Notes under the pieces: generated by a model
Seen by the model: only the letters and a program-made list of their open reading frames with translations
Database searches by the model: none
Told to the model about the DNA's origin: nothing
Program-made: the position numbers and the translations under genes
Shown: one piece after another, positions 1 through 64,000 of the stretch
How the letters are laid out: each line of letters starts with the position of its first letter
Position numbering within the stretch: the stretch's first letter is position 1
Assembly (NCBI RefSeq): GCF_000241525.1
Contig: NZ_AHIL01000054.1
Coordinates: 1-64,000, forward strand
Origin: Comamonas testosteroni ATCC 11996
GTDB taxonomy: Bacteria > Pseudomonadota > Gammaproteobacteria > Burkholderiales > Burkholderiaceae_C
Direction of reading: 5' to 3'
Length of the DNA: 64,000 nt

Positions 1-4
1 AGTG

Positions 5-36
5 AAAACCCCGTAGTCGAAAGATTGCGGGGTTTT
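5..36 (+). terminator. Rho-independent terminator of a gene left of the window
   Basis: Perfect 9-bp stem (AAAACCCCG at 5-13 pairing with CGGGGTTTT at 28-36) followed by a T run. It must end a plus-strand gene lying before the window, because the next gene runs on the minus strand. Confidence 0.8.
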
Positions 37-115
37 TTATTGGGTGCTTCTAAATGAGGAGCGCCTGCCGCAGGCTGTCAAAGCATTGCAGCTGCAAAAA
101 TACCGGAAACCCATA

Positions 116-142
116 AAAAGAGAGCGCCAGGCGCTCTCTTTT
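116..142. terminator. Bidirectional terminator downstream of the glutamine amidotransferase gene
   Basis: Stem AAAAGAGAGCGC / GCGCTCTCTTTT with a 3-nt loop, flanked by A and T runs on the two sides, so it can act on both strands. It lies about 30 bp past the stop of the minus-strand amidotransferase gene. Confidence 0.8.
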
Positions 143-174
143 TATTTTTCAATGGCCAACCTGGTTGGTGCACT

Positions 175-942
175 TCAATAGGGCGCCGCCTGGCCATGCA
201 CAAACACCCTCAGCTCCCCGTTCTGGAAGGGGATCCACTGCTCGTTCTGTGTCAGAGGGGCGGTGACGATGATGGCCACCTTGTCCTGGGGGGTGGTTTC
301 GCGGGAGAAGTCCACGCTGAGATCTTCGTCGGACAGCTGTGCCTGGGTGAAGGGATGTCTACGCTCGATATAGCAGAGGTGGGTCGTGGCATGGGCCCAG
401 AGCGCTTCGCCGTTGGAGAGCAGGAAGTTGAACGTGCCGTGGGGTGCGATCTTGGCGGCCAGCTCGCGCAGGGTGTGGGTCAGCTCTTCGATGCTGGGCA
501 CGCCTGCATGGGACTTCCACAGCTCCTGCATGATCCAGCAGAAGGCCCGCTCGCTGTCCGTGTTGCCAATGGGCTGGAAGTGGGCATGCAGCTTGGGGGC
601 GAAGTTCTTGAGGTCGCCGTTGTGCGCGAAGACCCAGTTGCGGCCCCAGAGCTCGCGCACGAAGGGGTGGCAGTTCTGCAGGCTGACCACGCCCTGGGTG
701 GCCTTGCGGATATGGGCGATGACGTTGGTGCTCTTGATCGGGTATTCGCGGATGAGCTTGGCGATCTGGGAGTCGACGGCGCGTTCGTGATCGACGAAGT
801 GGCGCAGGCCCTTGTCTTCGAAGAAGGCGATGCCCCAGCCGTCGGTGTGGTCGCCGGTGTTGCCTGCGCGCTGTGTGAAGCCTGAGAAGCTAAAGCGCAC
901 ATCGGTGGGCGTGTTGCAGTTCATTCCAAGCAGCTGGCACAT
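175..942 (-). CDS. Class II glutamine amidotransferase (YafJ-like)
   Basis: Stand-alone class II (Ntn-type) glutamine amidotransferase domain, 255 residues. The open frame begins 14 codons further upstream, but the ATG at 942 was chosen because it places Cys at position 2 (MCQLLGMN), where cleavage of Met would expose the N-terminal nucleophile. Family hallmarks are visible: DGWGIAFF (34-41), HIRKATQG around 77-84, and the FAHNGDL loop (105-111) that binds glutamine. The family hydrolyses glutamine to supply ammonia, but for YafJ-like proteins without a synthase domain the acceptor is unknown. It is a single gene with its own terminator. The fold assignment is firm; the physiological role is open. 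Confidence 0.9.
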   Translation of the reverse strand: MCQLLGMNCNTPTDVRFSFSGFTQRAGNTGDHTDGWGIAFFEDKGLRHFVDHERAVDSQIAKLIREYPIKSTNVIAHIRKATQGVVSLQNCHPFVRELWGRNWVFAHNGDLKNFAPKLHAHFQPIGNTDSERAFCWIMQELWKSHAGVPSIEELTHTLRELAAKIAPHGTFNFLLSNGEALWAHATTHLCYIERRHPFTQAQLSDEDLSVDFSRETTPQDKVAIIVTAPLTQNEQWIPFQNGELRVFVHGQAAPY

Positions 943-1099
943 GGCTTCGTCATATCTTTCAAGCAAAAAAGCTTTATAGCCCAAGAATCTATGGACGATC
1001 TCGTCAATGATGGTGCTGTATGGCAGAGATCGTCAACCGCTGCCCAGCCGGCATGAAAAAAGCAGCCGAAGCTGCTTTGCGCAAGAGGGCTGCGGCGAT

Positions 1100-1288
1100 C
1101 TATTCGCGGTCTAGCCAGAGCTTGCCGCCAGTGGCCCAGTCGTGACGCTTGATGTCGGTGATGATGATGTCCACCGATTCGGGCGAGCCGCCCAGCACTT
1201 CCACGCTGACGCGGGTGATTTCTTCGACCAGCTTGCGCTTTTGTTCGACGGTACGGCCTTCCATCATTTCGACATGGTAGGTGGGCAT
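1100..1288 (-). CDS. 4-oxalocrotonate tautomerase family protein (copy 1)
   Basis: A 62-residue protein with the size and plan of the 4-OT/tautomerase superfamily: Pro follows the initiator Met (MPTYHVEMMEGRT), giving the N-terminal proline used as general base, followed by one beta-alpha-beta unit with the EQKRKLVEEIT helix and the SPESVDIIITDI strand. Members form oligomers and interconvert enol and keto acids, often in meta-cleavage pathways. A close paralogue lies about 100 bp upstream on the same strand and there are no catabolic neighbours here, so the substrate cannot be inferred. Start is fixed by the Pro1 requirement. Confidence 0.88.
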   Translation of the reverse strand: MPTYHVEMMEGRTVEQKRKLVEEITRVSVEVLGGSPESVDIIITDIKRHDWATGGKLWLDRE

Positions 1289-1390
1289 GTGCAGGTTTCC
1301 TTGCTGGCTTGGGGTTGGGGAAAGAGGCCCATCATAAGGCCGGGCGGCTCAAGTGCCGTCCAGGGACGGCCCCGACCGCATGTGGGCTGC

Positions 1391-1579
1391 TCAGCTTTGC
1401 TCCGACCAGAGCTTGCCGCCGGTGGCCCAGTTGTGGCGCGGCACGTCGGTGATGATGATGTCCACGGATTCGGGTGCGCTGCCCAGCACCTCGGTGGTCA
1501 CGCGGGTGATTTCTTCGGCCAGCTTGCGCTTTTGTTCAACGCTGCGGCCTTCAAACAGTTCAATGCGATAGGTGGGCAT
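1391..1579 (-). CDS. 4-oxalocrotonate tautomerase family protein (copy 2)
   Basis: A second 62-residue tautomerase, clearly paralogous to its downstream neighbour (MPTYRIELFEGRS start, EQKRKLAEEIT helix, ATGGKLW near the C terminus). The frame stays open 13 codons further up, but the ATG at 1579 gives the required N-terminal Pro and has an AAGGAG ribosome binding site 6 bp upstream. The two copies differ at scattered positions and look like an old tandem duplication. They may be homologues with different specificity or subunits of a hetero-oligomer, since heterohexameric 4-OT enzymes are known; nothing here decides between these. Confidence 0.88.
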   Translation of the reverse strand: MPTYRIELFEGRSVEQKRKLAEEITRVTTEVLGSAPESVDIIITDVPRHNWATGGKLWSEQS

Positions 1580-1624
1580 CAAGGTCTCCTTGCTGAATGT
1601 GGAATGCCCAAGCTGCACGCAGGA

Positions 1625-1843
1625 TCAGGCAGGGGTGGAATCGTTGTCGAGCGGCCGCGCACAGGCGGGGCAGATGCAGGCCTTGCCACGTGCGTCTGCG
1701 GGCAGCCTCTGCAGCGCATCCCGGGAAACCGGGGTCTGCATACACCAGCAGCTTTGCGGCGGCAGGCCGGCGCTGATGGCGCACTGGTTGGGCTGGCCGC
1801 ACAGAGGGCAGCGGCTGGCGTCTATGAGGGGATCGGTGGGCAT
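1625..1843 (-). CDS. Cysteine-rich CWC family protein
   Basis: A 72-residue protein rich in Cys: CPLCGQPNQC near the N terminus, then CWC (within PPQSCWCMQTPV) and CICPAC near the C terminus. This matches the small cysteine-rich CWC family, presumed metal binding and of unknown function. The open frame extends 45 codons upstream, but that part lacks Cys and resembles non-coding sequence, so the ATG at 1843 was chosen. It lies just upstream of the two tautomerase genes on the same strand and may be co-transcribed. The family is recognised by motif only. Confidence 0.75.
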   Translation of the reverse strand: MPTDPLIDASRCPLCGQPNQCAISAGLPPQSCWCMQTPVSRDALQRLPADARGKACICPACARPLDNDSTPA

Positions 1844-1927
1844 GGCCGCAGTGTAGAAGCGATAACGCACTGCGAGTGGCGAGGTCAAGAAAAATGCACT
1901 CGATGTACTGACATGGAGTGCATTTTC

Positions 1928-1946
1928 GATAGCTGCCTGCGCTTTT
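1928..1946. repeat. Short AGCTGC(T)TGCGCTT intergenic repeat
   Basis: GATAGCTGCCTGCGCTTTT, one of several short sequences of this type between genes in the window (others near 17401, 32476, 46131, 50215 and 62151, and an inverted pair inside rpoN). Confidence 0.5.
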
Positions 1947-2038
1947 GAATCAATGGATTCAGGTAGAAATACCTTCAAGATCCATTGACATCAAGCGAAA
2001 GCTACTCCTTATTCAGGAGCAGCCTTGCCCGGCAATAA

Positions 2039-4231
2039 TCAAGCGCCGGCCTTGACCTTCAGGCGCCAGGCGTGCAGCAGGGGTTCGGTGTAGCCGGAAG
2101 GCTGTTCCTTGCCCTTGAACACCAGGTCCAGAGCGGCCTGGTAGGCTGCGCCATCAGGGTTGGCCACCAGGCTCTTGTAGGCGGCGTCGCCGGCGTTCTG
2201 CTCGTCCACGATCTTGGCCATGCGGGCATAGCTGTCGCGCACCATGGCTTCGGTGACGATGCCGTGCTGCAGCCAGTTGGCGATGTGCTGGCTGGAGATG
2301 CGCAGCGTGGCGCGGTCTTCCATCAGGCCCACGTTGTGGATGTCAGGCACCTTGGAGCAGCCCACGCCCTGGTCGATCCAGCGCACCACATAGCCCAGGA
2401 TGCCTTGCACGTTGTTGTCCACTTCCTGCTGCTTTTCCGCATCGCTCCAGTTGGGGTTGGTGGACACGGGCACTTGCAGGATGGCGTTGAGCAGCTCATC
2501 GCACTCGGCGTCGGCGTTGGGGCTTTCCAGACCCTTTTGCACGTCGGCCACATTGATCTGGTGATAGTGCAGGGCGTGCAGGGTGGCACCGGTGGGCGAG
2601 GGCACCCAGGCGGTGTTGGCACCGGCCTTGGGCTGGGCAATCTTCTGCTCCAGCATGGCCTTCATCAGGTCGGGCATGGCCCACATGCCCTTGCCGATCT
2701 GGGCGCGGCCGCGCAGGCCCATGTTCAGGCCGACCAGCACGTTGTTCTTTTCATAGGCGGGCAGCCAGGCGCAGGTCTTCATGTCGGCCTTGCGGACCAT
2801 GGGGCCGGCATACATGGCGGTGTGCATTTCATCGCCGGTGCGGTCCAGGAAGCCGGTGTTGATGAAGGCAACGCGTGCCGGTGCGGCTGCAATGGCGGCC
2901 TTCAGATTGGTCGAGGTGCGGCGCTCTTCGTCCATGATGCCGAGCTTGACGGTGTTCTCGGGCAGGCCCAGAACCTGCTCCACGCGGCCGAACAGCTCGT
3001 TGGCAAAAGCGGCTTCGGCGGGGCCGTGCATCTTGGGCTTGACGATGTAGACGGAGCCGGTGCGGCTGTTCTTGATGCCGTTGGCACCGTTGCCCTTGAT
3101 ATCGTGGATGGCGATGGCAGTAGTCACCAGCGCGTCCATGATGCCTTCGGGGATTTCCTTGCCTTCGGCGCCCCACAGAATGGCGGGGTTGGTCATCAGG
3201 TGACCCACGTTGCGCACGAACATCAGCGAGCGGCCGTGCAGCTTCACGCTCTTGCCGTCGGCACCGGTGTATTCGCGGTCGGGGTTCAGGCCGCGGGTCA
3301 CGGTCTTGCCGCCCTTTTCAAAGGATTCGGTCAGCGTGCCTTTCAGAATGCCCAGCCAGTTGGCGTAGCCGTTGACCTTGTCTTCGGCATCCACGGCGGC
3401 CACGGAGTCTTCCAGATCCAGAATGGTGGACAGGGCGGCTTCGACCACCACGTCGGCCACGCCGGCGGCGTCAGTGCTGCCGATGGGGGTGGACTTGTTG
3501 ACGATGATGTCGATGTGGATGCCGTTGTTCTTGAGCAGCACCGATTTGGGAGCTGCGGCATCGCCCTGGTAGCCGATGAACTTGGCTTCGTCCTTCAGGC
3601 CGGTCTTGCTGCCGTCCTTCAGGGACACGACCAGCTTGCCGCCTTCGACGGCGTAGCCGGTGGAATCCTTGTGCGAGCCCGAGGCCAGGGGCACGGCCTG
3701 ATCGAGGAAGTTGCGTGCGAACTCGATGACCTTGGCGCCGCGCACGGGGTTGTAGCCCTTGCCCTTCTCGGCGCCGCCTTCTTCGCTGATGGCATCCGTG
3801 CCATACAGCGCGTCGTACAGCGAGCCCCAGCGGGCGTTGGCGGCGTTCAGGGCGTAGCGGGCGTTCAGAATGGGTACCACGAGCTGGGGGCCGGCCTGGA
3901 TGGCCAGCTCGGCATCCACATTCTCGGTCGTGGCCTTGGCGTCCTTGGGGGACTCGACCAGATAGCCGATGGTCGTCAGAAACTTGCGGTAGGCCACCAT
4001 GTCGGTGATGGGGCCGGGGTTGGCCTTGTGCCAGGTATCGAGCTGCGTCTGCAGACGATCGCGCTCGGCCAGCAGGGCTGCGTTCTTGGGGGCCAGATCG
4101 GCCACGATGGCATCGAAGCCCTTCCAGTAGGTGTCCTGGTCAACGCCCGTGCCAGGCAGCACTTGCGTGTTCACAAAGTTGTACAGCTCGGTGGCGACTT
4201 GCAGGCCGTGGACTTGGGTGCGATCAGTCAT
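2039..4231 (-). CDS. glcB: Malate synthase G
   Basis: Condenses glyoxylate with acetyl-CoA to malate, the second step of glyoxylate use. The 730-residue length is typical of the large monomeric G isoform rather than the shorter A isoform. Recognisable blocks are the N-terminal [38 protein letters not shown] around the centre, [36 protein letters not shown] and the C-terminal [12 protein letters not shown] region. It stands alone with no glycolate oxidase genes beside it, and the long region upstream of its start probably holds its promoter. The gene appears intact. Confidence 0.96.
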
Positions 4232-4724
4232 TGGAAACCTCTGGTTGTGATGTCTCTGGATTCAGGAGTCGTTGCCCATCACGGGCAGCATGTGGGGAGA
4301 CTGTATTTGAATTTTTTGAGTACATAAATAGCCTAAATAGTTCAGAACTCATGATGTTTTTATATGGAGTTCCTGGAATTTATGCGTTTTACGTACCAAA
4401 GACGCCAGAGTTCGTCAGTTCTGACCGGGATGCTCGGCGGCTTCGGCGGTGACCGGCTCAGCAATGGATGAATGCGACTTGGAGGATGCAGCGCGAGGCC
4501 TCTCCCGAAGCAATAGCTTCAATCGCTTGCCAGGCCTGAGCTTGCGGCAGTTTGGACGGTGTTCTTACGGCCTTATTCTTGAGATTGAAGTAAGTGCGCG
4601 CAATCAAATGACAAGGCGTTGTCTGTCATAAGTCGATATCCGCGCTCAGAAATGATTTGTTAATCTTGAAACAAATTGAGCATCTTCCGATATCGGCCAG
4701 CCAATCTTTACCAAGGAGCTTCTG
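4232..4724. other. 493-bp intergenic region between divergent glcB and the roadblock gene
   Basis: No credible gene seen. It must hold the promoters of glcB (minus) and of the roadblock/LC7 gene (plus). Its composition is more AT-rich than the flanking genes around 4300-4400 and 4560-4700. Visible elements are a perfect 10-bp palindrome CCGATATCGG at 4687-4696 and a related GATATCCG at 4634-4641. Small open frames here lack ribosome binding sites and coding character. Confidence 0.5.
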
Positions 4725-5084
4725 ATGGCGAATCTGAACGAAAGCCTGCAAGATCTGATGACCCTGGATGGCGCCATGTGCGCGGCAGTGGTGGATTACA
4801 ACAGCGGCATGCTGCTGGGCAGCATAGGTTCCGGCGTGGACCTGGAGCTGGCTGCCGCCGGCAATACCGAAGTGGTGCGCGCCAAGATGAAGACCATGAA
4901 GTCCCTGGGTCTGAACGACAACATCGAAGACATTCTGATCACCCTGGGCAAGCAATATCACATCCTGCGCCCTGCCGAGAAGATCAACGGCATCTTCATC
5001 TACTACGTGCTGGACAACGGCCGTGCCAACCTGGCCCTGGCCAGGCGCAAGGTCTCGGACGTGGAGTCCAGGTTCGTCATGTGA
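4725..5084 (+). CDS. Roadblock/LC7-like small protein
   Basis: A 119-residue protein of the size and pattern of bacterial roadblock/LC7 (MglB-like) proteins: an N-terminal helix (NESLQDLMTLDG), a strand reading MCAAVVDYNSGMLLGSIG, a charged helix, then the hairpin ILITLGKQYHILRPAEK leading into a strand with YYVLDNGRANL. There is no signal peptide or membrane segment. The ATG at 4725 follows an AAGGAG site by 7 bp. In other bacteria such proteins act as GTPase regulators or scaffolds. No small GTPase gene is nearby; a two-component pair converges on it from downstream. Assignment is by fold pattern only. Confidence 0.65.
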   Translation: MANLNESLQDLMTLDGAMCAAVVDYNSGMLLGSIGSGVDLELAAAGNTEVVRAKMKTMKSLGLNDNIEDILITLGKQYHILRPAEKINGIFIYYVLDNGRANLALARRKVSDVESRFVM

Positions 5085-5153
5085 TTCAGCCGGCCTGAAG
5101 ACGCGCAACGGGCCTGGAGGCCCGTTCTTGTTTTGCGCGCCGCACCGGACTGA

Positions 5154-5840
5154 TCAGGCCGCGATCAACGGGGCGCGGAACTGGTAGCCCACTTTCTGCT
5201 GGGACTGCAGCGGCACGGCCACGGGCGTCGCCTTTTCGATGCGGCGGCGCAGGCGGTAGATGGTGGCGTGCAGGTTGTTGTCGGACTCGGCTGCGCTGGT
5301 ATGGGTCAGCAGGCTGCGGATATGGTCGCGACTGACGGTTTCGCCCTGGGCCTGCAAAAAGCACTCCATCAGCATCAGGTCGGTGGCGCCCAGCTCCACG
5401 TTCTGGCCGTCGGGAGCGGTCAGCAGGCTGCGGCGGCTGTCCAGCTTCCAGGCCGTGGCCGTCCGGGCCGTGGTCATGATGCGCCGGTGGACGGCGCGTA
5501 CGGCCAGTTCCACCTGCTCGAAGGTCACGGGCTTGGTCAGATACATATCTGCACCGGCGTTGATGACCTCGGCAAACACTTCGGGCCCCAGACGCCCCGA
5601 GACGATCAGCACGCCCGCCTGACTGCGCTTGCGGATGATGCGCAGCAGCTCGGTGCCTGCCACCCCGGGCAGCATCAGATCCAGTACATAGAAATCAAAG
5701 CGATAGGGGGCGTCGTCGGCCAGCAGGTCGCTGCTGTCGCTGTATGCCGTGACCTCCACACCTTGTCCGCGCAGATGCTGGGCCAGAAATTCGCAGTACT
5801 CGGTGTCGTCGTCGACCAGGGCAAGAGTGGCAGGCAGCAT
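5154..5840 (-). CDS. OmpR/PhoB-type response regulator
   Basis: Cytoplasmic DNA-binding response regulator of 228 residues. The receiver domain (about 1-120) has the acidic pocket DDD at 10-12, the phospho-acceptor Asp54 in VLDLMLPG, and Lys103 in LTKPV. The C-terminal half (about 130-225) fits a winged-helix trans_reg_C domain, with the recognition region around the NNLHATIYRLRRRIE stretch. It starts 12 bp after the stop of the histidine kinase gene, so the two form an operon. Target genes are not evident; the phospho-relay residues are complete. Confidence 0.92.
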   Translation of the reverse strand: MLPATLALVDDDTEYCEFLAQHLRGQGVEVTAYSDSSDLLADDAPYRFDFYVLDLMLPGVAGTELLRIIRKRSQAGVLIVSGRLGPEVFAEVINAGADMYLTKPVTFEQVELAVRAVHRRIMTTARTATAWKLDSRRSLLTAPDGQNVELGATDLMLMECFLQAQGETVSRDHIRSLLTHTSAAESDNNLHATIYRLRRRIEKATPVAVPLQSQQKVGYQFRAPLIAA

Positions 5841-5852
5841 GGGCGGCGGACC

Positions 5853-7052
5853 TCATTCGGCAAGACCTTGGGGAATGACCAGGCGCATGATCGTGCCATG
5901 CGGGCTGTGCGGCAGAGCTTGTACTGTACCTTGGTGCAACTGCAAGACCGAATGCACGATGAACAGGCCAAGGCCGGCCCCGGGGCGGCTGTTGCTGTGA
6001 TGACCGCGCGCGCCTTTTGTGAACAGACGCGGGAGCAGCTCCTCGGAAATGCCGGGGCCCTGGTCCATGACTTCCAGAATCAGCGCCAGAGGTTCGTCGG
6101 ACTCGGAGATGCGCAGCTGCACCCGGGTATCTGCGGGCGCATAGGCCAGGGCGTTGTTGAGCAGATTGCGAAGCGTCAGCCGCATCAGCGCCGGATGCAG
6201 CTGTACGGTGCGTGCCGTGGTCAGCCATTGAACATCGATGCGCGGGCGCAGGTCGGCCGCAATATCGTGCAGCACCAGCTTGATCAAGGTTGGCAGATCG
6301 GTTTCGCTGGAGGCGCCGGCCTTGCCGCCTGCAGCCAAAATCGTGCCGGCGGTCAGGGTGTTGTCCAGTGTGCCTATCACCTGCTGCAGCACATGCTCGG
6401 CGCGCAGCAAGGCCCTGGCGGCGGGCGCTGCATCGGCCAGATGCAGATCTTCGATGGCCTTGAGCGTGGCCTGCATGGCAGCCGAGGCGTTGTTCAGCGG
6501 CTGGCGGATTTCGTGCGACAGCAGCTGCAGCATCTCGTTGTGTTCGCTCAGCATGGCCGTGCGCCAGTTCAGCAGGGTACGCAGCCTGTCGAGCTCGCCC
6601 GCGTCCTGGCGGCTGCTGCGCAGTTGCTCGTGCAAGGCCTGCAGCTGCTCGCGCTGGCGTGCAATGACTTCGCCACGCGCATATTCGCGTCCTGTGTCGC
6701 TGAGCTGCATCATCACCTCGTGCCGGCCCTGGGCATCGGCGGCTCCCGGCGTGAGCTGTATGCGGCGGTGGCGCTGCGCACCGAAGTCGCCGCTGCGGGT
6801 GTCGTCGTACTCCTGGCGCAGACCCCGGGCTGCGGCGGCGAAGCGCTGGCCATGGGTGTGCCAGATGCTGGCAGGCAGCAGACCCCGCAGCGGCTGGCCG
6901 ATGGGGCTTGCGCCCTCGGGCACATCCAGCCATTGGCACCAGGCGGGAGTGGCCATGAGCAGCAGCCCTTCGGCATTCCAGAGCGCGCAGCCCTGGCCGG
7001 AGCGGCCCAGCAGATCGGCCAGTTGGGCGGCAGAAATGGGTGAAAAGCTCAT
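5853..7052 (-). CDS. PAS-containing sensor histidine kinase
   Basis: About 399 residues. A PAS-like sensor domain occupies roughly 1-125 (ISAAQLADLLGRSGQGCALW), followed by a coiled-coil helix (about 125-165), a dimerisation/phospho-acceptor helix with His180 in LLSHEIRQPLNN, and an ATPase domain with N box RNLLNNALAY, G1 box DQGPGIS and G2 box GAGLGLFIV. No transmembrane segment was seen, so it probably senses a cytoplasmic signal. The frame can be extended to a TTG at 7091, but the ATG at 7052 was preferred; neither has a clear ribosome binding site. It is the upstream partner of the response regulator. Confidence 0.9.
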   Translation of the reverse strand: MSFSPISAAQLADLLGRSGQGCALWNAEGLLLMATPAWCQWLDVPEGASPIGQPLRGLLPASIWHTHGQRFAAAARGLRQEYDDTRSGDFGAQRHRRIQLTPGAADAQGRHEVMMQLSDTGREYARGEVIARQREQLQALHEQLRSSRQDAGELDRLRTLLNWRTAMLSEHNEMLQLLSHEIRQPLNNASAAMQATLKAIEDLHLADAAPAARALLRAEHVLQQVIGTLDNTLTAGTILAAGGKAGASSETDLPTLIKLVLHDIAADLRPRIDVQWLTTARTVQLHPALMRLTLRNLLNNALAYAPADTRVQLRISESDEPLALILEVMDQGPGISEELLPRLFTKGARGHHSNSRPGAGLGLFIVHSVLQLHQGTVQALPHSPHGTIMRLVIPQGLAE

Positions 7053-7440
7053 GACGGCAGGCGGCAGCGGATTTGTAAATGTGTTTTGCAAATCATAGGT
7101 TTAACGCCTGGCTCTGCCCACCAGCTCATGGCGCTGGCGAATAAGCGATATTCCTGCCTCAGGGAAAACGGTAAATTTTGATATAAACATATATAAACAT
7201 CAAAGATTCACTGGCAACTTGTGACTTATAAGTAAGATATATCGCAATGAAGTCACATGCGAGACAGGCATGCGGCGCTGATTGATGACTTTTATAGTGA
7301 TAGCACTCAGCGCTCTTGTTTAAAGAACTTTCGATAAAAACATTTGAGAAATCAAGACTGCTTGTGCGGTATGTGCTCTTGTATTAATAGTGCACGCTAC
7401 CGCAGCAGGAGACAACACGGACCAGACAGGAGCAGCGGTC
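7053..7440. other. AT-rich 388-bp intergenic region with repeats
   Basis: Separates the divergent histidine kinase and LysR genes. It is markedly AT-rich between about 7090 and 7390. It holds a perfect tandem decamer ATATAAACAT (7181-7190 and 7191-7200) and an inverted repeat TGTGACTT (7220-7227) / AAGTCACA (7250-7257) with a 22-nt spacer, a plausible operator or hairpin. No gene seen. Confidence 0.5.
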
Positions 7441-8376
7441 ATGGACAAACTCAAGGCATTTGAGTCTTTTGTATCGGTAGCGACCAGGGGCAGCTTGACG
7501 GCTGCCGCCAAGGCCGAGGGTGTGGCGCCCGCCATCATGGGGCGCCGTCTGGACGCTCTGGAAGAGCACCTGGGCGTCAAGCTCATGGTGCGCACCACGC
7601 GCCGCATCTCGCTGACCCATGAAGGCAGCGCCTTCCTGGAGGATTGCCAGCGCCTGCTCTCCGATGTGTGCAATGCCGAGGCCAGCGTGTCGGCCGGCGG
7701 TGTCAAGGCCACGGGCCATCTGCGCATTACGGCGCCTGCCGGTTTCGGGCGCCGCCATGTGGCGCCGCTGGTGCCGCGTTTCCGAGACCTGCATCCCGAT
7801 GTCACCATTTCGCTGAACCTCAGCGATCGCGTGGTCGATCTGGCGGGCGAGGGCTTCGATTGCGCGGTGCGCGTGGGGGATCTGCCGGACTCGGCCCTGG
7901 TCAGCGTGCGCATTGCCGACAACCGCCGCCTGTGCGTGGCCACGCCCGGCTATCTGGAGCGCCGCGGCACGCCCAAGCATCCCAGCGAGCTGACCCAGCA
8001 TGACTGCCTGACGCTGTCGTCCGATGCCTCGCAAACGCGGGGCTGGGCCTTCCGCATCCCGCATCCCGAAAGTGGCACCAGCGAGGTCGTGCACTTCAAG
8101 CCGGGTGGCCCGCTGGATTGCTCCGACGGGCAGGTGCTGCACGACTGGTGCCTTGGGGGCTGGGGCATTGCCTGGCGCAGCACCTGGGAGGTGGAGGCCG
8201 AGATCGCCGCCGGCCGCCTCGTGCCCGTGCTGGAAGAGTTTGCCGCGCCGCCCAACGGCATCTTCGTGGTCTTCCCCCAGCGCAAGCACATGCCGCTGCG
8301 CGTGCGCATGTGGATCGACTACCTTAAGCACCACTACAACCAGCCGGACTTCTTTCGTCTTGGCGTGGATCTCTGA
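7441..8376 (+). CDS. LysR-family transcriptional regulator
   Basis: A 311-residue LysR-type regulator. The N-terminal helix-turn-helix is clear (MDKLKAFESFVSVATRGS, then LEEHLGVKLMVRTTRRISLT at about residues 40-59), and the rest fits the two-lobed effector domain (HLRITAPAGFGRRHVAPLVP, GWGIAWRSTWEVEAEI). Start at 7441 chosen over 7390 because it has an AGGAG site 8 bp upstream and gives the usual N-terminal length. The divergent neighbour is a histidine kinase and the downstream neighbour a DUF2214 membrane protein; neither identifies the effector. The pattern fits the CrgA/AaeR-like branch of the family. Confidence 0.9.
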   Translation: MDKLKAFESFVSVATRGSLTAAAKAEGVAPAIMGRRLDALEEHLGVKLMVRTTRRISLTHEGSAFLEDCQRLLSDVCNAEASVSAGGVKATGHLRITAPAGFGRRHVAPLVPRFRDLHPDVTISLNLSDRVVDLAGEGFDCAVRVGDLPDSALVSVRIADNRRLCVATPGYLERRGTPKHPSELTQHDCLTLSSDASQTRGWAFRIPHPESGTSEVVHFKPGGPLDCSDGQVLHDWCLGGWGIAWRSTWEVEAEIAAGRLVPVLEEFAAPPNGIFVVFPQRKHMPLRVRMWIDYLKHHYNQPDFFRLGVDL

Positions 8377-8460
8377 GTAGGCCTGAAACGGTAGACAATG
8401 GACCGGTCGCCATGGCCCGATCCGGGCCGCTGAATCCGTCCTTTTTTCTACGATGAAGCC

Positions 8461-8907
8461 ATGACCTTTGAAGCTGTTCTTGCCAGCGCCCATCTGCTGG
8501 CAATCCTGACCCTGGTGGTGTTTCTGACCAGCCAGGCCGCCCTGTGCCGTGTGGAGTGGATGAATGCCGCCGTGGTGCAGCGTCTGGCCAGACTGGACAT
8601 GATTTACGGCATTGCCGCCGTCGTCCTGCTGCTGACCGGTATTGCGCGCCTGCTCTGGGGCGTCAAGGGCATGGGGGCCTATACGGCCTCGCCGCTGTTC
8701 CACCTCAAGATGACGCTGTTTGTCATCGCCTTTTTGCTCTCGCTCAAGCCCACGCTGACCTTCCGCCGCTGGAAGAAGACGCTGGATGCGAGCGGCCAGC
8801 TGCCGGCGCCCGAGGAGGTCAGGCAGACCCGCAAATGGGTGATGTGGCAGGGCCATGTGGTGCCGGTGATCGCCGTGGTTGCCGTCTTCTGGGCGCGCGG
8901 CATGTAA
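8461..8907 (+). CDS. DUF2214 family membrane protein
   Basis: 148 residues with four hydrophobic segments (about 5-27, 45-68, 80-96 and 128-145), so an inner-membrane protein. The pattern HLLAILTLVVFLTSQAALCR, the ARLDMIYGIAAVVLLLTGIARL segment and the RRWKKTLDASGQLPAPEEVR loop match the DUF2214 family of unknown function. It lies 84 bp after the LysR gene on the same strand and is closed by a strong terminator. Nothing in the sequence suggests a substrate. Confidence 0.78.
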   Translation: MTFEAVLASAHLLAILTLVVFLTSQAALCRVEWMNAAVVQRLARLDMIYGIAAVVLLLTGIARLLWGVKGMGAYTASPLFHLKMTLFVIAFLLSLKPTLTFRRWKKTLDASGQLPAPEEVRQTRKWVMWQGHVVPVIAVVAVFWARGM

Positions 8908-8928
8908 TCTGCCCAGACCCTGCAAAAG

Positions 8929-8956
8929 AAAAAGGCCGCTGCAAAGCGGCCTTTTT
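8929..8956 (+). terminator. Rho-independent terminator after the DUF2214 gene
   Basis: Stem AAAAAGGCCGCT / AGCGGCCTTTTT with loop GCAA, 22 bp beyond the stop codon. The flanking A and T runs could let it work in both directions, also for the decayed receptor gene on the minus strand. Confidence 0.88.
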
Positions 8957-8970
8957 CATGCCTGCGGCAT

Positions 8971-9420
8971 TCAGAACGTGCCGCGCAGCTTCAGCATCAC
9001 ATTGCGTGGATCGCCATAGTGGCTGCTGTTGACCAGGTTGCCGATCGAGGTGTAGCAGCGCTTGTCGAACAAATTGTTGAAGTTCAGCGAGGCCTGCCAC
9101 TGCCTGCTGATCTGTTTGCGCACATAACTGCTCCACAGGGCAGGCCCGGCGCGGTGATGTCCACCGTGCCGATCTTGTGGTTGCAAGCACTCTGGGTGAT
9201 CACGCCGCCGCCTGGCCTGAAGGCACTCCTGGCGCCGGGCAACGGGTAGGTGCTCCACAGGCGCAGCATGTGCTCGGGCGGGTGGGTATTGAAGTCCAGG
9301 CCCTGGTTGTTGATGTCGTGCTCGTAGGTGTTGCGGTTGGGGTTTAGCCGGCAGACAGGTCCCAGCCGCAGCTGAGCTCGCCGCCGAATGTGGTCAAGGT
9401 CTGCATTCCGGGCTTAAACG
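8971..9420 (-). pseudogene. Decayed 3' end of a TonB-dependent siderophore receptor gene
   Basis: Read on the minus strand, three successive frames each encode part of the C-terminal beta-barrel of a FpvA/FhuE-type receptor: FGGELSCGWDLSAG near 9400-9346, then NPNRNTYEHDINNQ and PEHMLRLWSTYPLPG around 9340-9235, then WQASLNFNNLFDKR and GDPRNVMLKLRGTF to the stop at 8971. A frameshift lies near 9345 (GGC TAA in place of an expected Gly-Tyr) and another near 9145. No N-terminal plug or signal peptide is present upstream, where argS begins divergently. I see it as a dead remnant left after a deletion. Confidence 0.85.
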
Positions 9421-9569
9421 AGAATGACTTCCCTTCGCGCAGTGACTGTGCATGGCCGGCGAAACATACGGATACCGCCCACCGCTCTGAAACCTGTGAA
9501 CCGGCCCTGGAACAAGGGTGTGGCGCCAGCGATTCGGCAGGACTTGAATCCGGCACGTAAAATCCTTCG

Positions 9570-11279
9570 ATGCTCTCCGTCAAACAGGAATTGCTCGCAG
9601 CCCTGGCTGCTGAGCTCGAAACACTCTCGCCCGGCGCCGGCGCACGCGCTGCGTTTGAAAACCCCAAAGTGGCAGCCCATGGCGATTTCGCCTGCACGGC
9701 GGCCATGCAGCTGGCCAAGCCTCTGAAGGCCAACCCGCGCGCCCTGGGCGAGCAGCTCAAGACCGCGCTGGAGGCTACCGCCGCTTTCCAGCAGTGGGTA
9801 GATGCGATTGAAATCGCGGGCCCGGGCTTTCTCAACATCCGCCTCAAGCCTGCTGCCAAGCAGGAGGTGGTGCGCGAAGTGCTGGCGCAGGCCGAGAAGT
9901 TCGGCTACCAGGCAGATCGCGGCGAGAACATCCTCGTCGAGTTCGTTTCCGCCAACCCCACCGGCCCTCTGCATGTGGGCCATGGCCGCCAGGCGGCCAT
10001 TGGCGATGCGATCAGCAACCTGTATTCCACCCAGGGCTGGAAGGTTCACCGCGAGTTCTATTACAACGACGCGGGCGTGCAGATCGACACCCTGACCAAG
10101 AGCACCCAGCTGCGCGCCAAGGGCTTCAAGCCCGGTGACGAATGCTGGCCCACCGACAGCGACAACCCGCTGGCCAAGAATTTCTACAACGGCGACTACA
10201 TTGCCGACATCGCCAAGGCTTTCCTGGCCAAGGAAACCATCAAGGCCGATGACCGCGAGTTCACCGCCAACGGCGATGTCGAGGATTACGACAACATCCG
10301 TCAGTTCGCCGTGGCCTATCTGCGCAACGAACAGGACAAGGACCTGCAGGCGTTCAACCTGAAGTTCGACGAGTACTACCTGGAGTCCAGCCTCTATGAA
10401 AACGGTCATGTCGAAGCGACCGTGAACCGCCTGATCGCCAATGGCAAGACCTATGAGCAGGACGGCGCGCTGTGGCTCAGGTCCACCGACTACGGGGACG
10501 ACAAAGACCGCGTGATGCGCAAGACCGACGGCGGCTACACCTACTTTGTGCCCGATGTGGCCTATCACATCCAGAAGTTCAAGCGCGGCTTCACCAAGGT
10601 GGTGAACATTCAGGGCACGGACCACCACGGCACCATTGCCCGTGTGCGTGCCGGCCTGCAGGCTGCCGATGTAGGCATCCCCGAGGGCTACCCCGACTAC
10701 GTGCTGCACACCATGGTGCGCGTGGTGCGCAACGGCGAAGAGGTCAAGATCAGCAAGCGTGCCGGCTCCTACGTCACGCTGCGCGATCTGATCGAGTGGA
10801 CCAGCAAGGACGCCGTGCGCTTCTTCCTGCTCTCGCGCAAGCCCGACACCGAGTACACCTTCGACGTGGACCTGGCCGTGGCCCAGAACAACGACAACCC
10901 CGTGTACTACGTGCAGTACGCCCATGCGCGCATCCAGTCCGTGCTGCGCGCCTGGCAGGAGGCCGGCGGTGCAGGCCTGGCGGCACTCAAGGATGTGGAC
11001 CTGTCCGCTCTGGAAGGCCCGCAGGCCCAGGCGCTGATGCTGCTGCTGGCCAAGTACCCCGAGATGCTGACTGCTGCTGCCGAAGGCAATGCACCGCACG
11101 ACGTGACCTTCTACCTGCGTGATCTGGCCTCCAGCTACCACAGCTACTACGACGCAGAGCGTATCTTGGTGGACGACGAAAAGGTCAAGCTCGCACGCCT
11201 GGCCCTGGTCGCTGCCACGGCCCAGGTGTTGCACAATGGCCTGGCGGTGCTGGGTGTGAGCGCACCCGAGCGCATGTAA
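9570..11279 (+). CDS. argS: Arginyl-tRNA synthetase
   Basis: Class I aminoacyl-tRNA synthetase that charges tRNA-Arg with arginine in the cytoplasm; 569 residues, a normal length. The N-terminal Arg-tRNA recognition domain spans about 1-100, the HIGH-type motif reads LHVGHG at 134-139 within [13 protein letters not shown], the KMSKS-equivalent region is [13 protein letters not shown], and the DALR anticodon-binding domain ends the protein ([22 protein letters not shown] region). It leads a plus-strand run with the SPOR and dsbA genes. The start ATG has a weak ribosome binding site. Essential gene, apparently intact. Confidence 0.97.
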
Positions 11280-11380
11280 TCCCAGTTTCCTGTCCATCGG
11301 CCGCCTTGCCGGCCTTGCCTGTCAGGGGTCGATGGATCTGAGAGTGGAATAACTGAAGCAGAAAGCGTTAAGCGACTGAT

Positions 11381-12082
11381 ATGAAGAACCAGCAACGCGG
11401 TGGAACCATCCTGGGGCTTATCTTTGGCATGGTCATCGGTCTGGCTGCGGCTCTGGCCGTGGCCATCTATGTGACCAAGGTGCCGGTGCCCTTCCTCAAC
11501 AAGGGCGGAAACAACACTCAGCGCGATGCGGCTGAGGCCGAGCGCAACAAGAACTGGGACCCCAACGCACCACTGCAGAGCCGCCAGCCTGCACCGCCCC
11601 CGGTGACGCCACCAGTTCCTCCGAGCGACGTGACGGTGTCGCCGCCCACGCCTGCGGTTCAACCTACTGCAACCGGCGGGGTCACCACGCCGCCGCCCTC
11701 TACGCCGGACAAGCCTGTCAAGCCTGCATCGGGTGATCCGCTGGGTGATCTGGTCAAGGAGCGCTCCGCCGCCGCCGACAAGGCAGAAAAGGCGCGTGCA
11801 GACAAGGAAAAGGCGGCTGCGCAGACGGCATCCTCTTCGGACTCTGCATTCAACTACTTTGTGCAGGCCGGCGCTTTCCGTGGCCAGAGCGAAGCGGAAG
11901 CGCAGCGTGCCAAGCTGGCCATGCTGGGCTGGGAGTCGCGCATCAGCGAGCGTGAGCAGAACGGCATCACCGTTTTCCGCGTGCGTGTGGGGCCGTTCAG
12001 CAAGCGTGACGACGCCGAGCAGCTCAAGGGCAAGCTCGATGGCGCGGGCGTGGACTCGACTCTGGTGCGCGCGGCCAGATAA
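11381..12082 (+). CDS. SPOR domain-containing inner-membrane protein
   Basis: 233 residues with a short cytoplasmic N terminus, one membrane helix (about 9-31, ILGLIFGMVIGLAAALAVAI), a long proline-rich periplasmic linker (about 60-120), a charged Ala/Lys helix, and a C-terminal SPOR domain (about 155-231) starting at NYFVQAGAFRGQSEAEAQ. SPOR domains bind denuded glycan strands at division septa, so it probably acts in cell division or wall maintenance, like FtsN or DedD, but true FtsN identity is not shown. It lies between argS and dsbA in a common order for this family of bacteria. Confidence 0.88.
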   Translation: MKNQQRGGTILGLIFGMVIGLAAALAVAIYVTKVPVPFLNKGGNNTQRDAAEAERNKNWDPNAPLQSRQPAPPPVTPPVPPSDVTVSPPTPAVQPTATGGVTTPPPSTPDKPVKPASGDPLGDLVKERSAAADKAEKARADKEKAAAQTASSSDSAFNYFVQAGAFRGQSEAEAQRAKLAMLGWESRISEREQNGITVFRVRVGPFSKRDDAEQLKGKLDGAGVDSTLVRAAR

Positions 12083-12083
12083 C

Positions 12084-12160
12084 AAGGCCCTGAGACGCGG
12101 AGCGCCTTCTCCTCGGAACGGGGGGGCACCTTAGGTGCGAGGCGGCCCTTGCTTGAGGTT
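12084..12160. repeat. Dispersed CCCTGAG...GGCGGCCCTTGCT intergenic repeat, diverged copy
   Basis: Begins just after the SPOR gene stop with GGCCCTGAGACGC, has a central C-rich/G-rich inverted section and ends in GAGGCGGCCCTTGCTTGAGG. It shares its order of motifs with copies at 16311-16390, 47804-47905 and 50046-50161. Confidence 0.6.
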
Positions 12161-12252
12161 TCAGGCTCGTGCCACTGGTAGTTTTGACAACGCTGAACTT
12201 TTTTGGGCCTGTTGGCTCTGATACTGCAGACCTGATACAGGAGTTTGTTTAG

Positions 12253-12903
12253 ATGAAACGTCGCGAATTCTCTCTGGCTGCCTCGGCAGCTGCTGCTGGT
12301 GCCCTGAGTCTGGGTGCCTCCTCCAGCTGGGCCCAGGGCGCTGCGCCCAAAGAAGGCAAGGACTACATCAAGCTCGGCAAGCCTGCCAGCGTGAGCGCGC
12401 CGGCCGGCAAGGTCGAGGTGGTCGAGTTCTTCTGGTACAGCTGTCCGCATTGCAATGTCTTCGAGCCCCAGTTCGAAGCCTGGGCCAAGAGCCAGCCTGC
12501 CGATGTGGTGGTGCGCCGCGTGCCCGTGGCTTTCAATGCCTCTTTCGTGCCTCAGCAGAAGCTCTACTACGCCCTGGAGGGCATGAACCTGCTGCCCCAG
12601 CTGCACGCCAAGGTGTTCCGTACCATTCACGTGGATCGCAATCTGCTCAAGACCGACGACGCCATCTTTGACTGGGTCGGCAAGCAGGGCGTGGATCTGG
12701 CCAAGTTCAAGGAGGTCTACAACTCCTTCACCGTGGCCAATCAGGCACGCAAGGCCGCTCAGCTGCAAAACGAATATGACGTGGAAGGCGTGCCCGCCAT
12801 GGGTGTGGCCGGCCGCTACTACACGGACGGCACCAAGGCCGGCAATATGGACAATGTGCTGCGCGTGGTCAATGCGCTGGTTGCCTCCAGTCGCAAGGCC
12901 TGA
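12253..12903 (+). CDS. dsbA: Thiol:disulfide interchange protein DsbA
   Basis: Periplasmic thioredoxin-fold oxidase that introduces disulfide bonds into secreted proteins and is itself re-oxidised by DsbB. 216 residues: an N-terminal export signal (MKRREFSLAASAAAAGAL, ending near SSSWAQ; the RRE could hint at Tat but Sec is also possible), the active site C64-P-H-C67 in WYSCPHCNVFEP, and the cis-proline loop GVPAMGV. The CPHC dipeptide is that of strongly oxidising DsbA. It follows the SPOR gene after a dispersed repeat and is closed by a terminator. Confidence 0.95.
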   Translation: MKRREFSLAASAAAAGALSLGASSSWAQGAAPKEGKDYIKLGKPASVSAPAGKVEVVEFFWYSCPHCNVFEPQFEAWAKSQPADVVVRRVPVAFNASFVPQQKLYYALEGMNLLPQLHAKVFRTIHVDRNLLKTDDAIFDWVGKQGVDLAKFKEVYNSFTVANQARKAAQLQNEYDVEGVPAMGVAGRYYTDGTKAGNMDNVLRVVNALVASSRKA

Positions 12904-12943
12904 GATCAGGCAGCAGACGCCAGTGACGTTTGACGCCCAACAA

Positions 12944-12967
12944 GCCCGCCGCCGTGCGGGCTTTTTT
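12944..12967 (+). terminator. Terminator between dsbA and lptA
   Basis: Stem GCCCGC / GCGGGC with a 6-nt loop and a run of six T. It separates dsbA from the lptA-lptB unit, so lptA needs its own promoter or read-through. Confidence 0.8.
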
Positions 12968-13009
12968 GTGGGTGTTTTTTACGCAAGTTGCAAAAAGGGA
13001 ATGACTACA

Positions 13010-13690
13010 ATGGATGCAAGAAACGTGCCTTCCATGAAAAAAACACTCCTACCTCTTGCGCTGGCCTGCGCCCTGGCAGCAGCGACCGGCATTGTCCATG
13101 CCGAAAAGGCCGACAGCGCCAAGCCCATGAATATCGAGGCGGATGCGTTGCGTCATGACGAGCTGCAGCAGACCAGTGTCTTCACTGGCAATGTGGTGAT
13201 GACCAAGGGCACCATCGTGCTGCGCGGTGCTCAGCTCGATGTGCGGCAGGACGCCGAGGGCTATCAGTACGGTGTGATCAAGGCCGAGGCCGGCAAGCGG
13301 GCGTTCTTCCGTCAGAAGCGCGATACGGTGGCCGGTCAGCCCGAGGAGTTCATCGAGGGCGAAGGCGAAGTCATCGAATACGACGGCAAGGCCGATATCG
13401 TCAAGTTCATCCGTCGTGGCGAGATGCGCCGCTACCGTGGCGGTCAGCTCAGCGATCAGGTCACGGGCTCCATCATCGTCTACAACAACATCACAGACGT
13501 TTATACCGTCGATGGTCAGAAGACCAGCGGTGGCCTGCCCAGCTCCTCCGTGGGGCAGGGCGGTCGTGTGCGCGCCATCATGGCGCCCAAGGACGGAACG
13601 CCGGGGGCCCAGCCCAAGCCCGCCACACCTGCCACGCAGCTGCGCCAGAGCATGACGCTGGGTGGCGAGAAAGCCGACGAGAAGAAATGA
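13010..13690 (+). CDS. lptA: Lipopolysaccharide transport periplasmic protein LptA
   Basis: Forms the periplasmic bridge that carries lipopolysaccharide from the LptBFGC inner-membrane complex to LptD. About 226 residues: a signal peptide ([17 protein letters not shown], cleaved after VHA) and an OstA-type beta-jellyroll ([43 protein letters not shown]), with a Pro-rich tail. The ATG at 13010 has an AAGGGA sequence 9 bp upstream; an internal ATG at 13034 right before the signal peptide is the alternative. The stop overlaps the lptB start (ATGA), so they are coupled. No lptC lies directly upstream, where many genomes have it. Confidence 0.93.
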
Positions 13691-14469
13691 GCGAGCCGAC
13701 TTTCTCCAGCAGCCGCAGCGGCGAGTCCGACAGCCGCCTGGAGGCCAAGCATCTGGCCAAGTCCTACGGCAGCCGCAAGGTGGTCAAGGATGTGTCACTG
13801 TCCGTGCAAAAAGGCGAGGTGGTCGGTCTGCTCGGCCCCAACGGTGCGGGCAAGACCACATCGTTCTACATGATCGTGGGCCTGGTGCGCAGCGACGGCG
13901 GCGAGATCTTCATCGACGGCCAGCCGGTGGGCGGCATGCCGATTCACCAGCGTTCGCGCCTGGGCCTGTCCTACCTGCCCCAGGAAGCCTCTATCTTTCG
14001 CAAGCTCAGCGTGGAAGACAATGTGCGCGCCGTGCTGGAGCTGCAAAAAGACGAGCAGGGCAAGACGCTGACGCAGGGCGAGATCGAAAAGCGCCTCACC
14101 GGCCTGTTGCAGGAGCTGCGCGTCGAGCATCTGCGCCAGTCGCCCGCGCTGGCGCTGTCCGGTGGTGAGCGCCGTCGCGTGGAAATTGCCCGGGCCCTGG
14201 CTACGCAACCGCGCTTCATTTTGCTTGATGAGCCGTTTGCCGGCATCGATCCGATTGCGGTGATCGAGATCCAGCGCATCATCGGCTTCCTCAAGGAACG
14301 CGGCATCGGCGTGCTGATTACCGACCACAACGTGCGCGAGACGCTGGGCATCTGCGACCACGCCTTCATCATCAGCGACGGCCATGTGCTGGCCGAAGGC
14401 ACGCCCGAGGAGATCGTGGAGAACGCCGATGTGCGCCGCGTCTATCTGGGCGAACATTTCAGGATGTGA
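13687..14469 (+). CDS. lptB: LPS export ABC transporter ATP-binding protein LptB
   Basis: Cytoplasmic ATPase of the LptB2FGC complex that powers extraction of lipopolysaccharide from the inner membrane. 260 residues: Walker A GPNGAGKT (50-57), Q-loop at YLPQEASIF, signature [13 protein letters not shown], Walker [14 protein letters not shown], and the switch His in [10 protein letters not shown]. The extra N-terminal stretch of about 15 residues rich in Ser is the only unusual part. Its start overlaps the lptA stop by 4 bp. The lptF and lptG permease genes are not in the window. Confidence 0.96.
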
Positions 14470-14614
14470 TGACTCCCACGCTCCCTCACTTTGTGTGGTC
14501 GCTGCCCCCGGAAGGGACCCTGACCGGCAGCGCCGAGGCTTGCCTTGGGGCAGCCCGGCGGCAAACCCATAGCACTGCGCGCGTTTGCAATGATTGTCTG
14601 GGGGCCGCGCCTCG

Positions 14615-16216
14615 ATGAAGCCAGGTCTCTCGCTACGCGTTTCGCAGCATTTGTCGCTTACGCCGCAGTTGCAGCAATCCATTCAGCTGCTGCAGCTCTC
14701 CACTCTGGAGCTGGCGCAGGAAGTCGAGCAGATGCTGGTCGACAACCCTTTTCTGGAGCGTGCGGGCGATGAGGCTGAAACTGCGGGAGATGCTCCTGTA
14801 GATGTAGCTGCTAGCGCCGGTGAATACAGCACCTCAGATGGCATTCGTGCTGAAAATGAATCATTACAAGCGCAATCAGCTACTGAAACGGTAGCAGAAG
14901 CATCAACCCCCGAAACCCCTGAAACGCTGAACTGGGAGGCCGACGGCATGGACGGCCAGGACGGGGAGTGGGGCGGCGAATCCAGCAGCGAGTGGGAGAC
15001 GCCCTCGGCCAGCAGCTCCACGCGCAACCGCGATGGCGATGACGAAACCGATGCCATCGATCTGGCGCGCGAGCACCAGAGCCTGACCGACTTTCTCCAT
15101 CGTCAGGCGCTGAGCCTGCATCTGGGTGCGGCGGACATGGCGGCACTGCGCTTTCTCATCGAGTCGCTCAGCGACGATGGCTATCTCGAGGATTCCCTGC
15201 AGGAGCTGGCGCAAAGCCTTGCCGGCGACGACCTGGAAGAGCGCGAGGAGCTGGAGCAGCACTTTGTCATTGCTCTGAAGCTGCTGCAAAGCCTGGAGCC
15301 CGTGGGCGTGGGCGCGCGTGATCTGGCCGAGTGCCTGCAGCTGCAGCTGCGCGACCTGATCCGCACCGCCGAGGACGAGGGCACGACCGAGGCGCATATG
15401 AGCCGGCTGCTGCTGGCGCAATCCATCTGTGCACAGCCCATGGACCTGCTGGCGCGGCGCGATCTGCGCAAGCTCACCAGTCTGTGCGGCGCGCGCGAGG
15501 AGCAACTGCGCGAAGCCATGGCCCTGATCGCCAGGCTGGAGCCGCGTCCGGGGCGCCGCTTTGTCGACGTGGAGCGCCATATCGTGGTGCCCGATGTCAT
15601 CGTGCGCCCGGTGCGGGCCGGCGCCGGCCGGATGGACTTTTCCGTGCAGCTCAACCCCGAGGTCATGCCACGTCTGCGCGTGCACGACATCTATGCCAGC
15701 GTGCTGCGTCGCCACAAGAACAGCGACGGTCATGCGGCGCTGCAGCAGCAGCTGCAGGAGGCGCGCTGGTTCATCAAGAACATCCAGCAGCGCTTCGACA
15801 CCATCTTGCGTGTTTCCGAAGCCATTGTGGAGCGGCAGAAGAACTTCTTTGTGCATGGCGAGCTGGCCATGCGCCCGCTGGTGCTGCGCGATATCGCCGA
15901 CACCCTGGGCCTGCACGAGTCCACCATCAGCCGCGTGACCACCGCCAAGTACATGGCCACGCCCCAGGGCACGTTCGAGCTCAAGTATTTCTTCGGCTCG
16001 GGCCTGGGCACGGAAACCGGCGGCAGTGCCTCCAGCACGGCCGTGCGTGCGCTGATCAAGCAGTTTGTCGATGCCGAAGATGCCAAGAAGCCGCTGTCGG
16101 ACGCCAAGCTGGCCGACATGCTCAAGGAGCAGGGCATCGAGTGCGCGCGCCGCACCGTCGCCAAATACCGCGAGCAGCTGAAAATTCCCACCACCACGCT
16201 GCGCAAGGCTCTGTAA
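14615..16216 (+). CDS. rpoN: RNA polymerase sigma-54 factor
   Basis: Directs RNA polymerase to -24/-12 promoters that need enhancer-binding activators such as NtrC; 533 residues. Region I is the Gln/Leu-rich N terminus (SLTPQLQQSIQLLQLSTLEL), region II an acidic linker (about 50-150), then the core-binding and DNA-binding domains, ending with the RpoN box ARRTVAKYRE near the C terminus. Start at the ATG 14615 (MKPGLSLRVSQ); an upstream TTG at 14594 is less likely. The linker encoded around 14800-14890 has unusual composition and an inverted repeat. The usual downstream hpf gene is absent; a terminator follows. Confidence 0.96.
   Translation: MKPGLSLRVSQHLSLTPQLQQSIQLLQLSTLELAQEVEQMLVDNPFLERAGDEAETAGDAPVDVAASAGEYSTSDGIRAENESLQAQSATETVAEASTPETPETLNWEADGMDGQDGEWGGESSSEWETPSASSSTRNRDGDDETDAIDLAREHQSLTDFLHRQALSLHLGAADMAALRFLIESLSDDGYLEDSLQELAQSLAGDDLEEREELEQHFVIALKLLQSLEPVGVGARDLAECLQLQLRDLIRTAEDEGTTEAHMSRLLLAQSICAQPMDLLARRDLRKLTSLCGAREEQLREAMALIARLEPRPGRRFVDVERHIVVPDVIVRPVRAGAGRMDFSVQLNPEVMPRLRVHDIYASVLRRHKNSDGHAALQQQLQEARWFIKNIQQRFDTILRVSEAIVERQKNFFVHGELAMRPLVLRDIADTLGLHESTISRVTTAKYMATPQGTFELKYFFGSGLGTETGGSASSTAVRALIKQFVDAEDAKKPLSDAKLADMLKEQGIECARRTVAKYREQLKIPTTTLRKAL
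14804..14883. repeat. Inverted repeat inside the rpoN linker, resembling the intergenic AGCTGC...GCGC repeat
   Basis: GTAGCTGCTAGCGC (14804-14817) and, inverted, GCGCAATCAGCTAC (14870-14883); 12 of 14 positions pair. The section is AT-richer than the rest of rpoN and encodes part of the acidic linker. Motif and orientation resemble the short AGCTGCTTGCGC intergenic repeats. Confidence 0.55.
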
Positions 16217-16230
16217 AGCGCCTCAGCCAC

Positions 16231-16265
16231 AAAAAAGCCGCTGATGTATTCAGCGGCTTTTTGTT
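16231..16265 (+). terminator. Terminator after rpoN
   Basis: AAAAAAGCCGCTGA / TCAGCGGCTTTTT with a 5-nt loop, 15 bp after the rpoN stop; flanking A and T runs make it potentially bidirectional. Confidence 0.88.
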
Positions 16266-16310
16266 TAGAGCCATATGTCTTGATGAAGCAAGACCCAAGT
16301 GAGGGACAGC

Positions 16311-16390
16311 AAGCAAAGGCCGCCCTGCAGCGAAGATGTCGTCCCCCTTCCGAAGAGAAAGGGGGAAGGCGCAAAGCGCCTCAGGGGGAT
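16311..16390. repeat. Dispersed intergenic repeat copy (reverse orientation)
   Basis: On the minus strand it reads ATCCCCCTGAGGCGCTTTGC, a C-rich/G-rich inverted section and GGGGGACGACATCTTCGC, then GCAGGGCGGCC. The same order of motifs occurs at 47804-47905 and 50046-50161. It lies directly past the lpxO stop. Confidence 0.7.
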
Positions 16391-16393
16391 CAA

Positions 16394-17317
16394 TCAGTTT
16401 GGAACCAACCACCAGATAAACCAGACCAGCACGCCAATCATCAGTCCGAACTTGAGGATCTTGTAGAAGGTCGGATTCCAGTCGCGGAAGGCGCGGCGGT
16501 ACTTGCCGGCATAGAACGAGATCTTGAACAGCTTGCTGATCATGCCGCGCGGATCGCCCTCGTTGTTGGGCGAGCTGGCGGCGGCCACCACGTTCTTGCC
16601 CAGCCAGTGATTGAGCCACTGGGCAAAGCCATTGGTCATGGGGCGTTCCACGTCGCAGAACAGCACGATGCGGTTGCCTTCCGAGCGGTTCTCGGCCCAG
16701 TGCATATAGGTCTCGTCGAAGATCACGCCTTCGCCTTCGCGCCAGCTATAGGGCTTGCCGTCGACCTCGATCATGCAGCGGTCGTCGTTGGGGGCCAGCA
16801 CGGCCAGGTGATAGCGCAGCGAGCCCGCATAGGGGTCGCGGTGCAGATTGAGCTTGGCGCCGGGCGGCAGCTCGGCAAACATGGCGGCCTTGACGCTGGG
16901 AATCGACTTCACCAGGGCCGTGGTCCTGGGGCACAGCTCCATGGCCGAAGGGTGGGCATCGCCGTACCACTTGAGGTAGAAGCGCTTCCAGCCGGTCTTG
17001 AAGAAGGAGTTGAAGCCTGCGTCATCGTTGTTGGCGGCAGCCTTGATCTGCATGTTCTTTTGCAGATTGACGGCTTCCTCGCGGATCTCGCGCCAATTGG
17101 CCTGCAGCGGCGCCAGTTCGGGAAAGGTGCTGGTGGGCAGATAAGGCGTGCGCGGCACCTTGCTGAACATCAGCATGAAGACGTTGAACGGCGCTGTGAA
17201 CGTGGAGTGGTCAAACAATTGCTTGACCACCTTGTGGCGCACCTTGCCGCGCAGATGCATGTACAGCCCGCAGCCAAAGAAAAGCAGCACCAGTGCCAGA
17301 ACGATAATTTTTGCCAT
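16394..17317 (-). CDS. lpxO: Lipid A hydroxylase LpxO (Fe(II)/2-oxoglutarate dioxygenase)
   Basis: Inner-membrane aspartyl/asparaginyl beta-hydroxylase-fold enzyme; the LpxO branch adds a 2-hydroxyl to a lipid A acyl chain. 307 residues: N-terminal membrane helix (MAKIIVLALVLLFFGCGLYM), catalytic domain with the iron ligand pair in LNLHRDPYAGSLRYH and the distal DETYMHWAEN/RIVLFCDVERP section, and a second hydrophobic helix at the C terminus (FGLMIGVLVWFIWWLVPN). Start at 17317 chosen because it places the first membrane helix at the N terminus; the frame is open 13 codons further. Single gene facing rpoN. Confidence 0.88.
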   Translation of the reverse strand: MAKIIVLALVLLFFGCGLYMHLRGKVRHKVVKQLFDHSTFTAPFNVFMLMFSKVPRTPYLPTSTFPELAPLQANWREIREEAVNLQKNMQIKAAANNDDAGFNSFFKTGWKRFYLKWYGDAHPSAMELCPRTTALVKSIPSVKAAMFAELPPGAKLNLHRDPYAGSLRYHLAVLAPNDDRCMIEVDGKPYSWREGEGVIFDETYMHWAENRSEGNRIVLFCDVERPMTNGFAQWLNHWLGKNVVAAASSPNNEGDPRGMISKLFKISFYAGKYRRAFRDWNPTFYKILKFGLMIGVLVWFIWWLVPN

Positions 17318-17400
17318 AAGGGCCAATTTTACCGGGGGCACCCCGGCGGCCACCATGGGGGCAGGTCAAACAGAACCGGGGTAGGGGAATATCAAAAGCT

Positions 17401-17428
17401 ATAGCTGCCGGCGCTTGACGGCCAAGCG
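17401..17428. repeat. Short AGCTGC...GCGCTT repeat copy
   Basis: ATAGCTGCCGGCGCTTGACG with a following GCCAAGCG, allowing a small GCGCTTG/CAAGCG hairpin. Lies between lpxO and the DUF711 gene. Confidence 0.5.
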
Positions 17429-17450
17429 CAGCAGCCCGCTTGTTAGATGT

Positions 17451-18683
17451 TCAAGGCAGAGCCAGCACGGCGCAGTTGCACAGATCCGCGCTCTCGAAGG
17501 CCGTTGTGTCGCCTGCTTGGAGCCCCGGCACGGGGAACAGTCGCACCGTCAGCGGCTTGTTGAGGCGAAAAGCCATGGTGCCCGTATCGCGCATGACGGC
17601 GGCGATCTGCTCGGCGCTGCTGTCGCCCGGCACAGGCACGGTATCGAGGCCGATGCCGCAGACGCTGCTGTAGGTCAGCAGGGCGCGGATATCGAATTCG
17701 TCATTCAGACTAGCCTGGGCCAGGCCTTGGTCCTCGGTCACGGCCAGCATCAGGCCGCTGAAGCCGATCTGCGTCACGCCGCTTACCGATTTGAAGACGC
17801 GGGTCAGCAGGGCCGACGCTTCCACCGTGCCGCTGGCGCCGAAATGGGGCACGCCCAGCAACTGGTAGACATCGACCATGGAGGCGCAGGACTTGGACGG
17901 CGCAGCCGAGGTGTCCATGCCCGCGATATGCCAGTCCTCGGCCAGTTTCACGCCGTCGGCACAGCGCTGGATGGCAGTGGCATGCTCGTTCAGGGTCTGG
18001 CTCAGGCGATCGAATGCGAGCTTGAACCACGCCGCGTGATCGAGTTGCAGGCGCTGCTGCTGCAGCGCCTGCAGTTCAGCCACCATGAGGTCTGGCGTTT
18101 CCAGGCCCAGCACCAGGGCGCCGTGGTGCTGTCCGCGGTGGTAGCTGGCCGGGAAATAGGGAATGCCGGGTGCGCAGTTGAAGTTGACCGTGAAGTTGAA
18201 ATTGCCTTCGCCGCGAGGCGTGATGCGCGCGATTTGCTGAATCGCCTGCACGCTGTGGGCCAGCAAGCCGGTCTGCACAAAGCCATGTTCATCCAGATCG
18301 ATGTTCACGCAGGCGTTGCACAGGTCGCCATAGGCTGCAATCAGCTGCGGCAGCAGCGCCACCTCCTGCGCATTGCGCGCTTCGCCCACGGCAAAGCGGA
18401 TGCGGCGTTTGCCGGTGTTGATGGCCTTGAGCGTTTCAGCAATGCACTGCAGGCCGGCGAGGGCGCTGTCTATGCCACGGACGTCCAGATATTCGCCAAA
18501 CGGGTTGCTCACGATGCGGATGGACTGCACCTGATAGCCCTGGGCCTCGATGGCATCGGCCACGGCATCGCATTGCTGCTTGGCCTGGGTCAGGCCGGCC
18601 TGCCACTGTGCCTCATCGGCGCTCAGGTTGACAAAGGCGGTGACGGTGCGCACGCGCACCAGCGGGTTGAAGCTGATATTCAT
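17451..18683 (-). CDS. DUF711 (UPF0210) family protein
   Basis: 410 residues matching the DUF711/UPF0210 family, whose fold is related to glycyl-radical-like barrels but whose function is unknown. Conserved segments are VRTVTAFVNL near the N terminus, NFNFTVNFNCAPGIPYFPAS in the middle, and YSSVCGIGLDTVPVPGDSS near the C terminus. There is no signal peptide or membrane helix, so it should be cytoplasmic. It is upstream of nothing obvious: the csaA gene precedes it by about 57 bp on the same strand, and the two may form a small operon. Confidence 0.8.
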   Translation of the reverse strand: MNISFNPLVRVRTVTAFVNLSADEAQWQAGLTQAKQQCDAVADAIEAQGYQVQSIRIVSNPFGEYLDVRGIDSALAGLQCIAETLKAINTGKRRIRFAVGEARNAQEVALLPQLIAAYGDLCNACVNIDLDEHGFVQTGLLAHSVQAIQQIARITPRGEGNFNFTVNFNCAPGIPYFPASYHRGQHHGALVLGLETPDLMVAELQALQQQRLQLDHAAWFKLAFDRLSQTLNEHATAIQRCADGVKLAEDWHIAGMDTSAAPSKSCASMVDVYQLLGVPHFGASGTVEASALLTRVFKSVSGVTQIGFSGLMLAVTEDQGLAQASLNDEFDIRALLTYSSVCGIGLDTVPVPGDSSAEQIAAVMRDTGTMAFRLNKPLTVRLFPVPGLQAGDTTAFESADLCNCAVLALP

Positions 18684-18740
18684 AGCAGTATCCGTAGGCG
18701 GGAGAATGGCTGGCGGCCATTTTGCCTCTGAATACGCCGA

Positions 18741-19079
18741 TCACAGCAGGCGCGTGCCCAGCGGCACCTCCTTGTCGGGCACGCACAGGGCCACGGCTCC
18801 GGTGGCATCGTGAAAACCGGTCACAAGACATTCGCTCATCAAGGGCCCAATCTGCTTTTTCGGAAAGTTGACCACGGCCACCACCAGCCGTCCTATCAGC
18901 TCCTCGGGCTGGTAGTGCTCGGTGATCTGCGCGCTGGACTTGCGCTGGCCCAGCTCGGGACCCAGGTCCAGCAGCAGCTTGTAGGCGGGTTTGCGGGCCT
19001 CGGCAAAGACCTCGGCCTGCAGTATGCGGCCCACGCGCAGCTCCACCTTCATAAAGTCGTTCCAGCTGATTTCTTCCAT
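18741..19079 (-). CDS. csaA: CsaA-like tRNA-binding domain protein
   Basis: 112-residue protein consisting of one OB-fold tRNA-binding domain like that of CsaA and the C terminus of methionyl-tRNA synthetase: WNDFMKVELRVGRILQAEVF, KPAYKLLLDLG, then SSAQITEHYQPEELIGR and VVAVVNFPKKQIGP. The homodimeric family binds tRNA and has been described as a chaperone-like factor in secretion. The ATG at 19079 was chosen over an upstream ATG at 19139, because this gives the normal family length. It precedes the DUF711 gene on the minus strand. Confidence 0.88.
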   Translation of the reverse strand: MEEISWNDFMKVELRVGRILQAEVFAEARKPAYKLLLDLGPELGQRKSSAQITEHYQPEELIGRLVVAVVNFPKKQIGPLMSECLVTGFHDATGAVALCVPDKEVPLGTRLL

Positions 19080-19258
19080 GTCGTCATTGCTCCTTGGTCT
19101 GGCATCATGCCTGGGGACCTGCATGCATCTGTAGAGCAACGCTTGTCGTGCGCGGGCACCGGAAAAGGCCTAGCGCGTATGCTTATGCCCTGTAAAGCGC
19201 ACAACAGGCTCCCGTGAGCGTCCGGCGCCTGCGCCGTTGCTGGCGCGCACTGATTTCT

Positions 19259-20533
19259 ATGAACCAACTGCATTTGTTTCTGCCCTGCGCCGCCGGCGTC
19301 GAGGGCTTTCTGGCCGACGAGGTCCACGCCATCACCGGCGCCAGCGGGCAGGATCTGCTCGTGGGCCGGGGCGGCGTCATGCTGCGCGGCATGTGGCGCG
19401 ATGCCATGCTGCTCAATCTGCACAGCCGTCTGGCTCAGCGCGTGCTGATCGAGCTCTCGCACACCATGTACCGCAGCGAGAACGATCTGTACCGTGCCGC
19501 CAGCGAGGTGGCCTGGGAGATCTGGTTTAGCCCCAAGGAAACCTTCAAGATCGAAGTCACGGCCCAGCACAGTCCGCTGACCAGCCTGAACTTTGCGGCA
19601 CTCAAGGTCAAGGACGCGATTGCCGACCGTTTTCGCGCCAAGCGCAACGGCGTGCGTCCCAGCGTGGAGACCCATCACCCCGATGTGCGCGTGCACCTGC
19701 ACCTGACGACCGACGGCGCCACCCTCTATATCGACACTTCGGGCGAGGCGCTGTTCAAGCGCGGCTGGCGCGAGGACAAGGGCGATGCCCCGCTCAAGGA
19801 AACCCTGGCCGCAGCCATGATTGCGGCCTCGGGCTGGAACCCGCATGGCGACAACCCCCAGCCGCTGTACGACCCCTGCTGCGGCAGCGGCACCCTGGTG
19901 ATCGAGGCCGCGCAGATCGCGCGCAGGATTCCGGCCGGCATCCTGCGTCGCTTTGCGTTCGAGAAGCTCGTGCCTTTTCAGCGCCATGTCTGGGAAGCCA
20001 TGCTGGACGAGGCCGAGGCTGCCATCCTGCCCGAGTCTCCCGTGGGCATTTACGGCTCGGACATCGCCTTCCGCATGGTGGACTTTGCCCAGCGCAATGC
20101 CGAGCGTGCGGGTGTGTCCGATACCGTCAGCCTGCGCGGCGGTGATGCCTTGCAGCGCATGCCGCCCAGCGAGCAGCCCGGCATGATGATCCTGAACCCC
20201 CCCTATGGCGAGCGTATCGCGGCCGCCGGCAGCGCAGGCCGCAATGCGGCCGAGCGCATGGGCCAGGTCGAACGCGCAGGCCGCGAAACCGCGCAGACCG
20301 AGGACGGCGGCGAATTCTTCAGTCAGCTGGCCAGCCACTGGAAGAAGAACTACAGCGGCTGGAGCGCCTGGATGCTGACGCCCGACCTCAAGCTGCCCAG
20401 CAAGATGCGCCTCAAAGAGTCGCGCCGCACACCCATGTGGAACGGCCCTATCGAGTGCCGTCTGTTCTGCTTTGACATGGTCAAGGGTTCGACCAAGCCC
20501 CGCAAGACCGCAGAAGGTGACGCACAGCAATGA
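19259..20533 (+). CDS. THUMP-domain SAM-dependent RNA methyltransferase (RlmL/Trm14-like)
   Basis: About 424 residues: N-terminal ferredoxin-like plus THUMP RNA-binding region (about 1-160, LFLPCAAGVEGFLADEVHAI), then a Rossmann methylase domain with a SAM motif near LYDPCCGSGTLVIEAA and the catalytic N-P-P-Y of MILNPPYGERI. This is the architecture of enzymes forming m2G in 23S rRNA (RlmL half of RlmKL). The ATG at 19259 starts the conserved domain; an upstream GTG is in frame but unlikely. Its stop overlaps the PIN gene start. Confidence 0.9.
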   Translation: MNQLHLFLPCAAGVEGFLADEVHAITGASGQDLLVGRGGVMLRGMWRDAMLLNLHSRLAQRVLIELSHTMYRSENDLYRAASEVAWEIWFSPKETFKIEVTAQHSPLTSLNFAALKVKDAIADRFRAKRNGVRPSVETHHPDVRVHLHLTTDGATLYIDTSGEALFKRGWREDKGDAPLKETLAAAMIAASGWNPHGDNPQPLYDPCCGSGTLVIEAAQIARRIPAGILRRFAFEKLVPFQRHVWEAMLDEAEAAILPESPVGIYGSDIAFRMVDFAQRNAERAGVSDTVSLRGGDALQRMPPSEQPGMMILNPPYGERIAAAGSAGRNAAERMGQVERAGRETAQTEDGGEFFSQLASHWKKNYSGWSAWMLTPDLKLPSKMRLKESRRTPMWNGPIECRLFCFDMVKGSTKPRKTAEGDAQQ

Positions 20534-21021
20534 AGATCGCCCCCCTGCGCTGGCCGGCCTGCAACGCCGGCTATGACGGCCCGTTGCCGCGCCCCATGAT
20601 TCTGGACACCAATGTGGTGCTGGACATGCTGATCTTTGACGACCCGGATATCCCGACCATCCGCGAGCTGGTCGCCCGTGGCGACGTGCGCTGGATTGCC
20701 GACGAAGCCCAGCGCATCGAGCTGGGTCGCGTGCTGCACTACAGCCAGATTGCGCCGCGCGTCAGCTACTACGGCAAGACGCCCGAAGGCGTGATGGCCG
20801 CTTTTGATGCAGCCGTCGAATATGTGTCCGCTGCCCCCAAGATCCGCTTTACCTGCACCGATCCCGACGACCAGCATTTCCTCGATCTGGCCAGCCAGCA
20901 CAAGGCCTTGCTGGTCAGCAAGGACAGGGCCGTGCTCAAGCAGCGCAAGCGCGTGGCAACGCACTATGGCGCGACGGTTGGCAATGTGGTGGTGATGGAA
21001 GAGGAGCCGCTGGCCGCCTAG
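20530..21021 (+). CDS. PIN-domain protein (putative toxin-like ribonuclease)
   Basis: 163 residues with a PIN fold of the PIN_3 (PF13470-like) type: first acidic residue in MILDTNVVLDML (Asp26), further acids in IRELVARGDVRWIADEAQ, and the C-terminal CTDPDDQHFLDLA with LLVSKDRAVL. PIN domains are Mg-dependent ribonucleases, often toxins, but no antitoxin gene is next to it; instead it overlaps the rRNA methylase gene by ATGA and is probably co-translated. A housekeeping RNA role is therefore as likely as a toxin role. Confidence 0.82.
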   Translation: MKIAPLRWPACNAGYDGPLPRPMILDTNVVLDMLIFDDPDIPTIRELVARGDVRWIADEAQRIELGRVLHYSQIAPRVSYYGKTPEGVMAAFDAAVEYVSAAPKIRFTCTDPDDQHFLDLASQHKALLVSKDRAVLKQRKRVATHYGATVGNVVVMEEEPLAA

Positions 21022-21132
21022 TGTGGCGCAGCCGGGCGTGCTCTTCTGTATCGACTGGCCGCGCTCCTTGGAGCGCTGCTATATCAGACAGGCTCTTGCG
21101 CCTTTTCTTGCCTTCGTTGCCTGGCCGCCGAT

Positions 21133-21543
21133 TCAGTCGAAAAACTGCATGCCTGCATAAGGCCGCAAGCGGCATTGCGCCAGGCGGCTTTGCAGCGAAC
21201 CGACATGGGCTTCGAGCTGGCGGCCATCCGGGTCCAGAAAGTAGAAGGAAGCGCCTTCGCTGCGGTTGCTCTTCCATTCCTGGACTCCGCATGACCTGGC
21301 ATGCTCCACAAAGTGCGCGAAGTCCCGTTGGGTAATCGTGAATGCGTAGTGGGTGTAGTCAGAGCTGTGGGCCTGGCTTCGCTGTTCGTCTGACGACAGG
21401 CACAGCCGCAGATCGCCGAGTTCCAGATAGGCGCCCATATCCCACTGCGCGCGTGGACGAAACCCCAGCACGCGCACGTAGAAGTCCACGCTGCGCTGCA
21501 GGTCTGTTACGGCAAGTGTGAGGTGATTCAATCCGGCAAGCAT
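21133..21543 (-). CDS. fosA: FosA-like VOC-family thiol transferase
   Basis: 136-residue vicinal oxygen chelate protein resembling FosA, the Mn/K-dependent glutathione transferase that opens the fosfomycin epoxide. The expected metal ligands are in place: His7 in GLNHLTLAV, His65 in YTHYAFTI and Glu111 in LEAHVGSL, together with [18 protein letters not shown] and the end PYAGMQFFD. The ATG at 21543 was chosen over frame extensions because the domain starts there. It follows an SDR gene on the same strand. Whether it really gives fosfomycin resistance, rather than acting on another epoxide, cannot be told from sequence. Confidence 0.82.
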
Positions 21544-21595
21544 GGTGGCGGTGGGCGCGAGCAGCACAAGGCGTGGAGTGTGCCATTGCAATGCA

Positions 21596-22399
21596 TCACT
21601 TCGTTTTGGGTAGCCAGGGCACGCCGTTGATGTGACTGCCGCCATCGACAAATAGCGTGTTGCCCGTGACATAGCGGCAGTCTTCGCTGGCCAGGAATAG
21701 GGCCGCGCCGCCAATGTCCTGCTCGGGGTCGCCCATATGCCCCATGGGGTTCAGACGCAGCATGTCGGCCGCGTTCTCGGGCTGGCTTGCCGCAAATTTT
21801 TGATAGGCTTCGGTGGCCGCGCCGGGGCACAGTGCGTTGCAGCAGATGCCAAAGGCCGCCCATTCGCGAGCGGCAGAGCGGGTGAGCGTGCGCAGCGCTT
21901 CCTTGGCCATGTTGTAGTCCACCGAATAAGGGTGGGCATTGACGCCGTTGAGCGAGCACATATTGATGACCCGGCCCCAGCGCCGCTCCTGCATGCCGGG
22001 GAAGACTGCCTGCATGGCCCAGAGCGCCGATTGCGCACCTATGCGCCAGGCCCAGTCGGAATCGAGATCGCTGAGCGTTTCGACCCTGGCAAAGCCGGGC
22101 TGGCTGCCGGGGCGCCGGCCCCAGGCATTGTTGACGAGGATGTCGATGTGGCCGAACTGCGCCAGGGCGGCATCGACCATGCTCTGCACGGCGGCGTGCT
22201 CGCTCACATCGGCCACGGCATGTCCCACCTGAACGCCAAATTCGGCGCGGATTTCTGCGGCGACCCCGGCACAGGTTTCGGCATTGATATCGGCCAGCCA
22301 CAGGCTGGCGCCTTCAGCCGCAAAGCGGCGTGCCACGCCTTTGCCAATGCCGGCACCTGCGCCCGTGATCAGGGCCACGCGGTCTTGCAGTCGGTTCAT
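21596..22399 (-). CDS. SDR-family NAD(P)-dependent oxidoreductase
   Basis: 267-residue classical short-chain dehydrogenase/reductase. Nucleotide-binding TGAGAGIG at 12-19, an Asp at the end of strand 2 (LWLADINAE) that suggests NAD preference, the NNAWG motif around 90, the active-site Ser in INMCSLNG, and [12 protein letters not shown] with the catalytic Tyr and Lys. The C-terminal substrate region ends in [17 protein letters not shown]. The substrate is unknown. It lies upstream of the FosA-like gene by 53 bp and is divergent from the guanidine exporter. Confidence 0.88.
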
Positions 22400-22551
22400 T
22401 GTTCAGTTCTCCTCGTTCCATGGACGAGTCACTGTGCGGCGTTACCAGCGTTGCGACATCGTCGAATCGGACGAGAAATCGGCCCATGAATGTGGCGGCC
22501 GAACCACCCATGGCTGGCCCGGATTTGCCCATGCGGATTAGGATTCATGCC

Positions 22552-22613
22552 GCAGGGACGACCTTGCCGGGCGATGCGATGCATGGCCTGAATTCCTGCC
22601 GGGACGGCCTGGC
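22552..22613 (+). promoter_or_regulatory. Guanidine-II (mini-ykkC) riboswitch
   Basis: Two hairpins with the defining ACGR tetraloops: GCAGGG-ACGA-CCTTGC (22552-22567) and GCCGGG-ACGG-CCTGGC (22598-22613), 30 nt apart. Each stem pairs fully over 6 bp with one G-U pair in the same place. In this class guanidine stabilises a kissing interaction of the loops and frees the ribosome binding site. The second hairpin ends 12 nt before the AAAGAGG site (22626-22632) of the SMR exporter gene, the usual target of this riboswitch. Confidence 0.93.
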
Positions 22614-22638
22614 CATTCGATCTTCAAAGAGGTTTTCT

Positions 22639-22959
22639 ATGGCTTGGGTTTATCTGCTGGTGGCCGGCGTTCTGGAAGTGGTCTGGGCCTTCACCATGAA
22701 GCAGTCCCATGGTTTCACCAACCTCAAATACAGCGCCATCACCATCGTGGCCATGATCGCCAGCTTCGGTCTGCTGTCGGTGGCCATGCGCTCGCTGCCC
22801 CTGGGCACGGCGTATACGATCTGGACCGGTATCGGTGCCGTGGGTGCATTCCTGGTGGGCGTCACGGTGCTGGGCGAGCAGCTCAGCGCCATGCGCGTGG
22901 GAGCGGCGGTCCTGATCGTCAGCGGCCTGGTGCTGATGAAGCTTTCGGCCGGGGAATAA
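22639..22959 (+). CDS. gdx: SMR-family guanidinium exporter (SugE/Gdx)
   Basis: 106-residue inner-membrane protein of the small multidrug resistance family with four hydrophobic helices (about 2-20, 30-50, 58-78 and 85-102). The central Glu13 in LVAGVLEVVWAF is the proton and substrate site, and GTAYTIWTGIGAVGAF is the family signature. The SugE/Gdx branch exports guanidinium in exchange for protons. The guanidine-II riboswitch directly upstream supports guanidinium as the true substrate. Start at 22639 is fixed by an AAAGAGG site 6 bp upstream; the longer open frame covers the riboswitch and is not coding. Confidence 0.95.
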   Translation: MAWVYLLVAGVLEVVWAFTMKQSHGFTNLKYSAITIVAMIASFGLLSVAMRSLPLGTAYTIWTGIGAVGAFLVGVTVLGEQLSAMRVGAAVLIVSGLVLMKLSAGE

Positions 22960-22981
22960 AGCACCGCCCGTACGCGCTGAA

Positions 22982-23644
22982 TCAGCGCTCCATGGCGGCT
23001 GGCGTCTCCGGTGTCATCGGGCATTTGCTCAGCCACAGTGCCAATCCCTGCCGGTAGGCGGCCGGGTCCATGGCATCGCTGTGGCGGGGGATATGGTAGG
23101 CCTTGCCCTCGGCCGCGAGCCGGGCGCAGGCCACCTTGTAGAAATCGGGCGTGGCCTGCAGGCGCGCGATCTGCGCCCATTCGAGCCGCTCTCGCGCACC
23201 CCGGTCGTGGATCAGCGTGAAGCCCTGATCGTCCAGCTGCAGGCGGTAGCTGCCCTCCAGGCGCCGCAGGCGGGCCCGCAGGCCTGCGCGCACCAGCTTT
23301 TGGTGCAGGCCCTGCAGCGGCGCCTGGCGCATAGCTTGATGCTGACGCAACGCGGCGAGCAGGCGCGCTGAGTAGCGCTTCCACAGCAGGATGCAGAGCA
23401 CGGTCGAGACCAGCATGGCGATGATTTTTTCGGGGCTCAGCGGCTGGCCCGGCTGAGCGATGGCCAGCAGGCCGCCGCCCAGGCCCAGGCAGAGCAGCAG
23501 CGGGGCAAGCCAGCGCTCCTGCCAGCCCGCCATCCGGGCCTGCAGGGCGGCCTGTTGTCGCGCGAGCTGCTGCATCTCGCGCTGCATTGCGGCCTGCAGC
23601 CGGCAGTCGGTGTGGGCGGGGGTGATGGTGAACAGCAGTTCCAT
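22982..23644 (-). CDS. Hypothetical membrane protein, YcxB-like
   Basis: 220 residues. An N-terminal Gln/Arg-rich helix (about 15-45) is followed by two membrane segments (about 46-65, LAPLLLCLGLGGGLLAIA, and 75-90, IIAMLVSTVLCILLW), and then a soluble C-terminal region (about 125-215) with LEGSYRLQLDDQGFTLIHDR and LEWAQIARLQATPDFYKV. That order resembles the YcxB-like family, whose C-terminal domain is of unknown function. No operon partner is visible; it faces the exporter gene and diverges from aroG. Confidence 0.6.
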   Translation of the reverse strand: MELLFTITPAHTDCRLQAAMQREMQQLARQQAALQARMAGWQERWLAPLLLCLGLGGGLLAIAQPGQPLSPEKIIAMLVSTVLCILLWKRYSARLLAALRQHQAMRQAPLQGLHQKLVRAGLRARLRRLEGSYRLQLDDQGFTLIHDRGARERLEWAQIARLQATPDFYKVACARLAAEGKAYHIPRHSDAMDPAAYRQGLALWLSKCPMTPETPAAMER

Positions 23645-23793
23645 GGGCGGTGGCGTCCGGTCTTCTAGGGGCCGCCAGTCTACCGGGGCGGGGCGCTGTC
23701 CAGCCTTGCCTGACTGGCGGCTGCAGGCCGCTTACCGCAGCCACCGATGGGGGCGAGCGCGCGGGTTAAAGCGCATGGCGCGACAATATCGGG

Positions 23794-24930
23794 ATGACAT
23801 CCTCCACGACGCCCCTGCATCCCAGCGCAGCTTCGGCCCGCAAGGCCCAGCCCAAACTGACCACGCTGGACAAGACCCGCATTGACGACACACGCATCAA
23901 GATCGTGCGCCCGCTGCTGACCCCTGCACTGCTGGAAGAGTGGCTGCCCGTGACCGAAGAGGCGCAGCAACTGGTCGAGTCCAGCCGTGCCGCCATCTCG
24001 CGCGTGCTGCATGGCCAGGATGACCGGCTGGTGGTTGTGGTCGGGCCTTGCTCCATTCACGATCACGATCAGGCCATGGATTACGCGCGCCAGCTCAAGG
24101 TCCAGGCCGATGCGCTCAAGGACGATCTGCTGATCGTGATGCGGGTCTACTTCGAGAAGCCGCGCACCACCGTGGGCTGGAAGGGCTATATCAATGACCC
24201 GTACCGCGACGGCAGCTTTGCCGTCAACGAAGGGCTGGAGCTGGCGCGCCGCCTGCTGCTCGATGTGCTGGCGCTGGGCCTGCCGGCCGGCACCGAATTC
24301 CTGGACCTGCTGTCGCCGCAGTTCATCAGCGACCTGGTCAGCTGGGGCGCGATTGGCGCGCGCACCACGGAGAGCCAGAGCCATCGCCAGCTGGCCAGCG
24401 GTCTGAGCTGCCCCGTGGGCTTCAAGAACGGCACTGATGGCGGCGTGAAGGTGGCCAGCGATGCCATTTTGGCCGCACAGTCCTCTCATGCTTTCATGGG
24501 CATGACCAAGATGGGCCAGAGTGCGATCTTCGAGACACGCGGCAATCAGGACTGCCACATCATCTTGCGCGGCGGCAAGGCTCCCAACTACGACGCGGCC
24601 CATGTTCAGGCAGCGTGCGAAGTGCTGGAAAAAGCGGGCCTGCATCCGCAGGTGATGATCGACTTCTCGCATGCCAACAGCAGCAAGCAACATCGCCGCC
24701 AGATCGATGTATCAGCGGATGTGGCCCAGCAGATTGCCGGGGGCGACACACGCATCACCGGCGTGATGATCGAAAGCCATATTCATGAAGGCCGTCAGGA
24801 CATTGTCGACGGGCAGGAGCTGCAATACGGTGTCTCGCTCACCGATGCCTGCATCAGCATGGAGCAGACGACTCCGGTGCTGGAGCAACTGGCTGCCGCT
24901 GTGCGCGCACGTCGCCTCAAGGCGGCCTGA
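23794..24930 (+). CDS. aroG: 3-deoxy-7-phosphoheptulonate (DAHP) synthase, class I
   Basis: Joins phosphoenolpyruvate and erythrose 4-phosphate, the first step of the shikimate pathway. 378 residues, the AroF/G/H type. Visible are VVVVGPCSIHDHDQAMDYA, YFEKPRTTVGWKGYINDP, FLDLLSPQFISDLVSWGAIG, the active-site GFKNGTDGG and MIDFSHANSSKQH, and the SDACISMEQT end. Which aromatic amino acid inhibits it cannot be read with certainty, so the symbol is a family label. A perfect 12-bp-stem terminator follows. It is a single gene. Confidence 0.93.
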   Translation: MTSSTTPLHPSAASARKAQPKLTTLDKTRIDDTRIKIVRPLLTPALLEEWLPVTEEAQQLVESSRAAISRVLHGQDDRLVVVVGPCSIHDHDQAMDYARQLKVQADALKDDLLIVMRVYFEKPRTTVGWKGYINDPYRDGSFAVNEGLELARRLLLDVLALGLPAGTEFLDLLSPQFISDLVSWGAIGARTTESQSHRQLASGLSCPVGFKNGTDGGVKVASDAILAAQSSHAFMGMTKMGQSAIFETRGNQDCHIILRGGKAPNYDAAHVQAACEVLEKAGLHPQVMIDFSHANSSKQHRRQIDVSADVAQQIAGGDTRITGVMIESHIHEGRQDIVDGQELQYGVSLTDACISMEQTTPVLEQLAAAVRARRLKAA

Positions 24931-24954
24931 TGCCGGGAAAACGAAGCTAGATGA

Positions 24955-24986
24955 ACAAGAGGCGCCCAGGCGCCTCTTGTGCTTTT
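24955..24986 (+). terminator. Terminator after aroG
   Basis: Perfect 12-bp stem ACAAGAGGCGCC / GGCGCCTCTTGT with a 2-nt loop and a short T run behind it, 25 bp past the stop. Confidence 0.8.
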
Positions 24987-25030
24987 CAAAGGGTAGTCCT
25001 TTTGGACATGGGGCGGGGCCGCCCGTGTCT

Positions 25031-25546
25031 TCAAAGCTCCAGCGTCAGCTTGAGCATGTCCTTGTGCTGTACGCCGCGCTCCCACAGCGGGGTGGTGTAG
25101 TTCTGCAAAAAGAAGTCGCGCTCGATATCGGTGACGCGAAACCCCAGGCGTTGATAGAACAGCAACTGGTCGCCAAAGCTACCAGTCCCTACATCCAGCT
25201 GCTGCACGCCGCGTTCGCGCATCTCACGGATGGCGCGCTGCAGCAGGGCAGAACCTATGCCCTTGCTCTGCCATGCCGTGGACACGGCCATGTTCATCAG
25301 CTCCCATCGGTGAAGGCCGTCGCCCTCGGGGACGAGCACGCATACGCCGATGAGGGCGCCGAGGCCGCTGGGCGTGAACTGGGTCGTCTGGCGCGCTCCG
25401 AAGCAGGTGGATCCGGGCAGATAGCGCTTGATGCGCTCGCGTGAGGGGTCGGCCAGCAGCAGCAGATGCCAGGGGGCTTCTGCGGGGTTCATGGTGGTGA
25501 TATGCCAGGAGTCGGTCGTGCCGGGGCCGGCCAGTGTGGAGCTCAT
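25031..25546 (-). CDS. GNAT-family N-acetyltransferase
   Basis: 171 residues with a Gcn5-related acetyltransferase domain: the acetyl-CoA pyrophosphate loop QSKGIGSA within STAWQSKGIGSALLQRAI, a preceding strand ELMNMAVS, and the FYQRLGFRVTDIERDFF strand-helix typical of motif B. The C-terminal residues resemble YvbK-type acetyltransferases. The ATG at 25546 has a GGGAG site upstream; the frame remains open another 86 codons but that region is intergenic in character. The acceptor substrate is unknown. Confidence 0.82.
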   Translation of the reverse strand: MSSTLAGPGTTDSWHITTMNPAEAPWHLLLLADPSRERIKRYLPGSTCFGARQTTQFTPSGLGALIGVCVLVPEGDGLHRWELMNMAVSTAWQSKGIGSALLQRAIREMRERGVQQLDVGTGSFGDQLLFYQRLGFRVTDIERDFFLQNYTTPLWERGVQHKDMLKLTLEL

Positions 25547-26029
25547 GCGCGCACTCCCTTGCGGCGGAAGGCGGGCGCTGCATATCGGCCGGGCTGGATG
25601 TCGGCATTCACTCGATGGGACGAAAGCCCGTCCATCTGCTGCAAACCACAATCTCGCGCCATTTCCACTTTCCACCTGCGGGAGTTGTGAACCCGCCACA
25701 AATATTGTCAACAGGCCATAGCGTAGCAGTCGGCGGACAAATTCGGTGACGTACTGGTGAAAAGTACAGCGTTCTGCGGCAATTTTGATGCAGGAATCTC
25801 GCAAATATTGATCTGCACAGGCCTTGCAACTGCGTGAGCAAGCACTTCAAGGCAGTGCACTGACGAGCCTGACGCCCTTTGCGCAGGACGGGCTTTGCAA
25901 AAACGAAGCTAGTGGTTTATACTTATCAGCAAGGGTTAACCCTTAAGGTTAAACCCGCGAACGACAGTACATGAGATGCGTGCTGTCCATCGCTTGAAGT
26001 GCATCTCTTGATTTCATAGAAAGCTCATC
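25547..26029. other. 483-bp intergenic region upstream of a 25-residue ORF, with palindromes
   Basis: No full-size gene seen. A perfect 14-bp palindrome AAGGGTTAACCCTT (25931-25944) overlaps a second, CCTTAAGG (25941-25948), and GTTAAACCC (25948-25956) repeats the arm again. This cluster lies about 75 bp before the start of the tiny ORF at 26030 and next to the sequence TTTATACTTATCAGC; it may be an operator or a stem-loop in the leader. Confidence 0.5.
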
Positions 26030-26107
26030 ATGCGCCAAGCTATCAACTCCCTGATCGAATTCATCCAAGAAGCTCGCGAGTTCCATCTGGATCTGGCCAA
26101 CCAGTAA
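26030..26107 (+). CDS. Unrecognised 25-residue small protein
   Basis: Encodes MRQAINSLIEFIQEAREFHL followed by DLANQ. It would form an amphipathic helix with acidic and basic faces and no membrane segment. It has a start ATG, a stop TAA, a strong terminator 22 bp later and a promoter-like, palindrome-bearing leader, so it looks like an independent short transcription unit rather than a chance frame. A ribosome binding site is weak (GAAAGCTC). I do not recognise the product; a regulatory leader or a small RNA are the alternatives. Confidence 0.5.
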   Translation: MRQAINSLIEFIQEAREFHLDLANQ

Positions 26108-26128
26108 TCACGCACTGGTTTGAGAAAC

Positions 26129-26154
26129 AGCCGCCGCTCTAGGCGGCTTTTTTT
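26129..26154 (+). terminator. Terminator after the small ORF
   Basis: Stem AGCCGCC / GGCGGCT with a 6-nt loop and seven T, ending the short transcription unit at 26030. Confidence 0.88.
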
Positions 26155-26171
26155 CGTCCCGAAAGAGGTGA

Positions 26172-26831
26172 TCAGGCCGCCAGCAGGCCCTGTTTCTCTA
26201 TGAAGGCCACCACCTCATCCAGACCTTCCAGTGTCTTGAGGTTGGTCATCACAAAGGGCTTGAGCCCCTTGGGCGTGGTGCGCTGCTTGATGGTGTCGCT
26301 GCGCATGATGTCCAGATTGGCGCCCACATGGGGAGCCAGGTCGGTCTTGTTGATGACGAAGAGATCGCTCTTGGTGATGCCGGGACCGCCCTTGCGCGGA
26401 ATCTTCTCGCCTGCTGCCACGTCGATCACGTAGATGGTCAGATCCGACAGCTCGGGGCTGAAGGTGGCAGCCAGGTTGTCGCCGCCCGATTCGATGAAGA
26501 CGATGTCGGCATCGGGGAAGTCCTTGAGCATGCGGTCAATGGCTTCCAGGTTGATGGAAGCGTCCTCGCGAATCGCCGTGTGCGGGCAGCCGCCTGTTTC
26601 CACACCCATGATGCGCTCGGCGGGCAGGGCGCCGCTGATGGTCAGCAGGCGCTGGTCTTCCTTGGTGTAGATGTCGTTGGTGATAGCGACCAGGTCCCAT
26701 TTGCCGCGCATGGCCTTGCAGAGCATCTCCAGAATCGTGGTCTTGCCCGAGCCCACGGGCCCGCCTATGCCCACGCGCAGCGGCGGCAGCTTCTTGGTGC
26801 GGTTGGGGATATGGTGCAGTGCGGTCGACAT
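26172..26831 (-). CDS. ureG: Urease accessory GTPase UreG
   Basis: GTPase that, with UreD, UreF and UreE, delivers nickel into apo-urease. 219 residues: P-loop GGPVGSGKT (23-31), the [15 protein letters not shown] metal-binding Cys-Pro-His motif, [17 protein letters not shown], and the [11 protein letters not shown] guanine-specificity motif. The ATG at 26831 has an AAAGAACTC-type weak site; the 49 extra upstream codons in frame overlap the ABM gene and are not used. It is the last gene of the minus-strand urease set. Confidence 0.97.
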
Positions 26832-26863
26832 GGTGAGTTCTTTCGGGGGTGAGAGGGTTGCGA

Positions 26864-27196
26864 TCAGCGGGCCTTGCCGTAGGCACGCTCCACCTTGGCA
26901 ATGCGCAGCTCGAAATGCTGGTACCAGGTGGTGTGGCCTTTTTCCTGGGCGATCTGGTGCTCGGCGTTGTGCTTCCATTGACGGATGGCTTCCTCGCTTT
27001 CCCAGTAAGACACGGTGATGCCGAAGCCTTCGGCATCGCGGGTGCTTTCAGCGCCCAGATAGCCTGCCTGCTGGCCGGCCAGCTCCACCATGCGCTCGGC
27101 CATCTCGCCATAGCCCTGGTCCGTCTGGGTGCGCAGGGAGGTGAAGATGGCGGCGTAGTAGGGTGGCTGGGGCGTGGCGGCAAACAGTACAGACAT
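26864..27196 (-). CDS. Antibiotic biosynthesis monooxygenase (ABM) domain protein in the urease cluster
   Basis: 110 residues of the dimeric ferredoxin-like ABM type: [20 protein letters not shown], then [36 protein letters not shown] and [20 protein letters not shown]. Members include haem-degrading and small-molecule oxygenases, and proteins of unknown role. It sits between ureF (14 bp before it) and ureG (32 bp after it) on the same strand, so it is translated as part of the urease operon. A link to nickel insertion is not known. Start at 27196 chosen to fit the domain. Confidence 0.82.
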
Positions 27197-27209
27197 GGCG
27201 GATGGAGGT

Positions 27210-27926
27210 TCAGCTACGGAAAAGTCGAGAATACTGGTGTTCATGCTGGGCCGAGAGAATGGCCAGCATGGGCGAAAAAGCCTGTCTTGCGTTGTCCGGC
27301 AACGCCAGCGCGTATTCGACGGCAGCGGGAATTTCGGAAGTCAGCCGCGCCAAGATGCGCTGGCCGGCGCTCTGGCCCAGGGGCACGGTCTTGATGGCGG
27401 CCTGAACCATGTTCTCTGCCCAGCCAAAGGCATAGGCCAGCAGTGCATCACGCGGTGTGGCGCCGGTGCATTGGGCCGCCAGCGAGAAGGCGATGGGGTA
27501 GCTGGCATCCTGCGCGCCCAGCCAGTGGACGGAGGCCAGCGGGACTGCTTCGTCGGCGTAGCGGTTTTTCAGCCACTCGGTCAGCGAGCGGCCCATCTGC
27601 TCGGTCTGCAGGCGCAGCTCGCTGGTTTCGCGCGTGACTCTTACCCACTGGTTGAGGCTGGCAATGCGCGCCAGATCCGCGCCTTTCCAGGCCGGCATAG
27701 CCTGCGCAATCACGGCCATGTCCCCGCGCGACTGGGTCAGATGCAGCTGCTGCACCAGCCAGCCAGCGGCCTCTGATTCCGTTGTGACCAGCGCCGCATT
27801 GATGGCCGCTTCAAGCCCTTCCGAATAGGAAAAGCCGCCGATGGGCAGCGCCGGCGAGGCCAGCCACATCAGCTGCAGAAAGCTCTGCGCGCCAAGAGCC
27901 AGCAGTGGCTCAGTGGGCGTGGTCAT
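27210..27926 (-). CDS. ureF: Urease accessory protein UreF
   Basis: All-helical accessory protein, about 238 residues, that binds UreD and regulates the GTPase UreG during nickel insertion. Conserved parts are [20 protein letters not shown] at the N terminus, [24 protein letters not shown] [29 protein letters not shown], and [20 protein letters not shown]. Three in-frame ATGs are possible (27962, 27938, 27926); the last gives a start like that of related proteins and overlaps the ureE stop by 17 bp. Such overlap suggests coupling with ureE. Confidence 0.95.
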
Positions 27927-28425
27927 GCGAGTGTCCATGGCCGTGATGATGGTGGCCGTCATTGGTCACATGGCCGCCATAGGCGCCTCCTTCGGGCTCG
28001 AAAGGCAGATCGGCCTCGACCACCGTCATATGCATGCTGCGCAGCATATCGGCCAGCACATGGTCGGGTTCGATCTTCAAATGGTCGGGCTGCAGCTCGA
28101 TCGGCACATGGCGGTTGCCCAGATGGTAGGCCGCGCGCATCAGGTCAAACGGCGTGCCATGCTCAGCACAGGCCGTGATGTGCAGCACTTTTTGCGGTGC
28201 GGCCAGCACGCGGATCAGGCTGCCATCTTCGGCCACCAGAACATCGCCGCCGCGCACGGCCTGGCCGCGTGGCAAGAAGACGGCCAGCTCGCGACCCAGG
28301 CTGTCGGTAGCGGCAAAGCGGCTCTTCTGACGCACATCCCAGTCCAGCTCCACGGAGGCGGCGCGTTTGAGGATGACGGTGGAAAGGCCCTGGCCCTGGA
28401 GCAGCAGTTTGTTGGCAGTCAGCAT
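27910..28425 (-). CDS. ureE: Urease accessory nickel metallochaperone UreE
   Basis: Delivers nickel to the UreG complex. 171 residues with the N-terminal peptide-binding domain ([20 protein letters not shown]), the central metal-binding domain with [25 protein letters not shown]-type sequence (split here as [20 protein letters not shown] then GNRHVPIEL), and a His-rich tail [15 protein letters not shown] beginning near residue 157, which binds several nickel ions. The ATG at 28425 starts the conserved domain. A gene on the opposite strand separates it from ureC. Confidence 0.95.
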
Positions 28426-28517
28426 GGTGAATTCACAATGAAATAAAAGGCCCGGACCAGATTGGCGCGCATGTTGCATGTGCTGCGCATATCAGTGATT
28501 TTGATGGTTCGAGCAAG

Positions 28518-29054
28518 ATGACAACTCTTTTGGAAGCTTCGGCAGAAATGGCAGCCCCGACCTCTTTGCATGATGCGCCTGCTGACTGGCAGGGCTGTGG
28601 CGCAGCCTATGTGGCGGTGTATGGCACTTTGCGTGCCGGTGGCATCAACGATATTGCCAGGCTCCAGCCGGGCATCGCCTGTGTCGGCAGGACCCAGCTG
28701 ACCGGAACTTTGCATGACCTGGGCTGGTACCCGGGCCTGAGGCTGCAAGGCACGCAAACCGTGCTGGCCGAGGTCTACCCCATGGACGCAGCGCTGGAGC
28801 GGGCCATGGATCGCATCGAAGGCCTGTGGCCCGAAGACCTGGGTGAATACGCCAAGCGCATTCTGACCCTGCCCGTGATGCTGACCCAGGGCGGTCAGCA
28901 GTCCATCACCGTGCTGGTGTACGAGGCCATGCCCGCCACCGTGAGCGCTGCGCCGCAGCTCGCCGTCAGTGACTGGCTGGCCTGGTTTGAGGGCAAGGGC
29001 ATGCAGCATCCGGATACGGAGTTTCAGCTCAACACTGCTCAGAACAGGAAGTAG
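28518..29054 (+). CDS. Gamma-glutamylcyclotransferase-like (AIG2/GGCT) protein
   Basis: 178 residues with a GGCT/AIG2 fold: the substrate loop [12 protein letters not shown] near 35-46, [20 protein letters not shown], and [17 protein letters not shown] with an acidic active-site candidate. Members cyclise gamma-glutamyl amines. It is encoded on the strand opposite to the urease genes, between ureE and ureC, and its last 16 bp overlap the 3' end of ureC tail to tail. A urease transcript crossing from ureC to ureE would be antisense to it. Confidence 0.82.
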
Positions 29055-30781
29055 CGCTGTGCCATGGGCAGGCTGACCGCGGGCTCGCAGGTCAGCAGAT
29101 CGCCATTGGCGCGCACGGCATAGGTCTGGGCGTCCACCTCCATATGCGGCGCCAGATCGTTGTGGATCATGTGCTGCTTCTTCACATTGCGTATGCCCCT
29201 GACCGCCGACAGGGTCTTGTGCAGCCCGAAGCGCTGGCCGATGCCGGCGGCAAGTCCTGCCTGGGAGACAAAGGTCAGTGAAGTTCTGGCAACTGCACCG
29301 CCAAAGCTTGCAAACATGGGGCGGTAATGCACGGGCTGAGGCGTGGGAATGGAGGCGTTCGGATCGCCCATGGCCGCCATGGCGATGCTGCCGCCCTTGA
29401 GGATGCAAAACGGCTTGACGCCAAAGAAGGCGGGCTTCCAGATCACGATATCGGCCCACTTGCCCACCTCGATGCTGCCCACCTCGTGGCTGATGCCATG
29501 GGCAATCGCGGGGTTGATGGTGTATTTGGCGATATAGCGCTTGACGCGGAAGTTGTCGTTGCGCGCGCCGTCTCCACTCAGGGCGCCGCGCTGCAGCTTC
29601 ATCTTGTGCGCCGTCTGCCAGGTACGCAGAATGACTTCGCCCACGCGACCCATGGCCTGGCTGTCGGAGCTGAACATGCTGATCGCGCCGATATCGTGCA
29701 GGATGTCCTCGGCCGCAATCGTTTCCTTGCGGATGCGGCTTTCGGCAAAGGCCAGATCTTCGGCAATGCCGGCGTCCAGGTGGTGGCAGACCATGAGCAT
29801 GTCCACATGCTCGTCCAGCGTGTTGATGGTGTAGGGGCGCGTGGGGTTGGTGGAGCTGGGCAGCACATTGGCCTCGCCCACCACTTTCAGAATGTCGGGC
29901 GCATGGCCTCCCCCCGCGCCTTCGGTGTGGAAGGTGTGAATGGTGCGGCCCTTGAAAGCCGCCACGGTGTCCTCCACAAAGCCGGACTCGTTGAGCGTGT
30001 CGGTGTGGATGGCGACCTGAGTGTCGGTGTCTTCGGCCACGTCGAGACAGTTGCTGATGGCGGCCGGCGTGCTGCCCCAGTCCTCGTGCAGCTTCAGGCC
30101 GATGGCGCCGGCACTGATCTGCTCGTGCAGGCCGCCTGGCAGGCTGGCATTGCCCTTGCCCAGAAAACCCAGATTCATGGGGAAAGCGTCGGCGGCCTGC
30201 AGCATGCGTTCCATATGCCAGGGGCCTGGCGTGCAGGTGGTAGCGAAGGTGCCGGTGGCCGGGCCGGTGCCGCCGCCGATCATGGTGGTCACGCCGCTGG
30301 TCAGTGCTTCTTCGATCTGCTGCGGGGCAATGAAATGGATATGGGTGTCGATACCGCCTGCGGTGACGATATTGCCTTCGCAGGAGATGATTTCCGTGCC
30401 CGGGCCAATGATGATGTCCACGCCGGGCTGGGTGTCGGGGTTGCCGGCCTTGCCTATGGCCGCAATACGGCCGTCCTTGAGGCCGATGTCGGCCTTGACG
30501 ATGCCCCAGTGGTCCATGATCAGTGCGTTGGTCAGCACGGTATCGACCGCGCCACCTCCGTCGGGCCCTGTTCCCGTCCCGTTGCGTGTGCGCTGGCTTT
30601 GCGCCATGCCGTCGCGGATGGTCTTGCCGCCGCCGAACTTCACTTCCTCACCATAGCCGCCAGCGGCCAGGGTGTAGTCTTTTTCGACCTCGACGATGAG
30701 TTCGGTATCGGCCAGGCGCAGGCGGTCACCCACGGTGGGGCCAAAGGTTTCTGCGTAGGCTCGTCGGTCCATGGTGGCCAT
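29039..30781 (-). CDS. ureC: Urease alpha subunit
   Basis: Catalytic subunit that hydrolyses urea to ammonia and carbamate with a dinuclear nickel centre. 580 residues. Nickel ligands and active-site parts are in place: THIH with His147 and His149, the carbamylated Lys230 in GLKLHEDWG, His259 in [22 protein letters not shown], the mobile-flap Cys in MVCHHLDAG and the Asp of [21 protein letters not shown] insertion near residue 70 makes it slightly longer than the Klebsiella enzyme. A LysE-type gene separates it from ureB. Confidence 0.98.
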
Positions 30782-30804
30782 TGAGGAATCTCCGATTCAG
30801 GTAT

Positions 30805-31476
30805 TCAGCGCAGGGACTGCTGCTGGGCTGCCGGTGGCAGGGCGACGGGGCTTGTGCTGAGCAGGTCGCGCAATGTACCCAGTGCCAGGGCCAGCAGCAG
30901 TGCGGCGCAGCAGCGGTAGGTAAAACGGCTCCAGTGCGCGGCAGCGCGGCGGAAGAGCCGGTCCACCAAGGCTGCGCAGACAAAGCACCAGAGCAGGGAT
31001 GAAGTCATGAACCCCGCGAAGAACAGCCCGTAGTCGCTGGCGCCGGGCTGGGTCACTCCCACGGCTCCGAGGGCGCTGCCCATGGCGGCCCAGTAGGCCA
31101 GGTTCTGCGGGTTGGTCAGCGACAGGGCCATGCCGCGGCGCAGGGCCTGCTTCTGCGTGGCGGCGGCGGTGGCCGAGGCATCGAGCCGGTGTTCGGTACG
31201 CGCGGCCTTCCAGCTGTCCCAGGACAGCCAGAGCAGGTAGGCGGTGCCCGCCAGACCCATCGGCCAGCGCAAGGCGTCGACCTGCATGACCAGACCAATG
31301 CCGGCCAGGCCCAGCAAGGCCCAGCTTGCATCGCCCACCAGGGAGCCCAGCTGCACGGCCAGCGCCGGGCGATAGCCGCCGCGCAGACCTTGGCGCACGG
31401 TCTCGGCAAACACCGCTCCGGGCGCTGCGTTGAACACCAGGCCCAGGACAAAAGCAGAAGCAAAGAGCATCAGCAT
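30805..31476 (-). CDS. LysE-family membrane exporter within the urease operon
   Basis: 223 residues with about six hydrophobic helices, starting FASAFVLGLVFNAAPGAVFA, which carries the LysE/RhtB signature (N-A-A-P-G). Family members export amino acids or related small molecules. It lies between ureB (6 bp upstream) and ureC (23 bp downstream), all on the same strand, so it is translated with urease. In the few descriptions known to me the role of such inserted LysE genes is unsettled; export of an amine or help with metal uptake are guesses. Confidence 0.85.
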   Translation of the reverse strand: MLMLFASAFVLGLVFNAAPGAVFAETVRQGLRGGYRPALAVQLGSLVGDASWALLGLAGIGLVMQVDALRWPMGLAGTAYLLWLSWDSWKAARTEHRLDASATAAATQKQALRRGMALSLTNPQNLAYWAAMGSALGAVGVTQPGASDYGLFFAGFMTSSLLWCFVCAALVDRLFRRAAAHWSRFTYRCCAALLLALALGTLRDLLSTSPVALPPAAQQQSLR

Positions 31477-31482
31477 GGCAGG

Positions 31483-31806
31483 TCAGTCCCTGGCCGCTAC
31501 GGGCAATGGGCCCTGGACCAGACTGCGAAAACCATAGATCTGGCGGTCGCCGCCGATCTCGACCAGCTCCACCGTGCGCTGCTGGCCCGGCTCGAAGCGC
31601 ACGGCCATGCCACTGGCAATATTCAGGCGCATGCCGTGGGCGGCGGTGCGGTCGAAATCCAGGCCCGCATTGGTTTCGGCGAAGTGGTAGTGCGAGCCGA
31701 CCTGAATCGGCCGGTCGCTGGCATTGTTCACCACCAGCGTGAGCGTGCGGCGGCCGGGGTTGAGTGCATGGCTGCCCTCGTCAAGAATCAGTTCGCCGGG
31801 GATCAT
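31483..31806 (-). CDS. ureB: Urease beta subunit
   Basis: Structural subunit of the (UreABC)3 enzyme, 107 residues of normal length. Conserved parts: [39 protein letters not shown] with [13 protein letters not shown], and [20 protein letters not shown]. It lies after ureJ and before the LysE-type gene. It appears intact. Confidence 0.97.
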
Positions 31807-31860
31807 CTTTCGCCTCCTTGCGCAAAGGCCTTGTGCTGCGCTGTGCCGGGGTGTTTCATA

Positions 31861-32478
31861 TCAGGCCAGTTTCGTCAGCATGAAAGCGCCGAGTGCAGCG
31901 GTGGCGGCACCGCCGAACCGGGCCGCCCATTGGTGGCGCTGCATGACGGCATGACCGAGCACCATGCCAGCGATATGCAGCGTGGCCGAGCCCAGAGCAA
32001 TGCCCACCAGTGCGCCGACGGCCGCCAGGCCGCTGTCTCCGGCCAGCTCAAAGCCGTGCGCTGCGCCGTGGAAGAAGGCAAACACTGCAGCCAGTGCGGC
32101 GGCAACGCCCCAGGGCATTTTTTGCTGGACCAGCACCAGCAGGCCCAGCACCAGCACGGACGCGGCAATCATGGGCTCCACGCCCGGCACCCACAGGCCG
32201 GCAAAGCCGGCCACGGCACCCGCCACCAATAGGGCCACAAAGGCCGCAGGTGCACGCCAGGCCGTGCGCGGGCTGGGCATGGTCAGCGCGCTCCAGGCGC
32301 CCACGGCCAGCATGGCGGCCAGATGGTCTACACCGGTAAACGGGTGGGCAAAGGCATGGCCCAGGCTGTCGAGAAAGTGGTGATGGCCGCCTGCATCAGA
32401 GCCCATATGTGCGAGAGCGGACAGGGGCAGTGCGGTCGCCGCAGCGGCTGTGGTGGCAAGGAGCTTATTGAATTTCAT
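31861..32478 (-). CDS. ureJ: HupE/UreJ-family nickel permease
   Basis: About 205 residues: a signal-peptide-like N terminus (KLLATTAAAATALPLSALAH), a His-rich segment (GSDAGGHHHFLDSLGHAFAH) that resembles the conserved HPxTGxDH motif in HPFTGVDHLAAMLAVGAW, and about six membrane helices. HupE/UreJ proteins are linked with nickel uptake for hydrogenase and urease. It lies between ureA and ureB. Start at 32478 fixed by the signal peptide. Confidence 0.9.
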   Translation of the reverse strand: MKFNKLLATTAAAATALPLSALAHMGSDAGGHHHFLDSLGHAFAHPFTGVDHLAAMLAVGAWSALTMPSPRTAWRAPAAFVALLVAGAVAGFAGLWVPGVEPMIAASVLVLGLLVLVQQKMPWGVAAALAAVFAFFHGAAHGFELAGDSGLAAVGALVGIALGSATLHIAGMVLGHAVMQRHQWAARFGGAATAALGAFMLTKLA

Positions 32479-32495
32479 AGCTATCTGCGCTTGAT
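32476..32495. repeat. Short AGCT(..)TGCGCTT repeat copy between ureA and ureJ
   Basis: CATAGCTATCTGCGCTTGAT, a diverged copy overlapping the start codon of ureJ. It belongs to the short repeat group seen elsewhere in this window. Confidence 0.4.
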
Positions 32496-32542
32496 GGATA
32501 GGGGTTTGATGGCTGAAAGGCTTGAAGTCTCTGGATGCTGCT

Positions 32543-32845
32543 TCAGGCGATGGGCTCATGCACGGTGACCAGCTTGGTGCCATCGGGGAAGGTGGCCTCG
32601 ATCTGGATGTCGGGAATCATCTCGGGGATGCCCTCCATCACATCGGCGCGGGTCAGCACGCTGCGGCCTTCGCTCATGAGCTGGGCCACGGTCCTGCCAT
32701 CGCGTGCTCCCTCCATCACAAAGGCGCTGATCAGTGCCACGGCCTCGGGGTAGTTGAGCTTGAGGCCACGAGCCATTCGCCGCTCGGCCAGCAGGGCGGC
32801 GGTAAAGATCAACAGCTTGTCTTTTTCGCGTGGTGTCAGTTCCAT
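32543..32845 (-). CDS. ureA: Urease gamma subunit
   Basis: Structural subunit, exactly 100 residues from the ATG at 32845 ([20 protein letters not shown]), the standard length. An in-frame TTG 9 bp upstream is rejected. Other conserved parts: [38 protein letters not shown] and [20 protein letters not shown]. It is the first gene of the minus-strand urease set, about 69 nt downstream of the start predicted from a sigma-54 promoter. No ureD precedes it, unlike in most operons of this type. Confidence 0.97.
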
Positions 32846-32924
32846 CTTCTTCAATCCCTCAGTCAGCTCGCGCAGTCGGTGGCACCGGCAGAACGCACGC
32901 TGGGAGTTTCATGCCCTTTTATGT

Positions 32925-32940
32925 AGCAAGTGCCATGCCA
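32925..32940 (-). promoter_or_regulatory. Sigma-54 promoter for ureA
   Basis: On the minus strand TGGCATGGCACTTGCT, 11 of 12 defined positions of TGGCACGN4TTGCW with exact GG-10-GC spacing. Predicted transcription start near 32914. Confidence 0.8.
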
Positions 32941-32988
32941 AAGGCCAGTCTTTATTGCCAGCCTGTAGGCAAGCCGTTGCAGATGTTT

Positions 32989-33005
32989 TGCACCTTGTTG
33001 GTGCT
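32989..33005. promoter_or_regulatory. NtrC-type enhancer site between ureA and the TonB receptor gene
   Basis: TGCACC-TTGTT-GGTGCT, 11 of 12 matches to the NtrC half-sites TGCACC-N5-GGTGCA. It is centred about 83 bp upstream of the ureA start and 122 bp upstream of the divergent start, both normal enhancer distances. Confidence 0.75.
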
Positions 33006-33092
33006 GCCGGCACCCGGTTGTGCACCAGGGTGTATCGGTGAGGCCGCGATGGTGCTTTGTGGTGCATTGGCGAGCCGTAGCGGTGCATTGCA

Positions 33093-33108
33093 TGGCACGA
33101 ACTTTGCT
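33093..33108 (+). promoter_or_regulatory. Sigma-54 promoter for the TonB receptor gene
   Basis: TGGCACGAACTTTGCT matches every defined position of TGGCACGN4TTGCW. The expected transcription start (about 33119) coincides with the ATG at 33119, so the true start codon may lie further in or the mRNA may be leaderless. Upstream lie near-repeats GGTGC(T/A)TTG at 33051, 33061 and 33082 with 10- and 21-bp spacing. Confidence 0.8.
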
Positions 33109-33118
33109 GTTCTGGTGC

Positions 33119-35203
33119 ATGTACAAAAGACCGTTGAATAGGGGAGGCGCGCAGTGCCTGGGTACCACGGCAAGACTCGCAGTGCTGGTCTTGGGCGGTA
33201 CGCTGTGGATGGCTTCAGCCGTACAAGCGCAAACAGCCGAGGAAGGCGACAAGGTATTGCCCGAGGTGAGGGTGAATGCCCTGGTCAAAGGCCAGGCGCT
33301 GGACGAGTCACAACGCGCGTTTTCCGTCACCGAGTTCAGGCGCGATGAAATTCGCGAGCAGCCCAGACAGGAGGTGGAATCATTGTGGAGCCAGGTACCC
33401 GGCATGCATGTCAATCACTACCAGCTCAGCGGTGTGGCCAACGGGCTGGTGCTGCGCGGTTTTGGCGGCGGTGGCCATGGCGGCGATGTGGCGGCCACAC
33501 TGGATGGCATCCCGCTCAACGAAGCCATGTCGCATGCTGATGGATATTTCGATCTCAATGTGGTGGTGCCGCTGGAGCTGGACAAGGTCAATGTCTATCG
33601 CGGTCCCGTGTCGGTGCTGCAGGGCAATTACAACCGAGCAGGGCTGCTGGAGATGCGCACGCGGCGCAGCGGCAGCTATGCGGAGTTCGATGTCAGCGCC
33701 GGCTCCCATGGCATGTTCGATGCACAGTCCGCTCTCGGGCGCGAGCTGGAGGGGGGCGATCAGCTCAACCTGGCTACTCAGCATGCACGCGGTGATGGAG
33801 CGCGGCCCGCCTCGCGCCATGAGCGCAGCACCCTCAGCGGCACCTGGAAGCACCATGTGCATGAAAAGCTCGATATCTCGCTGTCCGGTCGCTGGCACGA
33901 GGCGCGTGGCGACTCGCCCGGCTATCTGACCGAAGCGCAGTGGCGGCAGGACCCACAGGGCAAGGACAGTCGCGTAGTGGGGGATGGTGCCAACAAGCAC
34001 TTTGGCACGCTGCGCCTGGATGCGCAGTACGCACTGGATGCAGATACCCGGCTGCTGGGTTTTGTCTACGGCACGCAGCAGGATTTTGTGCGCTGGTTCA
34101 CCCGCCCGCGCAGCTCCACCTGGATGCAGCGCGAGGAGCGCTACGACCGCAGCGTGCTGGGAGCGGGGCTGAATCTCAGTGGCAAGTCGCTTCTGGTGGC
34201 GCGCGAGCTGAACTGGATGCTGGGCCTGGAGCAGGTGCGCGAGTCCACGGACTATGGCTACTGGGATGGATTGCTCGACCGCCGGCGCACCGGCCCTGCA
34301 TTGAGTGATCGCAATACGCGGCTCGACAACACAGCGATCTACGGCCAGGCTGGCTGGCAGCCAACGGCCTGGTTGCAGACCACGGCGGCCCTGCGCTGGG
34401 ACCACTTTGACGGCCGTTGCCGTCTGCTGGGGGCAGAGGCCGGTGGCGATGAATGCAATCGCATGCAGGGCCGCAGCCATGCCAGCCCCAAGCTGGGAGC
34501 ACTGGCGCATCTCAATGCCCGCACAGCCGTGCGTGCCAGCTGGTCGCAGGGCTTTGCGCTGCCCAGCGACTTTGCCAAGTACGCGCTGCGCAACAGCGAC
34601 CTGCATGCGAATATCTTTCGCCAGAGCGAGCTGGGCGTGGAGTGGAAGCCATCGGCCCATTGGCTGATCGATGCCTCGCTCTATCGCATCGGCTCCAGCC
34701 ATGAAATACGCAACACGGCGCCTGGTGAGTATGAAAACCTGGGCGCGACCGTGCGCAAGGGCGTAGAGCTGCAGCTGCACTGGCTGCCCAGCCGCAACTG
34801 GCATGTGGAATGGGCTTATGGCCACAATCGCTCCGAAGTCACGCAGAACGCGGATGCCGCACTGCTGGGCCGGCGCGTGGTGGCCGTGCCCGAGTACACC
34901 AGCACCTTGCATGCGCGCTGGATGCCGCGCAGCGATGTCACCTTGCATGGCGTGCTGCGCCATGTGGGGCGTGCGCCCATCAACGCCAGCAATACTGAAT
35001 GGGCGGGCAGCTATCGCTGGCTGGACCTGGGCCTGCAATACCGCTTGCCCGCAAGCCTGGCGCGCAATGCCAGCCTGAGCCTGTGGCTGCGCAACGCCGC
35101 CAACACCCGCTATGCCAGTACCACCACCATGATTGCCGGCCAGCGCCTGGTCGCCCCCGGCGTGCCGCGCAGCGTGCAGCTGGGCCTGCAGTTTTCCTTA
35201 TGA
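33119..35203 (+). CDS. TonB-dependent outer-membrane receptor
   Basis: About 694 residues: signal peptide (RLAVLVLGGTLWMASAVQA), TonB box region, plug domain (about 45-170; LWSQVPGMHVNHYQLSG, VLRGFGGGGHGGDVAATLDG) and a 22-strand barrel ending in an aromatic residue pattern (SVQLGLQFSL). A His-rich plug loop (GGGGHGGD) may bind metal. The substrate is inferred, not shown: the adjacent DUF4198 gene and the divergent urease operon suggest nickel or a nickel chelate. Start uncertain: 33119 (ATG) or an in-frame TTG at 33134. Confidence 0.88.
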   Translation: MYKRPLNRGGAQCLGTTARLAVLVLGGTLWMASAVQAQTAEEGDKVLPEVRVNALVKGQALDESQRAFSVTEFRRDEIREQPRQEVESLWSQVPGMHVNHYQLSGVANGLVLRGFGGGGHGGDVAATLDGIPLNEAMSHADGYFDLNVVVPLELDKVNVYRGPVSVLQGNYNRAGLLEMRTRRSGSYAEFDVSAGSHGMFDAQSALGRELEGGDQLNLATQHARGDGARPASRHERSTLSGTWKHHVHEKLDISLSGRWHEARGDSPGYLTEAQWRQDPQGKDSRVVGDGANKHFGTLRLDAQYALDADTRLLGFVYGTQQDFVRWFTRPRSSTWMQREERYDRSVLGAGLNLSGKSLLVARELNWMLGLEQVRESTDYGYWDGLLDRRRTGPALSDRNTRLDNTAIYGQAGWQPTAWLQTTAALRWDHFDGRCRLLGAEAGGDECNRMQGRSHASPKLGALAHLNARTAVRASWSQGFALPSDFAKYALRNSDLHANIFRQSELGVEWKPSAHWLIDASLYRIGSSHEIRNTAPGEYENLGATVRKGVELQLHWLPSRNWHVEWAYGHNRSEVTQNADAALLGRRVVAVPEYTSTLHARWMPRSDVTLHGVLRHVGRAPINASNTEWAGSYRWLDLGLQYRLPASLARNASLSLWLRNAANTRYASTTTMIAGQRLVAPGVPRSVQLGLQFSL

Positions 35204-35218
35204 TTTTTCGGAGCTTCC

Positions 35219-35950
35219 ATGTCTGTTTGCAGCACACGTAAAAACATCATCGCGCGCATTCTGTGCACCACGGCTGCTGCCTGGTTGCTATGCGCCCATC
35301 CGGCTTCTGCCCATAACGTGTGGCTGGAGCCCGACGCGCAGGGTGGCTATGTCATGCAGTTTGGCGGTCATGAAGGCAGGACCGAAGCCTTCGATCCGGC
35401 CAAGCTGCAGCGGGTGCATGCCTATGACCTGCGCGGCCGTGAAGTGCCCAGTGCCGTGCAGAATGTGCAGGGCGGCATCCGCATCAAGCCCGATGCCGGT
35501 GCTGCGCTGATCGCAGTGGAGCTCGATAACGGCTATTTCAGCAGTACGGGTGCCGAGGGTGCCATGCTGCCTATGCCCATGGACCAGAACCCCGGTGCGG
35601 TTCGCGGCGTTCATGCGCGCAAGTTCCACAAGACCGTGGTGCGCTGGGGTGCCGTCATGCAAAAGCCGCTGGGTCAGATGTTTGAGGTGGTTCCTCTGCA
35701 GGGGCAGTCTCCCCATGCCGGTCAGCCGTTCAGGCTGCAGGTGTTGCTGCATGGCAAGCCGCAGCCTGGCGTCAGACTGTCCTGGGGAGAGAATGGCTCT
35801 CCCGCGATGACGGACGCGCAGGGTCAGGCGAGCATGACGCCAGTTGTCGGCAGCAATACGTTGCAGGCCATATTGCGTCAGCCGGTGCAGGGCGATCCCA
35901 AAACCACCGAGAACAGCTACGAGTATCTGCTGCGCTTTGCCGTGCATTGA
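35219..35950 (+). CDS. DUF4198 periplasmic protein (candidate metal-uptake component)
   Basis: 243 residues: signal peptide (IIARILCTTAAAWLLCAHPASA) followed by HNVWLEPDAQGGYVMQFGGH, the typical N-terminal His of mature DUF4198 proteins, and an Ig-like carboxypeptidase-regulatory-type C-terminal domain (QPGVRLSWGENGSPAMTDAQ). DUF4198 domains occur in NikK, a component of nickel/cobalt transporters, and next to TonB receptors. It follows the receptor gene by 15 bp, with a GGAG site, so the two form an operon. A periplasmic nickel-relay role is an inference from family and context. Confidence 0.82.
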   Translation: MSVCSTRKNIIARILCTTAAAWLLCAHPASAHNVWLEPDAQGGYVMQFGGHEGRTEAFDPAKLQRVHAYDLRGREVPSAVQNVQGGIRIKPDAGAALIAVELDNGYFSSTGAEGAMLPMPMDQNPGAVRGVHARKFHKTVVRWGAVMQKPLGQMFEVVPLQGQSPHAGQPFRLQVLLHGKPQPGVRLSWGENGSPAMTDAQGQASMTPVVGSNTLQAILRQPVQGDPKTTENSYEYLLRFAVH

Positions 35951-36627
35951 TGAAGCCGCATTCCGTCAGTTCAAGATCCGTTTCACAGCCTGCCGCCATG
36001 ACCGATTCCACGCCTGTTGTCCGCCGCACCCGAGAGCAGATTCTGCAAGCCATCCGCGAGGCGGCGATTGCGGAGTTCAGCAGCCATGGTTTCAAGGGCG
36101 CATCCACGCAGGCGATCGCAGAAAGAGCGGGTCTGACCAAGCCCCAGCTGCATTACTACATCGAGAGCAAACAGGCCTTGTATGACGAGCTGCTCTATGC
36201 GTTGCTGGAGGCCTGGTCGGCGGCATTTGCGTTCGATCCGGCACTCGACGATCCGGCGCAGATCATCGGAAACTATGTGCGGCGCAAGCTGGACTATGCG
36301 CTGGACAATCCGGCCCTGTCACGCATCTTCACCAACGAGGTGCTGGGTGGCGGCTTGCGTCTGAACCAATACTGGCCTGTCGCGCTGAGTTCCACGGCGC
36401 AGAAGGTGGATCTGATCAACGCCTGGATCGCGCAGGGCCGCATGCGCAGTCTCGATGCGCGCGTGTTGCTCATGCAGATCTGGGGCATGACCCAGCACTA
36501 TGCGGACTATGCAGTGCAGGCCAGGGTCATGCTGGAGTGCGCCGACGACCAGCCGCTGGATCGCGAGCATATCGCCCGGGAGCTCACCACTTCCGTGCTG
36601 CTGAGCTGCGGTCTGGCACCAATTTGA
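35950..36627 (+). CDS. TetR-family regulator, RutR-like
   Basis: About 225 residues. The N-terminal helix-turn-helix is AAIAEFSSHGFKGASTQAIA then ERAGLTKPQLHYYIESKQAL; the C-terminal domain (KLDYALDNPALSRIFTNEVL, ARVLLMQIWGMTQHYADYAV) resembles RutR, the uracil-responsive regulator of pyrimidine use in E. coli. The ATG at 35950 overlaps the stop of the DUF4198 gene (TGATG); an ATG at 35998 is the alternative. It lies just before the ferredoxin-led catabolic cluster, whose promoter holds a matching palindrome, so it probably represses that cluster. Confidence 0.88.
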   Translation: MKPHSVSSRSVSQPAAMTDSTPVVRRTREQILQAIREAAIAEFSSHGFKGASTQAIAERAGLTKPQLHYYIESKQALYDELLYALLEAWSAAFAFDPALDDPAQIIGNYVRRKLDYALDNPALSRIFTNEVLGGGLRLNQYWPVALSSTAQKVDLINAWIAQGRMRSLDARVLLMQIWGMTQHYADYAVQARVMLECADDQPLDREHIARELTTSVLLSCGLAPI

Positions 36628-36635
36628 AGACGGTC

Positions 36636-36652
36636 TGCGCAAGCCTGGTGCA
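36636..36652. promoter_or_regulatory. NtrC-type enhancer site upstream of the ferredoxin-led cluster
   Basis: TGCGCA-AGCCT-GGTGCA: the right half is perfect and the left half matches 4 of 6 positions of TGCACC-N5-GGTGCA. It is centred about 77 bp before the start predicted from the sigma-54 promoter at 36695. Confidence 0.6.
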
Positions 36653-36694
36653 GATGGCAGGGGCGGCAGGCCGCTAGCTCTCCCTGGCGTGTTC

Positions 36695-36710
36695 TGGCAC
36701 ACCGTTTGCT
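36695..36710 (+). promoter_or_regulatory. Sigma-54 promoter for the ferredoxin-led cluster
   Basis: TGGCACACCGTTTGCT fits TGGCACGN4TTGCW at 11 of 12 defined positions, with exact spacing. Predicted transcription start near 36721, inside a TetR-type palindrome. Confidence 0.8.
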
Positions 36711-36712
36711 TA

Positions 36713-36734
36713 GATTTGACCAGTCGATCAAATC
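36713..36734. promoter_or_regulatory. Palindromic operator, probable TetR/RutR-like binding site
   Basis: GATTTGA (36713-36719) and TCAAATC (36728-36734) form perfect 7-bp arms; inside, TTGACCA-GT-CGATCAA resembles the E. coli RutR box TTGACCANNTGGTCAA. Another TGGTCAA half-site is at 36738-36744. It covers the predicted transcription start. Confidence 0.72.
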
Positions 36735-36746
36735 GGATGGTCAATC

Positions 36747-37049
36747 ATGCCCAACACTGCCCCGGATACTCTGGAAACGCCCGTAGAAAAAGGCTTTGAG
36801 CTGGTATTGCTGCGTCAGGGATTGCGCTTGCCGGTGGAGCCCGCAGAGCGCATCACCGATGTGCTGCAACTGGCCGGTGTGGCCATAGAGACGGTGTGCG
36901 AGCAAGGCATTTGCGGCACTTGCGTCACGCGCTGGACGGCCGGTGATCCCGAGCACCATGACCGCTGCCTGACCGATGAGGAGCGCAGCACGCATGTGGC
37001 TTTGTGCTGCGCACGCAATCGCGGCGCGACGCTGACCCTGGATCTTTGA
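36747..37049 (+). CDS. Stand-alone [2Fe-2S] ferredoxin of the VanB/PDR C-terminal type
   Basis: 100-residue plant-type ferredoxin domain with cluster ligands C51, C56 and C59 in CEQGICGTC and a fourth Cys at 87 or 88 (ALCCAR). The sequence, including GDPEHHDRCLTDEER and the end LTLDL, resembles the C-terminal domain of phthalate-dioxygenase-reductase proteins such as VanB, but here stands alone with no flavin domains. The next gene encodes a flavodoxin-fold reductase that could serve it. It leads a plus-strand cluster under a sigma-54 promoter; no clear ribosome binding site precedes the ATG. Confidence 0.88.
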   Translation: MPNTAPDTLETPVEKGFELVLLRQGLRLPVEPAERITDVLQLAGVAIETVCEQGICGTCVTRWTAGDPEHHDRCLTDEERSTHVALCCARNRGATLTLDL

Positions 37050-37058
37050 AGGGTCGAC

Positions 37059-37646
37059 ATGCGAGTGCTTGTGATCTTTTCTCATCCCGTGGAAACCAGC
37101 TATCAGGCCGCATTGCATGCCGAGGTGGTGCAGCAGTTGCGCGGCGCCGGGCATGAGGTCGATGACTGCGACCTGTACGCAGAAGGATTCAATCCCGTGA
37201 TGTCCCGCGAGGAACGCCTGGGCTATCACGAGGTGCCGCACAACCGGCTGCCGGTACAGCGCTATGTGGACCGCCTGCTGTGGGCCGAGGCCGTGGTCTT
37301 CTGCTTCCCGACCTGGTGCTTCGGCCTGCCGGCCATGCTCAAGGGGTTCTTCGACCGCGTGCTGATGCCCGGTGTGGCCTTCGACATCAGCGATCCGCAG
37401 AACGTCAGACCGGCACTGACCCATCTCAAGCGCATTGCGGCGGTGGTGACTTACGGGCGTCCGCGCTGGACAGCGCTGTTCATGGGTGATCCACCGCGTA
37501 AATGCATCACGCGCTATCTGCGCATCCTCACGGGCGGCAAAGCGCGTATCGACTATCACGCCTGCTACCACATGAACGTGGCAACGCCGTCCCGGCTGCA
37601 GTCCTTCAAGGCCCATGTCGGCCGGGCCATGCGCCGCTTTGCCTAG
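37059..37646 (+). CDS. NAD(P)H-dependent oxidoreductase (flavodoxin-like, NQO1/KefF type)
   Basis: 195 residues of the flavodoxin-like quinone reductase fold: FMN/FAD phosphate loop VIFSHPVETSYQAALHAEV, WAEAVVFCFPTWCFGLPAML with the flavin-binding F-P-x-W-x-x-G-x-P motif, and FFDRVLMPGVAFD. Such enzymes pass electrons from NAD(P)H to quinones or other acceptors. It starts 9 bp after the ferredoxin stop, so they are one operon and perhaps one electron chain. Confidence 0.88.
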   Translation: MRVLVIFSHPVETSYQAALHAEVVQQLRGAGHEVDDCDLYAEGFNPVMSREERLGYHEVPHNRLPVQRYVDRLLWAEAVVFCFPTWCFGLPAMLKGFFDRVLMPGVAFDISDPQNVRPALTHLKRIAAVVTYGRPRWTALFMGDPPRKCITRYLRILTGGKARIDYHACYHMNVATPSRLQSFKAHVGRAMRRFA

Positions 37647-37657
37647 AAGAGCTCTCC

Positions 37658-38953
37658 ATGCCCTCACATCTGACACTTTGCAATGCACGGCTGCCGCGCT
37701 GGTTGCTTGCAGCACTGGGGCAGCGCAGCGAGATGCAGCTGTCGCGCCTGGAGATCGCCAACGGGCGCATTGCGGCCATAGCCGCCGAAACTCCAGGCCT
37801 GCCGCGCAGCTTCGGCTCCCAGGTCTGGGATCTTCAAGGAGCGCTGGTGCTGCCGACCATGGTGGATGCGCATTTGCATCTGGACAAGGCGTTCACGCTG
37901 GAGCGCATGGGGCCGGTGAAGCCGGGCCTGCTGGCCGCGATAGAGGCCATGATGGTGGACAAGCAGAACTGGACTGCGGCCGATGTGCGTCGCCGTGCGG
38001 GCCAGGGCCTGCAATGGGCCTATGAAGCCGGTGTTTCGCATGCACGCAGCCATTGCGACTGGTGGGAGCCGGACTCGGTGCCCGTGGCCTGGGAAGTGCT
38101 GCGCGAGCTGGCGCAGGAATGGGCGGGGCGCGTGCTGCTTGAGCGCGTCAGCCTGATTCCCCTGCATCTGTATGAGGAACGCAGCATGGCGATGCGTCTG
38201 GCCAAGCAGGTGGCGCTCAGTGGCGCGGGCGCCTTGCTCGGCGGCTTTGTCCATTCCACCAACTGGAGCCCGCAGGCCCTGCGCAATCTGCTTGAGGCCG
38301 CGCAGCAGCACGGCCTGGACGTGGACCTGCATGTGGATGAGGAACTCAACCCCGCAGCCCAGGGACTGGCCACCACGGCCGCGCTGCTCAAGGAACTGCG
38401 CTTCGAAGCCCGCGTGGTCTGCGGCCATACCTGCGCGCTGGCGGCGCAGCCGCTGGAGCAGGCGCTGCGTACGCTGGATGCCGTGGCCGGCACTCCCATC
38501 ACCATGGTCAGCCTGCCGGTGACGAACCTGCTGCTGCAGGACGCGCAAACCGGTGTCACGCCGCGCCAGCGCGGCCTGACGCTGCTCAAGGAGGCCAGGG
38601 CGCGCGGCATACCGCTGATGATCTCCAGCGACAACGTGCAGGACCCTTTCTGTCCGCTGGGCAGTTTCGATCCGCTGGAGGCGCTGACCACCGGCGTGGC
38701 GGCAGCGCAGCTGACTTCGGCCTTCGACGAGTGGAGCGACAGCGTCTGTCGCCGCGACTGGCTGGGTCATGGTGTCGGTCGTATGCCGATGCAGCCAGGT
38801 TCGGCAGCCGATCTGGTGATCCTTCCTCAGTCCAGCGTCAGCGGCTTTCCATCCCGCAGCCAGCGCCGCGTGGTGATGCGCGAGGGGCGCGTCAGCAACG
38901 GCGAGCCGCTGGCTGCCTGGTTCACACCCTGCATTGAACGGAGCGTTGCATGA
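37658..38953 (+). CDS. Cytosine deaminase (CodA)-like amidohydrolase
   Basis: 431-residue metal-dependent amidohydrolase. Metal site residues are in place as in CodA: His72 and His74 in DAHLHLDK, His225 and Glu228 in HVDEEL, His257 in CGHTCAL and Asp325 in SSDNVQDPF. CodA-like enzymes deaminate cytosine, isoguanine, creatinine and related ring amines, so the substrate is likely an aminated N-heterocycle. The ATG at 37658 follows GAAGAG; the longer frame is not used. Its stop overlaps the RidA start by 4 bp. Confidence 0.9.
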   Translation: MPSHLTLCNARLPRWLLAALGQRSEMQLSRLEIANGRIAAIAAETPGLPRSFGSQVWDLQGALVLPTMVDAHLHLDKAFTLERMGPVKPGLLAAIEAMMVDKQNWTAADVRRRAGQGLQWAYEAGVSHARSHCDWWEPDSVPVAWEVLRELAQEWAGRVLLERVSLIPLHLYEERSMAMRLAKQVALSGAGALLGGFVHSTNWSPQALRNLLEAAQQHGLDVDLHVDEELNPAAQGLATTAALLKELRFEARVVCGHTCALAAQPLEQALRTLDAVAGTPITMVSLPVTNLLLQDAQTGVTPRQRGLTLLKEARARGIPLMISSDNVQDPFCPLGSFDPLEALTTGVAAAQLTSAFDEWSDSVCRRDWLGHGVGRMPMQPGSAADLVILPQSSVSGFPSRSQRRVVMREGRVSNGEPLAAWFTPCIERSVA

Positions 38954-39411
38954 GCACAGATACCACAGGCATTGCCCAGCCCCTGGCACGTTATGCGGCC
39001 TGGCGACGGGCGGGCGATCTGGTGTTCCTGTCGGGCGTGATCGCTGTGGACCCGGGCGCCAATCGCATCGTGCGCGGCTATGCCGACATTCCTGCTGAAG
39101 CGGCGGCGCTGATCGGGCGTACCGGTGAATTCAGCACCGACATCAAGGAGGGCCCCATCCTGGCGCAGAGCTGGTGGGTGCTGGACCGCATCCGCCAGAC
39201 GGTGGAGGCCGCCGGCGGCCAGATGTCGGATGTCTTCAAGCTGGTGCAGTACTTCCGCAATCTGGACCAGTTCCCGCAGTACAGCCGCGTGCGCAAGCTG
39301 TTTTTTCCCGGCGAATCACCGGCTTCCACGGTGGTTGAGGTGACGGGCATGTTGCCCACGCCGGACATTCTGATCGAGGTGGAGGCCACGGCCTATCTTC
39401 CCTTGCGTTGA
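38950..39411 (+). CDS. RidA family protein (YjgF/YER057c/UK114)
   Basis: 153 residues with the RidA fold: YAAWRRAGDLVFLSGVIAVD, the conserved SQ-equivalent region LAQSWWVLDRIRQTVEAAG, QYFRNLDQFPQYSRVRKLFF, and PASTVVEVTGMLPTPDILIE with the acidic catalytic area. RidA proteins hydrolyse reactive enamines/imines; in the pyrimidine Rut pathway RutC is such a protein. The start overlaps the amidohydrolase stop (ATGA), a sign of close coupling. Confidence 0.9.
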   Translation: MSTDTTGIAQPLARYAAWRRAGDLVFLSGVIAVDPGANRIVRGYADIPAEAAALIGRTGEFSTDIKEGPILAQSWWVLDRIRQTVEAAGGQMSDVFKLVQYFRNLDQFPQYSRVRKLFFPGESPASTVVEVTGMLPTPDILIEVEATAYLPLR

Positions 39412-39439
39412 CCCATTCATCACTCACCCCGGAGAACCC

Positions 39440-40297
39440 ATGCTGCACGGATACACCCCTGCCGACCGCTTTCTGCCCTATCTGAGCTGGACCGAGGTTG
39501 CGGCCCTGCCGGACAAGGCCAATACCGTGATCGTGCTGCCTGTGGGCGCCATGGAGCAGCATGGTCCGCATCTGCCCTGCTCGGTGGACGCAACGATTGC
39601 GGCGGGCGTGGTCGGCGCCGCCATGGCGCAGCTGCCCGCAGCCGTGCCTGCATTCGCCATGGCCCCCATCGTCTATGGCAAGTCGGAAGAGCACCTGCAC
39701 TTTCCCGGCACGGTCACCTTGAGCGGCGAAACCCTGCTGGCCACGATCAATGAAATCGGCGAGTCGGTGTATCGCGCAGGCTTTCGAAAGCTGCTGTTCG
39801 TCAACGGCCACGGCGGCCAGCCACAGGTGCTGGAGATCGCGGCGCGGGAGCTGCGCCTGCGCCATGGCGACTTCATCGTGGTGCCGAGCTTTACCTGGCG
39901 CGTGCCCCATGTCGCAGGCCAGTATCTGTCGAACCTGGAGAAAAAGCTGGCCATGCATGCAGGTCATGCCGAGACCGCGCTGATGCTGGCGCTGGCGCCG
40001 CAGACGGTGCACATGGAGCGGGCCGTCATCAACTACCCGCCCGTGTTCCCCTCCAGCCTGCTGTCGCCCGACGGCCGTCCCGCCTGCGCCTGGACCGCAC
40101 GGGACTTCGGACCCAGCGGCGTGATCGGTGATCCGACCCCCGCAACCGCCGAGCAGGGGCAGGAGATCCTGCAATCCCTGGCCCGCAGCTGGGCCGCCGC
40201 CATTGCCGAGCTGCACGAGCTGCAATGGGCCAGCCGCGACGAAGCCACCTGGGGCCGGGCCCAGCATCAGGGGCATGTGGAGCCTGCCCTGGCCTGA
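39440..40297 (+). CDS. Creatininase-family amidohydrolase
   Basis: 285 residues of the creatininase fold: PVGAMEQHGPHLPCSVD with the Glu-x-His and Asp metal ligands, VNGHGGQPQ with a further His, and GHAETALML with the second-metal Glu. Family members open cyclic amides such as creatinine or act on formylated pterin precursors. It has a GGAG site and follows the RidA gene by 28 bp. True creatininase activity is not shown; the cluster lacks creatinase and sarcosine oxidase genes, so another ring amide is likely. Confidence 0.88.
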   Translation: MLHGYTPADRFLPYLSWTEVAALPDKANTVIVLPVGAMEQHGPHLPCSVDATIAAGVVGAAMAQLPAAVPAFAMAPIVYGKSEEHLHFPGTVTLSGETLLATINEIGESVYRAGFRKLLFVNGHGGQPQVLEIAARELRLRHGDFIVVPSFTWRVPHVAGQYLSNLEKKLAMHAGHAETALMLALAPQTVHMERAVINYPPVFPSSLLSPDGRPACAWTARDFGPSGVIGDPTPATAEQGQEILQSLARSWAAAIAELHELQWASRDEATWGRAQHQGHVEPALA

Positions 40298-40341
40298 CGC
40301 CTTTTCACGCCTTGCCTGTTTCAAACCTTCGGAGATCCGCC

Positions 40342-41334
40342 ATGATGAAGACTGCCAAACTCCTCAAACCCCTGACCTGCGCGGCCATGCTGGCATGCGG
40401 TCTGAGCGGCCTCGGCCATGCCGAGGAAAAATTCGTCTACATGACCAACTGGTATGCCCAGGCCGAGCATGGCGGCTTCTATCAGGCCGTGGCCACAGGG
40501 CTGTACAAAAAGCACGGCCTGGATGTCAGCATCAAGATGGGCGGCCCCCAGGTCAATATCACGCAGATGATGGCCGCCGGTCAGGCCGACTGTGTCATGG
40601 GCTCCAGCGATCTGCAGATGGTGCAGATGCGCGAGGGCGGTGTTCCCGTGACCACGGTGGCTGCGGTGTTCCAGAAAGATCCGCAGGTGCTGATCGCTCA
40701 CGAGGATGTGAAGCGGTTCGAGGACCTCAAGGGCAAGACCATTCTGATCGCCGCTTCCGCGCAGCGCGGCTACTGGCCCTGGCTCAAGGCCAAATATGGT
40801 TTCACCGACTCCCAGACCCGGCCCTATACCTTCAATATTCAGCCGTTCCTGGTGGACAAGAATTCGGCCCAGCAAGGCTATCTGACTTCCGAGCCCTTTG
40901 CGATTCAGAAGGCCGGCGTCAAGGCGAACACGCTGATGTTCAGCGATCAGGGCTTCCCGGCCTATGCCACCACCATCTCCTGCATGGACAAGACGGTCAA
41001 GGAGCGCAGCAAGGCGGTGCAGGCCTTTGTCACCGCCTCCATGGAAGGCTGGAAGAGCTATCTGGCCGATCCCGCGCCGGCCAATGCCCTGATCAAGAAA
41101 GACAACCCCAACATGACCGATGAACAGCTGGCCTACAGCGTGGGCAAGCTCAAGGAAATGAATATGGTCGCCGGCGGAGATGCCGCCAGGCTGGGCATCG
41201 GCGTGATGACCGATGCGCGGGTCAAGGCTAGCTATGACTTCCTGGTCAGCGCCAAGCTGATCGATCCGGCCAAGGTCAAGCAGGCCGATGCCTACAACCT
41301 GAGCCTGATTCAAAACATCAAGGTCATGCCCTGA
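40342..41334 (+). CDS. ABC transporter substrate-binding protein, NMT1/THI5-like
   Basis: 330-residue periplasmic binding protein: signal peptide (AKLLKPLTCAAMLACGLSGL, ending GHA) and an NMT1/THI5 domain (MTNWYAQAEHGGFYQAVATG, GGPQVNITQMMAAGQADCVM, PQVLIAHEDVKRFEDLKGKT). Relatives bind thiamin pyrimidines, riboflavin-like rings, sulfonates or other small organic nutrients. The ATG at 40342 has a GGAG site. With the next two genes it forms a complete importer, probably for the substrate of this cluster. Confidence 0.9.
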   Translation: MMKTAKLLKPLTCAAMLACGLSGLGHAEEKFVYMTNWYAQAEHGGFYQAVATGLYKKHGLDVSIKMGGPQVNITQMMAAGQADCVMGSSDLQMVQMREGGVPVTTVAAVFQKDPQVLIAHEDVKRFEDLKGKTILIAASAQRGYWPWLKAKYGFTDSQTRPYTFNIQPFLVDKNSAQQGYLTSEPFAIQKAGVKANTLMFSDQGFPAYATTISCMDKTVKERSKAVQAFVTASMEGWKSYLADPAPANALIKKDNPNMTDEQLAYSVGKLKEMNMVAGGDAARLGIGVMTDARVKASYDFLVSAKLIDPAKVKQADAYNLSLIQNIKVMP

Positions 41335-41368
41335 GGGCGTGGGCTGACAGCGGCAGCGAAAGGTGACT

Positions 41369-42181
41369 ATGAGCGGCTCTGAAATTCCCGCAGCAGCAAT
41401 TCCCGCAGTGGAGGTGCTGTCTGCAGAGAAAACCTATCCCGGCGGCACGCAGGCGTTGCTGCCCGTCGATCTGCGCATCGAAGAGGGCGAATTCGTGACC
41501 TTGCTCGGCCCCTCGGGCTGCGGCAAGAGCACCTTGCTCAAGATGGTTGCAGGTCTGCTCGAGCCCAGCGACGGCAGACTGCTGCTTTGGCGCAAGCCGG
41601 TGCCGCAGCTGCAGGCCTGCGGCAAGAAGATGGCGTTTGTCTTTCAGCAGCCCACACTCATGCCCTGGTCCAGCGTGCATACCAATGTGCGGCTGCCGCT
41701 GGATCTGGCTGGCGTGCCGCGCGCAGAGGCCGATGCGCGCGTCGCGGAGGCACTGCAACTGGTGGGCCTGGCACGCTTTGCCAAGGCCCTGCCGCGCGAG
41801 TTGTCCGGAGGCATGCAGATGCGCGTCTCGATTGCCCGCGGCCTGGTGACCGAGCCCGATCTGCTGCTGATGGATGAGCCCTTCGGCGCGCTCGACGAGA
41901 TCACGCGTCACAAGCTGGACGCGGAGTTGCTGGAGCTTTGGAGCAAGAAGAAGCTGACGGTGATCTTTGTCACCCACTCCATCCACGAGGCCGTCTTTCT
42001 GTCCAGCCGGGTGGTGATGATGGCGGCCAGACCGGGACGGGTGGTGGAGGAGTTTCGCATCGATGCCCCCTATCCACGGCCTGCCGACTTCATGCTCGGC
42101 CCCGAGTTCGCCCGCCATGCGCAGCAGTTGCAATCGAGCCTGCTGCGCGCCAGTGCCATTGTGGAGGAGAGTCTGTCATGA
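41369..42181 (+). CDS. ABC transporter ATP-binding protein (SsuB/TauB/ThiZ-like)
   Basis: 270 residues, nitrate/taurine/pyrimidine-type ATPase: Walker A GPSGCGKST, Q-loop VFQQPTLMPW, signature LSGGMQMRVSIARG, Walker B LLLMDEPFGALDEITR, and switch His in FVTHSIHEAVFL. The ATG at 41369 with AAAGG 6 bp upstream is favoured over an in-frame GTG at 41363. Its stop overlaps the permease start (ATGA). Confidence 0.93.
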   Translation: MSGSEIPAAAIPAVEVLSAEKTYPGGTQALLPVDLRIEEGEFVTLLGPSGCGKSTLLKMVAGLLEPSDGRLLLWRKPVPQLQACGKKMAFVFQQPTLMPWSSVHTNVRLPLDLAGVPRAEADARVAEALQLVGLARFAKALPRELSGGMQMRVSIARGLVTEPDLLLMDEPFGALDEITRHKLDAELLELWSKKKLTVIFVTHSIHEAVFLSSRVVMMAARPGRVVEEFRIDAPYPRPADFMLGPEFARHAQQLQSSLLRASAIVEESLS

Positions 42182-43083
42182 GCGCCTTGCCCGCTTCCAT
42201 TCCCGATGATGCGGCCAGGGCCGCCGACAACAGGCCTGCCGCGACCGGCGCGCGTGCGGTGGCTGCCGCCAAGCCCGGCAAGGCGGCCACCCCCTGGCTG
42301 CTGCAGCCCAAGGTGCAGCGCGTGCTTTTGCCGGCGCTGGTGGGCCTTGTGCTGCTGCTGGTCTGGCAGGCCCTGGTGACGGGGCTGGAGTTGCCGCCTT
42401 ATCTGGTGCCTTCGCCGCTGCTGATGCTGCAGACCCTGATAACAGACTGGGCGGCACTCGGCCTGTCCCTGTGGGTCACCGTCAAGATCACCTTGCTGGC
42501 CTTTGCCCTGGCCACCGTGGCGGGCGTGCTGATCAGCTTTGTATTCGTGCAGAGCAAGCTGATCGAGACGGCCTTGTTTCCCTATGCCGTGCTGCTGCAG
42601 GTGACGCCTATCGTGGCCGTGGCTCCGCTGATCATCATCTGGGTCAAGGACCCGGTGCTGTCCATGGTGATCTGTGCGGCGCTGGTGGCGCTGTTTCCCA
42701 TCATCAGCAACACCACGCTGGGCCTGCGCAGTGTGGAGCCGGATCTGCTGGCCTACTTCAAGCTCAACCGGGCCACGCGCCTGCAGGTGCTGATGCGCTT
42801 GCGCATTCCCAGTGCCTTGCCTTATTTCTTCGGGGGGCTGCGCATCTCCAGCGGCCTGGCACTGATCGGTGCCGTGGTGGCCGAGTTCGTGGCCGGTACC
42901 GGCGGGCAGGGGGCAGGTCTTGCCTACCAGATCCTGCAAGCGGGCTTTCAGCTCAACATCCCGCGCATGTTCGCTGCGCTGCTGCTGATTTCGCTGACTG
43001 GCGTGGCGCTGTTCGTGCTCATGGCCTGGTGCACACGCCGGGCGCTGGGTGGCTGGCATGCCAGCGAATCCGGTAGCGACTAG
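42178..43083 (+). CDS. ABC transporter permease (SsuC/TauC-like)
   Basis: 301 residues. After an Ala-rich N-terminal tail (about 1-45) come six membrane helices with the binding-protein-dependent transport fold; the EAA-type loop is around LLAYFKLNRATRLQVLMRLR. It completes the importer formed with the preceding binding protein and ATPase. The overlap with the ATPase stop shows operon structure. Confidence 0.92.
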   Translation: MSALPASIPDDAARAADNRPAATGARAVAAAKPGKAATPWLLQPKVQRVLLPALVGLVLLLVWQALVTGLELPPYLVPSPLLMLQTLITDWAALGLSLWVTVKITLLAFALATVAGVLISFVFVQSKLIETALFPYAVLLQVTPIVAVAPLIIIWVKDPVLSMVICAALVALFPIISNTTLGLRSVEPDLLAYFKLNRATRLQVLMRLRIPSALPYFFGGLRISSGLALIGAVVAEFVAGTGGQGAGLAYQILQAGFQLNIPRMFAALLLISLTGVALFVLMAWCTRRALGGWHASESGSD

Positions 43084-43174
43084 CGCTCTAGCCCTTTCTT
43101 CATTTCTGCTCCCGTCATGCCCGCAATGTGCGGCATGTGGGCCGACTCATGCCTTGCATTTTTGCGCCACGACC

Positions 43175-44563
43175 ATGAACACCAATCCGATTGCCGAGAA
43201 CAGCAGCCAGCTGGCCAGCGCCTTGCCTGCGCTGGACTGGATCACCGACTCCCTGAAAGTCTCGCGCCTGTCCCAGGATTTTTCCTGGTTCAGTCCGGTT
43301 CTGAAGCAGGCCCTGCAGGGCAAGCGCGGCGACATTGCGGTACGTCCGCGCACCGAGGCCGAGATTGCCCAGGTCGTGGCCCATTGCGCGCGCCGGGGCG
43401 TGCCCATCACGCTGCGCGGCAGCGGCACCGGCAACTACGGCCAGAGCACGCCGCTGCACGGCGGCGTGATCCTGGATCTGAGCGGCTACAACAGCCTGTG
43501 CTGGGTGCGCGGCAGCGTGGGCCGGGCACAGGCCGGCATACGCCTGGCGGACTTCGACCAGCTGGCGCGCGAGCAGGGGCAGGAGCTGCGCTGGCTGCCG
43601 TCCACCTACCGCAGCGCCACCCTGGGCGGTCTGTTTGGCGGTGGTTTCGGCGGCGCCGGCTCCATCACCTACGGGCCGCTCGCCTCTGCGGGCAATGTGC
43701 TGGCCGCGCGCGTGATGACGGTAGAGGCCGAGCCGCGCATTCTGGAGCTGCGCGGTGCCGACGCCATGCGCCTGCACCACACCTATGGCACGACCGGCAT
43801 CGTGCTTGAGCTCGAAGTGGCGCTGGCAGATGCCACGAACTGGACGGAATGCATTGCCACGTTCACGGGCTTTGACGAGGCACTGGGCTTTGCGCAGCAG
43901 CTGGGCAATGCTCCGGGGATCCGCAAGAAGGAACTGAGCCTGATGGCGGCTCCGGTGCCGGCCTATTTCACCAGTCTGGCCGAGCATCTGCCCCCGGGCT
44001 GCCACGCGGTCATTGCGCTGGTGGCGCCCGAGGCCGAGGAGGCCATGCAGCTGTTGCTGGAGCGTCACGGCGGCACCCTCAGCTACTGCGAGCGCGGGCG
44101 CTGGTCTGCGCAGCCGGCTGCGGGCTACAAATCGCTGATCGAGTATTGCTGGAACCATACGACCCTGCATGCGCTGAAGCTGGATCGGGAGCTGACCTAT
44201 CTGCAGACCGGCTACAACCCCGCAAGGTTTGGCGAGCAGCTCAAGGCCTTGCGCAGCGAGCTCGGTGACGAGGTCCTGTTCCATCTGGAGTTTCTGCGCA
44301 CCAAGGAGGGACTGTTCAACTGCAGCGGGCTGGAGCTGGTGCGCTTCAGCTCGGCCGAGCGGCTCAACGCGATCATGGATATCTATCGCAAGCATGGCGT
44401 GCAGATCAACAATCCTCATGTCTATGTGGTGGAAGACGGCAAGGCCAACAACCAGCTCGATCCCGCGCTGCTGCAGACCAAGGCCGATCTCGATCCCTTG
44501 AACCTGCTCAATCCCGGCAAGCTGCGCAGTGCAGCGCTGCCGGCCTGTATCCAGACGGACTGA
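43175..44563 (+). CDS. FAD-binding oxidoreductase (PCMH/VAO type)
   Basis: 462 residues with an N-terminal PCMH-type FAD domain: VRPRTEAEIAQVVAHCARRG, GSGTGNYGQSTPLHGGVILD and RSATLGGLFGGGFGGAGS, with no His of the covalent-flavin type identifiable by eye. The C-terminal substrate domain ends NLLNPGKLRS, as in D-lactate/glycolate oxidases. It would oxidise a substrate of the cluster. Start at 43175 chosen over 43049, which overlaps the permease frame. Last gene of the cluster. Confidence 0.88.
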   Translation: MNTNPIAENSSQLASALPALDWITDSLKVSRLSQDFSWFSPVLKQALQGKRGDIAVRPRTEAEIAQVVAHCARRGVPITLRGSGTGNYGQSTPLHGGVILDLSGYNSLCWVRGSVGRAQAGIRLADFDQLAREQGQELRWLPSTYRSATLGGLFGGGFGGAGSITYGPLASAGNVLAARVMTVEAEPRILELRGADAMRLHHTYGTTGIVLELEVALADATNWTECIATFTGFDEALGFAQQLGNAPGIRKKELSLMAAPVPAYFTSLAEHLPPGCHAVIALVAPEAEEAMQLLLERHGGTLSYCERGRWSAQPAAGYKSLIEYCWNHTTLHALKLDRELTYLQTGYNPARFGEQLKALRSELGDEVLFHLEFLRTKEGLFNCSGLELVRFSSAERLNAIMDIYRKHGVQINNPHVYVVEDGKANNQLDPALLQTKADLDPLNLLNPGKLRSAALPACIQTD

Positions 44564-44571
44564 GGCAGTCA

Positions 44572-44588
44572 TGCACTTCAATAGTGCC
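44572..44588. promoter_or_regulatory. NtrC-type site 1 upstream of urtA
   Basis: TGCACT-TCAAT-AGTGCC, a 9-of-12 match to the TGCACC-N5-GGTGCA consensus with perfectly inverted GCACT/AGTGC cores; centred about 190 bp upstream of the predicted transcription start. Confidence 0.65.
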
Positions 44589-44621
44589 GGCAGCCCGGTG
44601 CGGTCTGCATCTGGTGCATGG

Positions 44622-44638
44622 GGCACTGCAATGGTGCT
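44622..44638. promoter_or_regulatory. NtrC-type site 2 upstream of urtA
   Basis: GGCACT-GCAAT-GGTGCT, a second site centred 50 bp after the first and about 140 bp before the predicted start. Paired NtrC sites at such distances are normal for strong NtrC-activated promoters. Confidence 0.65.
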
Positions 44639-44744
44639 CGCTGACGGCCGTTGCTGAGCGCAGGAAGACGCATTCGGGCCGTGCCTGCCCCAAAAGAGGC
44701 AGCGGCGCCGATTCCGGCGGCTTCCTGGCCATGCTGCGAGGGAC

Positions 44745-44760
44745 TGGCACGGTAATTGCA
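44745..44760 (+). promoter_or_regulatory. Sigma-54 promoter for the urt operon
   Basis: TGGCACGGTAATTGCA matches every defined position of TGGCACGN4TTGCW with exact spacing. Predicted transcription start near 44771, giving a 42-nt leader before urtA. Confidence 0.9.
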
Positions 44761-44812
44761 CTTCAGGTTCTGCGGTCAATGTGACCGAACAAAACCTCCT
44801 GGGAGTGCTGAA

Positions 44813-46081
44813 ATGAATCGTCGCGGAACCCTCACAACACTGGCTGCATCCATGGCTCTGGGCCTGGGATTGACTTCTCAGGTGCTGGCTGCAGACACCA
44901 TCAAGGTGGGTGTGTTGCACAGCCTCTCGGGCACCATGGCCATCTCCGAGACCGTGCTCAAGGACACGGTGCTGATGGCCATCGACGACATCAATGCCAA
45001 GGGCGGCGTGATGGGCAAGAAGCTGGAGCCCGTGGTGGTGGACCCGGCCTCCAACTGGCCGCTGTTTGCCGAAAAGGCCAAGCAGCTGATCACCCAGGAC
45101 AAGGTGGCCGTGGTCTTCGGTTGCTGGACCAGCGTGTCGCGCAAGTCCGTGCTGCCGGTGTTCGAGCAGAACAACGGCCTGCTGTTCTACCCCGTGCAGT
45201 ACGAGGGCGAGGAACTCTCCAAGAACGTCTTCTACACCGGTGCCGCGCCCAACCAGCAGGCCATTCCCGCTGTCGAGTACCTGATGAGCAAGGAAGGCGG
45301 CGGTGCCAAGCGCTTTGTGCTGCTGGGCACGGACTATGTGTACCCGCGCACCACCAACAAGATTCTGCGTGCCTTCCTCAAGTCCAAGGGCGTGAAGGAT
45401 TCCGACATCATGGAAACCTACACTCCCTTCGGCCACAGCGACTACCAGACCATCGTGGCCGATGTGAAGAAGTTCTCCACCGGTGGCAAGACCGCCGTGA
45501 TCTCCACCATCAACGGCGACTCCAATGTGCCCTTCTACAAGGAGCTGGGCAATGCCGGCCTCAAGGCCAAGGATGTACCGGTCGTGGCCTTCAGCGTGGG
45601 TGAGGAAGAGCTGCGTGGTGTGGACACCAAGCCTCTGGTCGGTCACCTGGCGGCATGGAACTACTTCATGAGCGTGAAGAACCCGACCAACACGGCCTTC
45701 ATCAAGCAGTGGGGCGATTACGCCAAGGCCAAGAACATCGCCGGCCACAAGGACAAGCCGCTGACCAACGACCCGATGGAAGCCACCTGGGTCGGCATCC
45801 ACATGTGGAAGCAGGCCGTGGAGAAAGCCAAGAGCACGGATACCGACAAGGTGATCGCCGCCATGGCCGGCCAGACCTTTACCGCACCCAGCGGCTTCAC
45901 CCTGAAGATGGACGAGAAGAACCACCATCTGCACAAGCCTGTGATGGTTGGCGAGATCAAGGCAGACGGTCAGTTCAGCGTGGTCTGGAAGACCAAGGGT
46001 CCGATCAAGGCCCAGCCCTGGAGCCCGTATATCGAAGGCAACGACAAGAAGAAGGACGAGCCCAACGGCAAGAGCTCCTGA
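44813..46081 (+). CDS. urtA: Urea ABC transporter substrate-binding protein UrtA
   Basis: 422-residue periplasmic binding protein of the branched-chain amino acid/amide type that captures urea. Signal peptide (MNRRGTLTTLAASMALGLGL, ending QVLAAD), then IKVGVLHSLSGTMAISET, VVFGCWTSVSRKSVLPVFEQ, LLFYPVQYEGEELSKN and TYTPFGHSDYQTIVADVKKF, all typical of UrtA. The ATG at 44813 has a GGGAG site. First gene of urtABCDE, behind a sigma-54 promoter with two NtrC-type sites. A stem-loop follows it. Confidence 0.96.
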   Translation: MNRRGTLTTLAASMALGLGLTSQVLAADTIKVGVLHSLSGTMAISETVLKDTVLMAIDDINAKGGVMGKKLEPVVVDPASNWPLFAEKAKQLITQDKVAVVFGCWTSVSRKSVLPVFEQNNGLLFYPVQYEGEELSKNVFYTGAAPNQQAIPAVEYLMSKEGGGAKRFVLLGTDYVYPRTTNKILRAFLKSKGVKDSDIMETYTPFGHSDYQTIVADVKKFSTGGKTAVISTINGDSNVPFYKELGNAGLKAKDVPVVAFSVGEEELRGVDTKPLVGHLAAWNYFMSVKNPTNTAFIKQWGDYAKAKNIAGHKDKPLTNDPMEATWVGIHMWKQAVEKAKSTDTDKVIAAMAGQTFTAPSGFTLKMDEKNHHLHKPVMVGEIKADGQFSVVWKTKGPIKAQPWSPYIEGNDKKKDEPNGKSS

Positions 46082-46092
46082 TTCGCTCCCGC

Positions 46093-46124
46093 GGACTGGA
46101 GAGGTCTGGTGGGCTCTCCAGTCC
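46093..46124 (+). other. Intercistronic stem-loop between urtA and urtB
   Basis: Perfect 11-bp stem GGACTGGAGAG / CTCTCCAGTCC with a 10-nt loop and no T run. Such structures after a binding-protein gene typically protect the upstream part of the mRNA, allowing more binding protein than permease. Confidence 0.7.
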
Positions 46125-46130
46125 TGAAGA

Positions 46131-46173
46131 GATAGCTGCTTGCGCTTTATTGACAAGGGCTGCAGCGCTAGAA
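46131..46173. repeat. Short AGCTGCTTGCGCTT repeat copy between urtA and urtB
   Basis: GATAGCTGCTTGCGCTTTAT, then TGACAAGGGCTGCAGCGCTAG as a partial inverted end. It shares 15 of its first bases with the copy at 50215. Confidence 0.6.
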
Positions 46174-46186
46174 ACCTGAAATTCCT

Positions 46187-47800
46187 ATGAACATACTGCG
46201 CAAGTCATTGAGGCTGGCATTGTCCGCCGGACTGGGCTCGTTGCTGAGCTTTGCCAGTCACGCACTGACAACCGAGCAGGCCTATGCCATGGCTGCGGCA
46301 GACGACTCCGAGCAGCGCGTGCTGGCGATCAATCAGGCCGTGCTGGCGCCGGATGCACAGACCGACGGCGGTCGCCTGTCGGCCTATCTCGGCGCGCTCG
46401 CCAACGATGAAGTGCGCGTGTCCCAGGGCAAGGTCTATGTGACGAGCGGCGACGCGGTCACCGACCCGGTGACCGGCCAGGCCGCCCAACTCCCGACGGA
46501 TGCTGAGGAGGTCGTCAGCAACAATTACCTGCGCTCGGTCATCGACACGGCGCAGGCTGCGCTGGCGTTGGGCAGCAGCGATGTGCAGGCGCGCCGCAAG
46601 GCTGCCGAGCAACTGGCCTCCGAGCCTGATGCCGGGCGGCTTCCCCTGATCGAAAAAGCGCTGGCCACTGAACAGGACGGGCAGGTCAGAGCGCTGCTGG
46701 AGCGCAGCCAGGCTGCCAGCCTGCTGGGCAGCGACGAGGTGCAGCAGCGTCTGAAGGCGGTGGAGCAGCTGTCGCGCCAGCAGACGCCGGAGACGCAGCT
46801 GCTGCTGAACCAGCGCCTGTCCGAAGAGTCCGATCCCGGCGTGCAAAAGGCCATCAAGGCCGCGCTGGCCGGCATTGCCGAAGGCCTGGCCTGGGGCGAC
46901 AGGCTGGGGGCGATCTTCAGCGGCATCAGCCTGGGCTCGGTGCTGTTGCTGGCGGCGCTGGGTCTGGCCATCACCTACGGCCTGATGGGCGTCATCAACA
47001 TGGCGCACGGCGAGCTGATCATGATCGGTGCCTATGCGACCTATCTGGTGCAGGTCGCATTCCAGCGCTGGCTGCCCGAGGCCTGGTTTGGCTGGTATCT
47101 GGTGGTGGCCGTTCCCGTGGCCTTTCTGGCTTCGGCGCTGGTGGGTGCGGTGCTGGAGCGCGGCGTGATCCGCTTTCTCTACGGCCGCCCGCTGGAGACC
47201 CTGCTGGCCACCTTCGGCATCAGCCTGGTGCTGCAGCAGACCGTGCGCAGCCTTTTCGGAGCGCAGAACGTGGGTGTGGAAAACCCCGTCTGGATGAGCG
47301 GCGGGATCGCGCTGCTGCCCAATCTGACCCTGCCCTGGAACCGCATCGCCATCATCGTCTTTGCGTTCGCCGTGCTGGCGGGCGTGGCCTTCATGATTGC
47401 CAGAACGCGGCTGGGCCTGTTCGTGCGCGGCGTGACACAGAACCGCGCCATGGCTTCCTGTGTGGGCGTCAACACGGCACGCACCGACACCTATGCGTTT
47501 GCACTGGGCTCCGGTATCGCCGGTCTTGCCGGCTGCGCCCTGAGCCAGATCGGCAATGTGGGTCCGGATCTGGGGCAGAACTACATCGTGGACAGTTTCC
47601 TGGTGGTGGTGCTGGGCGGTGTAGGGCAGCTGGCGGGCACCGTCTATGCGGCTCTGGGACTGGGCGTGCTCAGCAAGCTGCTGGAAGGCTGGACCGGAGC
47701 CGTGCTGGCCAAGATCGCCGTGCTGCTGTTCATCGTGGTCTTCATTCAAAAGCGTCCGCAAGGCATCTTTGCCTTGAAGGGCCGCAGTGCGGAAACATGA
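46187..47800 (+). CDS. urtB: Urea ABC transporter permease UrtB
   Basis: 537 residues: signal-like N terminus, a long periplasmic N-terminal extension with helical repeats (about 25-240, LSRQQTPETQLLLNQRLSEE) that is usual for UrtB, and a LivH-type permease domain with about eight helices (GLMGVINMAHGELIMIGAYA, TLLATFGISLVLQQTVRSLF, LGGVGQLAGTVYAALGLG). It lies after a stem-loop and a repeat, in line with urtA. Confidence 0.95.
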   Translation: MNILRKSLRLALSAGLGSLLSFASHALTTEQAYAMAAADDSEQRVLAINQAVLAPDAQTDGGRLSAYLGALANDEVRVSQGKVYVTSGDAVTDPVTGQAAQLPTDAEEVVSNNYLRSVIDTAQAALALGSSDVQARRKAAEQLASEPDAGRLPLIEKALATEQDGQVRALLERSQAASLLGSDEVQQRLKAVEQLSRQQTPETQLLLNQRLSEESDPGVQKAIKAALAGIAEGLAWGDRLGAIFSGISLGSVLLLAALGLAITYGLMGVINMAHGELIMIGAYATYLVQVAFQRWLPEAWFGWYLVVAVPVAFLASALVGAVLERGVIRFLYGRPLETLLATFGISLVLQQTVRSLFGAQNVGVENPVWMSGGIALLPNLTLPWNRIAIIVFAFAVLAGVAFMIARTRLGLFVRGVTQNRAMASCVGVNTARTDTYAFALGSGIAGLAGCALSQIGNVGPDLGQNYIVDSFLVVVLGGVGQLAGTVYAALGLGVLSKLLEGWTGAVLAKIAVLLFIVVFIQKRPQGIFALKGRSAET

Positions 47801-47803
47801 AAC

Positions 47804-47905
47804 ACCCCCTGAGTCGCTTCGCGACCTCCCCCGCTCTCGCATTGCTGCGCGCTGCGGGCAGGGGACGACACCCTCGCTGCGGGGCGGCCCTTGCTCGGTG
47901 TCTCG
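47804..47905. repeat. Dispersed intergenic repeat copy between urtB and urtC
   Basis: CCCCCTGAGTCGCTTCGCGA, CCTCCCCC, a GC-rich centre, GGGGACGACACC, then GGGGCGGCCCTTGCTCGGTG and TCTCG. The same order of blocks occurs at 50046-50161 and, inverted, at 16311-16390. Confidence 0.75.
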
Positions 47906-47965
47906 TACCTGGGCCGCGCCAGCTGCGCAGGCCATGTGCCTTGCTCGACTTGAGGGAAAACTGAC

Positions 47966-49174
47966 ATGACAACCCAATTCATACCCATCGAACTGCCCAA
48001 GCCAGCGCCGCTGCTATCCGCCAAGGGCTGGACGGCATTTCTGCTGGCCCTGACCATGGTCTGCGCCGTGGCTCCCGCACTCAATCTGTGGGTGCCCGAG
48101 GGCAGTGCGCTGCACCTTTCCGACTACATGCTGGGCCTGCTGGGCAAGTTCATGTGCTATGCCATCTGCGCGCTGGCGATTGATCTGATCTGGGGCTATA
48201 CCGGCATCCTGAGCCTGGGCCACGGCCTGTTCTTCGCACTGGGCGGCTATGTGATGGGCATGTACCTGATGCGCGAGGCCGCAGGCCCTGATGCGTTGCC
48301 CGCCTTCATGGGCTTTCTGGACTGGAAGGAGCAGCCCTGGCACTGGGCGCTGTCGGGCAGCTTTGCCGCCACCGTGTTGCTGGTGTTTCTGGTGCCGGGC
48401 CTGATCGGCGGGCTGTTCGGCTACTTCGCCTTTCGCTCGCGCATCAAGGGCGTGTATTTCTCCATCATCACCCAGGCCCTGACCTACGCGGCCATGCTGC
48501 TGTTCTTCCGCAACGAGACCGGTTTTGGCGGCAACAACGGCTTCACGGGCTTCAAGACCCTGCTGGGTTTTTCCGTCAACTCGCAAGCCATGCATGTGCT
48601 GCTGTTCGCGCTGTCGGGGCTGGCGCTGCTGGGCTGCTTCCTGTTCTCGCGCTGGCTGATGCGCAGCAAGTACGGCCGCGTGCTGCAGGCCGTACGCGAT
48701 GCCGAATCGCGCACCATGTTCTGCGGCTACAACCCGCTGCCCTACAAGCTGTCGATCTGGGTCATCTCGGCCATGATGTGCGGCCTGGCGGGCGCGCTGT
48801 ATGTGCCCCAGGTGGGCATCATCAACCCCAGCGAGATGAGCGTGGGAAACTCCATCGAAATGGCGGTGTGGACGGCCGTGGGCGGACGTGCCTCGCTGGT
48901 CGGCCCCATCATCGGCGCGTTTGCCGTCAATGGCGGCAAGAGCTGGCTCACCGTGGCCGCACCCGAGTACTGGCTGTACGTACTGGGTGCGCTGTTCATC
49001 GTCGTGACGCTGTTCATGCCGGGAGGACTGATCCGGCTGCCGCAGCAGCTTCGCCAGTGGCGTGAGAAGCGCAAGGCGCAGGCCCCGGTGCCGTTGAACC
49101 AGACTGCAGTCGCAGCTGCCAAAACCGCTGCCGAGCCGGCTTCTGCCGATGCCATCGAAGGAGTGCGCGCATGA
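47966..49174 (+). CDS. urtC: Urea ABC transporter permease UrtC
   Basis: 402 residues, LivM-type permease: about ten membrane helices, with LIWGYTGILSLGHGLFFALG, YFAFRSRIKGVYFSIITQAL, FGGNNGFTGFKTLLGFSVNS and the ESRTMFCGYNPLPYKL cytoplasmic loop typical of UrtC. The Ala-rich C-terminal tail is unconserved. The stop overlaps the urtD start by 4 bp. Confidence 0.95.
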   Translation: MTTQFIPIELPKPAPLLSAKGWTAFLLALTMVCAVAPALNLWVPEGSALHLSDYMLGLLGKFMCYAICALAIDLIWGYTGILSLGHGLFFALGGYVMGMYLMREAAGPDALPAFMGFLDWKEQPWHWALSGSFAATVLLVFLVPGLIGGLFGYFAFRSRIKGVYFSIITQALTYAAMLLFFRNETGFGGNNGFTGFKTLLGFSVNSQAMHVLLFALSGLALLGCFLFSRWLMRSKYGRVLQAVRDAESRTMFCGYNPLPYKLSIWVISAMMCGLAGALYVPQVGIINPSEMSVGNSIEMAVWTAVGGRASLVGPIIGAFAVNGGKSWLTVAAPEYWLYVLGALFIVVTLFMPGGLIRLPQQLRQWREKRKAQAPVPLNQTAVAAAKTAAEPASADAIEGVRA

Positions 49175-50046
49175 CCCCCGATCTGATGCAGGAAGGCGAG
49201 CAGCGCCTGGCCTCCTACCAGCAGCGCGAAGCCGCGCTGCGCACCGAATCCGGCGGTCGCAACGCCAGTCTGGCTCGCCCCGTGGTGGCCGGCGAAGTGG
49301 ATGTGACCCATGGCCGAATTCTCTATCTCGAAGACGTGCATGTGAGCTTCGACGGCTTCAAGGCCATCAACGGTCTGAGTCTCGATATCGCGCCCGGCGA
49401 GCTGCGCTGCATCATCGGTCCCAATGGCGCGGGCAAGACCACGATGATGGACATCATCACCGGCAAGACCCGACCCGACAGCGGCACGGTGTTCTTCGGC
49501 TCCACCATCGATCTGCTGCGCTACAAGGAGCCCGAGATCGCGGCCATGGGCATTGGCCGCAAGTTCCAGAAGCCCACGGTGTTCGAGCAGCTCAGCGTGT
49601 TCGAGAACCTGGAGCTGGCGCTCAAGACCCACAAGGGCATTGCCTCCTCCATGCTGTTCAAGCTCAACGGCGCGCAGAAGGACCGGATTGCCGAGGTGCT
49701 GCACACCATTCATCTGGCAGGCAGCGTAACGCGCCAGGCCGGGCTGCTCAGTCACGGACAGAAGCAGTGGCTGGAGATCGGCATGCTGCTGGTGCAGGAG
49801 CCCAAGCTGCTGCTGCTCGACGAGCCTGTGGCCGGCATGACCGACGAGGAAACGGTGCGCACGGCCGAGCTGTTTCTGACGCTCAAGGGCAAGCATTCGC
49901 TGATGGTGGTGGAGCACGACATGAGCTTTATCGACACCATCAGCGAGAAGGTCACGGTGCTTTGCGATGGCTCGGTACTGGCTGAGGGAACGCTGGCCGA
50001 GGTGCAAGCCGACGAGCGCGTGATCGAGGTGTACCTTGGGAGGTAG
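49171..50046 (+). CDS. urtD: Urea ABC transporter ATP-binding protein UrtD
   Basis: 291 residues, LivG-type ATPase: Walker [33 protein letters not shown], signature-like LSHGQKQWLEIGMLL (His in place of Gly, normal for UrtD), Walker B LLLLDEPVAGMTDEE and switch His in VVEHDMSF. An N-terminal extension of about 48 residues precedes the domain. Start overlaps the urtC stop. Confidence 0.95.
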   Translation: MTPDLMQEGEQRLASYQQREAALRTESGGRNASLARPVVAGEVDVTHGRILYLEDVHVSFDGFKAINGLSLDIAPGELRCIIGPNGAGKTTMMDIITGKTRPDSGTVFFGSTIDLLRYKEPEIAAMGIGRKFQKPTVFEQLSVFENLELALKTHKGIASSMLFKLNGAQKDRIAEVLHTIHLAGSVTRQAGLLSHGQKQWLEIGMLLVQEPKLLLLDEPVAGMTDEETVRTAELFLTLKGKHSLMVVEHDMSFIDTISEKVTVLCDGSVLAEGTLAEVQADERVIEVYLGR

Positions 50047-50161
50047 CCCCCTGAGGCACTTTGCCTGGGCGGCCCCGCGCCTTCCCCCTCTCTCTACGCG
50101 CTTCGCGCTAAGGGAGGGGGACGACTGCTTCGGTGCGCGGCGGCGCTTCCTCGCTGTCTCG
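50046..50161. repeat. Dispersed intergenic repeat copy between urtD and urtE
   Basis: CCCCCTGAGGCACTTTGCCT, CTTCCCCC, a CGCGCTTCGCGC centre, GGAGGGGGACGACTGCTTCGG, and CGGCGGCGCTTCCTCGCTGT with TCTCG, matching the block order of 47804-47905. It starts right at the urtD stop codon. Confidence 0.75.
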
Positions 50162-50214
50162 TTAATTGGGTAGCGCCAGTTTCAAACGTCATGCGCTCCG
50201 CAGATAGTCAAATT

Positions 50215-50254
50215 AGATAGCTGCTTGCGCTTGCTGTGTAAGCGTTAGAGGTCG
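50215..50254. repeat. Short AGCTGCTTGCGCTT repeat copy upstream of urtE
   Basis: GATAGCTGCTTGCGCTTGCT, then GTGTAAGCG with TTAGAGGTCG, an imperfect hairpin (GCGCTT / AAGCG). It ends 3 bp before the urtE start codon and so includes its ribosome binding site region. Confidence 0.6.
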
Positions 50255-50257
50255 AAA

Positions 50258-50950
50258 ATGCTTAAAGTTCAGAACCTGCATCAGTACTACGGCGGCTCGC
50301 ATATCCTGCGGGACGTGAATTTCACGGCCGAGATCGGCAAGGTCACGGTGCTGCTGGGCCGCAACGGCGTGGGCAAGACCACCTTGCTCAAAAGCCTGAT
50401 GGGGCTGGTTCCCATCAGAAGCGGCGGCATTGAATGGCAGGGCCGCGATATCGCGCGCAGGACGCCCTATGAGCGCGCGCGCAGCGGCATCGGCTATGTG
50501 CCCCAGGGGCGCGAAATCTTCTCGCGCCTGTCGGTGGAAGACAATCTGCGCATGGGTCTGTCCTATTGTTCGGCAGGCACCCGGATTCCGGGCGAGCTGT
50601 ACGAGCTGTTCCCAGTGCTGAGGCAGATGCTGCACCGCCGTGGCGGCGATCTCTCGGGCGGGCAGCAGCAGCAGCTGGCCATTGCGCGCGCACTGGCGCC
50701 GCAGCCCAAGATCCTGATCCTGGATGAGCCCACCGAGGGCATACAGCCCAGCATCATCAAGGACATCGGCCGCGTGATCCGCATGCTGGCCAATCGCGGA
50801 GACATGGCCATCCTGCTGTGCGAGCAGTACTACGACTTTGCCGAGGAGCTGGCTGACCACTATGTGGTGATGGAGCGCGGCGAGGTGATCGCATCGGGCC
50901 CGGGCAGCGAGATGCAGGAGAAGAATGTGCGCTCACTGGTGGCGATTTGA
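50258..50950 (+). CDS. urtE: Urea ABC transporter ATP-binding protein UrtE
   Basis: 230 residues, LivF-type ATPase: HQYYGGSHILRDVNFTAEIG, Walker A LGRNGVGKTTLLKSLMG, GYVPQGREIFSRLSVEDNLR, signature LSGGQQQQLAIARALAP, Walker B ILILDEPTEGIQP. Last gene of the transporter operon, separated from urtD by two repeats over about 210 bp. No clear ribosome binding site precedes the ATG. Confidence 0.95.
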   Translation: MLKVQNLHQYYGGSHILRDVNFTAEIGKVTVLLGRNGVGKTTLLKSLMGLVPIRSGGIEWQGRDIARRTPYERARSGIGYVPQGREIFSRLSVEDNLRMGLSYCSAGTRIPGELYELFPVLRQMLHRRGGDLSGGQQQQLAIARALAPQPKILILDEPTEGIQPSIIKDIGRVIRMLANRGDMAILLCEQYYDFAEELADHYVVMERGEVIASGPGSEMQEKNVRSLVAI

Positions 50951-50962
50951 ATATCGGGCGGA

Positions 50963-50989
50963 GAAAAAAAGGTGCCGCAAGCGGCACCT
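50963..50989 (-). terminator. Terminator for the minus-strand dioxygenase gene
   Basis: Stem AGGTGCCGC / GCGGCACCT with a 2-nt loop; on the minus strand it is followed by seven T, on the plus strand it has no T run. It lies 38 bp past the dioxygenase stop. Confidence 0.82.
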
Positions 50990-51027
50990 CAAAGCCTCAG
51001 GCCATGCCCGCAGGACAACTCATTTCG

Positions 51028-52017
51028 TCAATACGCTGCGCCGTGCGCGGCCAGCACCGGATTGCCCTGTATGGCAGTGCTGGCGCGGCCGTCCGCGCCC
51101 CGGGGGACTTCGCCCACCAGCGTGGTGCGGTAGAGCTGGCGATCGAACTCCAGCGCAAAGATATCCTGTGGAGCCACATGGGCCGTGGAGCGGTTGTCCC
51201 AGAAGGCCAGCGAACCGGGTTCCCACTTGAAGCGCACGGTGAACTCGCTGCTGACGGCGTGCTCCCAGAGCAGCTCCAGCAGCACGCGCGATTCGCGGGT
51301 GGAGAGTTCCACGATAGACTTGAGAAAGCCGGGGCTGATGTAGAGCACCTTCTCGCCGGTCTCGGGATGAAGCGTGACCAGCGGGTGTTCGCTGATCAGG
51401 GTATTGTCGCGCACCAGATCCAGATATTCCTGCGATGCCGTGGCTCCCTGCGGGGCGCTGAAGCGGTGCTCGCCACGCAGGCCCTGCAAGAAGGCCTGCA
51501 GCGGTTTGGAGAGCGCTTCGTAGGCCGCGGCCAGATTGGTCCATTGCGTGTCGCCGCCATAGGGCGGAATCGTCACGCCGCGCAGAATCGATGCGGCAGG
51601 CGGGTTGTGGGCAGCCGTCACATCGGCATGCCAGCCGGTCCAGGGGCGCTGTTCGGCCTGGCCGCTGTGGCGGTTGGCCTTGCGGTGCTTGGCAATCGAA
51701 TACAGCTCGGGAAAGCCTTCGACATGACCGAAGACGGGGTGGCCGGGCGTCAGCTCGCCAAACTGGCGCGAAAAGGCGATCTGCTGCTCGTGGCTGAGGT
51801 GCTGGTCGCGAAAGAAGATCACCTTCCAGCGCAGCAATGCCGAGCGGATGGTGTGCACTTCGGCGGCACTCAAGGCCTGCTTCAGATTGACGCCGCTGAT
51901 CAGCGCGCCGATATGCGCCGACTGCGGCGTGATGCGGATATGCGGAGTGATGTTGCTTGCGGAGCTCAGGCGTTGGTCCAGATGCTGCAGCGGAGCGTGG
52001 GGAAGGGGCATGTTCAT
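51028..52017 (-). CDS. TauD/TfdA-family 2-oxoglutarate-dependent dioxygenase
   Basis: 329 residues with the Fe(II)/2-oxoglutarate double-stranded beta-helix: iron ligands in WTGWHADVTAAHNPP (His-x-Asp) and NRSTAHVAPQD (His), 2-oxoglutarate Arg in RQLYRTTLVGE, and IGALISGVNLKQALSAAEVH at the start. TauD-type enzymes oxidise taurine, 2,4-D or alpha-ketoglutarate-coupled small acids; the substrate here is unknown. It is downstream of a Bug-type protein gene on the same strand (27 bp apart), possibly its uptake partner. The pair separates urtE from ureD. Confidence 0.9.
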   Translation of the reverse strand: MNMPLPHAPLQHLDQRLSSASNITPHIRITPQSAHIGALISGVNLKQALSAAEVHTIRSALLRWKVIFFRDQHLSHEQQIAFSRQFGELTPGHPVFGHVEGFPELYSIAKHRKANRHSGQAEQRPWTGWHADVTAAHNPPAASILRGVTIPPYGGDTQWTNLAAAYEALSKPLQAFLQGLRGEHRFSAPQGATASQEYLDLVRDNTLISEHPLVTLHPETGEKVLYISPGFLKSIVELSTRESRVLLELLWEHAVSSEFTVRFKWEPGSLAFWDNRSTAHVAPQDIFALEFDRQLYRTTLVGEVPRGADGRASTAIQGNPVLAAHGAAY

Positions 52018-52044
52018 GGGATTTTTCCTGATGAGAGCGGGGCT

Positions 52045-53112
52045 TCAGCGGGCCTGGGCAATACGGGAGGCGCTGGGCTGCAGCAGGCCCAGCTCGGTGA
52101 GAAGTGCATGGCTGCGTTCGACCTGGGCATGCAGTGCGCGAGCCGTGTCCTGCGGGCCGAGAAACACGGGCTCCCACTGGTTCAGCGCCACAAACTCCTT
52201 CCATTCCCGGGTTTCGGAAACCTTGCGCAGCGCGTTCACCCAGTACGTCTGTTGCGCGGCGCTGGCACCGGGTGCCGTCATCACGCCCTGAAACGAATCG
52301 CTGACATAGTCGATGCCCTGCTCCTTCCAGGTGGGCGACTGGGCGAACACGCCGTCAAGCCGCTTGTCGGCGGCAATCGCCAGCACGCGCACGCGGCCCG
52401 ACTGCAGGTAGGGCAGCAGGTTCGGCGTGGTGGCCGAAACCACATCGAGATGGCCGCCCGCCAGCGCCACCATGGATTCGGCGGAGGACTTGTAGGGGAC
52501 GATGCGCAGCTTCTGGATATTCACACCGCCCTGCTGCAAGGGCTGGGCCACGCCCAGATGGATGTGATTGCCCAAGGTGGTGGCGATGCCGATGGAGTAT
52601 TTCTCGGGGTCCTTGCGCAGCTGGGCGATCAGGTCCTGGGCATTGCGCAGCGGCGAATCCGCACGCACGACCACCGTGGTGAACTCGCGCAGCAAGGTCA
52701 CCAGCGGCGTGCCTTTCTGCAGGTGTGCGGGCAGGGCATTCTGCGCCAGGCTGTTGCCGTAGCTGGTGCTCAGCGTCATCAGCGTATGGGCGTCGCCAGG
52801 GTGGCGGTGCAGGCTTTCCAGCGCGGCGATCGCATGTGCGCCGGACTTGTTGCTGACCACGAACTGCGGTGCATAGCCATCGCGTGCCAGCAGCTCGGTG
52901 AGCTTGCGGGCCGCCTGATCCAGCGCCGCGCCGGCCCCGCTGGGGACAATGAATTCTGTAGCTTTGCTGGGCTTCCAGGCCGAGGCCGCTGCACCGCCGG
53001 ATTGCGCAGCAGCAGGGCCAGTTGCCAGCGTGCAGCACAGCACCGCCATCGATGTCAGCCATGGGGCCAGAGTGCGATGCAGGCGGGAATGAGTTACGGT
53101 ACTGGCCGACAT
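52045..53112 (-). CDS. Bug-family (TctC-like) periplasmic substrate-binding protein
   Basis: 355 residues: signal peptide (about 1-37, APWLTSMAVLCCTLATGPAA) and a Bug/TctC domain (FIVPSGAGAALDQAARKLTE, GVMTAPGASAAQQTYWVNAL). Bug proteins bind carboxylates or related compounds, usually with a TctAB permease encoded elsewhere. The ATG at 53112 was chosen over an upstream in-frame start. Upstream of the dioxygenase gene, divergent from ureD. Confidence 0.9.
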   Translation of the reverse strand: MSASTVTHSRLHRTLAPWLTSMAVLCCTLATGPAAAQSGGAAASAWKPSKATEFIVPSGAGAALDQAARKLTELLARDGYAPQFVVSNKSGAHAIAALESLHRHPGDAHTLMTLSTSYGNSLAQNALPAHLQKGTPLVTLLREFTTVVVRADSPLRNAQDLIAQLRKDPEKYSIGIATTLGNHIHLGVAQPLQQGGVNIQKLRIVPYKSSAESMVALAGGHLDVVSATTPNLLPYLQSGRVRVLAIAADKRLDGVFAQSPTWKEQGIDYVSDSFQGVMTAPGASAAQQTYWVNALRKVSETREWKEFVALNQWEPVFLGPQDTARALHAQVERSHALLTELGLLQPSASRIAQAR

Positions 53113-53278
53113 GAAAGCTCCTGAAGTCAATCGCCATGCGCTTTGCGGGCTGGCGTGCTGAAGACTGTAGAAGCGCGGCAGCATTGCAACAACGAATGAA
53201 TTTTCATGAGTTAGTAAGCAAAAGAGCTGAGCTACCCGGGCCTGAGCGGCAGGCCTGCTTGAAGAGGCGAGAAAGACA

Positions 53279-54109
53279 ATGACCTGGCATGCGCAACTGG
53301 CGCTGAACTATTCCCTGCAGGCCGGCAAGACCTCGGTGCATTTCACGCACGATGGTCCGCTGCGCATCCTCAAAAGTCTGTATCCCGAGGGGCCGGCCAT
53401 CTGCCACAACGTGCTGGTGCACCCCCCGGGCGGGCTGGTGGGCGGCGATGTGCTGGACATTGATGTCCATGTCGCAGAAGGTGCGCATGCGCTGGTCACC
53501 ACGCCCGGTGCCACGCGCTTTTACAAAAGCAACGGCAAGCAGGCCATGCAGCGCACCCGGCTGCGCCTGGACCCCGGAGCAAGGCTGGAGTGGCTGCCGC
53601 TGGAGGCGATTGCGTACAACGCCTGCGATGCCGTCAACCACCTGGAGTTCGAGCTTGCCGAGGATGCGCAGCTGCTGACCTGGGATGTGACGGCACTGGG
53701 CCTGCCGCTGGCCTCCCAGCCCTATGAGTCCGGCAGGTTCGAGCAGCACATCGAATGGCCGGGCCGGTTCCTGGAGCGCGGCGCGATCAACGCGCAGGAT
53801 GAGCTGCTGCTCAACGGCGACCTGGGGCTGGCCGGGCATCGCTGCCTGGGCAGTCTGATCTTTGCCAGCGGCTCACCCATTGCGCGTCATCAGCGCGAAG
53901 CCTTGCTGGAAGGCACGCAGGAGCTGCTTGCCAAGGCCGCTCCTGCGGTGTTGAGCGGGGTTACTGCGCCCAATGAAAACATGCTGGTTCTGCGCTGTGC
54001 ATCACCTGTGGTTGAGCCTGTGATGATGCTGTGGAAAACCATGTGGAGTTTCTGGAGAAAAGAGCTCTGGGGTCTGCAGGGGGGAGTGCCGAGAATCTGG
54101 TCCATGTGA
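53279..54109 (+). CDS. ureD: Urease accessory protein UreD
   Basis: 276 residues. UreD forms the scaffold that joins apo-urease to UreF and UreG during nickel insertion. Conserved parts: LALNYSLQAGKTSVHFTHDG, LRILKSLYPEGPAICHNVLV, HPPGGLVGGDVLDIDV, TTPGATRFYKSNGKQAMQRT and the end RCASPVVEPVMMLWKTMWSF. It is intact and of normal length but lies about 20 kb from ureA on the other strand, downstream of the urea transporter and separated from it by the dioxygenase and Bug genes. Confidence 0.95.
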   Translation: MTWHAQLALNYSLQAGKTSVHFTHDGPLRILKSLYPEGPAICHNVLVHPPGGLVGGDVLDIDVHVAEGAHALVTTPGATRFYKSNGKQAMQRTRLRLDPGARLEWLPLEAIAYNACDAVNHLEFELAEDAQLLTWDVTALGLPLASQPYESGRFEQHIEWPGRFLERGAINAQDELLLNGDLGLAGHRCLGSLIFASGSPIARHQREALLEGTQELLAKAAPAVLSGVTAPNENMLVLRCASPVVEPVMMLWKTMWSFWRKELWGLQGGVPRIWSM

Positions 54110-54184
54110 ACCTGTGATTGGCCGGTCTGCGGCTGCTGCAGCCCGGCATCCCTAACAGCTTTGGCGCTGTGGCAGGCCCGGGTT

Positions 54185-55492
54185 TCAAGGTGCCGATCGG
54201 CCGGTGCACCGGGCCAGCTCGGACCGGCTCCAGTCCAGCCGCTCGCGCAAGCGCGCACAGGTGGCGCTGCCGGCTTGCGGGTCGCGTTCCATGCAGCGCT
54301 CCTCGAGCATGGCCAGGCTGGCGCGCGTGTAGCGGTATTGCTCCTGCGAGCAATTGCGCGTGCCGGCCTCGGCGCGTGTTCCGCCTTGCGCGCGCGTGCC
54401 GGGCGGCACGGCCGTCCAGCCCCGGTTGTGCCAGGGCGAGAAGGAGGCTGAAGGCGTGATCTTTACGTCGCCCACGCGTCCTTCCAGGCCGGGAAATGTG
54501 GACAGCATGGCGGCTGCCATCAGGGCCGGGTCGCTCATGCGTCCCAGCGCGGTATCGCAGTCCATGACATCGGGATTCAGGCGAGGCGGCAACAGCCTCA
54601 GCACGCCATAGATGCGGGTGGCATCGGTCTCCAGCTCCTTGACGCTGCGCCCGTTGCTGCCCGGCACCAGGCCCATGCCGACCAGTTGGTACTGCGTGTC
54701 GCGCAGGGCGGTATCGGGGCCGGCATGGATCTCGACCGCGCCCGAGGCCCGGCCCGCGAACATGAGCAGCCTGAAGGCATCCGTGGAGAACAGCGCCTGC
54801 ACCTCCAGATGGCAACGGGCCGGGGCGGCGGGGCGCAGCACGCTTGGCAATTCCTTGGTGGCGTCGCCGTGGACCAGCATGGCCGTGCGCGGCAGCATCT
54901 CCACGGCTATCCGTGCCTTGCCAAGGTTCACTGTGGCCGCCACGCTGGCGTCAATGGAGCCGGCTGTGGGAAATTGCGCCAGAGCCTTGAAGCCGGGCTG
55001 CATCACGGACAGTCTGTCGTTGCTGACGATGCCGCCTGTGGCGATCTCCAGTCGCCCGTCAGCGAAGCGGTAATAGCTGGGCACTTCGTCGGCTTCGGTG
55101 TAGCTGCCGTGCCGGGTGGAGACGCGGTAGCGAATCTCGCGCCCGCCCATCTCCATGAAGGGGCGTAGCGTCTCCAGCAGGGCCTGACGCGTGGCGGCAT
55201 CGTCCTGGCGCAGCGTGATCTCCACGCGTGTGGAGCCATAGCCCAGCAGCTTGTCAAACGCATGGCGCATGACTGCCTGGTTCGGAAAGGTGATGACAGC
55301 CCCCACCATGCCCGCCAGAGCCGCCACGCCGCCCAGCAGCAGCGGCCAGGTCGAGCGCTCGTCGGCTTGAACGCGAGTCACGGCGCTCCAGATGGCTTGT
55401 GCGCCATGGCCCAGCCAGCTGGTGGCCACGAAGGCAATGAGCGCTGCAGTCGGCGCCCACACAAGAATCAGCAGTATTTGCAACAGGCCCAT
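54185..55492 (-). CDS. Hypothetical membrane-anchored protein
   Basis: 435 residues with two membrane helices near the N terminus (about 2-30 and 55-75; PLLLGGVAALAGMVGAVITF), then a large presumably periplasmic region with no family I recognise, containing STRVEITLRQDDAATRQALL, a DATRIYGVLRLLPPRLNPD stretch, and a charged C-terminal region with six Cys (NCSQEQYRYT, CMERDPQAGSATCARLRERL). The ATG at 55492 was chosen over an in-frame GTG at 55513. It converges on ureD and diverges from nothing useful for function. Confidence 0.6.
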   Translation of the reverse strand: MGLLQILLILVWAPTAALIAFVATSWLGHGAQAIWSAVTRVQADERSTWPLLLGGVAALAGMVGAVITFPNQAVMRHAFDKLLGYGSTRVEITLRQDDAATRQALLETLRPFMEMGGREIRYRVSTRHGSYTEADEVPSYYRFADGRLEIATGGIVSNDRLSVMQPGFKALAQFPTAGSIDASVAATVNLGKARIAVEMLPRTAMLVHGDATKELPSVLRPAAPARCHLEVQALFSTDAFRLLMFAGRASGAVEIHAGPDTALRDTQYQLVGMGLVPGSNGRSVKELETDATRIYGVLRLLPPRLNPDVMDCDTALGRMSDPALMAAAMLSTFPGLEGRVGDVKITPSASFSPWHNRGWTAVPPGTRAQGGTRAEAGTRNCSQEQYRYTRASLAMLEERCMERDPQAGSATCARLRERLDWSRSELARCTGRSAP

Positions 55493-55546
55493 ATGGGCAG
55501 TGATTCTAGGCACAACCCATATATGGCCTGGCGGCAGCCGGCCAGG

Positions 55547-55605
55547 TGCCGCCCGCTTGGTGCCGCCCGCCCGGGACTGCCCGTCCGGGGCTGCCCGCCT
55601 GGGAC
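55547..55605. repeat. Imperfect tandem TGCC(G/C)CCCG repeat
   Basis: Four imperfect units of 14-17 bp (TGCCGCCCGCTTGG, TGCCGCCCGCCCGGGAC, TGCCCGTCCGGGGC, TGCCCGCCTGGGAC) in a row, just past the P450 gene stop. They may form hairpins in the P450 transcript end. Confidence 0.6.
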
Positions 55606-55606
55606 G

Positions 55607-57958
55607 CTACAGCGCCAGAACGATTCTGGATTCCTGCGTTCTGGCGCGCGAGCAGCAGCTCATCATCTTGGTGCAGGCCGCACGCTCGGCACGGGTCAGC
55701 ACCATGTCGCGATGATCGATATCGCCTTCGAGCACCGGCACCTCGCAGGAGCCGCACAGGCCTTCGCGGCAGTCACACTCGATATCGAGATTGGCGCTGC
55801 GCAGCGCATCGAGCAGGGTCTCATCGTTGCGCACCTGCAGCGTGATGCCGGATTCGCGCAACTCGACTTCAAAGCCGTGCTCCTTGTCCGGGTCCAGCGC
55901 GCCCAGGGTGCTGGAGAAATGTTCTACGCGCAGGCTGTCCTCGGGCCAATGCTGGCTGGCCTGGGCCAGTCCGTCGAGCATGCGCTGCGGACCGCAGGCA
56001 TAGATCTGTGCGCCGGGCCTGACCTGGGCCAGCAGCGCCGGGTAGTCGGCTCGCCGGCCTTCTGCGCCCACATAGATCTGCAGACGCTCGCCATGCCGTG
56101 CCTGCAATGCAGTAAGCAGCGCCATGCGCTCGCGCTGGCTGCAGCTGTAGTGAATCTCATAGGGAATGCCCAAGGCCTGGGCGCGGGCCGCCATGGCTGC
56201 GATCGGTGTGATGCCTATGCCGCCGGCGACGAGAATCAGCTGCTGCGCGCTTTCGTCGAGCTTGAAGTGGTTGCGAGGGCCGCGCATCTGCACCTTCATG
56301 CCGGCCTGCAGCGCACCATGCACCCAGGCCGAGCCTCCACGGCTTTGCTCCTCGCGCAGCACGGCGATCTCGTAGGTATCCGCTTGCTGCGGGTCGCCGC
56401 ATAGCGAGTACTGGCGCGAGATGCCCGTGTCGCCGCAGTGCAGGTCGATATGCGAGCCCGGCGTCCAGCGCGGCAGCCCGCGCCCGTCCGGCGCCTTCAG
56501 GCGCACGCGCAGCACGTCCTGCGCAATCAGCTCGGTGCTTTCCACCAGCATGCTGCGGCTGACGCCGCCTTGCGAGGATTCGCCGATGCGCACGGGCTGC
56601 TGCTCAGCCAGCACGGCGGGGTTGGCGCGTTCGGGGTTGCGGTTCACATCCCATTGCACCCACAGATGTTCGGGGCCTCGGAACGAGGTATTGGGCACAT
56701 AGGTGAAGCGTTGCTCGGCCAGCTGCATATGGGGCAGGCGGCGCGTGAACTCTTCAAGGAAGATCTGCATTTCCATGCGCGCCAGATTCTTGCCCATGCA
56801 CTGGTGGGAGCCGTAGCCGAAGGTCAGGTGATCGCTGGCATTGTCGCGGTGGATGTCGAACAGGTCGGCATCGACAAAATGCTGCTCGTCGTGGTTGGCC
56901 GAAGAGGTGACGATGAGCAGCTTGCTGCCGGCCGGAATGGCCTGGCCGCCGATCACCACATCCTTGGTGGCCAGGCGCCGCCAGGCGGCCACCGAGCCGT
57001 TGTGACGCAGGCATTCCTCCACGGCATTGGGGATCAGCGAGGGATCGGCGCAGATCTCCTGCCAGACCTTGGGGTGTTGCAGCAGCAGCTTGACAGCATT
57101 GGCCGTGGCGTTGGCCGTGGTCTCGTGCGCGGCGACCAGGCCGGCCATCATCATGGAGTGCAGATAGGAATCGGTGACGACTTCGGGCAGCTCCTTTTGC
57201 TTGCGGATGCCGTATTGCATCCAGCCTTCGGCGTCGGGATCGGCACGCATCTTGTCGAGAATCCGGCCCGCGTGCTGCCAGAAATTGCCCACGGCATGGG
57301 CTACGGCCACCTGCTCTTCGGCCCGGGGGCGTCCCCAGGTGTTGACGGTGTGGGCGATGCTGTACTGGCGCAGCGTGTCCATATCGTCTGCGGGCACGCC
57401 CAGAAAATGCATGGCCACCGTCAGCGGTACTTCCCACAACATCTGATCGACGAGATCGGCACGGCCGTCATCGATGAAGCGGTCCACATATTCGCGGGCC
57501 AGCCGGCGCACCATGGGCTCGTGGTGCTTGAGCTCCTCGGGCGTGAAGGGCTGCATCAGCGCGCGGCGGCGCGGCATGTGGGCGGGCTCGTCCTCGTTGA
57601 CCAGGGTGCGGTTCAGCGCAAAGCCGTAGCTGGCGAGCACGGCATTGGCTTCATCGCCTGTCGGTGTGATCTTCTCCAGTGCGATCGAGGGGCTGAAGGT
57701 CAGGTTGTCGCGGAAGATGGCCTTGATGTCGTCGAAGCGCGTGACCACCCAGTAGCCCAGCTGCGGGCTGTAGAACACCGGCTCCTGCTCGCGTGCCCAG
57801 CGCACATATTCGGGCGGGTCCTGCTGGTAGCCGTCGGCAAAGGGATCGAAGCTGGCGGCTCCGTGGCTGATGGGGCAGCCCGTAGGGCCGCTCTGGCCGG
57901 TGGGCTTGCCGAACTGGCTGTGATCGATGGGGCAACGGCTGGGGGTGGAAACGGTCAT
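55607..57958 (-). CDS. Self-sufficient cytochrome P450 (CYP116-type fused to PDR-like reductase)
   Basis: 783-residue fusion. P450 domain (about 1-425): I-helix oxygen motif AGLVAAHETT (272-281), ExxR at E315-R318 (ECLR), haem ligand C387 in FGYGSHQCMGKNLA. Then a phthalate-dioxygenase-reductase-like module: FMN-binding RQYSLCGDP, NADH-binding GGIGITPI and YACGPQRM, and a C-terminal [2Fe-2S] domain with CDCREGLCGSC. This order (haem, FMN, 2Fe-2S) is that of P450-RhF/CYP116B enzymes, which need no partner proteins to hydroxylate aromatics or dealkylate ethers. Upstream (minus) of it lies a Bug gene. Confidence 0.95.
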   Translation of the reverse strand: MTVSTPSRCPIDHSQFGKPTGQSGPTGCPISHGAASFDPFADGYQQDPPEYVRWAREQEPVFYSPQLGYWVVTRFDDIKAIFRDNLTFSPSIALEKITPTGDEANAVLASYGFALNRTLVNEDEPAHMPRRRALMQPFTPEELKHHEPMVRRLAREYVDRFIDDGRADLVDQMLWEVPLTVAMHFLGVPADDMDTLRQYSIAHTVNTWGRPRAEEQVAVAHAVGNFWQHAGRILDKMRADPDAEGWMQYGIRKQKELPEVVTDSYLHSMMMAGLVAAHETTANATANAVKLLLQHPKVWQEICADPSLIPNAVEECLRHNGSVAAWRRLATKDVVIGGQAIPAGSKLLIVTSSANHDEQHFVDADLFDIHRDNASDHLTFGYGSHQCMGKNLARMEMQIFLEEFTRRLPHMQLAEQRFTYVPNTSFRGPEHLWVQWDVNRNPERANPAVLAEQQPVRIGESSQGGVSRSMLVESTELIAQDVLRVRLKAPDGRGLPRWTPGSHIDLHCGDTGISRQYSLCGDPQQADTYEIAVLREEQSRGGSAWVHGALQAGMKVQMRGPRNHFKLDESAQQLILVAGGIGITPIAAMAARAQALGIPYEIHYSCSQRERMALLTALQARHGERLQIYVGAEGRRADYPALLAQVRPGAQIYACGPQRMLDGLAQASQHWPEDSLRVEHFSSTLGALDPDKEHGFEVELRESGITLQVRNDETLLDALRSANLDIECDCREGLCGSCEVPVLEGDIDHRDMVLTRAERAACTKMMSCCSRARTQESRIVLAL

Positions 57959-58061
57959 GGCTCGCTCGCAAACGCAAAGAGGCAGGAGATGGCTTGCGCC
58001 ATCGGACGAGAGCGCAGAGGCGGCCTGCCGCCAGCCTCTGCGGCATGGGTCAGCGGGGCAA

Positions 58062-59048
58062 TCAGTCCAGCGTGATGTTCAGATCCTTGATCAGCTTTTG
58101 CCAGCGTGTGCTTTCGCTGTGGATCAGCGCCTGGAACTGCTCGGGCGTGTTGCCCACGGGCTCCACGCCAAAGTCGATGAGCTTTTGCTTGACAGCAGGC
58201 TCGTTGATGGCGGCGACCACCTGCTTGTTCAGTGCCGTGACGACATTGGCCGGGGTCTTGGCCGGGGCCACCATGCCGACCAGGGCCGCAGCCTGCACGC
58301 CGGGCAGGCCCAGCTCGCCGAAGGTGGGCACATCGGGCAGCTGGGGCAGGCGCGTGGCATTGGCCACTGCCAGGGGGCGCACCTTGCCGCCCTTGATGAA
58401 GCCAGCGCCGGCGGCCAGGTCCACCATCATCACGGGAATCTGACCGCCTGCCACATCTGCCAGCGCCGGAGCAGCACCGCGATAGGGCGCATGGGCGAGC
58501 TTGAGGCCGGCCTCGGACTTCAGCAACTCCATGGCCAGATGATGGGGGCTGCCCGCACCGGCGGAGCCGTAGTTCACGCCCTCGGCACTGGCCTTGGCGG
58601 CAGCAATGAACTCCTTGGCGGTCTTGGCCTTCTCGGCGGGGCCGGCCACCAGAATCATGGGAAAGCGACCCATGAGCGTGACGGGCGTCAGATCCTTGCC
58701 GGGGTTGTAGCTCAGGCTCTTGTAGAGCACCGGGTTGAAGATCAGCGTGCCGTTGTCGGCCGACAGCACGGTATAGCCGTCAGCCGGTGCGCGTGCGGTC
58801 TCCGATGCGCCGATGGCCGTGTTGCCGCCCGGGCGGTTGTCCACGACGATGGGCTGATGGGCCTGCGCGCCCCAGGCCTGGCCTATGGTGCGGGCCAGGA
58901 AGTCCGAGCCGCCGCCGGCGGCGTAGGGCACGATCCAGCGCACGCTCTTGCTGGGGTACTTGTCCTGGGCCATGACGGCGCCGGAGGCTGCGGCCAGCCA
59001 GAGCATGCTGGTGGCCAGAACCGAGGCGGTGAAGAGGCGTTTTTTCAT
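58062..59048 (-). CDS. Bug-family (TctC-like) periplasmic substrate-binding protein
   Basis: 328 residues: signal peptide (MKKRLFTASVLATSMLWLAA, ending VMAQD) and a complete Bug/TctC domain (YPSKSVRWIVPYAAGGGSDF, VVDNRPGGNTAIGASE, GVNYGSAGAGSPHHLAMELL). It precedes the P450 gene on the same strand by about 100 bp and may bind its substrate or a precursor. The divergent IclR gene, with an operator between them, probably controls both. Start at 59048 chosen because MKK begins the signal peptide. Confidence 0.92.
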   Translation of the reverse strand: MKKRLFTASVLATSMLWLAAASGAVMAQDKYPSKSVRWIVPYAAGGGSDFLARTIGQAWGAQAHQPIVVDNRPGGNTAIGASETARAPADGYTVLSADNGTLIFNPVLYKSLSYNPGKDLTPVTLMGRFPMILVAGPAEKAKTAKEFIAAAKASAEGVNYGSAGAGSPHHLAMELLKSEAGLKLAHAPYRGAAPALADVAGGQIPVMMVDLAAGAGFIKGGKVRPLAVANATRLPQLPDVPTFGELGLPGVQAAALVGMVAPAKTPANVVTALNKQVVAAINEPAVKQKLIDFGVEPVGNTPEQFQALIHSESTRWQKLIKDLNITLD

Positions 59049-59139
59049 TGAGGGTGTCTCCTGGGCTGTGGTGTTGTTTGCCTGCGGGTTAACCAAGCTT
59101 CACTCCGCCTGCGGTTCCGCTTTAATACGGAAATTGTTT

Positions 59140-59166
59140 TGCGTAATTTTTATACGCATTGCGTAA
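59140..59166. promoter_or_regulatory. TGCGTA/TACGCA repeat, probable IclR operator
   Basis: TGCGTA (59140) - 7 nt - TACGCA (59153), and TTGCGTAA again at 59159, which repeats the TTGCGTAA at 59139 exactly 20 bp on. Located between the divergent Bug and IclR genes. Confidence 0.7.
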
Positions 59167-59185
59167 ATTGAGCCTGAGGGATTTC

Positions 59186-59201
59186 CATGACTTGAGTCAT
59201 G
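59186..59201. promoter_or_regulatory. Perfect palindrome CATGACT-TG-AGTCATG
   Basis: 7-bp perfect arms with a 2-nt centre, 13 bp before the IclR start codon. It could be a second operator, for autoregulation of the IclR gene. Confidence 0.55.
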
Positions 59202-59214
59202 AATTTGAATCAGA

Positions 59215-60138
59215 ATGCCGATCCAAGCCCTGCCATCAATCGCTACAGACATGAAAAAAGACAAGAAGACTGCGGACGCCGTGCTGCCGACCACCGCTGC
59301 GCAAGCGCCGCGCGCCACAAAGCTGCGCCAGCCTGGTGCCGTCACAGAAGCTGCGGACGGGCGTGAGCGTCGTCAGCGAGTGCAGGCCGCCGAGACCTGT
59401 CTGGCCGTGCTCAAGGCCCTGGCGGGACTGGGCGGACGTGCCAGCCTCACGGCGATCGGTGCTGCTGTCGATGAAAGTCCGGCCAAGGTACATCGCTATC
59501 TGGCCAGCCTCATGGCCGAAGGTCTGGTGGAGCAGGATCGTGGCGGCACCCAGTACGCGCTCGGACGCGAGGCCATCCATATCGGCCTGGCTGCGATGCG
59601 CCAGAACGACCCGGTGCGCATGTCCGAGCCCGCCTTGCAGCATCTGCGCGAGTCCTTGCAGGTCACGAGTTTTGTCGCCGTCATGGGCAATATGGGGCCC
59701 ACCATCGTGCGTTTCGAGGAGCCCAGCCTGCCCATCACCGTCAATGTGCGCGTGGGCTCGGTCATGTCCATGCTGTGGTCGGCCACGGGGCGGGCATTTT
59801 TTGCCTTCATGGAGCCGCAGCCCGAGGTCGAGGCGCTGCTGGCGCGCGAGCTGGAGGCCGCCAGCCCCGAGCATCGCCGTCTGCTGCATGCCAGCAAGCC
59901 TCTGGAGCAGCTGCGCAGCGAGATTCGCGCGGCCGGCTGTGCGGCGATCCGGGATCTGAATCTGCCCGGAATCAGCGCCGTGGCTGCGCCCTTGCTCGAC
60001 TACAACGGCCATGTGGTGGCCGTGCTCTGCGCGCTGGGTGCCAGCGGTGGCTTCGACCCCGATCCGCAGGGCCGCATTGCCCAGGCTGTATGCCAGGAGG
60101 CGCGCAGTATCAGCGCTTCGCTGGGCTACCGAGTCTAG
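59215..60138 (+). CDS. IclR-family transcriptional regulator
   Basis: About 307 residues. A basic, low-complexity N-terminal tail (about 1-60) is followed by the winged helix (LAVLKALAGLGGRASLTAIG, DESPAKVHRYLASLMAEGLV) and a GAF-like effector domain (SVMSMLWSATGRAFFAF, GISAVAAPLLDYNGHVVAVL). The ATG at 59215 is used; 59251 is possible, neither with a good ribosome binding site. It is divergent from the Bug-P450 genes, with palindromes in between, and probably regulates them. Confidence 0.9.
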   Translation: MPIQALPSIATDMKKDKKTADAVLPTTAAQAPRATKLRQPGAVTEAADGRERRQRVQAAETCLAVLKALAGLGGRASLTAIGAAVDESPAKVHRYLASLMAEGLVEQDRGGTQYALGREAIHIGLAAMRQNDPVRMSEPALQHLRESLQVTSFVAVMGNMGPTIVRFEEPSLPITVNVRVGSVMSMLWSATGRAFFAFMEPQPEVEALLARELEAASPEHRRLLHASKPLEQLRSEIRAAGCAAIRDLNLPGISAVAAPLLDYNGHVVAVLCALGASGGFDPDPQGRIAQAVCQEARSISASLGYRV

Positions 60139-60146
60139 GTCTGTGA

Positions 60147-60974
60147 TCAGGCCCCGGTCAGCGCAGCCGGGGCTCCGAGGCGCTGGGACAGCGCACGCGC
60201 CTGGGCCTGCAGCTTGCGGGCCGGCAGACCGGCGGGGTCCAGCGTCAGCGTGACCGAAGGGCCGATGGCGGCAATCGCCAGCACCAATTGGCCGAAGCCG
60301 TCGAACACCGGCACCGCCAGCGCGCTTACGCCTGAGAGCAACTGGTTTTCGACCACGCTCAGGTGGTTGCTGCGAATGGAGTCCAGTTCCTTGGCAAACG
60401 CAGGCTCGTCCAGGCTGTGGCCTTCGGCCTGCAGCAGCGGTGCGATGCGGGCCGGCTCGCCAAAGGCCGCAAAAATCTTGCCCGTGGCGGTATGGCGCAA
60501 GGAGGCCGGGGTGCCGTGGCGCATGGCCACATAGACATGGGTCGGGCCTTCCTCGACGCGGATGATGGTCGGCCCCTGGCCGCTCCACATGGATACCGAT
60601 ACGGTGTAGCCCACCTCTTGCGCCAGAGCGGGCAGCTCGGCAATCGCCATGCGCACGGGATCTGCCTGCTGCAGGCTGATGAGACCCATCTGGATGGCCA
60701 GCGGCCCCAGGCCGTAATGGCCGCTGACGCGATCTTGCTCCATCAGGCCCAGCTTGCAAAAGCTCACCAGATAGGGGTGGGCCTTGGCTGCCGTCATCTC
60801 CGCCTCGCGTGCCAGATCCTTGAGCGCCATGCGCCGGCCCGTGCGCGCCAGCACCTTGAGCAACTGGCCGCCGACTTCCACGCTCTGTATGCCGCGCGGT
60901 GCGCGCGTGGGTTCGTCGTCACTGGATTCAAGCATCAAACGGGCGTCGGTCAAAGAAGAGTTGGCATGAGGCAT
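60147..60974 (-). CDS. IclR-family transcriptional regulator
   Basis: 275 residues: winged helix (EVGGQLLKVLARTGRRMALK, MTAAKAHPYLVSFCKLGLME) and effector domain (PASLRHTATGKIFAAFGEPA, SGVSALAVPVFDGFGQLVLA). It is convergent with the first IclR gene (8 bp between stops) and divergent from the MBL-fold gene, which lies beyond an inverted repeat in a 147-bp spacer. It therefore probably regulates the MBL-MhpA-like genes. Confidence 0.9.
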   Translation of the reverse strand: MPHANSSLTDARLMLESSDDEPTRAPRGIQSVEVGGQLLKVLARTGRRMALKDLAREAEMTAAKAHPYLVSFCKLGLMEQDRVSGHYGLGPLAIQMGLISLQQADPVRMAIAELPALAQEVGYTVSVSMWSGQGPTIIRVEEGPTHVYVAMRHGTPASLRHTATGKIFAAFGEPARIAPLLQAEGHSLDEPAFAKELDSIRSNHLSVVENQLLSGVSALAVPVFDGFGQLVLAIAAIGPSVTLTLDPAGLPARKLQAQARALSQRLGAPAALTGA

Positions 60975-61064
60975 GACGGCATTGTGACGGCGGAAAAGCG
61001 GCTGGAAGCCCTGCAGGGTTTTTCACTATGACAAATCGATTGTGCAATGTTGAATTTATAACTA

Positions 61065-61093
61065 GCATTCAGAAATTCGATAAAGATGAATGC
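61065..61093. promoter_or_regulatory. Inverted repeat GCATTCA-N15-TGAATGC, candidate IclR operator
   Basis: Perfect 7-bp arms at 61065-61071 and 61087-61093, 28 bp before the MBL-fold gene start and in its promoter region. AT-rich surroundings (about 61020-61110) support a promoter here. Confidence 0.55.
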
Positions 61094-61121
61094 ATTTGTT
61101 TAAAACAAAGAGATTGCAACG

Positions 61122-62078
61122 ATGAGCACCAAGACCTTTGCCTCCGCCGCCGACCTTGAAGTCAAGAAGGTGAGCTTCGACAAGCTCTCCGAACATGCCT
61201 ATGCCTACACGGCCGAGGGCGACCCCAACACCGGCATCATCATTGGCGACGACGCCGTGATGGTCATCGACACCCAGGCCACGCCCGTCATGGCCGAGGA
61301 CGTGATCCGCCGCATTCGCGAGGTCACGGACAAGCCCATCAAATACGTCACGCTGTCGCATTACCACGCGGTGCGCGTGCTGGGTGCCTCGGCCTATGGC
61401 GCCGAGCACATCATTGCCAGCCAGGACACCTACGACCTCATCGTCGAGCGCGGCGAGCAGGACAAGGCCAGCGAGATCGGCCGCTTTCCGCGCCTGTTCC
61501 AGAACGTCGAGAGCGTGCCCGAGGGCATGACCTGGCCGACCATGACCTTCACCGGCAAGATGACGCTGTGGCTGGGCAAGCTCGAGGTGCAGATCCTGCA
61601 GCTGGGCCGCGGCCACACCAAAGGCGATACCGTGGTCTGGCTGCCTCAGGAGAAGGTGCTGTTCAGCGGCGATCTGGTCGAGTTCGATGCCACGCCCTAT
61701 GCCGGCGATGCCTACTTCCAGGACTGGCCGCAGACGCTGGATGCGATTGCCGCCCTCAAGCCCGAAAAGCTGGTGCCTGGCCGCGGTGCTGCACTGCAGA
61801 ACGCCGCCGAAGTGCAGGCCGGCCTGGCAGGCACGCGCAACTTCATCAGCGACCTGTGGGCCGAGGTCAAGGCCGGTGCGGATGCCAGGAAGGACCTGCG
61901 CAAGGTCTACGAGGCAGCCTTTGCCAAGCTGCAGCCCAAATACGGCCATTGGGTGATCTTCAACCACTGCATGCCCTTCGACGTGACACGCGCCTACGAC
62001 GAGGCATCGGGCCACGCCGACCCGCGCATCTGGACCGCCGAGCGCGACCGCGAGATGTGGCTGGCGCTGGAAGGCTAG
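61122..62078 (+). CDS. Metallo-beta-lactamase-fold hydrolase with an altered HxH motif
   Basis: 318 residues of the MBL fold. The first metal motif reads TLSHYHAVRVLG (His80, His82) and so lacks the Asp-His of the canonical HxHxDH. Other blocks are LGRGHTKGDTVVW with a His, LFSGDLVEF with the Asp, and a C-terminal NHCMPFD with a His. This altered motif occurs in a distinct MBL subgroup whose substrate I do not know. It is divergent from an IclR regulator and 246 bp upstream of an MhpA-like hydroxylase, so a ring-cleavage or lactone hydrolysis role is plausible. Confidence 0.85.
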   Translation: MSTKTFASAADLEVKKVSFDKLSEHAYAYTAEGDPNTGIIIGDDAVMVIDTQATPVMAEDVIRRIREVTDKPIKYVTLSHYHAVRVLGASAYGAEHIIASQDTYDLIVERGEQDKASEIGRFPRLFQNVESVPEGMTWPTMTFTGKMTLWLGKLEVQILQLGRGHTKGDTVVWLPQEKVLFSGDLVEFDATPYAGDAYFQDWPQTLDAIAALKPEKLVPGRGAALQNAAEVQAGLAGTRNFISDLWAEVKAGADARKDLRKVYEAAFAKLQPKYGHWVIFNHCMPFDVTRAYDEASGHADPRIWTAERDREMWLALEG

Positions 62079-62150
62079 TCGCCTCCTGGGCCGCCCGGCT
62101 GGCAGTCTTTTGCGCTTGGCGCGGCGGTCAACGACAAAGCTATCTAAAAC

Positions 62151-62171
62151 AGGAGCTACTTGCGCTTGATT
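62151..62171. repeat. Short AGCTACTTGCGCTT repeat copy
   Basis: AGGAGCTACTTGCGCTTGAT in the spacer between the MBL and MhpA-like genes, followed by an imperfect inverted AT-rich section (TGCAATGAATTCAA and TTGAATTCATTG). The inverted pair ATGAATTCAA / TTGAATTCAT spans 62176-62207. Confidence 0.5.
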
Positions 62172-62324
62172 TGCAATGAATTCAAATTGAAAAGATATTG
62201 AATTCATTGCTTTACAAGCGGTAGCAGCTATCAAAAAGACAGAGTTTGAATCCGGTCGCCAAGAGCCGGAGGGGCGTTTATTGCCCCAAGAAACAGATCC
62301 ACGCTTTTCAGGGTTTGCGCACCG

Positions 62325-64000
62325 ATGAACGCCATGTCCACCACCGCCATTTCTCTTGACGCACTGCGCGGCAGCGCCGCCGACATTCAGTCCATCCAGA
62401 TTCCCTATCGACGTCACGCGGACCAGGATGCCGATGCGCCAGCTCGCCACCCCGTGGTCGTCGTCGGCGCCGGGCCCGTGGGCCTGTCTCTGGCCATCGA
62501 TCTGGCGCAGCGCGGCCAGCCGGTGGTGGTGCTCGATAACGACTGCAAGCTGTCCACAGGCTCGCGCGCCATCTGCTTTTCCAAGCGCACGCTGGAGATC
62601 TGGGACCGCCTGGGCGTGGGCCAGCCCATGGTGGACAAGGGCGTGTCCTGGAATCTGGGCAAGGTGTTTGCCAGGGATCAGTCGCTCTACCAGTTCGACC
62701 TGCTGCCCGAGGCCGGCCACGAGCGCCCGGCCTTCATCAATCTGCAGCAGTACTACGCCGAAGCCTATCTGGTCGAGCGCGCCCTGCAGCTGCCGCTGAT
62801 CGACCTGCGCTGGCACAACAAGGTCACGGCGCTGGCGCCACGCGACGATGGGGCGGAGCTGACAGTGGAAACGCCCGAGGGCGAGTACCGGATCGATGCC
62901 CAGTGGGTGCTGGCCTGCGACGGATCGCGCTCTCCCTTGCGCGGCCTGATGGGCCAGGAAAGCCATGGCCGCATCTTCCGCGACCGGTTTCTGATTGCCG
63001 ATGTGAAGATGCATGCGGATTTCCCGACCGAGCGCTGGTTCTGGTTCGATCCGCCGTTTCATCCAGGCCAGAGCGTGCTGCTGCATCGCCAGCCCGACGA
63101 TGTCTGGCGCATCGACTTCCAGCTGGGCTGGGAGGCCGATCCCGAGGAGGAGAAAAAGCCCGAGAACATCCTGCCGCGCATCCGCGCATTGCTGGGCAAG
63201 GACGCGGATTTCGAGCTCGAATGGGCCAGCGTCTACACCTTTGCCTGCCTGCGCATGGACCGCTTCGTCCACGGCCGCGTGGTCTTTGCGGGCGACAGCG
63301 CGCATGGCGTCTCGCCCTTCGGCGCACGCGGCGCCAACAGTGGCGTGCAGGATGCCGAGAACCTGGCCTGGAAGCTCGACCGCGTGCTGCGCGGCCAGGC
63401 CGATGCTGCGCTGATCGCGACCTACGGCACCGAGCGCGAGTACGCGGCCGACGAGAACATCCGCAACTCCACACGCGCCACCGACTTCATCACGCCCAAG
63501 AGCGAGATCAGCCGCCTGTTTCGCGATGCGGCGCTGGAGCTGGCGCGCGAGCATGAGTTTGCGCGTCGCATCGTCAACAGCGGGCGGCTGTCGGTGCCGG
63601 CCACGCTGCAGCATTCGCCGCTCAACACGCCGGACAGCGAGGTCTTCGCAGGCTCGCAACTGCCCGGTGCCGTGCTCAGCGACGCGCCCATGCGCCGCCC
63701 CGGCGACAGCCAGACCACATGGCTGCTGCGGGCCCTGGGCCCGGACTTCACGCTGCTGCATTTCGGCTCCACGCCGGCCTGGGCACGCGAGCTTGACGGT
63801 GTGCTCAATCTATCCATAGCCGCCGAGGGCGATGTCTGGACCGCGCAAGCCGATCTGCTGGATGTGCAGGGTCTGGCCGCGCAGCGCCTGGATGCGCGCC
63901 CCGGCACCTGCTATCTGCTGCGCCCCGACCAGCATGTCTGCGCGCGCTGGCGCCGTCCCGACGAGGCTGGCGTGCGTGCTGCGTTGCAAAGAGCCTCCCC
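62325..64000 (+). CDS. FAD-dependent aromatic hydroxylase, MhpA-like (partial, runs off the window)
   Basis: At least 558 residues from the ATG at 62325, with no stop before the window end. The N-terminal Rossmann motif VVVVGAGPVGLSLAIDLAQR (about 44-63), DGSRSPLR, and GRVVFAGDSAHGVSPFGARG with the FAD-ribityl Asp are those of class A flavin monooxygenases; the sequence resembles 3-(3-hydroxyphenyl)propionate hydroxylase (MhpA), which hydroxylates a phenol ring before meta-cleavage. The last part resembles the C-terminal thioredoxin-like domain. Start uncertain between 62325 and 62334. Confidence 0.85.
   Translation, partial: MNAMSTTAISLDALRGSAADIQSIQIPYRRHADQDADAPARHPVVVVGAGPVGLSLAIDLAQRGQPVVVLDNDCKLSTGSRAICFSKRTLEIWDRLGVGQPMVDKGVSWNLGKVFARDQSLYQFDLLPEAGHERPAFINLQQYYAEAYLVERALQLPLIDLRWHNKVTALAPRDDGAELTVETPEGEYRIDAQWVLACDGSRSPLRGLMGQESHGRIFRDRFLIADVKMHADFPTERWFWFDPPFHPGQSVLLHRQPDDVWRIDFQLGWEADPEEEKKPENILPRIRALLGKDADFELEWASVYTFACLRMDRFVHGRVVFAGDSAHGVSPFGARGANSGVQDAENLAWKLDRVLRGQADAALIATYGTEREYAADENIRNSTRATDFITPKSEISRLFRDAALELAREHEFARRIVNSGRLSVPATLQHSPLNTPDSEVFAGSQLPGAVLSDAPMRRPGDSQTTWLLRALGPDFTLLHFGSTPAWARELDGVLNLSIAAEGDVWTAQADLLDVQGLAAQRLDARPGTCYLLRPDQHVCARWRRPDEAGVRAALQRAS

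Follow-up and report, generated by a model that had tools for sequence, protein, structure and literature searches.

A probable two-way, nitrogen-controlled promoter between the urease genes and a gene for a TonB-dependent receptor linked to nickel supply in Comamonas testosteroni

In Comamonas testosteroni ATCC 11996, the urease gene cluster and a divergent gene for a TonB-dependent outer-membrane receptor probably share a bidirectional, nitrogen-controlled promoter region through which urease and its nickel supply are produced at the same time. Both gene sets lie in a stretch of 64,000 nucleotides (the window), the relevant features of which are collected in Table 1. According to the original prediction, divergent sigma-54 promoters share an NtrC-type enhancer, nitrogen limitation turns on urease and the receptor together, and the receptor is thereby linked to nickel supply for urease; each part of this interpretation is supported by sequence comparison.

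Table 1. Positions in the window of the urease and receptor genes, of the regulatory motifs between them and of related features
Feature	Coordinates	Strand	Basis or remarks
ureE, ureF, ureG	26172..28479	-	UreE and UreG score over the model cut-off
ureF	27210-27962	-	assigned by eye; NCBIfam gave no match at 1e-10
ureC	29039..30781	-	TIGR01792 over cut-off
ureB	31483..31806	-	named by eye; relatives have homologues close to ureA (tblastn)
ureJ/hupE, likely inner-membrane nickel permease	31861..32583	-	PF04955, E 4.1e-43; coordinates are those of the listed open frame, true start probably internal
ureA, urease gamma subunit, ATG start	32543..32845	-	PF00547, E 2.5e-47
Sigma-54 promoter facing ureA	32925..32940	-	TGGCATGGCACTTGCT, 1 mismatch to TGGCACN5TTGCW
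NtrC-type palindrome, presumed common enhancer	32989..33005		TGCACCTTGTTGGTGCT, 1 mismatch to TGCACCN5GGTGCA
TGCACC half-site	33021..33026		about -96 from receptor start
GGTGCA half-site	33061..33066		about -56 from receptor start; same position in 7/13 genus copies
GGTGCA half-site	33082..33087		about -35, adjoins -24 element; same position in 11/13 genus copies
Sigma-54 promoter facing TonB receptor gene	33093..33108	+	TGGCACGAACTTTGCT, exact consensus TGGCACN5TTGCW
GGTGCA half-site	33114..33119		about -3; last base is the predicted start and overlaps the A of ATG; 8/13 genus copies
TonB-dependent outer-membrane receptor	33119..35203	+	PF00593, E 3.9e-31; PF07715, E 1.6e-13
NikK-like periplasmic protein (DUF4198), directly after receptor	35219..35950	+	PF10670
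urtA sigma-54 promoter, same presumed regulon	44745..44760	+	exact consensus

Both promoters are present where they had been predicted, although the one facing ureA carries a mismatch. Transcripts from sigma-54 promoters are expected to start 12 nt after the GC element. Because this rule places the predicted starts at 32914 for ureA, with a leader of 69 nt to the ATG at 32845, and at 33119 for the receptor gene, the centre of the palindrome falls at -83 and -122, respectively, so that its proposed coordinates and distances are right.

Comparison across 53 genomes of the GTDB genus yielded 24 strong receptor copies (E at most 1e-150), 13 of which face ureA; the other 11 have nikR, which encodes a nickel repressor, directly upstream. 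The two sigma-54 promoters are kept in all 13 strong copies of the divergent arrangement, and the palindrome has at most one mismatch in 11 of them and at most two in every one. Its spacing is likewise kept in other Comamonas: 82-83 bp separate it from the predicted ureA start in 11/13 copies (the exceptions being genomes G344 and G362), and 122-125 bp from the predicted receptor start, also in 11/13 (the exceptions being G018 and G362). Across the genus, a sigma-54 site with at most one mismatch lies within 400 bp upstream of 37 of the 43 ureA matches covered, out of 44 with a below-cut-off match in G354 left out; ureJ is close to ureA in 42 of these 43 loci.

Motif counts in the window alone are near chance (8 sigma-54-like matches where 4.6 are expected, and 11 palindromes where 8.9 are), which would suit the explanation that the motifs are a chance occurrence in a spacer. 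The whole genome, however, holds 24 exact sigma-54 sites, three of them in the window, versus 3 with a reversed-pattern control, and 80 palindromes with at most one mismatch versus 6. In 2000 dinucleotide shuffles of the spacer itself, both promoters (at most one mismatch) reappeared in 0.1%, and both promoters together with the palindrome in none. Identity to the window among 12 core spacers is 79-98.5% in motif columns, as against 64% in the remaining spacer columns. Chance is contradicted by the conserved arrangement in 13/13 copies and overturned by these shuffles, the genome-wide excess and the fixed spacing, leaving it a negligible probability.

Besides the palindrome, the 273-bp spacer contains the four half-sites of Table 1, which track the receptor promoter. 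The TGCACC half-site occupies -96 to -99 in 10/13 genus copies, lies at -75 in a copy with a 21-bp deletion, and has a column identity of 98.5% in the 12 core spacers. Such an array, together with the altered palindrome distances in G344, G362 and G018, would be expected if both promoters were of the sigma-54/NtrC type while the palindrome mainly served one of them, the receptor gene being driven by the half-sites or by a second activator. This arrangement is unlikely, given that 12/13 genus copies have one between-starts palindrome (at most two mismatches, among the best two listed) at mostly fixed distances to both starts. Our preferred interpretation is that one palindrome would serve both promoters. 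Among the genome's 24 exact sigma-54 sites, the number of half-sites per 300 bp is highest at the receptor, with 4, compared with 1 at urtA and none near ntrC; half-site number was nevertheless rejected as proof of NtrC action, as it is too unspecific, with 2 or 3 also found at sites not recognised as nitrogen genes.

The ATG of the receptor gene coincides exactly with the predicted sigma-54 transcript start, which is a new observation and suggests that the receptor mRNA would be leaderless. An ATG occurs at +1/+2 of the predicted transcript in 12/13 urease-linked genus copies, and it is the only ATG, GTG or TTG near the predicted start that all 12 core copies retain. The longest frame, beginning with GTG at 33020, was rejected because the promoter would lie inside it and relatives have in-frame stops (L218, L222 and L223). 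TTG at 33134 and CTG at 33158 were considered as alternative starts as well; the TTG is absent in L003 and L218.

The control sequences of the receptor gene differ with its neighbour. A sigma-54 site with at most one mismatch precedes the receptor in 13/13 ureA-facing copies versus 0/11 NikR-linked copies and, over all 101 scanned receptor loci, in 18/19 divergent from ureA versus 0/82 others; this set counts nine loci twice, and with the duplicates removed the figures are 14/15 and 0/77. A shortened receptor copy in G355 (L154/L187), outside the 24 strong copies, also faces ureA with such a site (1 mismatch). No nikR was found in 11 of the 13 urease-type genomes, that of C. testosteroni ATCC 11996 included, and in the other two it adjoins a second receptor copy. 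In the receptor tree, which excludes the nine duplicates, one protein of <500 aa and four loci that are cut off, shortened or weak (L107, L154, L156 and L157), with the weak matches L159-L161 outside the analysis, urease-linked receptors form one clade (SH-aLRT 100) neighbouring NikR-linked receptors. NtrC-like palindromes with at most one mismatch are also found upstream of 3/11 NikR-linked genus copies, which have no sigma-54 site.

NikR recognizes the box GTATGA-N16-TCATAC, and no match with up to three mismatches precedes the receptor gene in the spacer of the window. Look-alikes with two mismatches occur in L002 and L003 and one with three in L221, and the NikR-linked loci of Xenophilus and Acidovorax (L138 and L139) have a GTATGA-N15-TCATAC dyad upstream of nikR; the nearest genus relatives have no dyad as clear as these. 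Hydrogenase does not explain the split between NikR and NtrC, since no NiFe hydrogenase match was found in the 53 genomes. The best reading of these patterns is that control of the receptor would have changed from nickel, through NikR, to nitrogen.

Control by sigma-54 and NtrC, as originally proposed, agrees with the gene content of the genome. It has one rpoN (window 14642-16207) and 61 matches to the NtrC model, one of them over the curated cut-off. The same two motif types recur at glnA (TIGR00653 over cut-off), where a sigma-54 site with 1 mismatch accompanies a tandem pair of palindromes, one perfect and one with 1 mismatch, and at urtA (TIGR03407, E 4.4e-181), where the exact sigma-54 site is preceded by one NtrC-like palindrome with 1 mismatch at -191 and another with 2 mismatches at -141. 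The 60 further matches below the cut-off make a different activator possible; that an enhancer-binding protein other than NtrC acts at the spacer is nonetheless very unlikely, in view of the shared palindrome type at glnA and urtA and of the Burkholderia cenocepacia NtrC regulon, to which urease and urt genes belong (PMC5491218). NtrC is the presumed activator of both promoters.

We infer that nickel is the cargo of the receptor, a conclusion well supported by gene neighbourhoods. The proposed link to nickel supply gains support from the NikK relative that follows in the same direction and by the position of the nearest non-urease relatives beside nikR. Over residues 32-230, the NikK-like protein matches the solved NikK component of a nickel ECF transporter (9gcb_A, E 1.3e-29), and its His32 aligns with residue 1 of that chain. 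Neither its own genome nor the other 12 urease-type genomes yielded a CbiM/NikM match, and the protein is therefore termed NikK-like rather than a member of a NikKMLQO system. With single tblastn queries, and flanks of about 1.5 kb for genus copies, NikK relatives were found near 22/24 genus receptor copies and 62/76 wider loci, and NikL or CbiM near some of the wider relatives; at 12/76 wider loci none of the nickel genes searched for was found.

The receptor, which has both TonB plug and barrel domains, might instead import a non-nickel substrate, such as iron or another metal chelate, and merely be nitrogen-regulated. Its first sequence models name siderophore receptors, below cut-off, and its nearest solved structures are PqqU/YncD and siderophore receptors, with CntO, a metal-pseudopaline receptor, among the weaker matches. 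Moreover, work on Caulobacter describes DUF4198 relatives in iron (Fur) and zinc (Zur) regulons (PMC3751524, PMC4176598). The sequence match to NikK, the nikR directly upstream in 11/11 non-urease strong genus copies, NikL or CbiM near wider relatives and the adjoining urease genes all speak against such a substrate, which is accordingly quite improbable.

With nickel as the cargo, the following mechanism can be proposed. Under nitrogen limitation, phosphorylated NtrC would bind the palindrome, perhaps aided by the helically spaced half-sites, and through DNA looping would activate sigma-54 polymerase waiting at both promoters. The leftward transcript would yield urease, accessory proteins and the UreJ permease, whereas the rightward one would yield the receptor, carrying nickel across the outer membrane, together with the NikK-like protein as a periplasmic nickel carrier; UreJ would then move nickel across the inner membrane. 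Outside the urease-linked group, nikR adjoins the genes of many relatives of this receptor. In the Comamonas clade, the receptor gene may have come to lie beside ureA, gained sigma-54 and NtrC sites, and seen NikR lost, an order of steps that we infer.

Metal uptake is usually described as being under a sensor of the metal itself. A broader proposal, for which the case stands about even, is that nickel import here would follow demand and not metal: NikR would have been discarded, NtrC would set both outer-membrane nickel uptake and apo-urease from one enhancer, the receptor mRNA would be leaderless, and orphan NikK proteins would be periplasmic partners of TonB nickel receptors. Close relatives differ in whether this receptor adjoins nikR or has nitrogen-type promoters, which opens the switch to study in a single genus. 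The proposal also offers a function for orphan NikK proteins (those without NikMQO), which a 2009 survey had left unexplained and considered possibly nickel-independent (PMC2667541), and the conserved position of the ATG on the predicted sigma-54 start would be well suited to testing leaderless translation under strict on/off control.

In the open-licence literature, judged by title and the start of the abstract, no description of the divergent urease/receptor arrangement was found, but several known systems share parts of it. At E. coli glnAp2, a strong NtrC enhancer lies about 100-140 bp upstream of the sigma-54 promoter, with weaker sites between them. The spacer of C. testosteroni resembles this layout and differs in having two divergent promoters around one palindrome and half-sites that extend across the promoter to +1. 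Nickel TonB receptors of the Helicobacter FrpB4 type are controlled by NikR. The Comamonas receptor is similarly TonB-dependent and taken to carry nickel; unlike them, it belongs to a genome without nikR and a spacer without a NikR box (up to three mismatches), with sigma-54 and NtrC sites instead.

Burkholderia cenocepacia belongs to the same bacterial order as C. testosteroni. In an ntrC mutant of its strain H111, urease, the urea transporter and the nickel permease hoxN (log2 -4.7) lose expression (PMC5491218). Urease, urea transport and nickel uptake are grouped in that regulon as they are here; the H111 permease, however, is of the NiCoT type with a distant gene number, the text nowhere uses the word TonB, and its passages on the regulon describe no common divergent promoter (PMC5491218). 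In Brucella, NikK is part of the ECF transporter NikKMLQO, whose genes lie in the ure2 operon (PMC2868824), whereas the 13 Comamonas urease-type genomes have a TonB receptor and no CbiM/NikM match; common to both is a NikK-family gene linked to urease genes.

The spacer between ureA and the divergent gene for a TonB-dependent outer-membrane receptor contains all three elements of the original prediction, namely two back-to-back sigma-54 promoters and an NtrC-type palindrome lying between them (see table). Transcripts from sigma-54 promoters are taken to start 12 nt after the GC, which places the palindrome centre at -83 relative to the predicted ureA start and at -122 relative to that of the receptor. 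Counted inside the 64-kb window alone, neither sigma-54 sites nor palindromes exceed expectation; across the 5.4-Mb genome, exact sigma-54 sites number 24 versus 3 for the reversed pattern, and palindromes with at most one mismatch number 80 versus 6 for the control. Shuffling this spacer 2000 times recreated both promoters in 0.1% of cases and the full set of three elements in no case, and shuffles of five other spacers gave both promoters in 0 to 0.05% and all three elements never. Half-sites (TGCACC or GGTGCA) additionally occur at about -96, -56, -35 and -3 of the receptor promoter, spaced 21 to 40 bp apart, near whole helical turns. Weak NtrC sites exist at E. coli glnAp2, and by analogy these half-sites could play a similar role.

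Positions of the features discussed
Feature	Position	Strand	Remark
rpoN (sigma-54)	14642-16207		inside window
ABM-domain gene	26864-27244		between ureF and ureG
gamma-glutamylcyclotransferase-like gene	28518-29054	opposite strand	between ureC and ureE
LysE-type exporter gene	30805-31476		between ureB and ureC
ureA	32543-32845	-	ATG at 32845
ureA-side sigma-54 site	32940-32925	-	1 mismatch to TGGCACN5TTGCW; predicted start 32914
NtrC-type palindrome	32989-33005		1 mismatch to TGCACCN5GGTGCA
receptor-side sigma-54 site	33093-33108	+	exact TGGCACN5TTGCW; predicted start 33119
TonB-dependent receptor gene	33119-35203	+	ATG at 33119
NikK-like gene	35219-35950	+	directly downstream of receptor; DUF4198
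sigma-54 site of Fer2 ferredoxin gene	36695-36710		exact; predicted start 26 nt 5' of ATG
urtA sigma-54 site	44745-44760		exact; urtA, urea transporter gene (TIGR03407)
urtA and apparent remaining urea transporter genes	44745-54109		remaining genes judged by eye
ureD	53279-54109		PF01774; near urt genes, separate from rest of urease cluster

The comparison covered 53 genomes of the GTDB genus. ureA was found in 42 of them, and a sigma-54 site (at most one mismatch, within 400 bp upstream) precedes 37 of the 43 ureA matches examined, whether or not a receptor adjoins. Urease control may differ at the other six loci (L184, L185, L190, L205, L207 and L208), which include that of genome G006, on the same contig as the Delftia tsuruhatensis locus L103. 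Strong receptor matches (E ≤ 1e-150) number 24, spread over 22 genomes, and 13 of them face ureA. Each of these 13 carries a sigma-54 site ahead of the receptor as well as the palindrome, which has no more than one mismatch in 11 copies and no more than two in all 13. As to spacing, 11/13 have the palindrome 82-83 bp away from the ureA start, 11/13 have it 122-125 bp away from the receptor start, and the two starts are 205-207 bp apart in 10/13. The copy in genome G018 is 21 bp, or two helical turns, shorter between palindrome and receptor promoter. Among 12 core spacers, agreement of the other 11 with the window is 79-98.5% for columns inside the motifs, against 64% for the 201 spacer columns outside them. 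In a Comamonas MAG (locus L154, on the contig of L187), the promoter pair is kept and the receptor match covers residues 18-411 only, followed by a NikK-like gene, reflecting either internal loss or an assembly error.

The genome to which the window belongs contains the expected regulatory machinery, and both motif types occur at nitrogen genes there. A single NtrC scores above the curated cut-off; it is encoded on contig 31, within a few kb of glnA (named by TIGR00653), which carries tandem palindromes, one exact and one with one mismatch, and a sigma-54 site with one mismatch. urtA has palindromes at -191 (one mismatch) and -141 (two mismatches). NtrC is the presumed activator of the ureA and receptor promoters. 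The window that holds rpoN also holds three exact and one near-exact sigma-54 promoter sites. One exact site precedes a Fer2 ferredoxin gene, with a degenerate NtrC-like palindrome (two mismatches) at -77, and downstream come, among others, flavodoxin-like, amidohydrolase, RidA-like, creatininase-family and NMT1-type transporter genes, probably forming another nitrogen-scavenging operon.

In each of the remaining 11 strong genus copies, the gene directly preceding the receptor, in the same orientation, is nikR, whose identity was confirmed with curated models on example copies. A sigma-54 site with no more than one mismatch is found in none of these 11, and an NtrC-like palindrome occurs somewhere within 500 bp in three. 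Of the 13 urease-type genomes, 11 lack NikR, whereas G020 and G363 encode it next to an additional receptor copy of the NikR type. When all 101 receptor loci are pooled, a sigma-54 site accompanies 18/19 copies facing ureA versus 0/82 others (14/15 versus 0/77 without nine doubly counted loci), the exception being L031 (G119, a different genus), whose site has two mismatches. A receptor tree with 87 members puts the 14 urease-linked sequences in one group (SH-aLRT 100), nested with five NikR-linked genus copies in a group of support 100; a sister group of 21 receptors, 14 of them NikR-linked, joins with support 82. The simplest history would be that the receptor-NikK pair was placed once at ureA and nikR was lost, a direction read from the tree's surroundings and not from a rooted test. 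In G020, three TonB receptor matches are clustered (L201, C1:445704-454668), the first with nikR upstream. The dyad AAACCGAGTAAGCAAAATCGGTTT lies 71-82 bp before nikR at L227, L228 and L231 (a variant in L231) and could be the NikR operator of these near relatives.

Several observations bear on the proposed tie between the receptor and nickel supply. The NikK-like product resembles a NikK of known structure from a nickel ECF transporter (9gcb_A): the match has E 1.3e-29 over 199 residues and aligns His32 with residue 1 of that structure's chain. A NikK relative adjoins 22/24 genus receptor copies and is found in 62/76 wider loci; among the latter, NikR matches occur at 33, NikL at 22 and CbiM at 8, and none of the genes sought lies near 12. 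No CbiM/NikM match was found in the 13 urease-type genomes, so the NikK relative there lacks its ECF transporter. An orphan NikK of this kind was reported in a 2009 survey (PMC2667541), where it was thought possibly nickel-independent. The inner-membrane nickel step is likely provided by UreJ/HupE, whose gene belongs to the urease cluster and lies near ureA in 42/43 loci. Since the enzyme search, which covered NiFe hydrogenase, gave no match in the 53 genomes, urease is the main nickel enzyme identifiable. Exclusivity for nickel is opposed by the nearest solved structures of the receptor, YncD/PqqU and siderophore receptors, and by iron- or zinc-regulated DUF4198 genes in Caulobacter (PMC3751524, PMC4176598).

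The receptor ATG falls at +1 (eight copies) or +2 (four) of the predicted start in 12/13 urease-linked genus copies, in frame with a signal-peptide-like sequence (judged by eye) whose letters vary among species. Leaders of 27 nt in the G362 copy and 19 nt in L031 both carry a purine-rich stretch before the ATG. Independently, at 10 of the 37 ureA loci with a sigma-54 site, the ureA ATG is at +2 or +3, and the protein starts MELTPREK as elsewhere; these apparently leaderless loci, with ATG 1-2 nt past the predicted start, are L170, L177, L180, L181, L187, L188, L194, L195, L196 and L209. Mapped leaderless transcripts are known in proteobacteria (PMC3616915). A leaderless receptor mRNA is predicted, provided that the usual 12-nt rule applies.

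NikR-controlled TonB-dependent nickel uptake is known. Judged by titles and abstract openings, the open-licence literature yielded no description of a TonB receptor with NikK under NtrC, or of a NikR-to-NtrC exchange. Urease genes are widely predicted to be under sigma-54 in alpha- and beta-proteobacteria (PMC12316311), and in Burkholderia cenocepacia urease is under NtrC and sigma-54, with the nickel permease gene hoxN likewise NtrC-dependent (PMC5491218).
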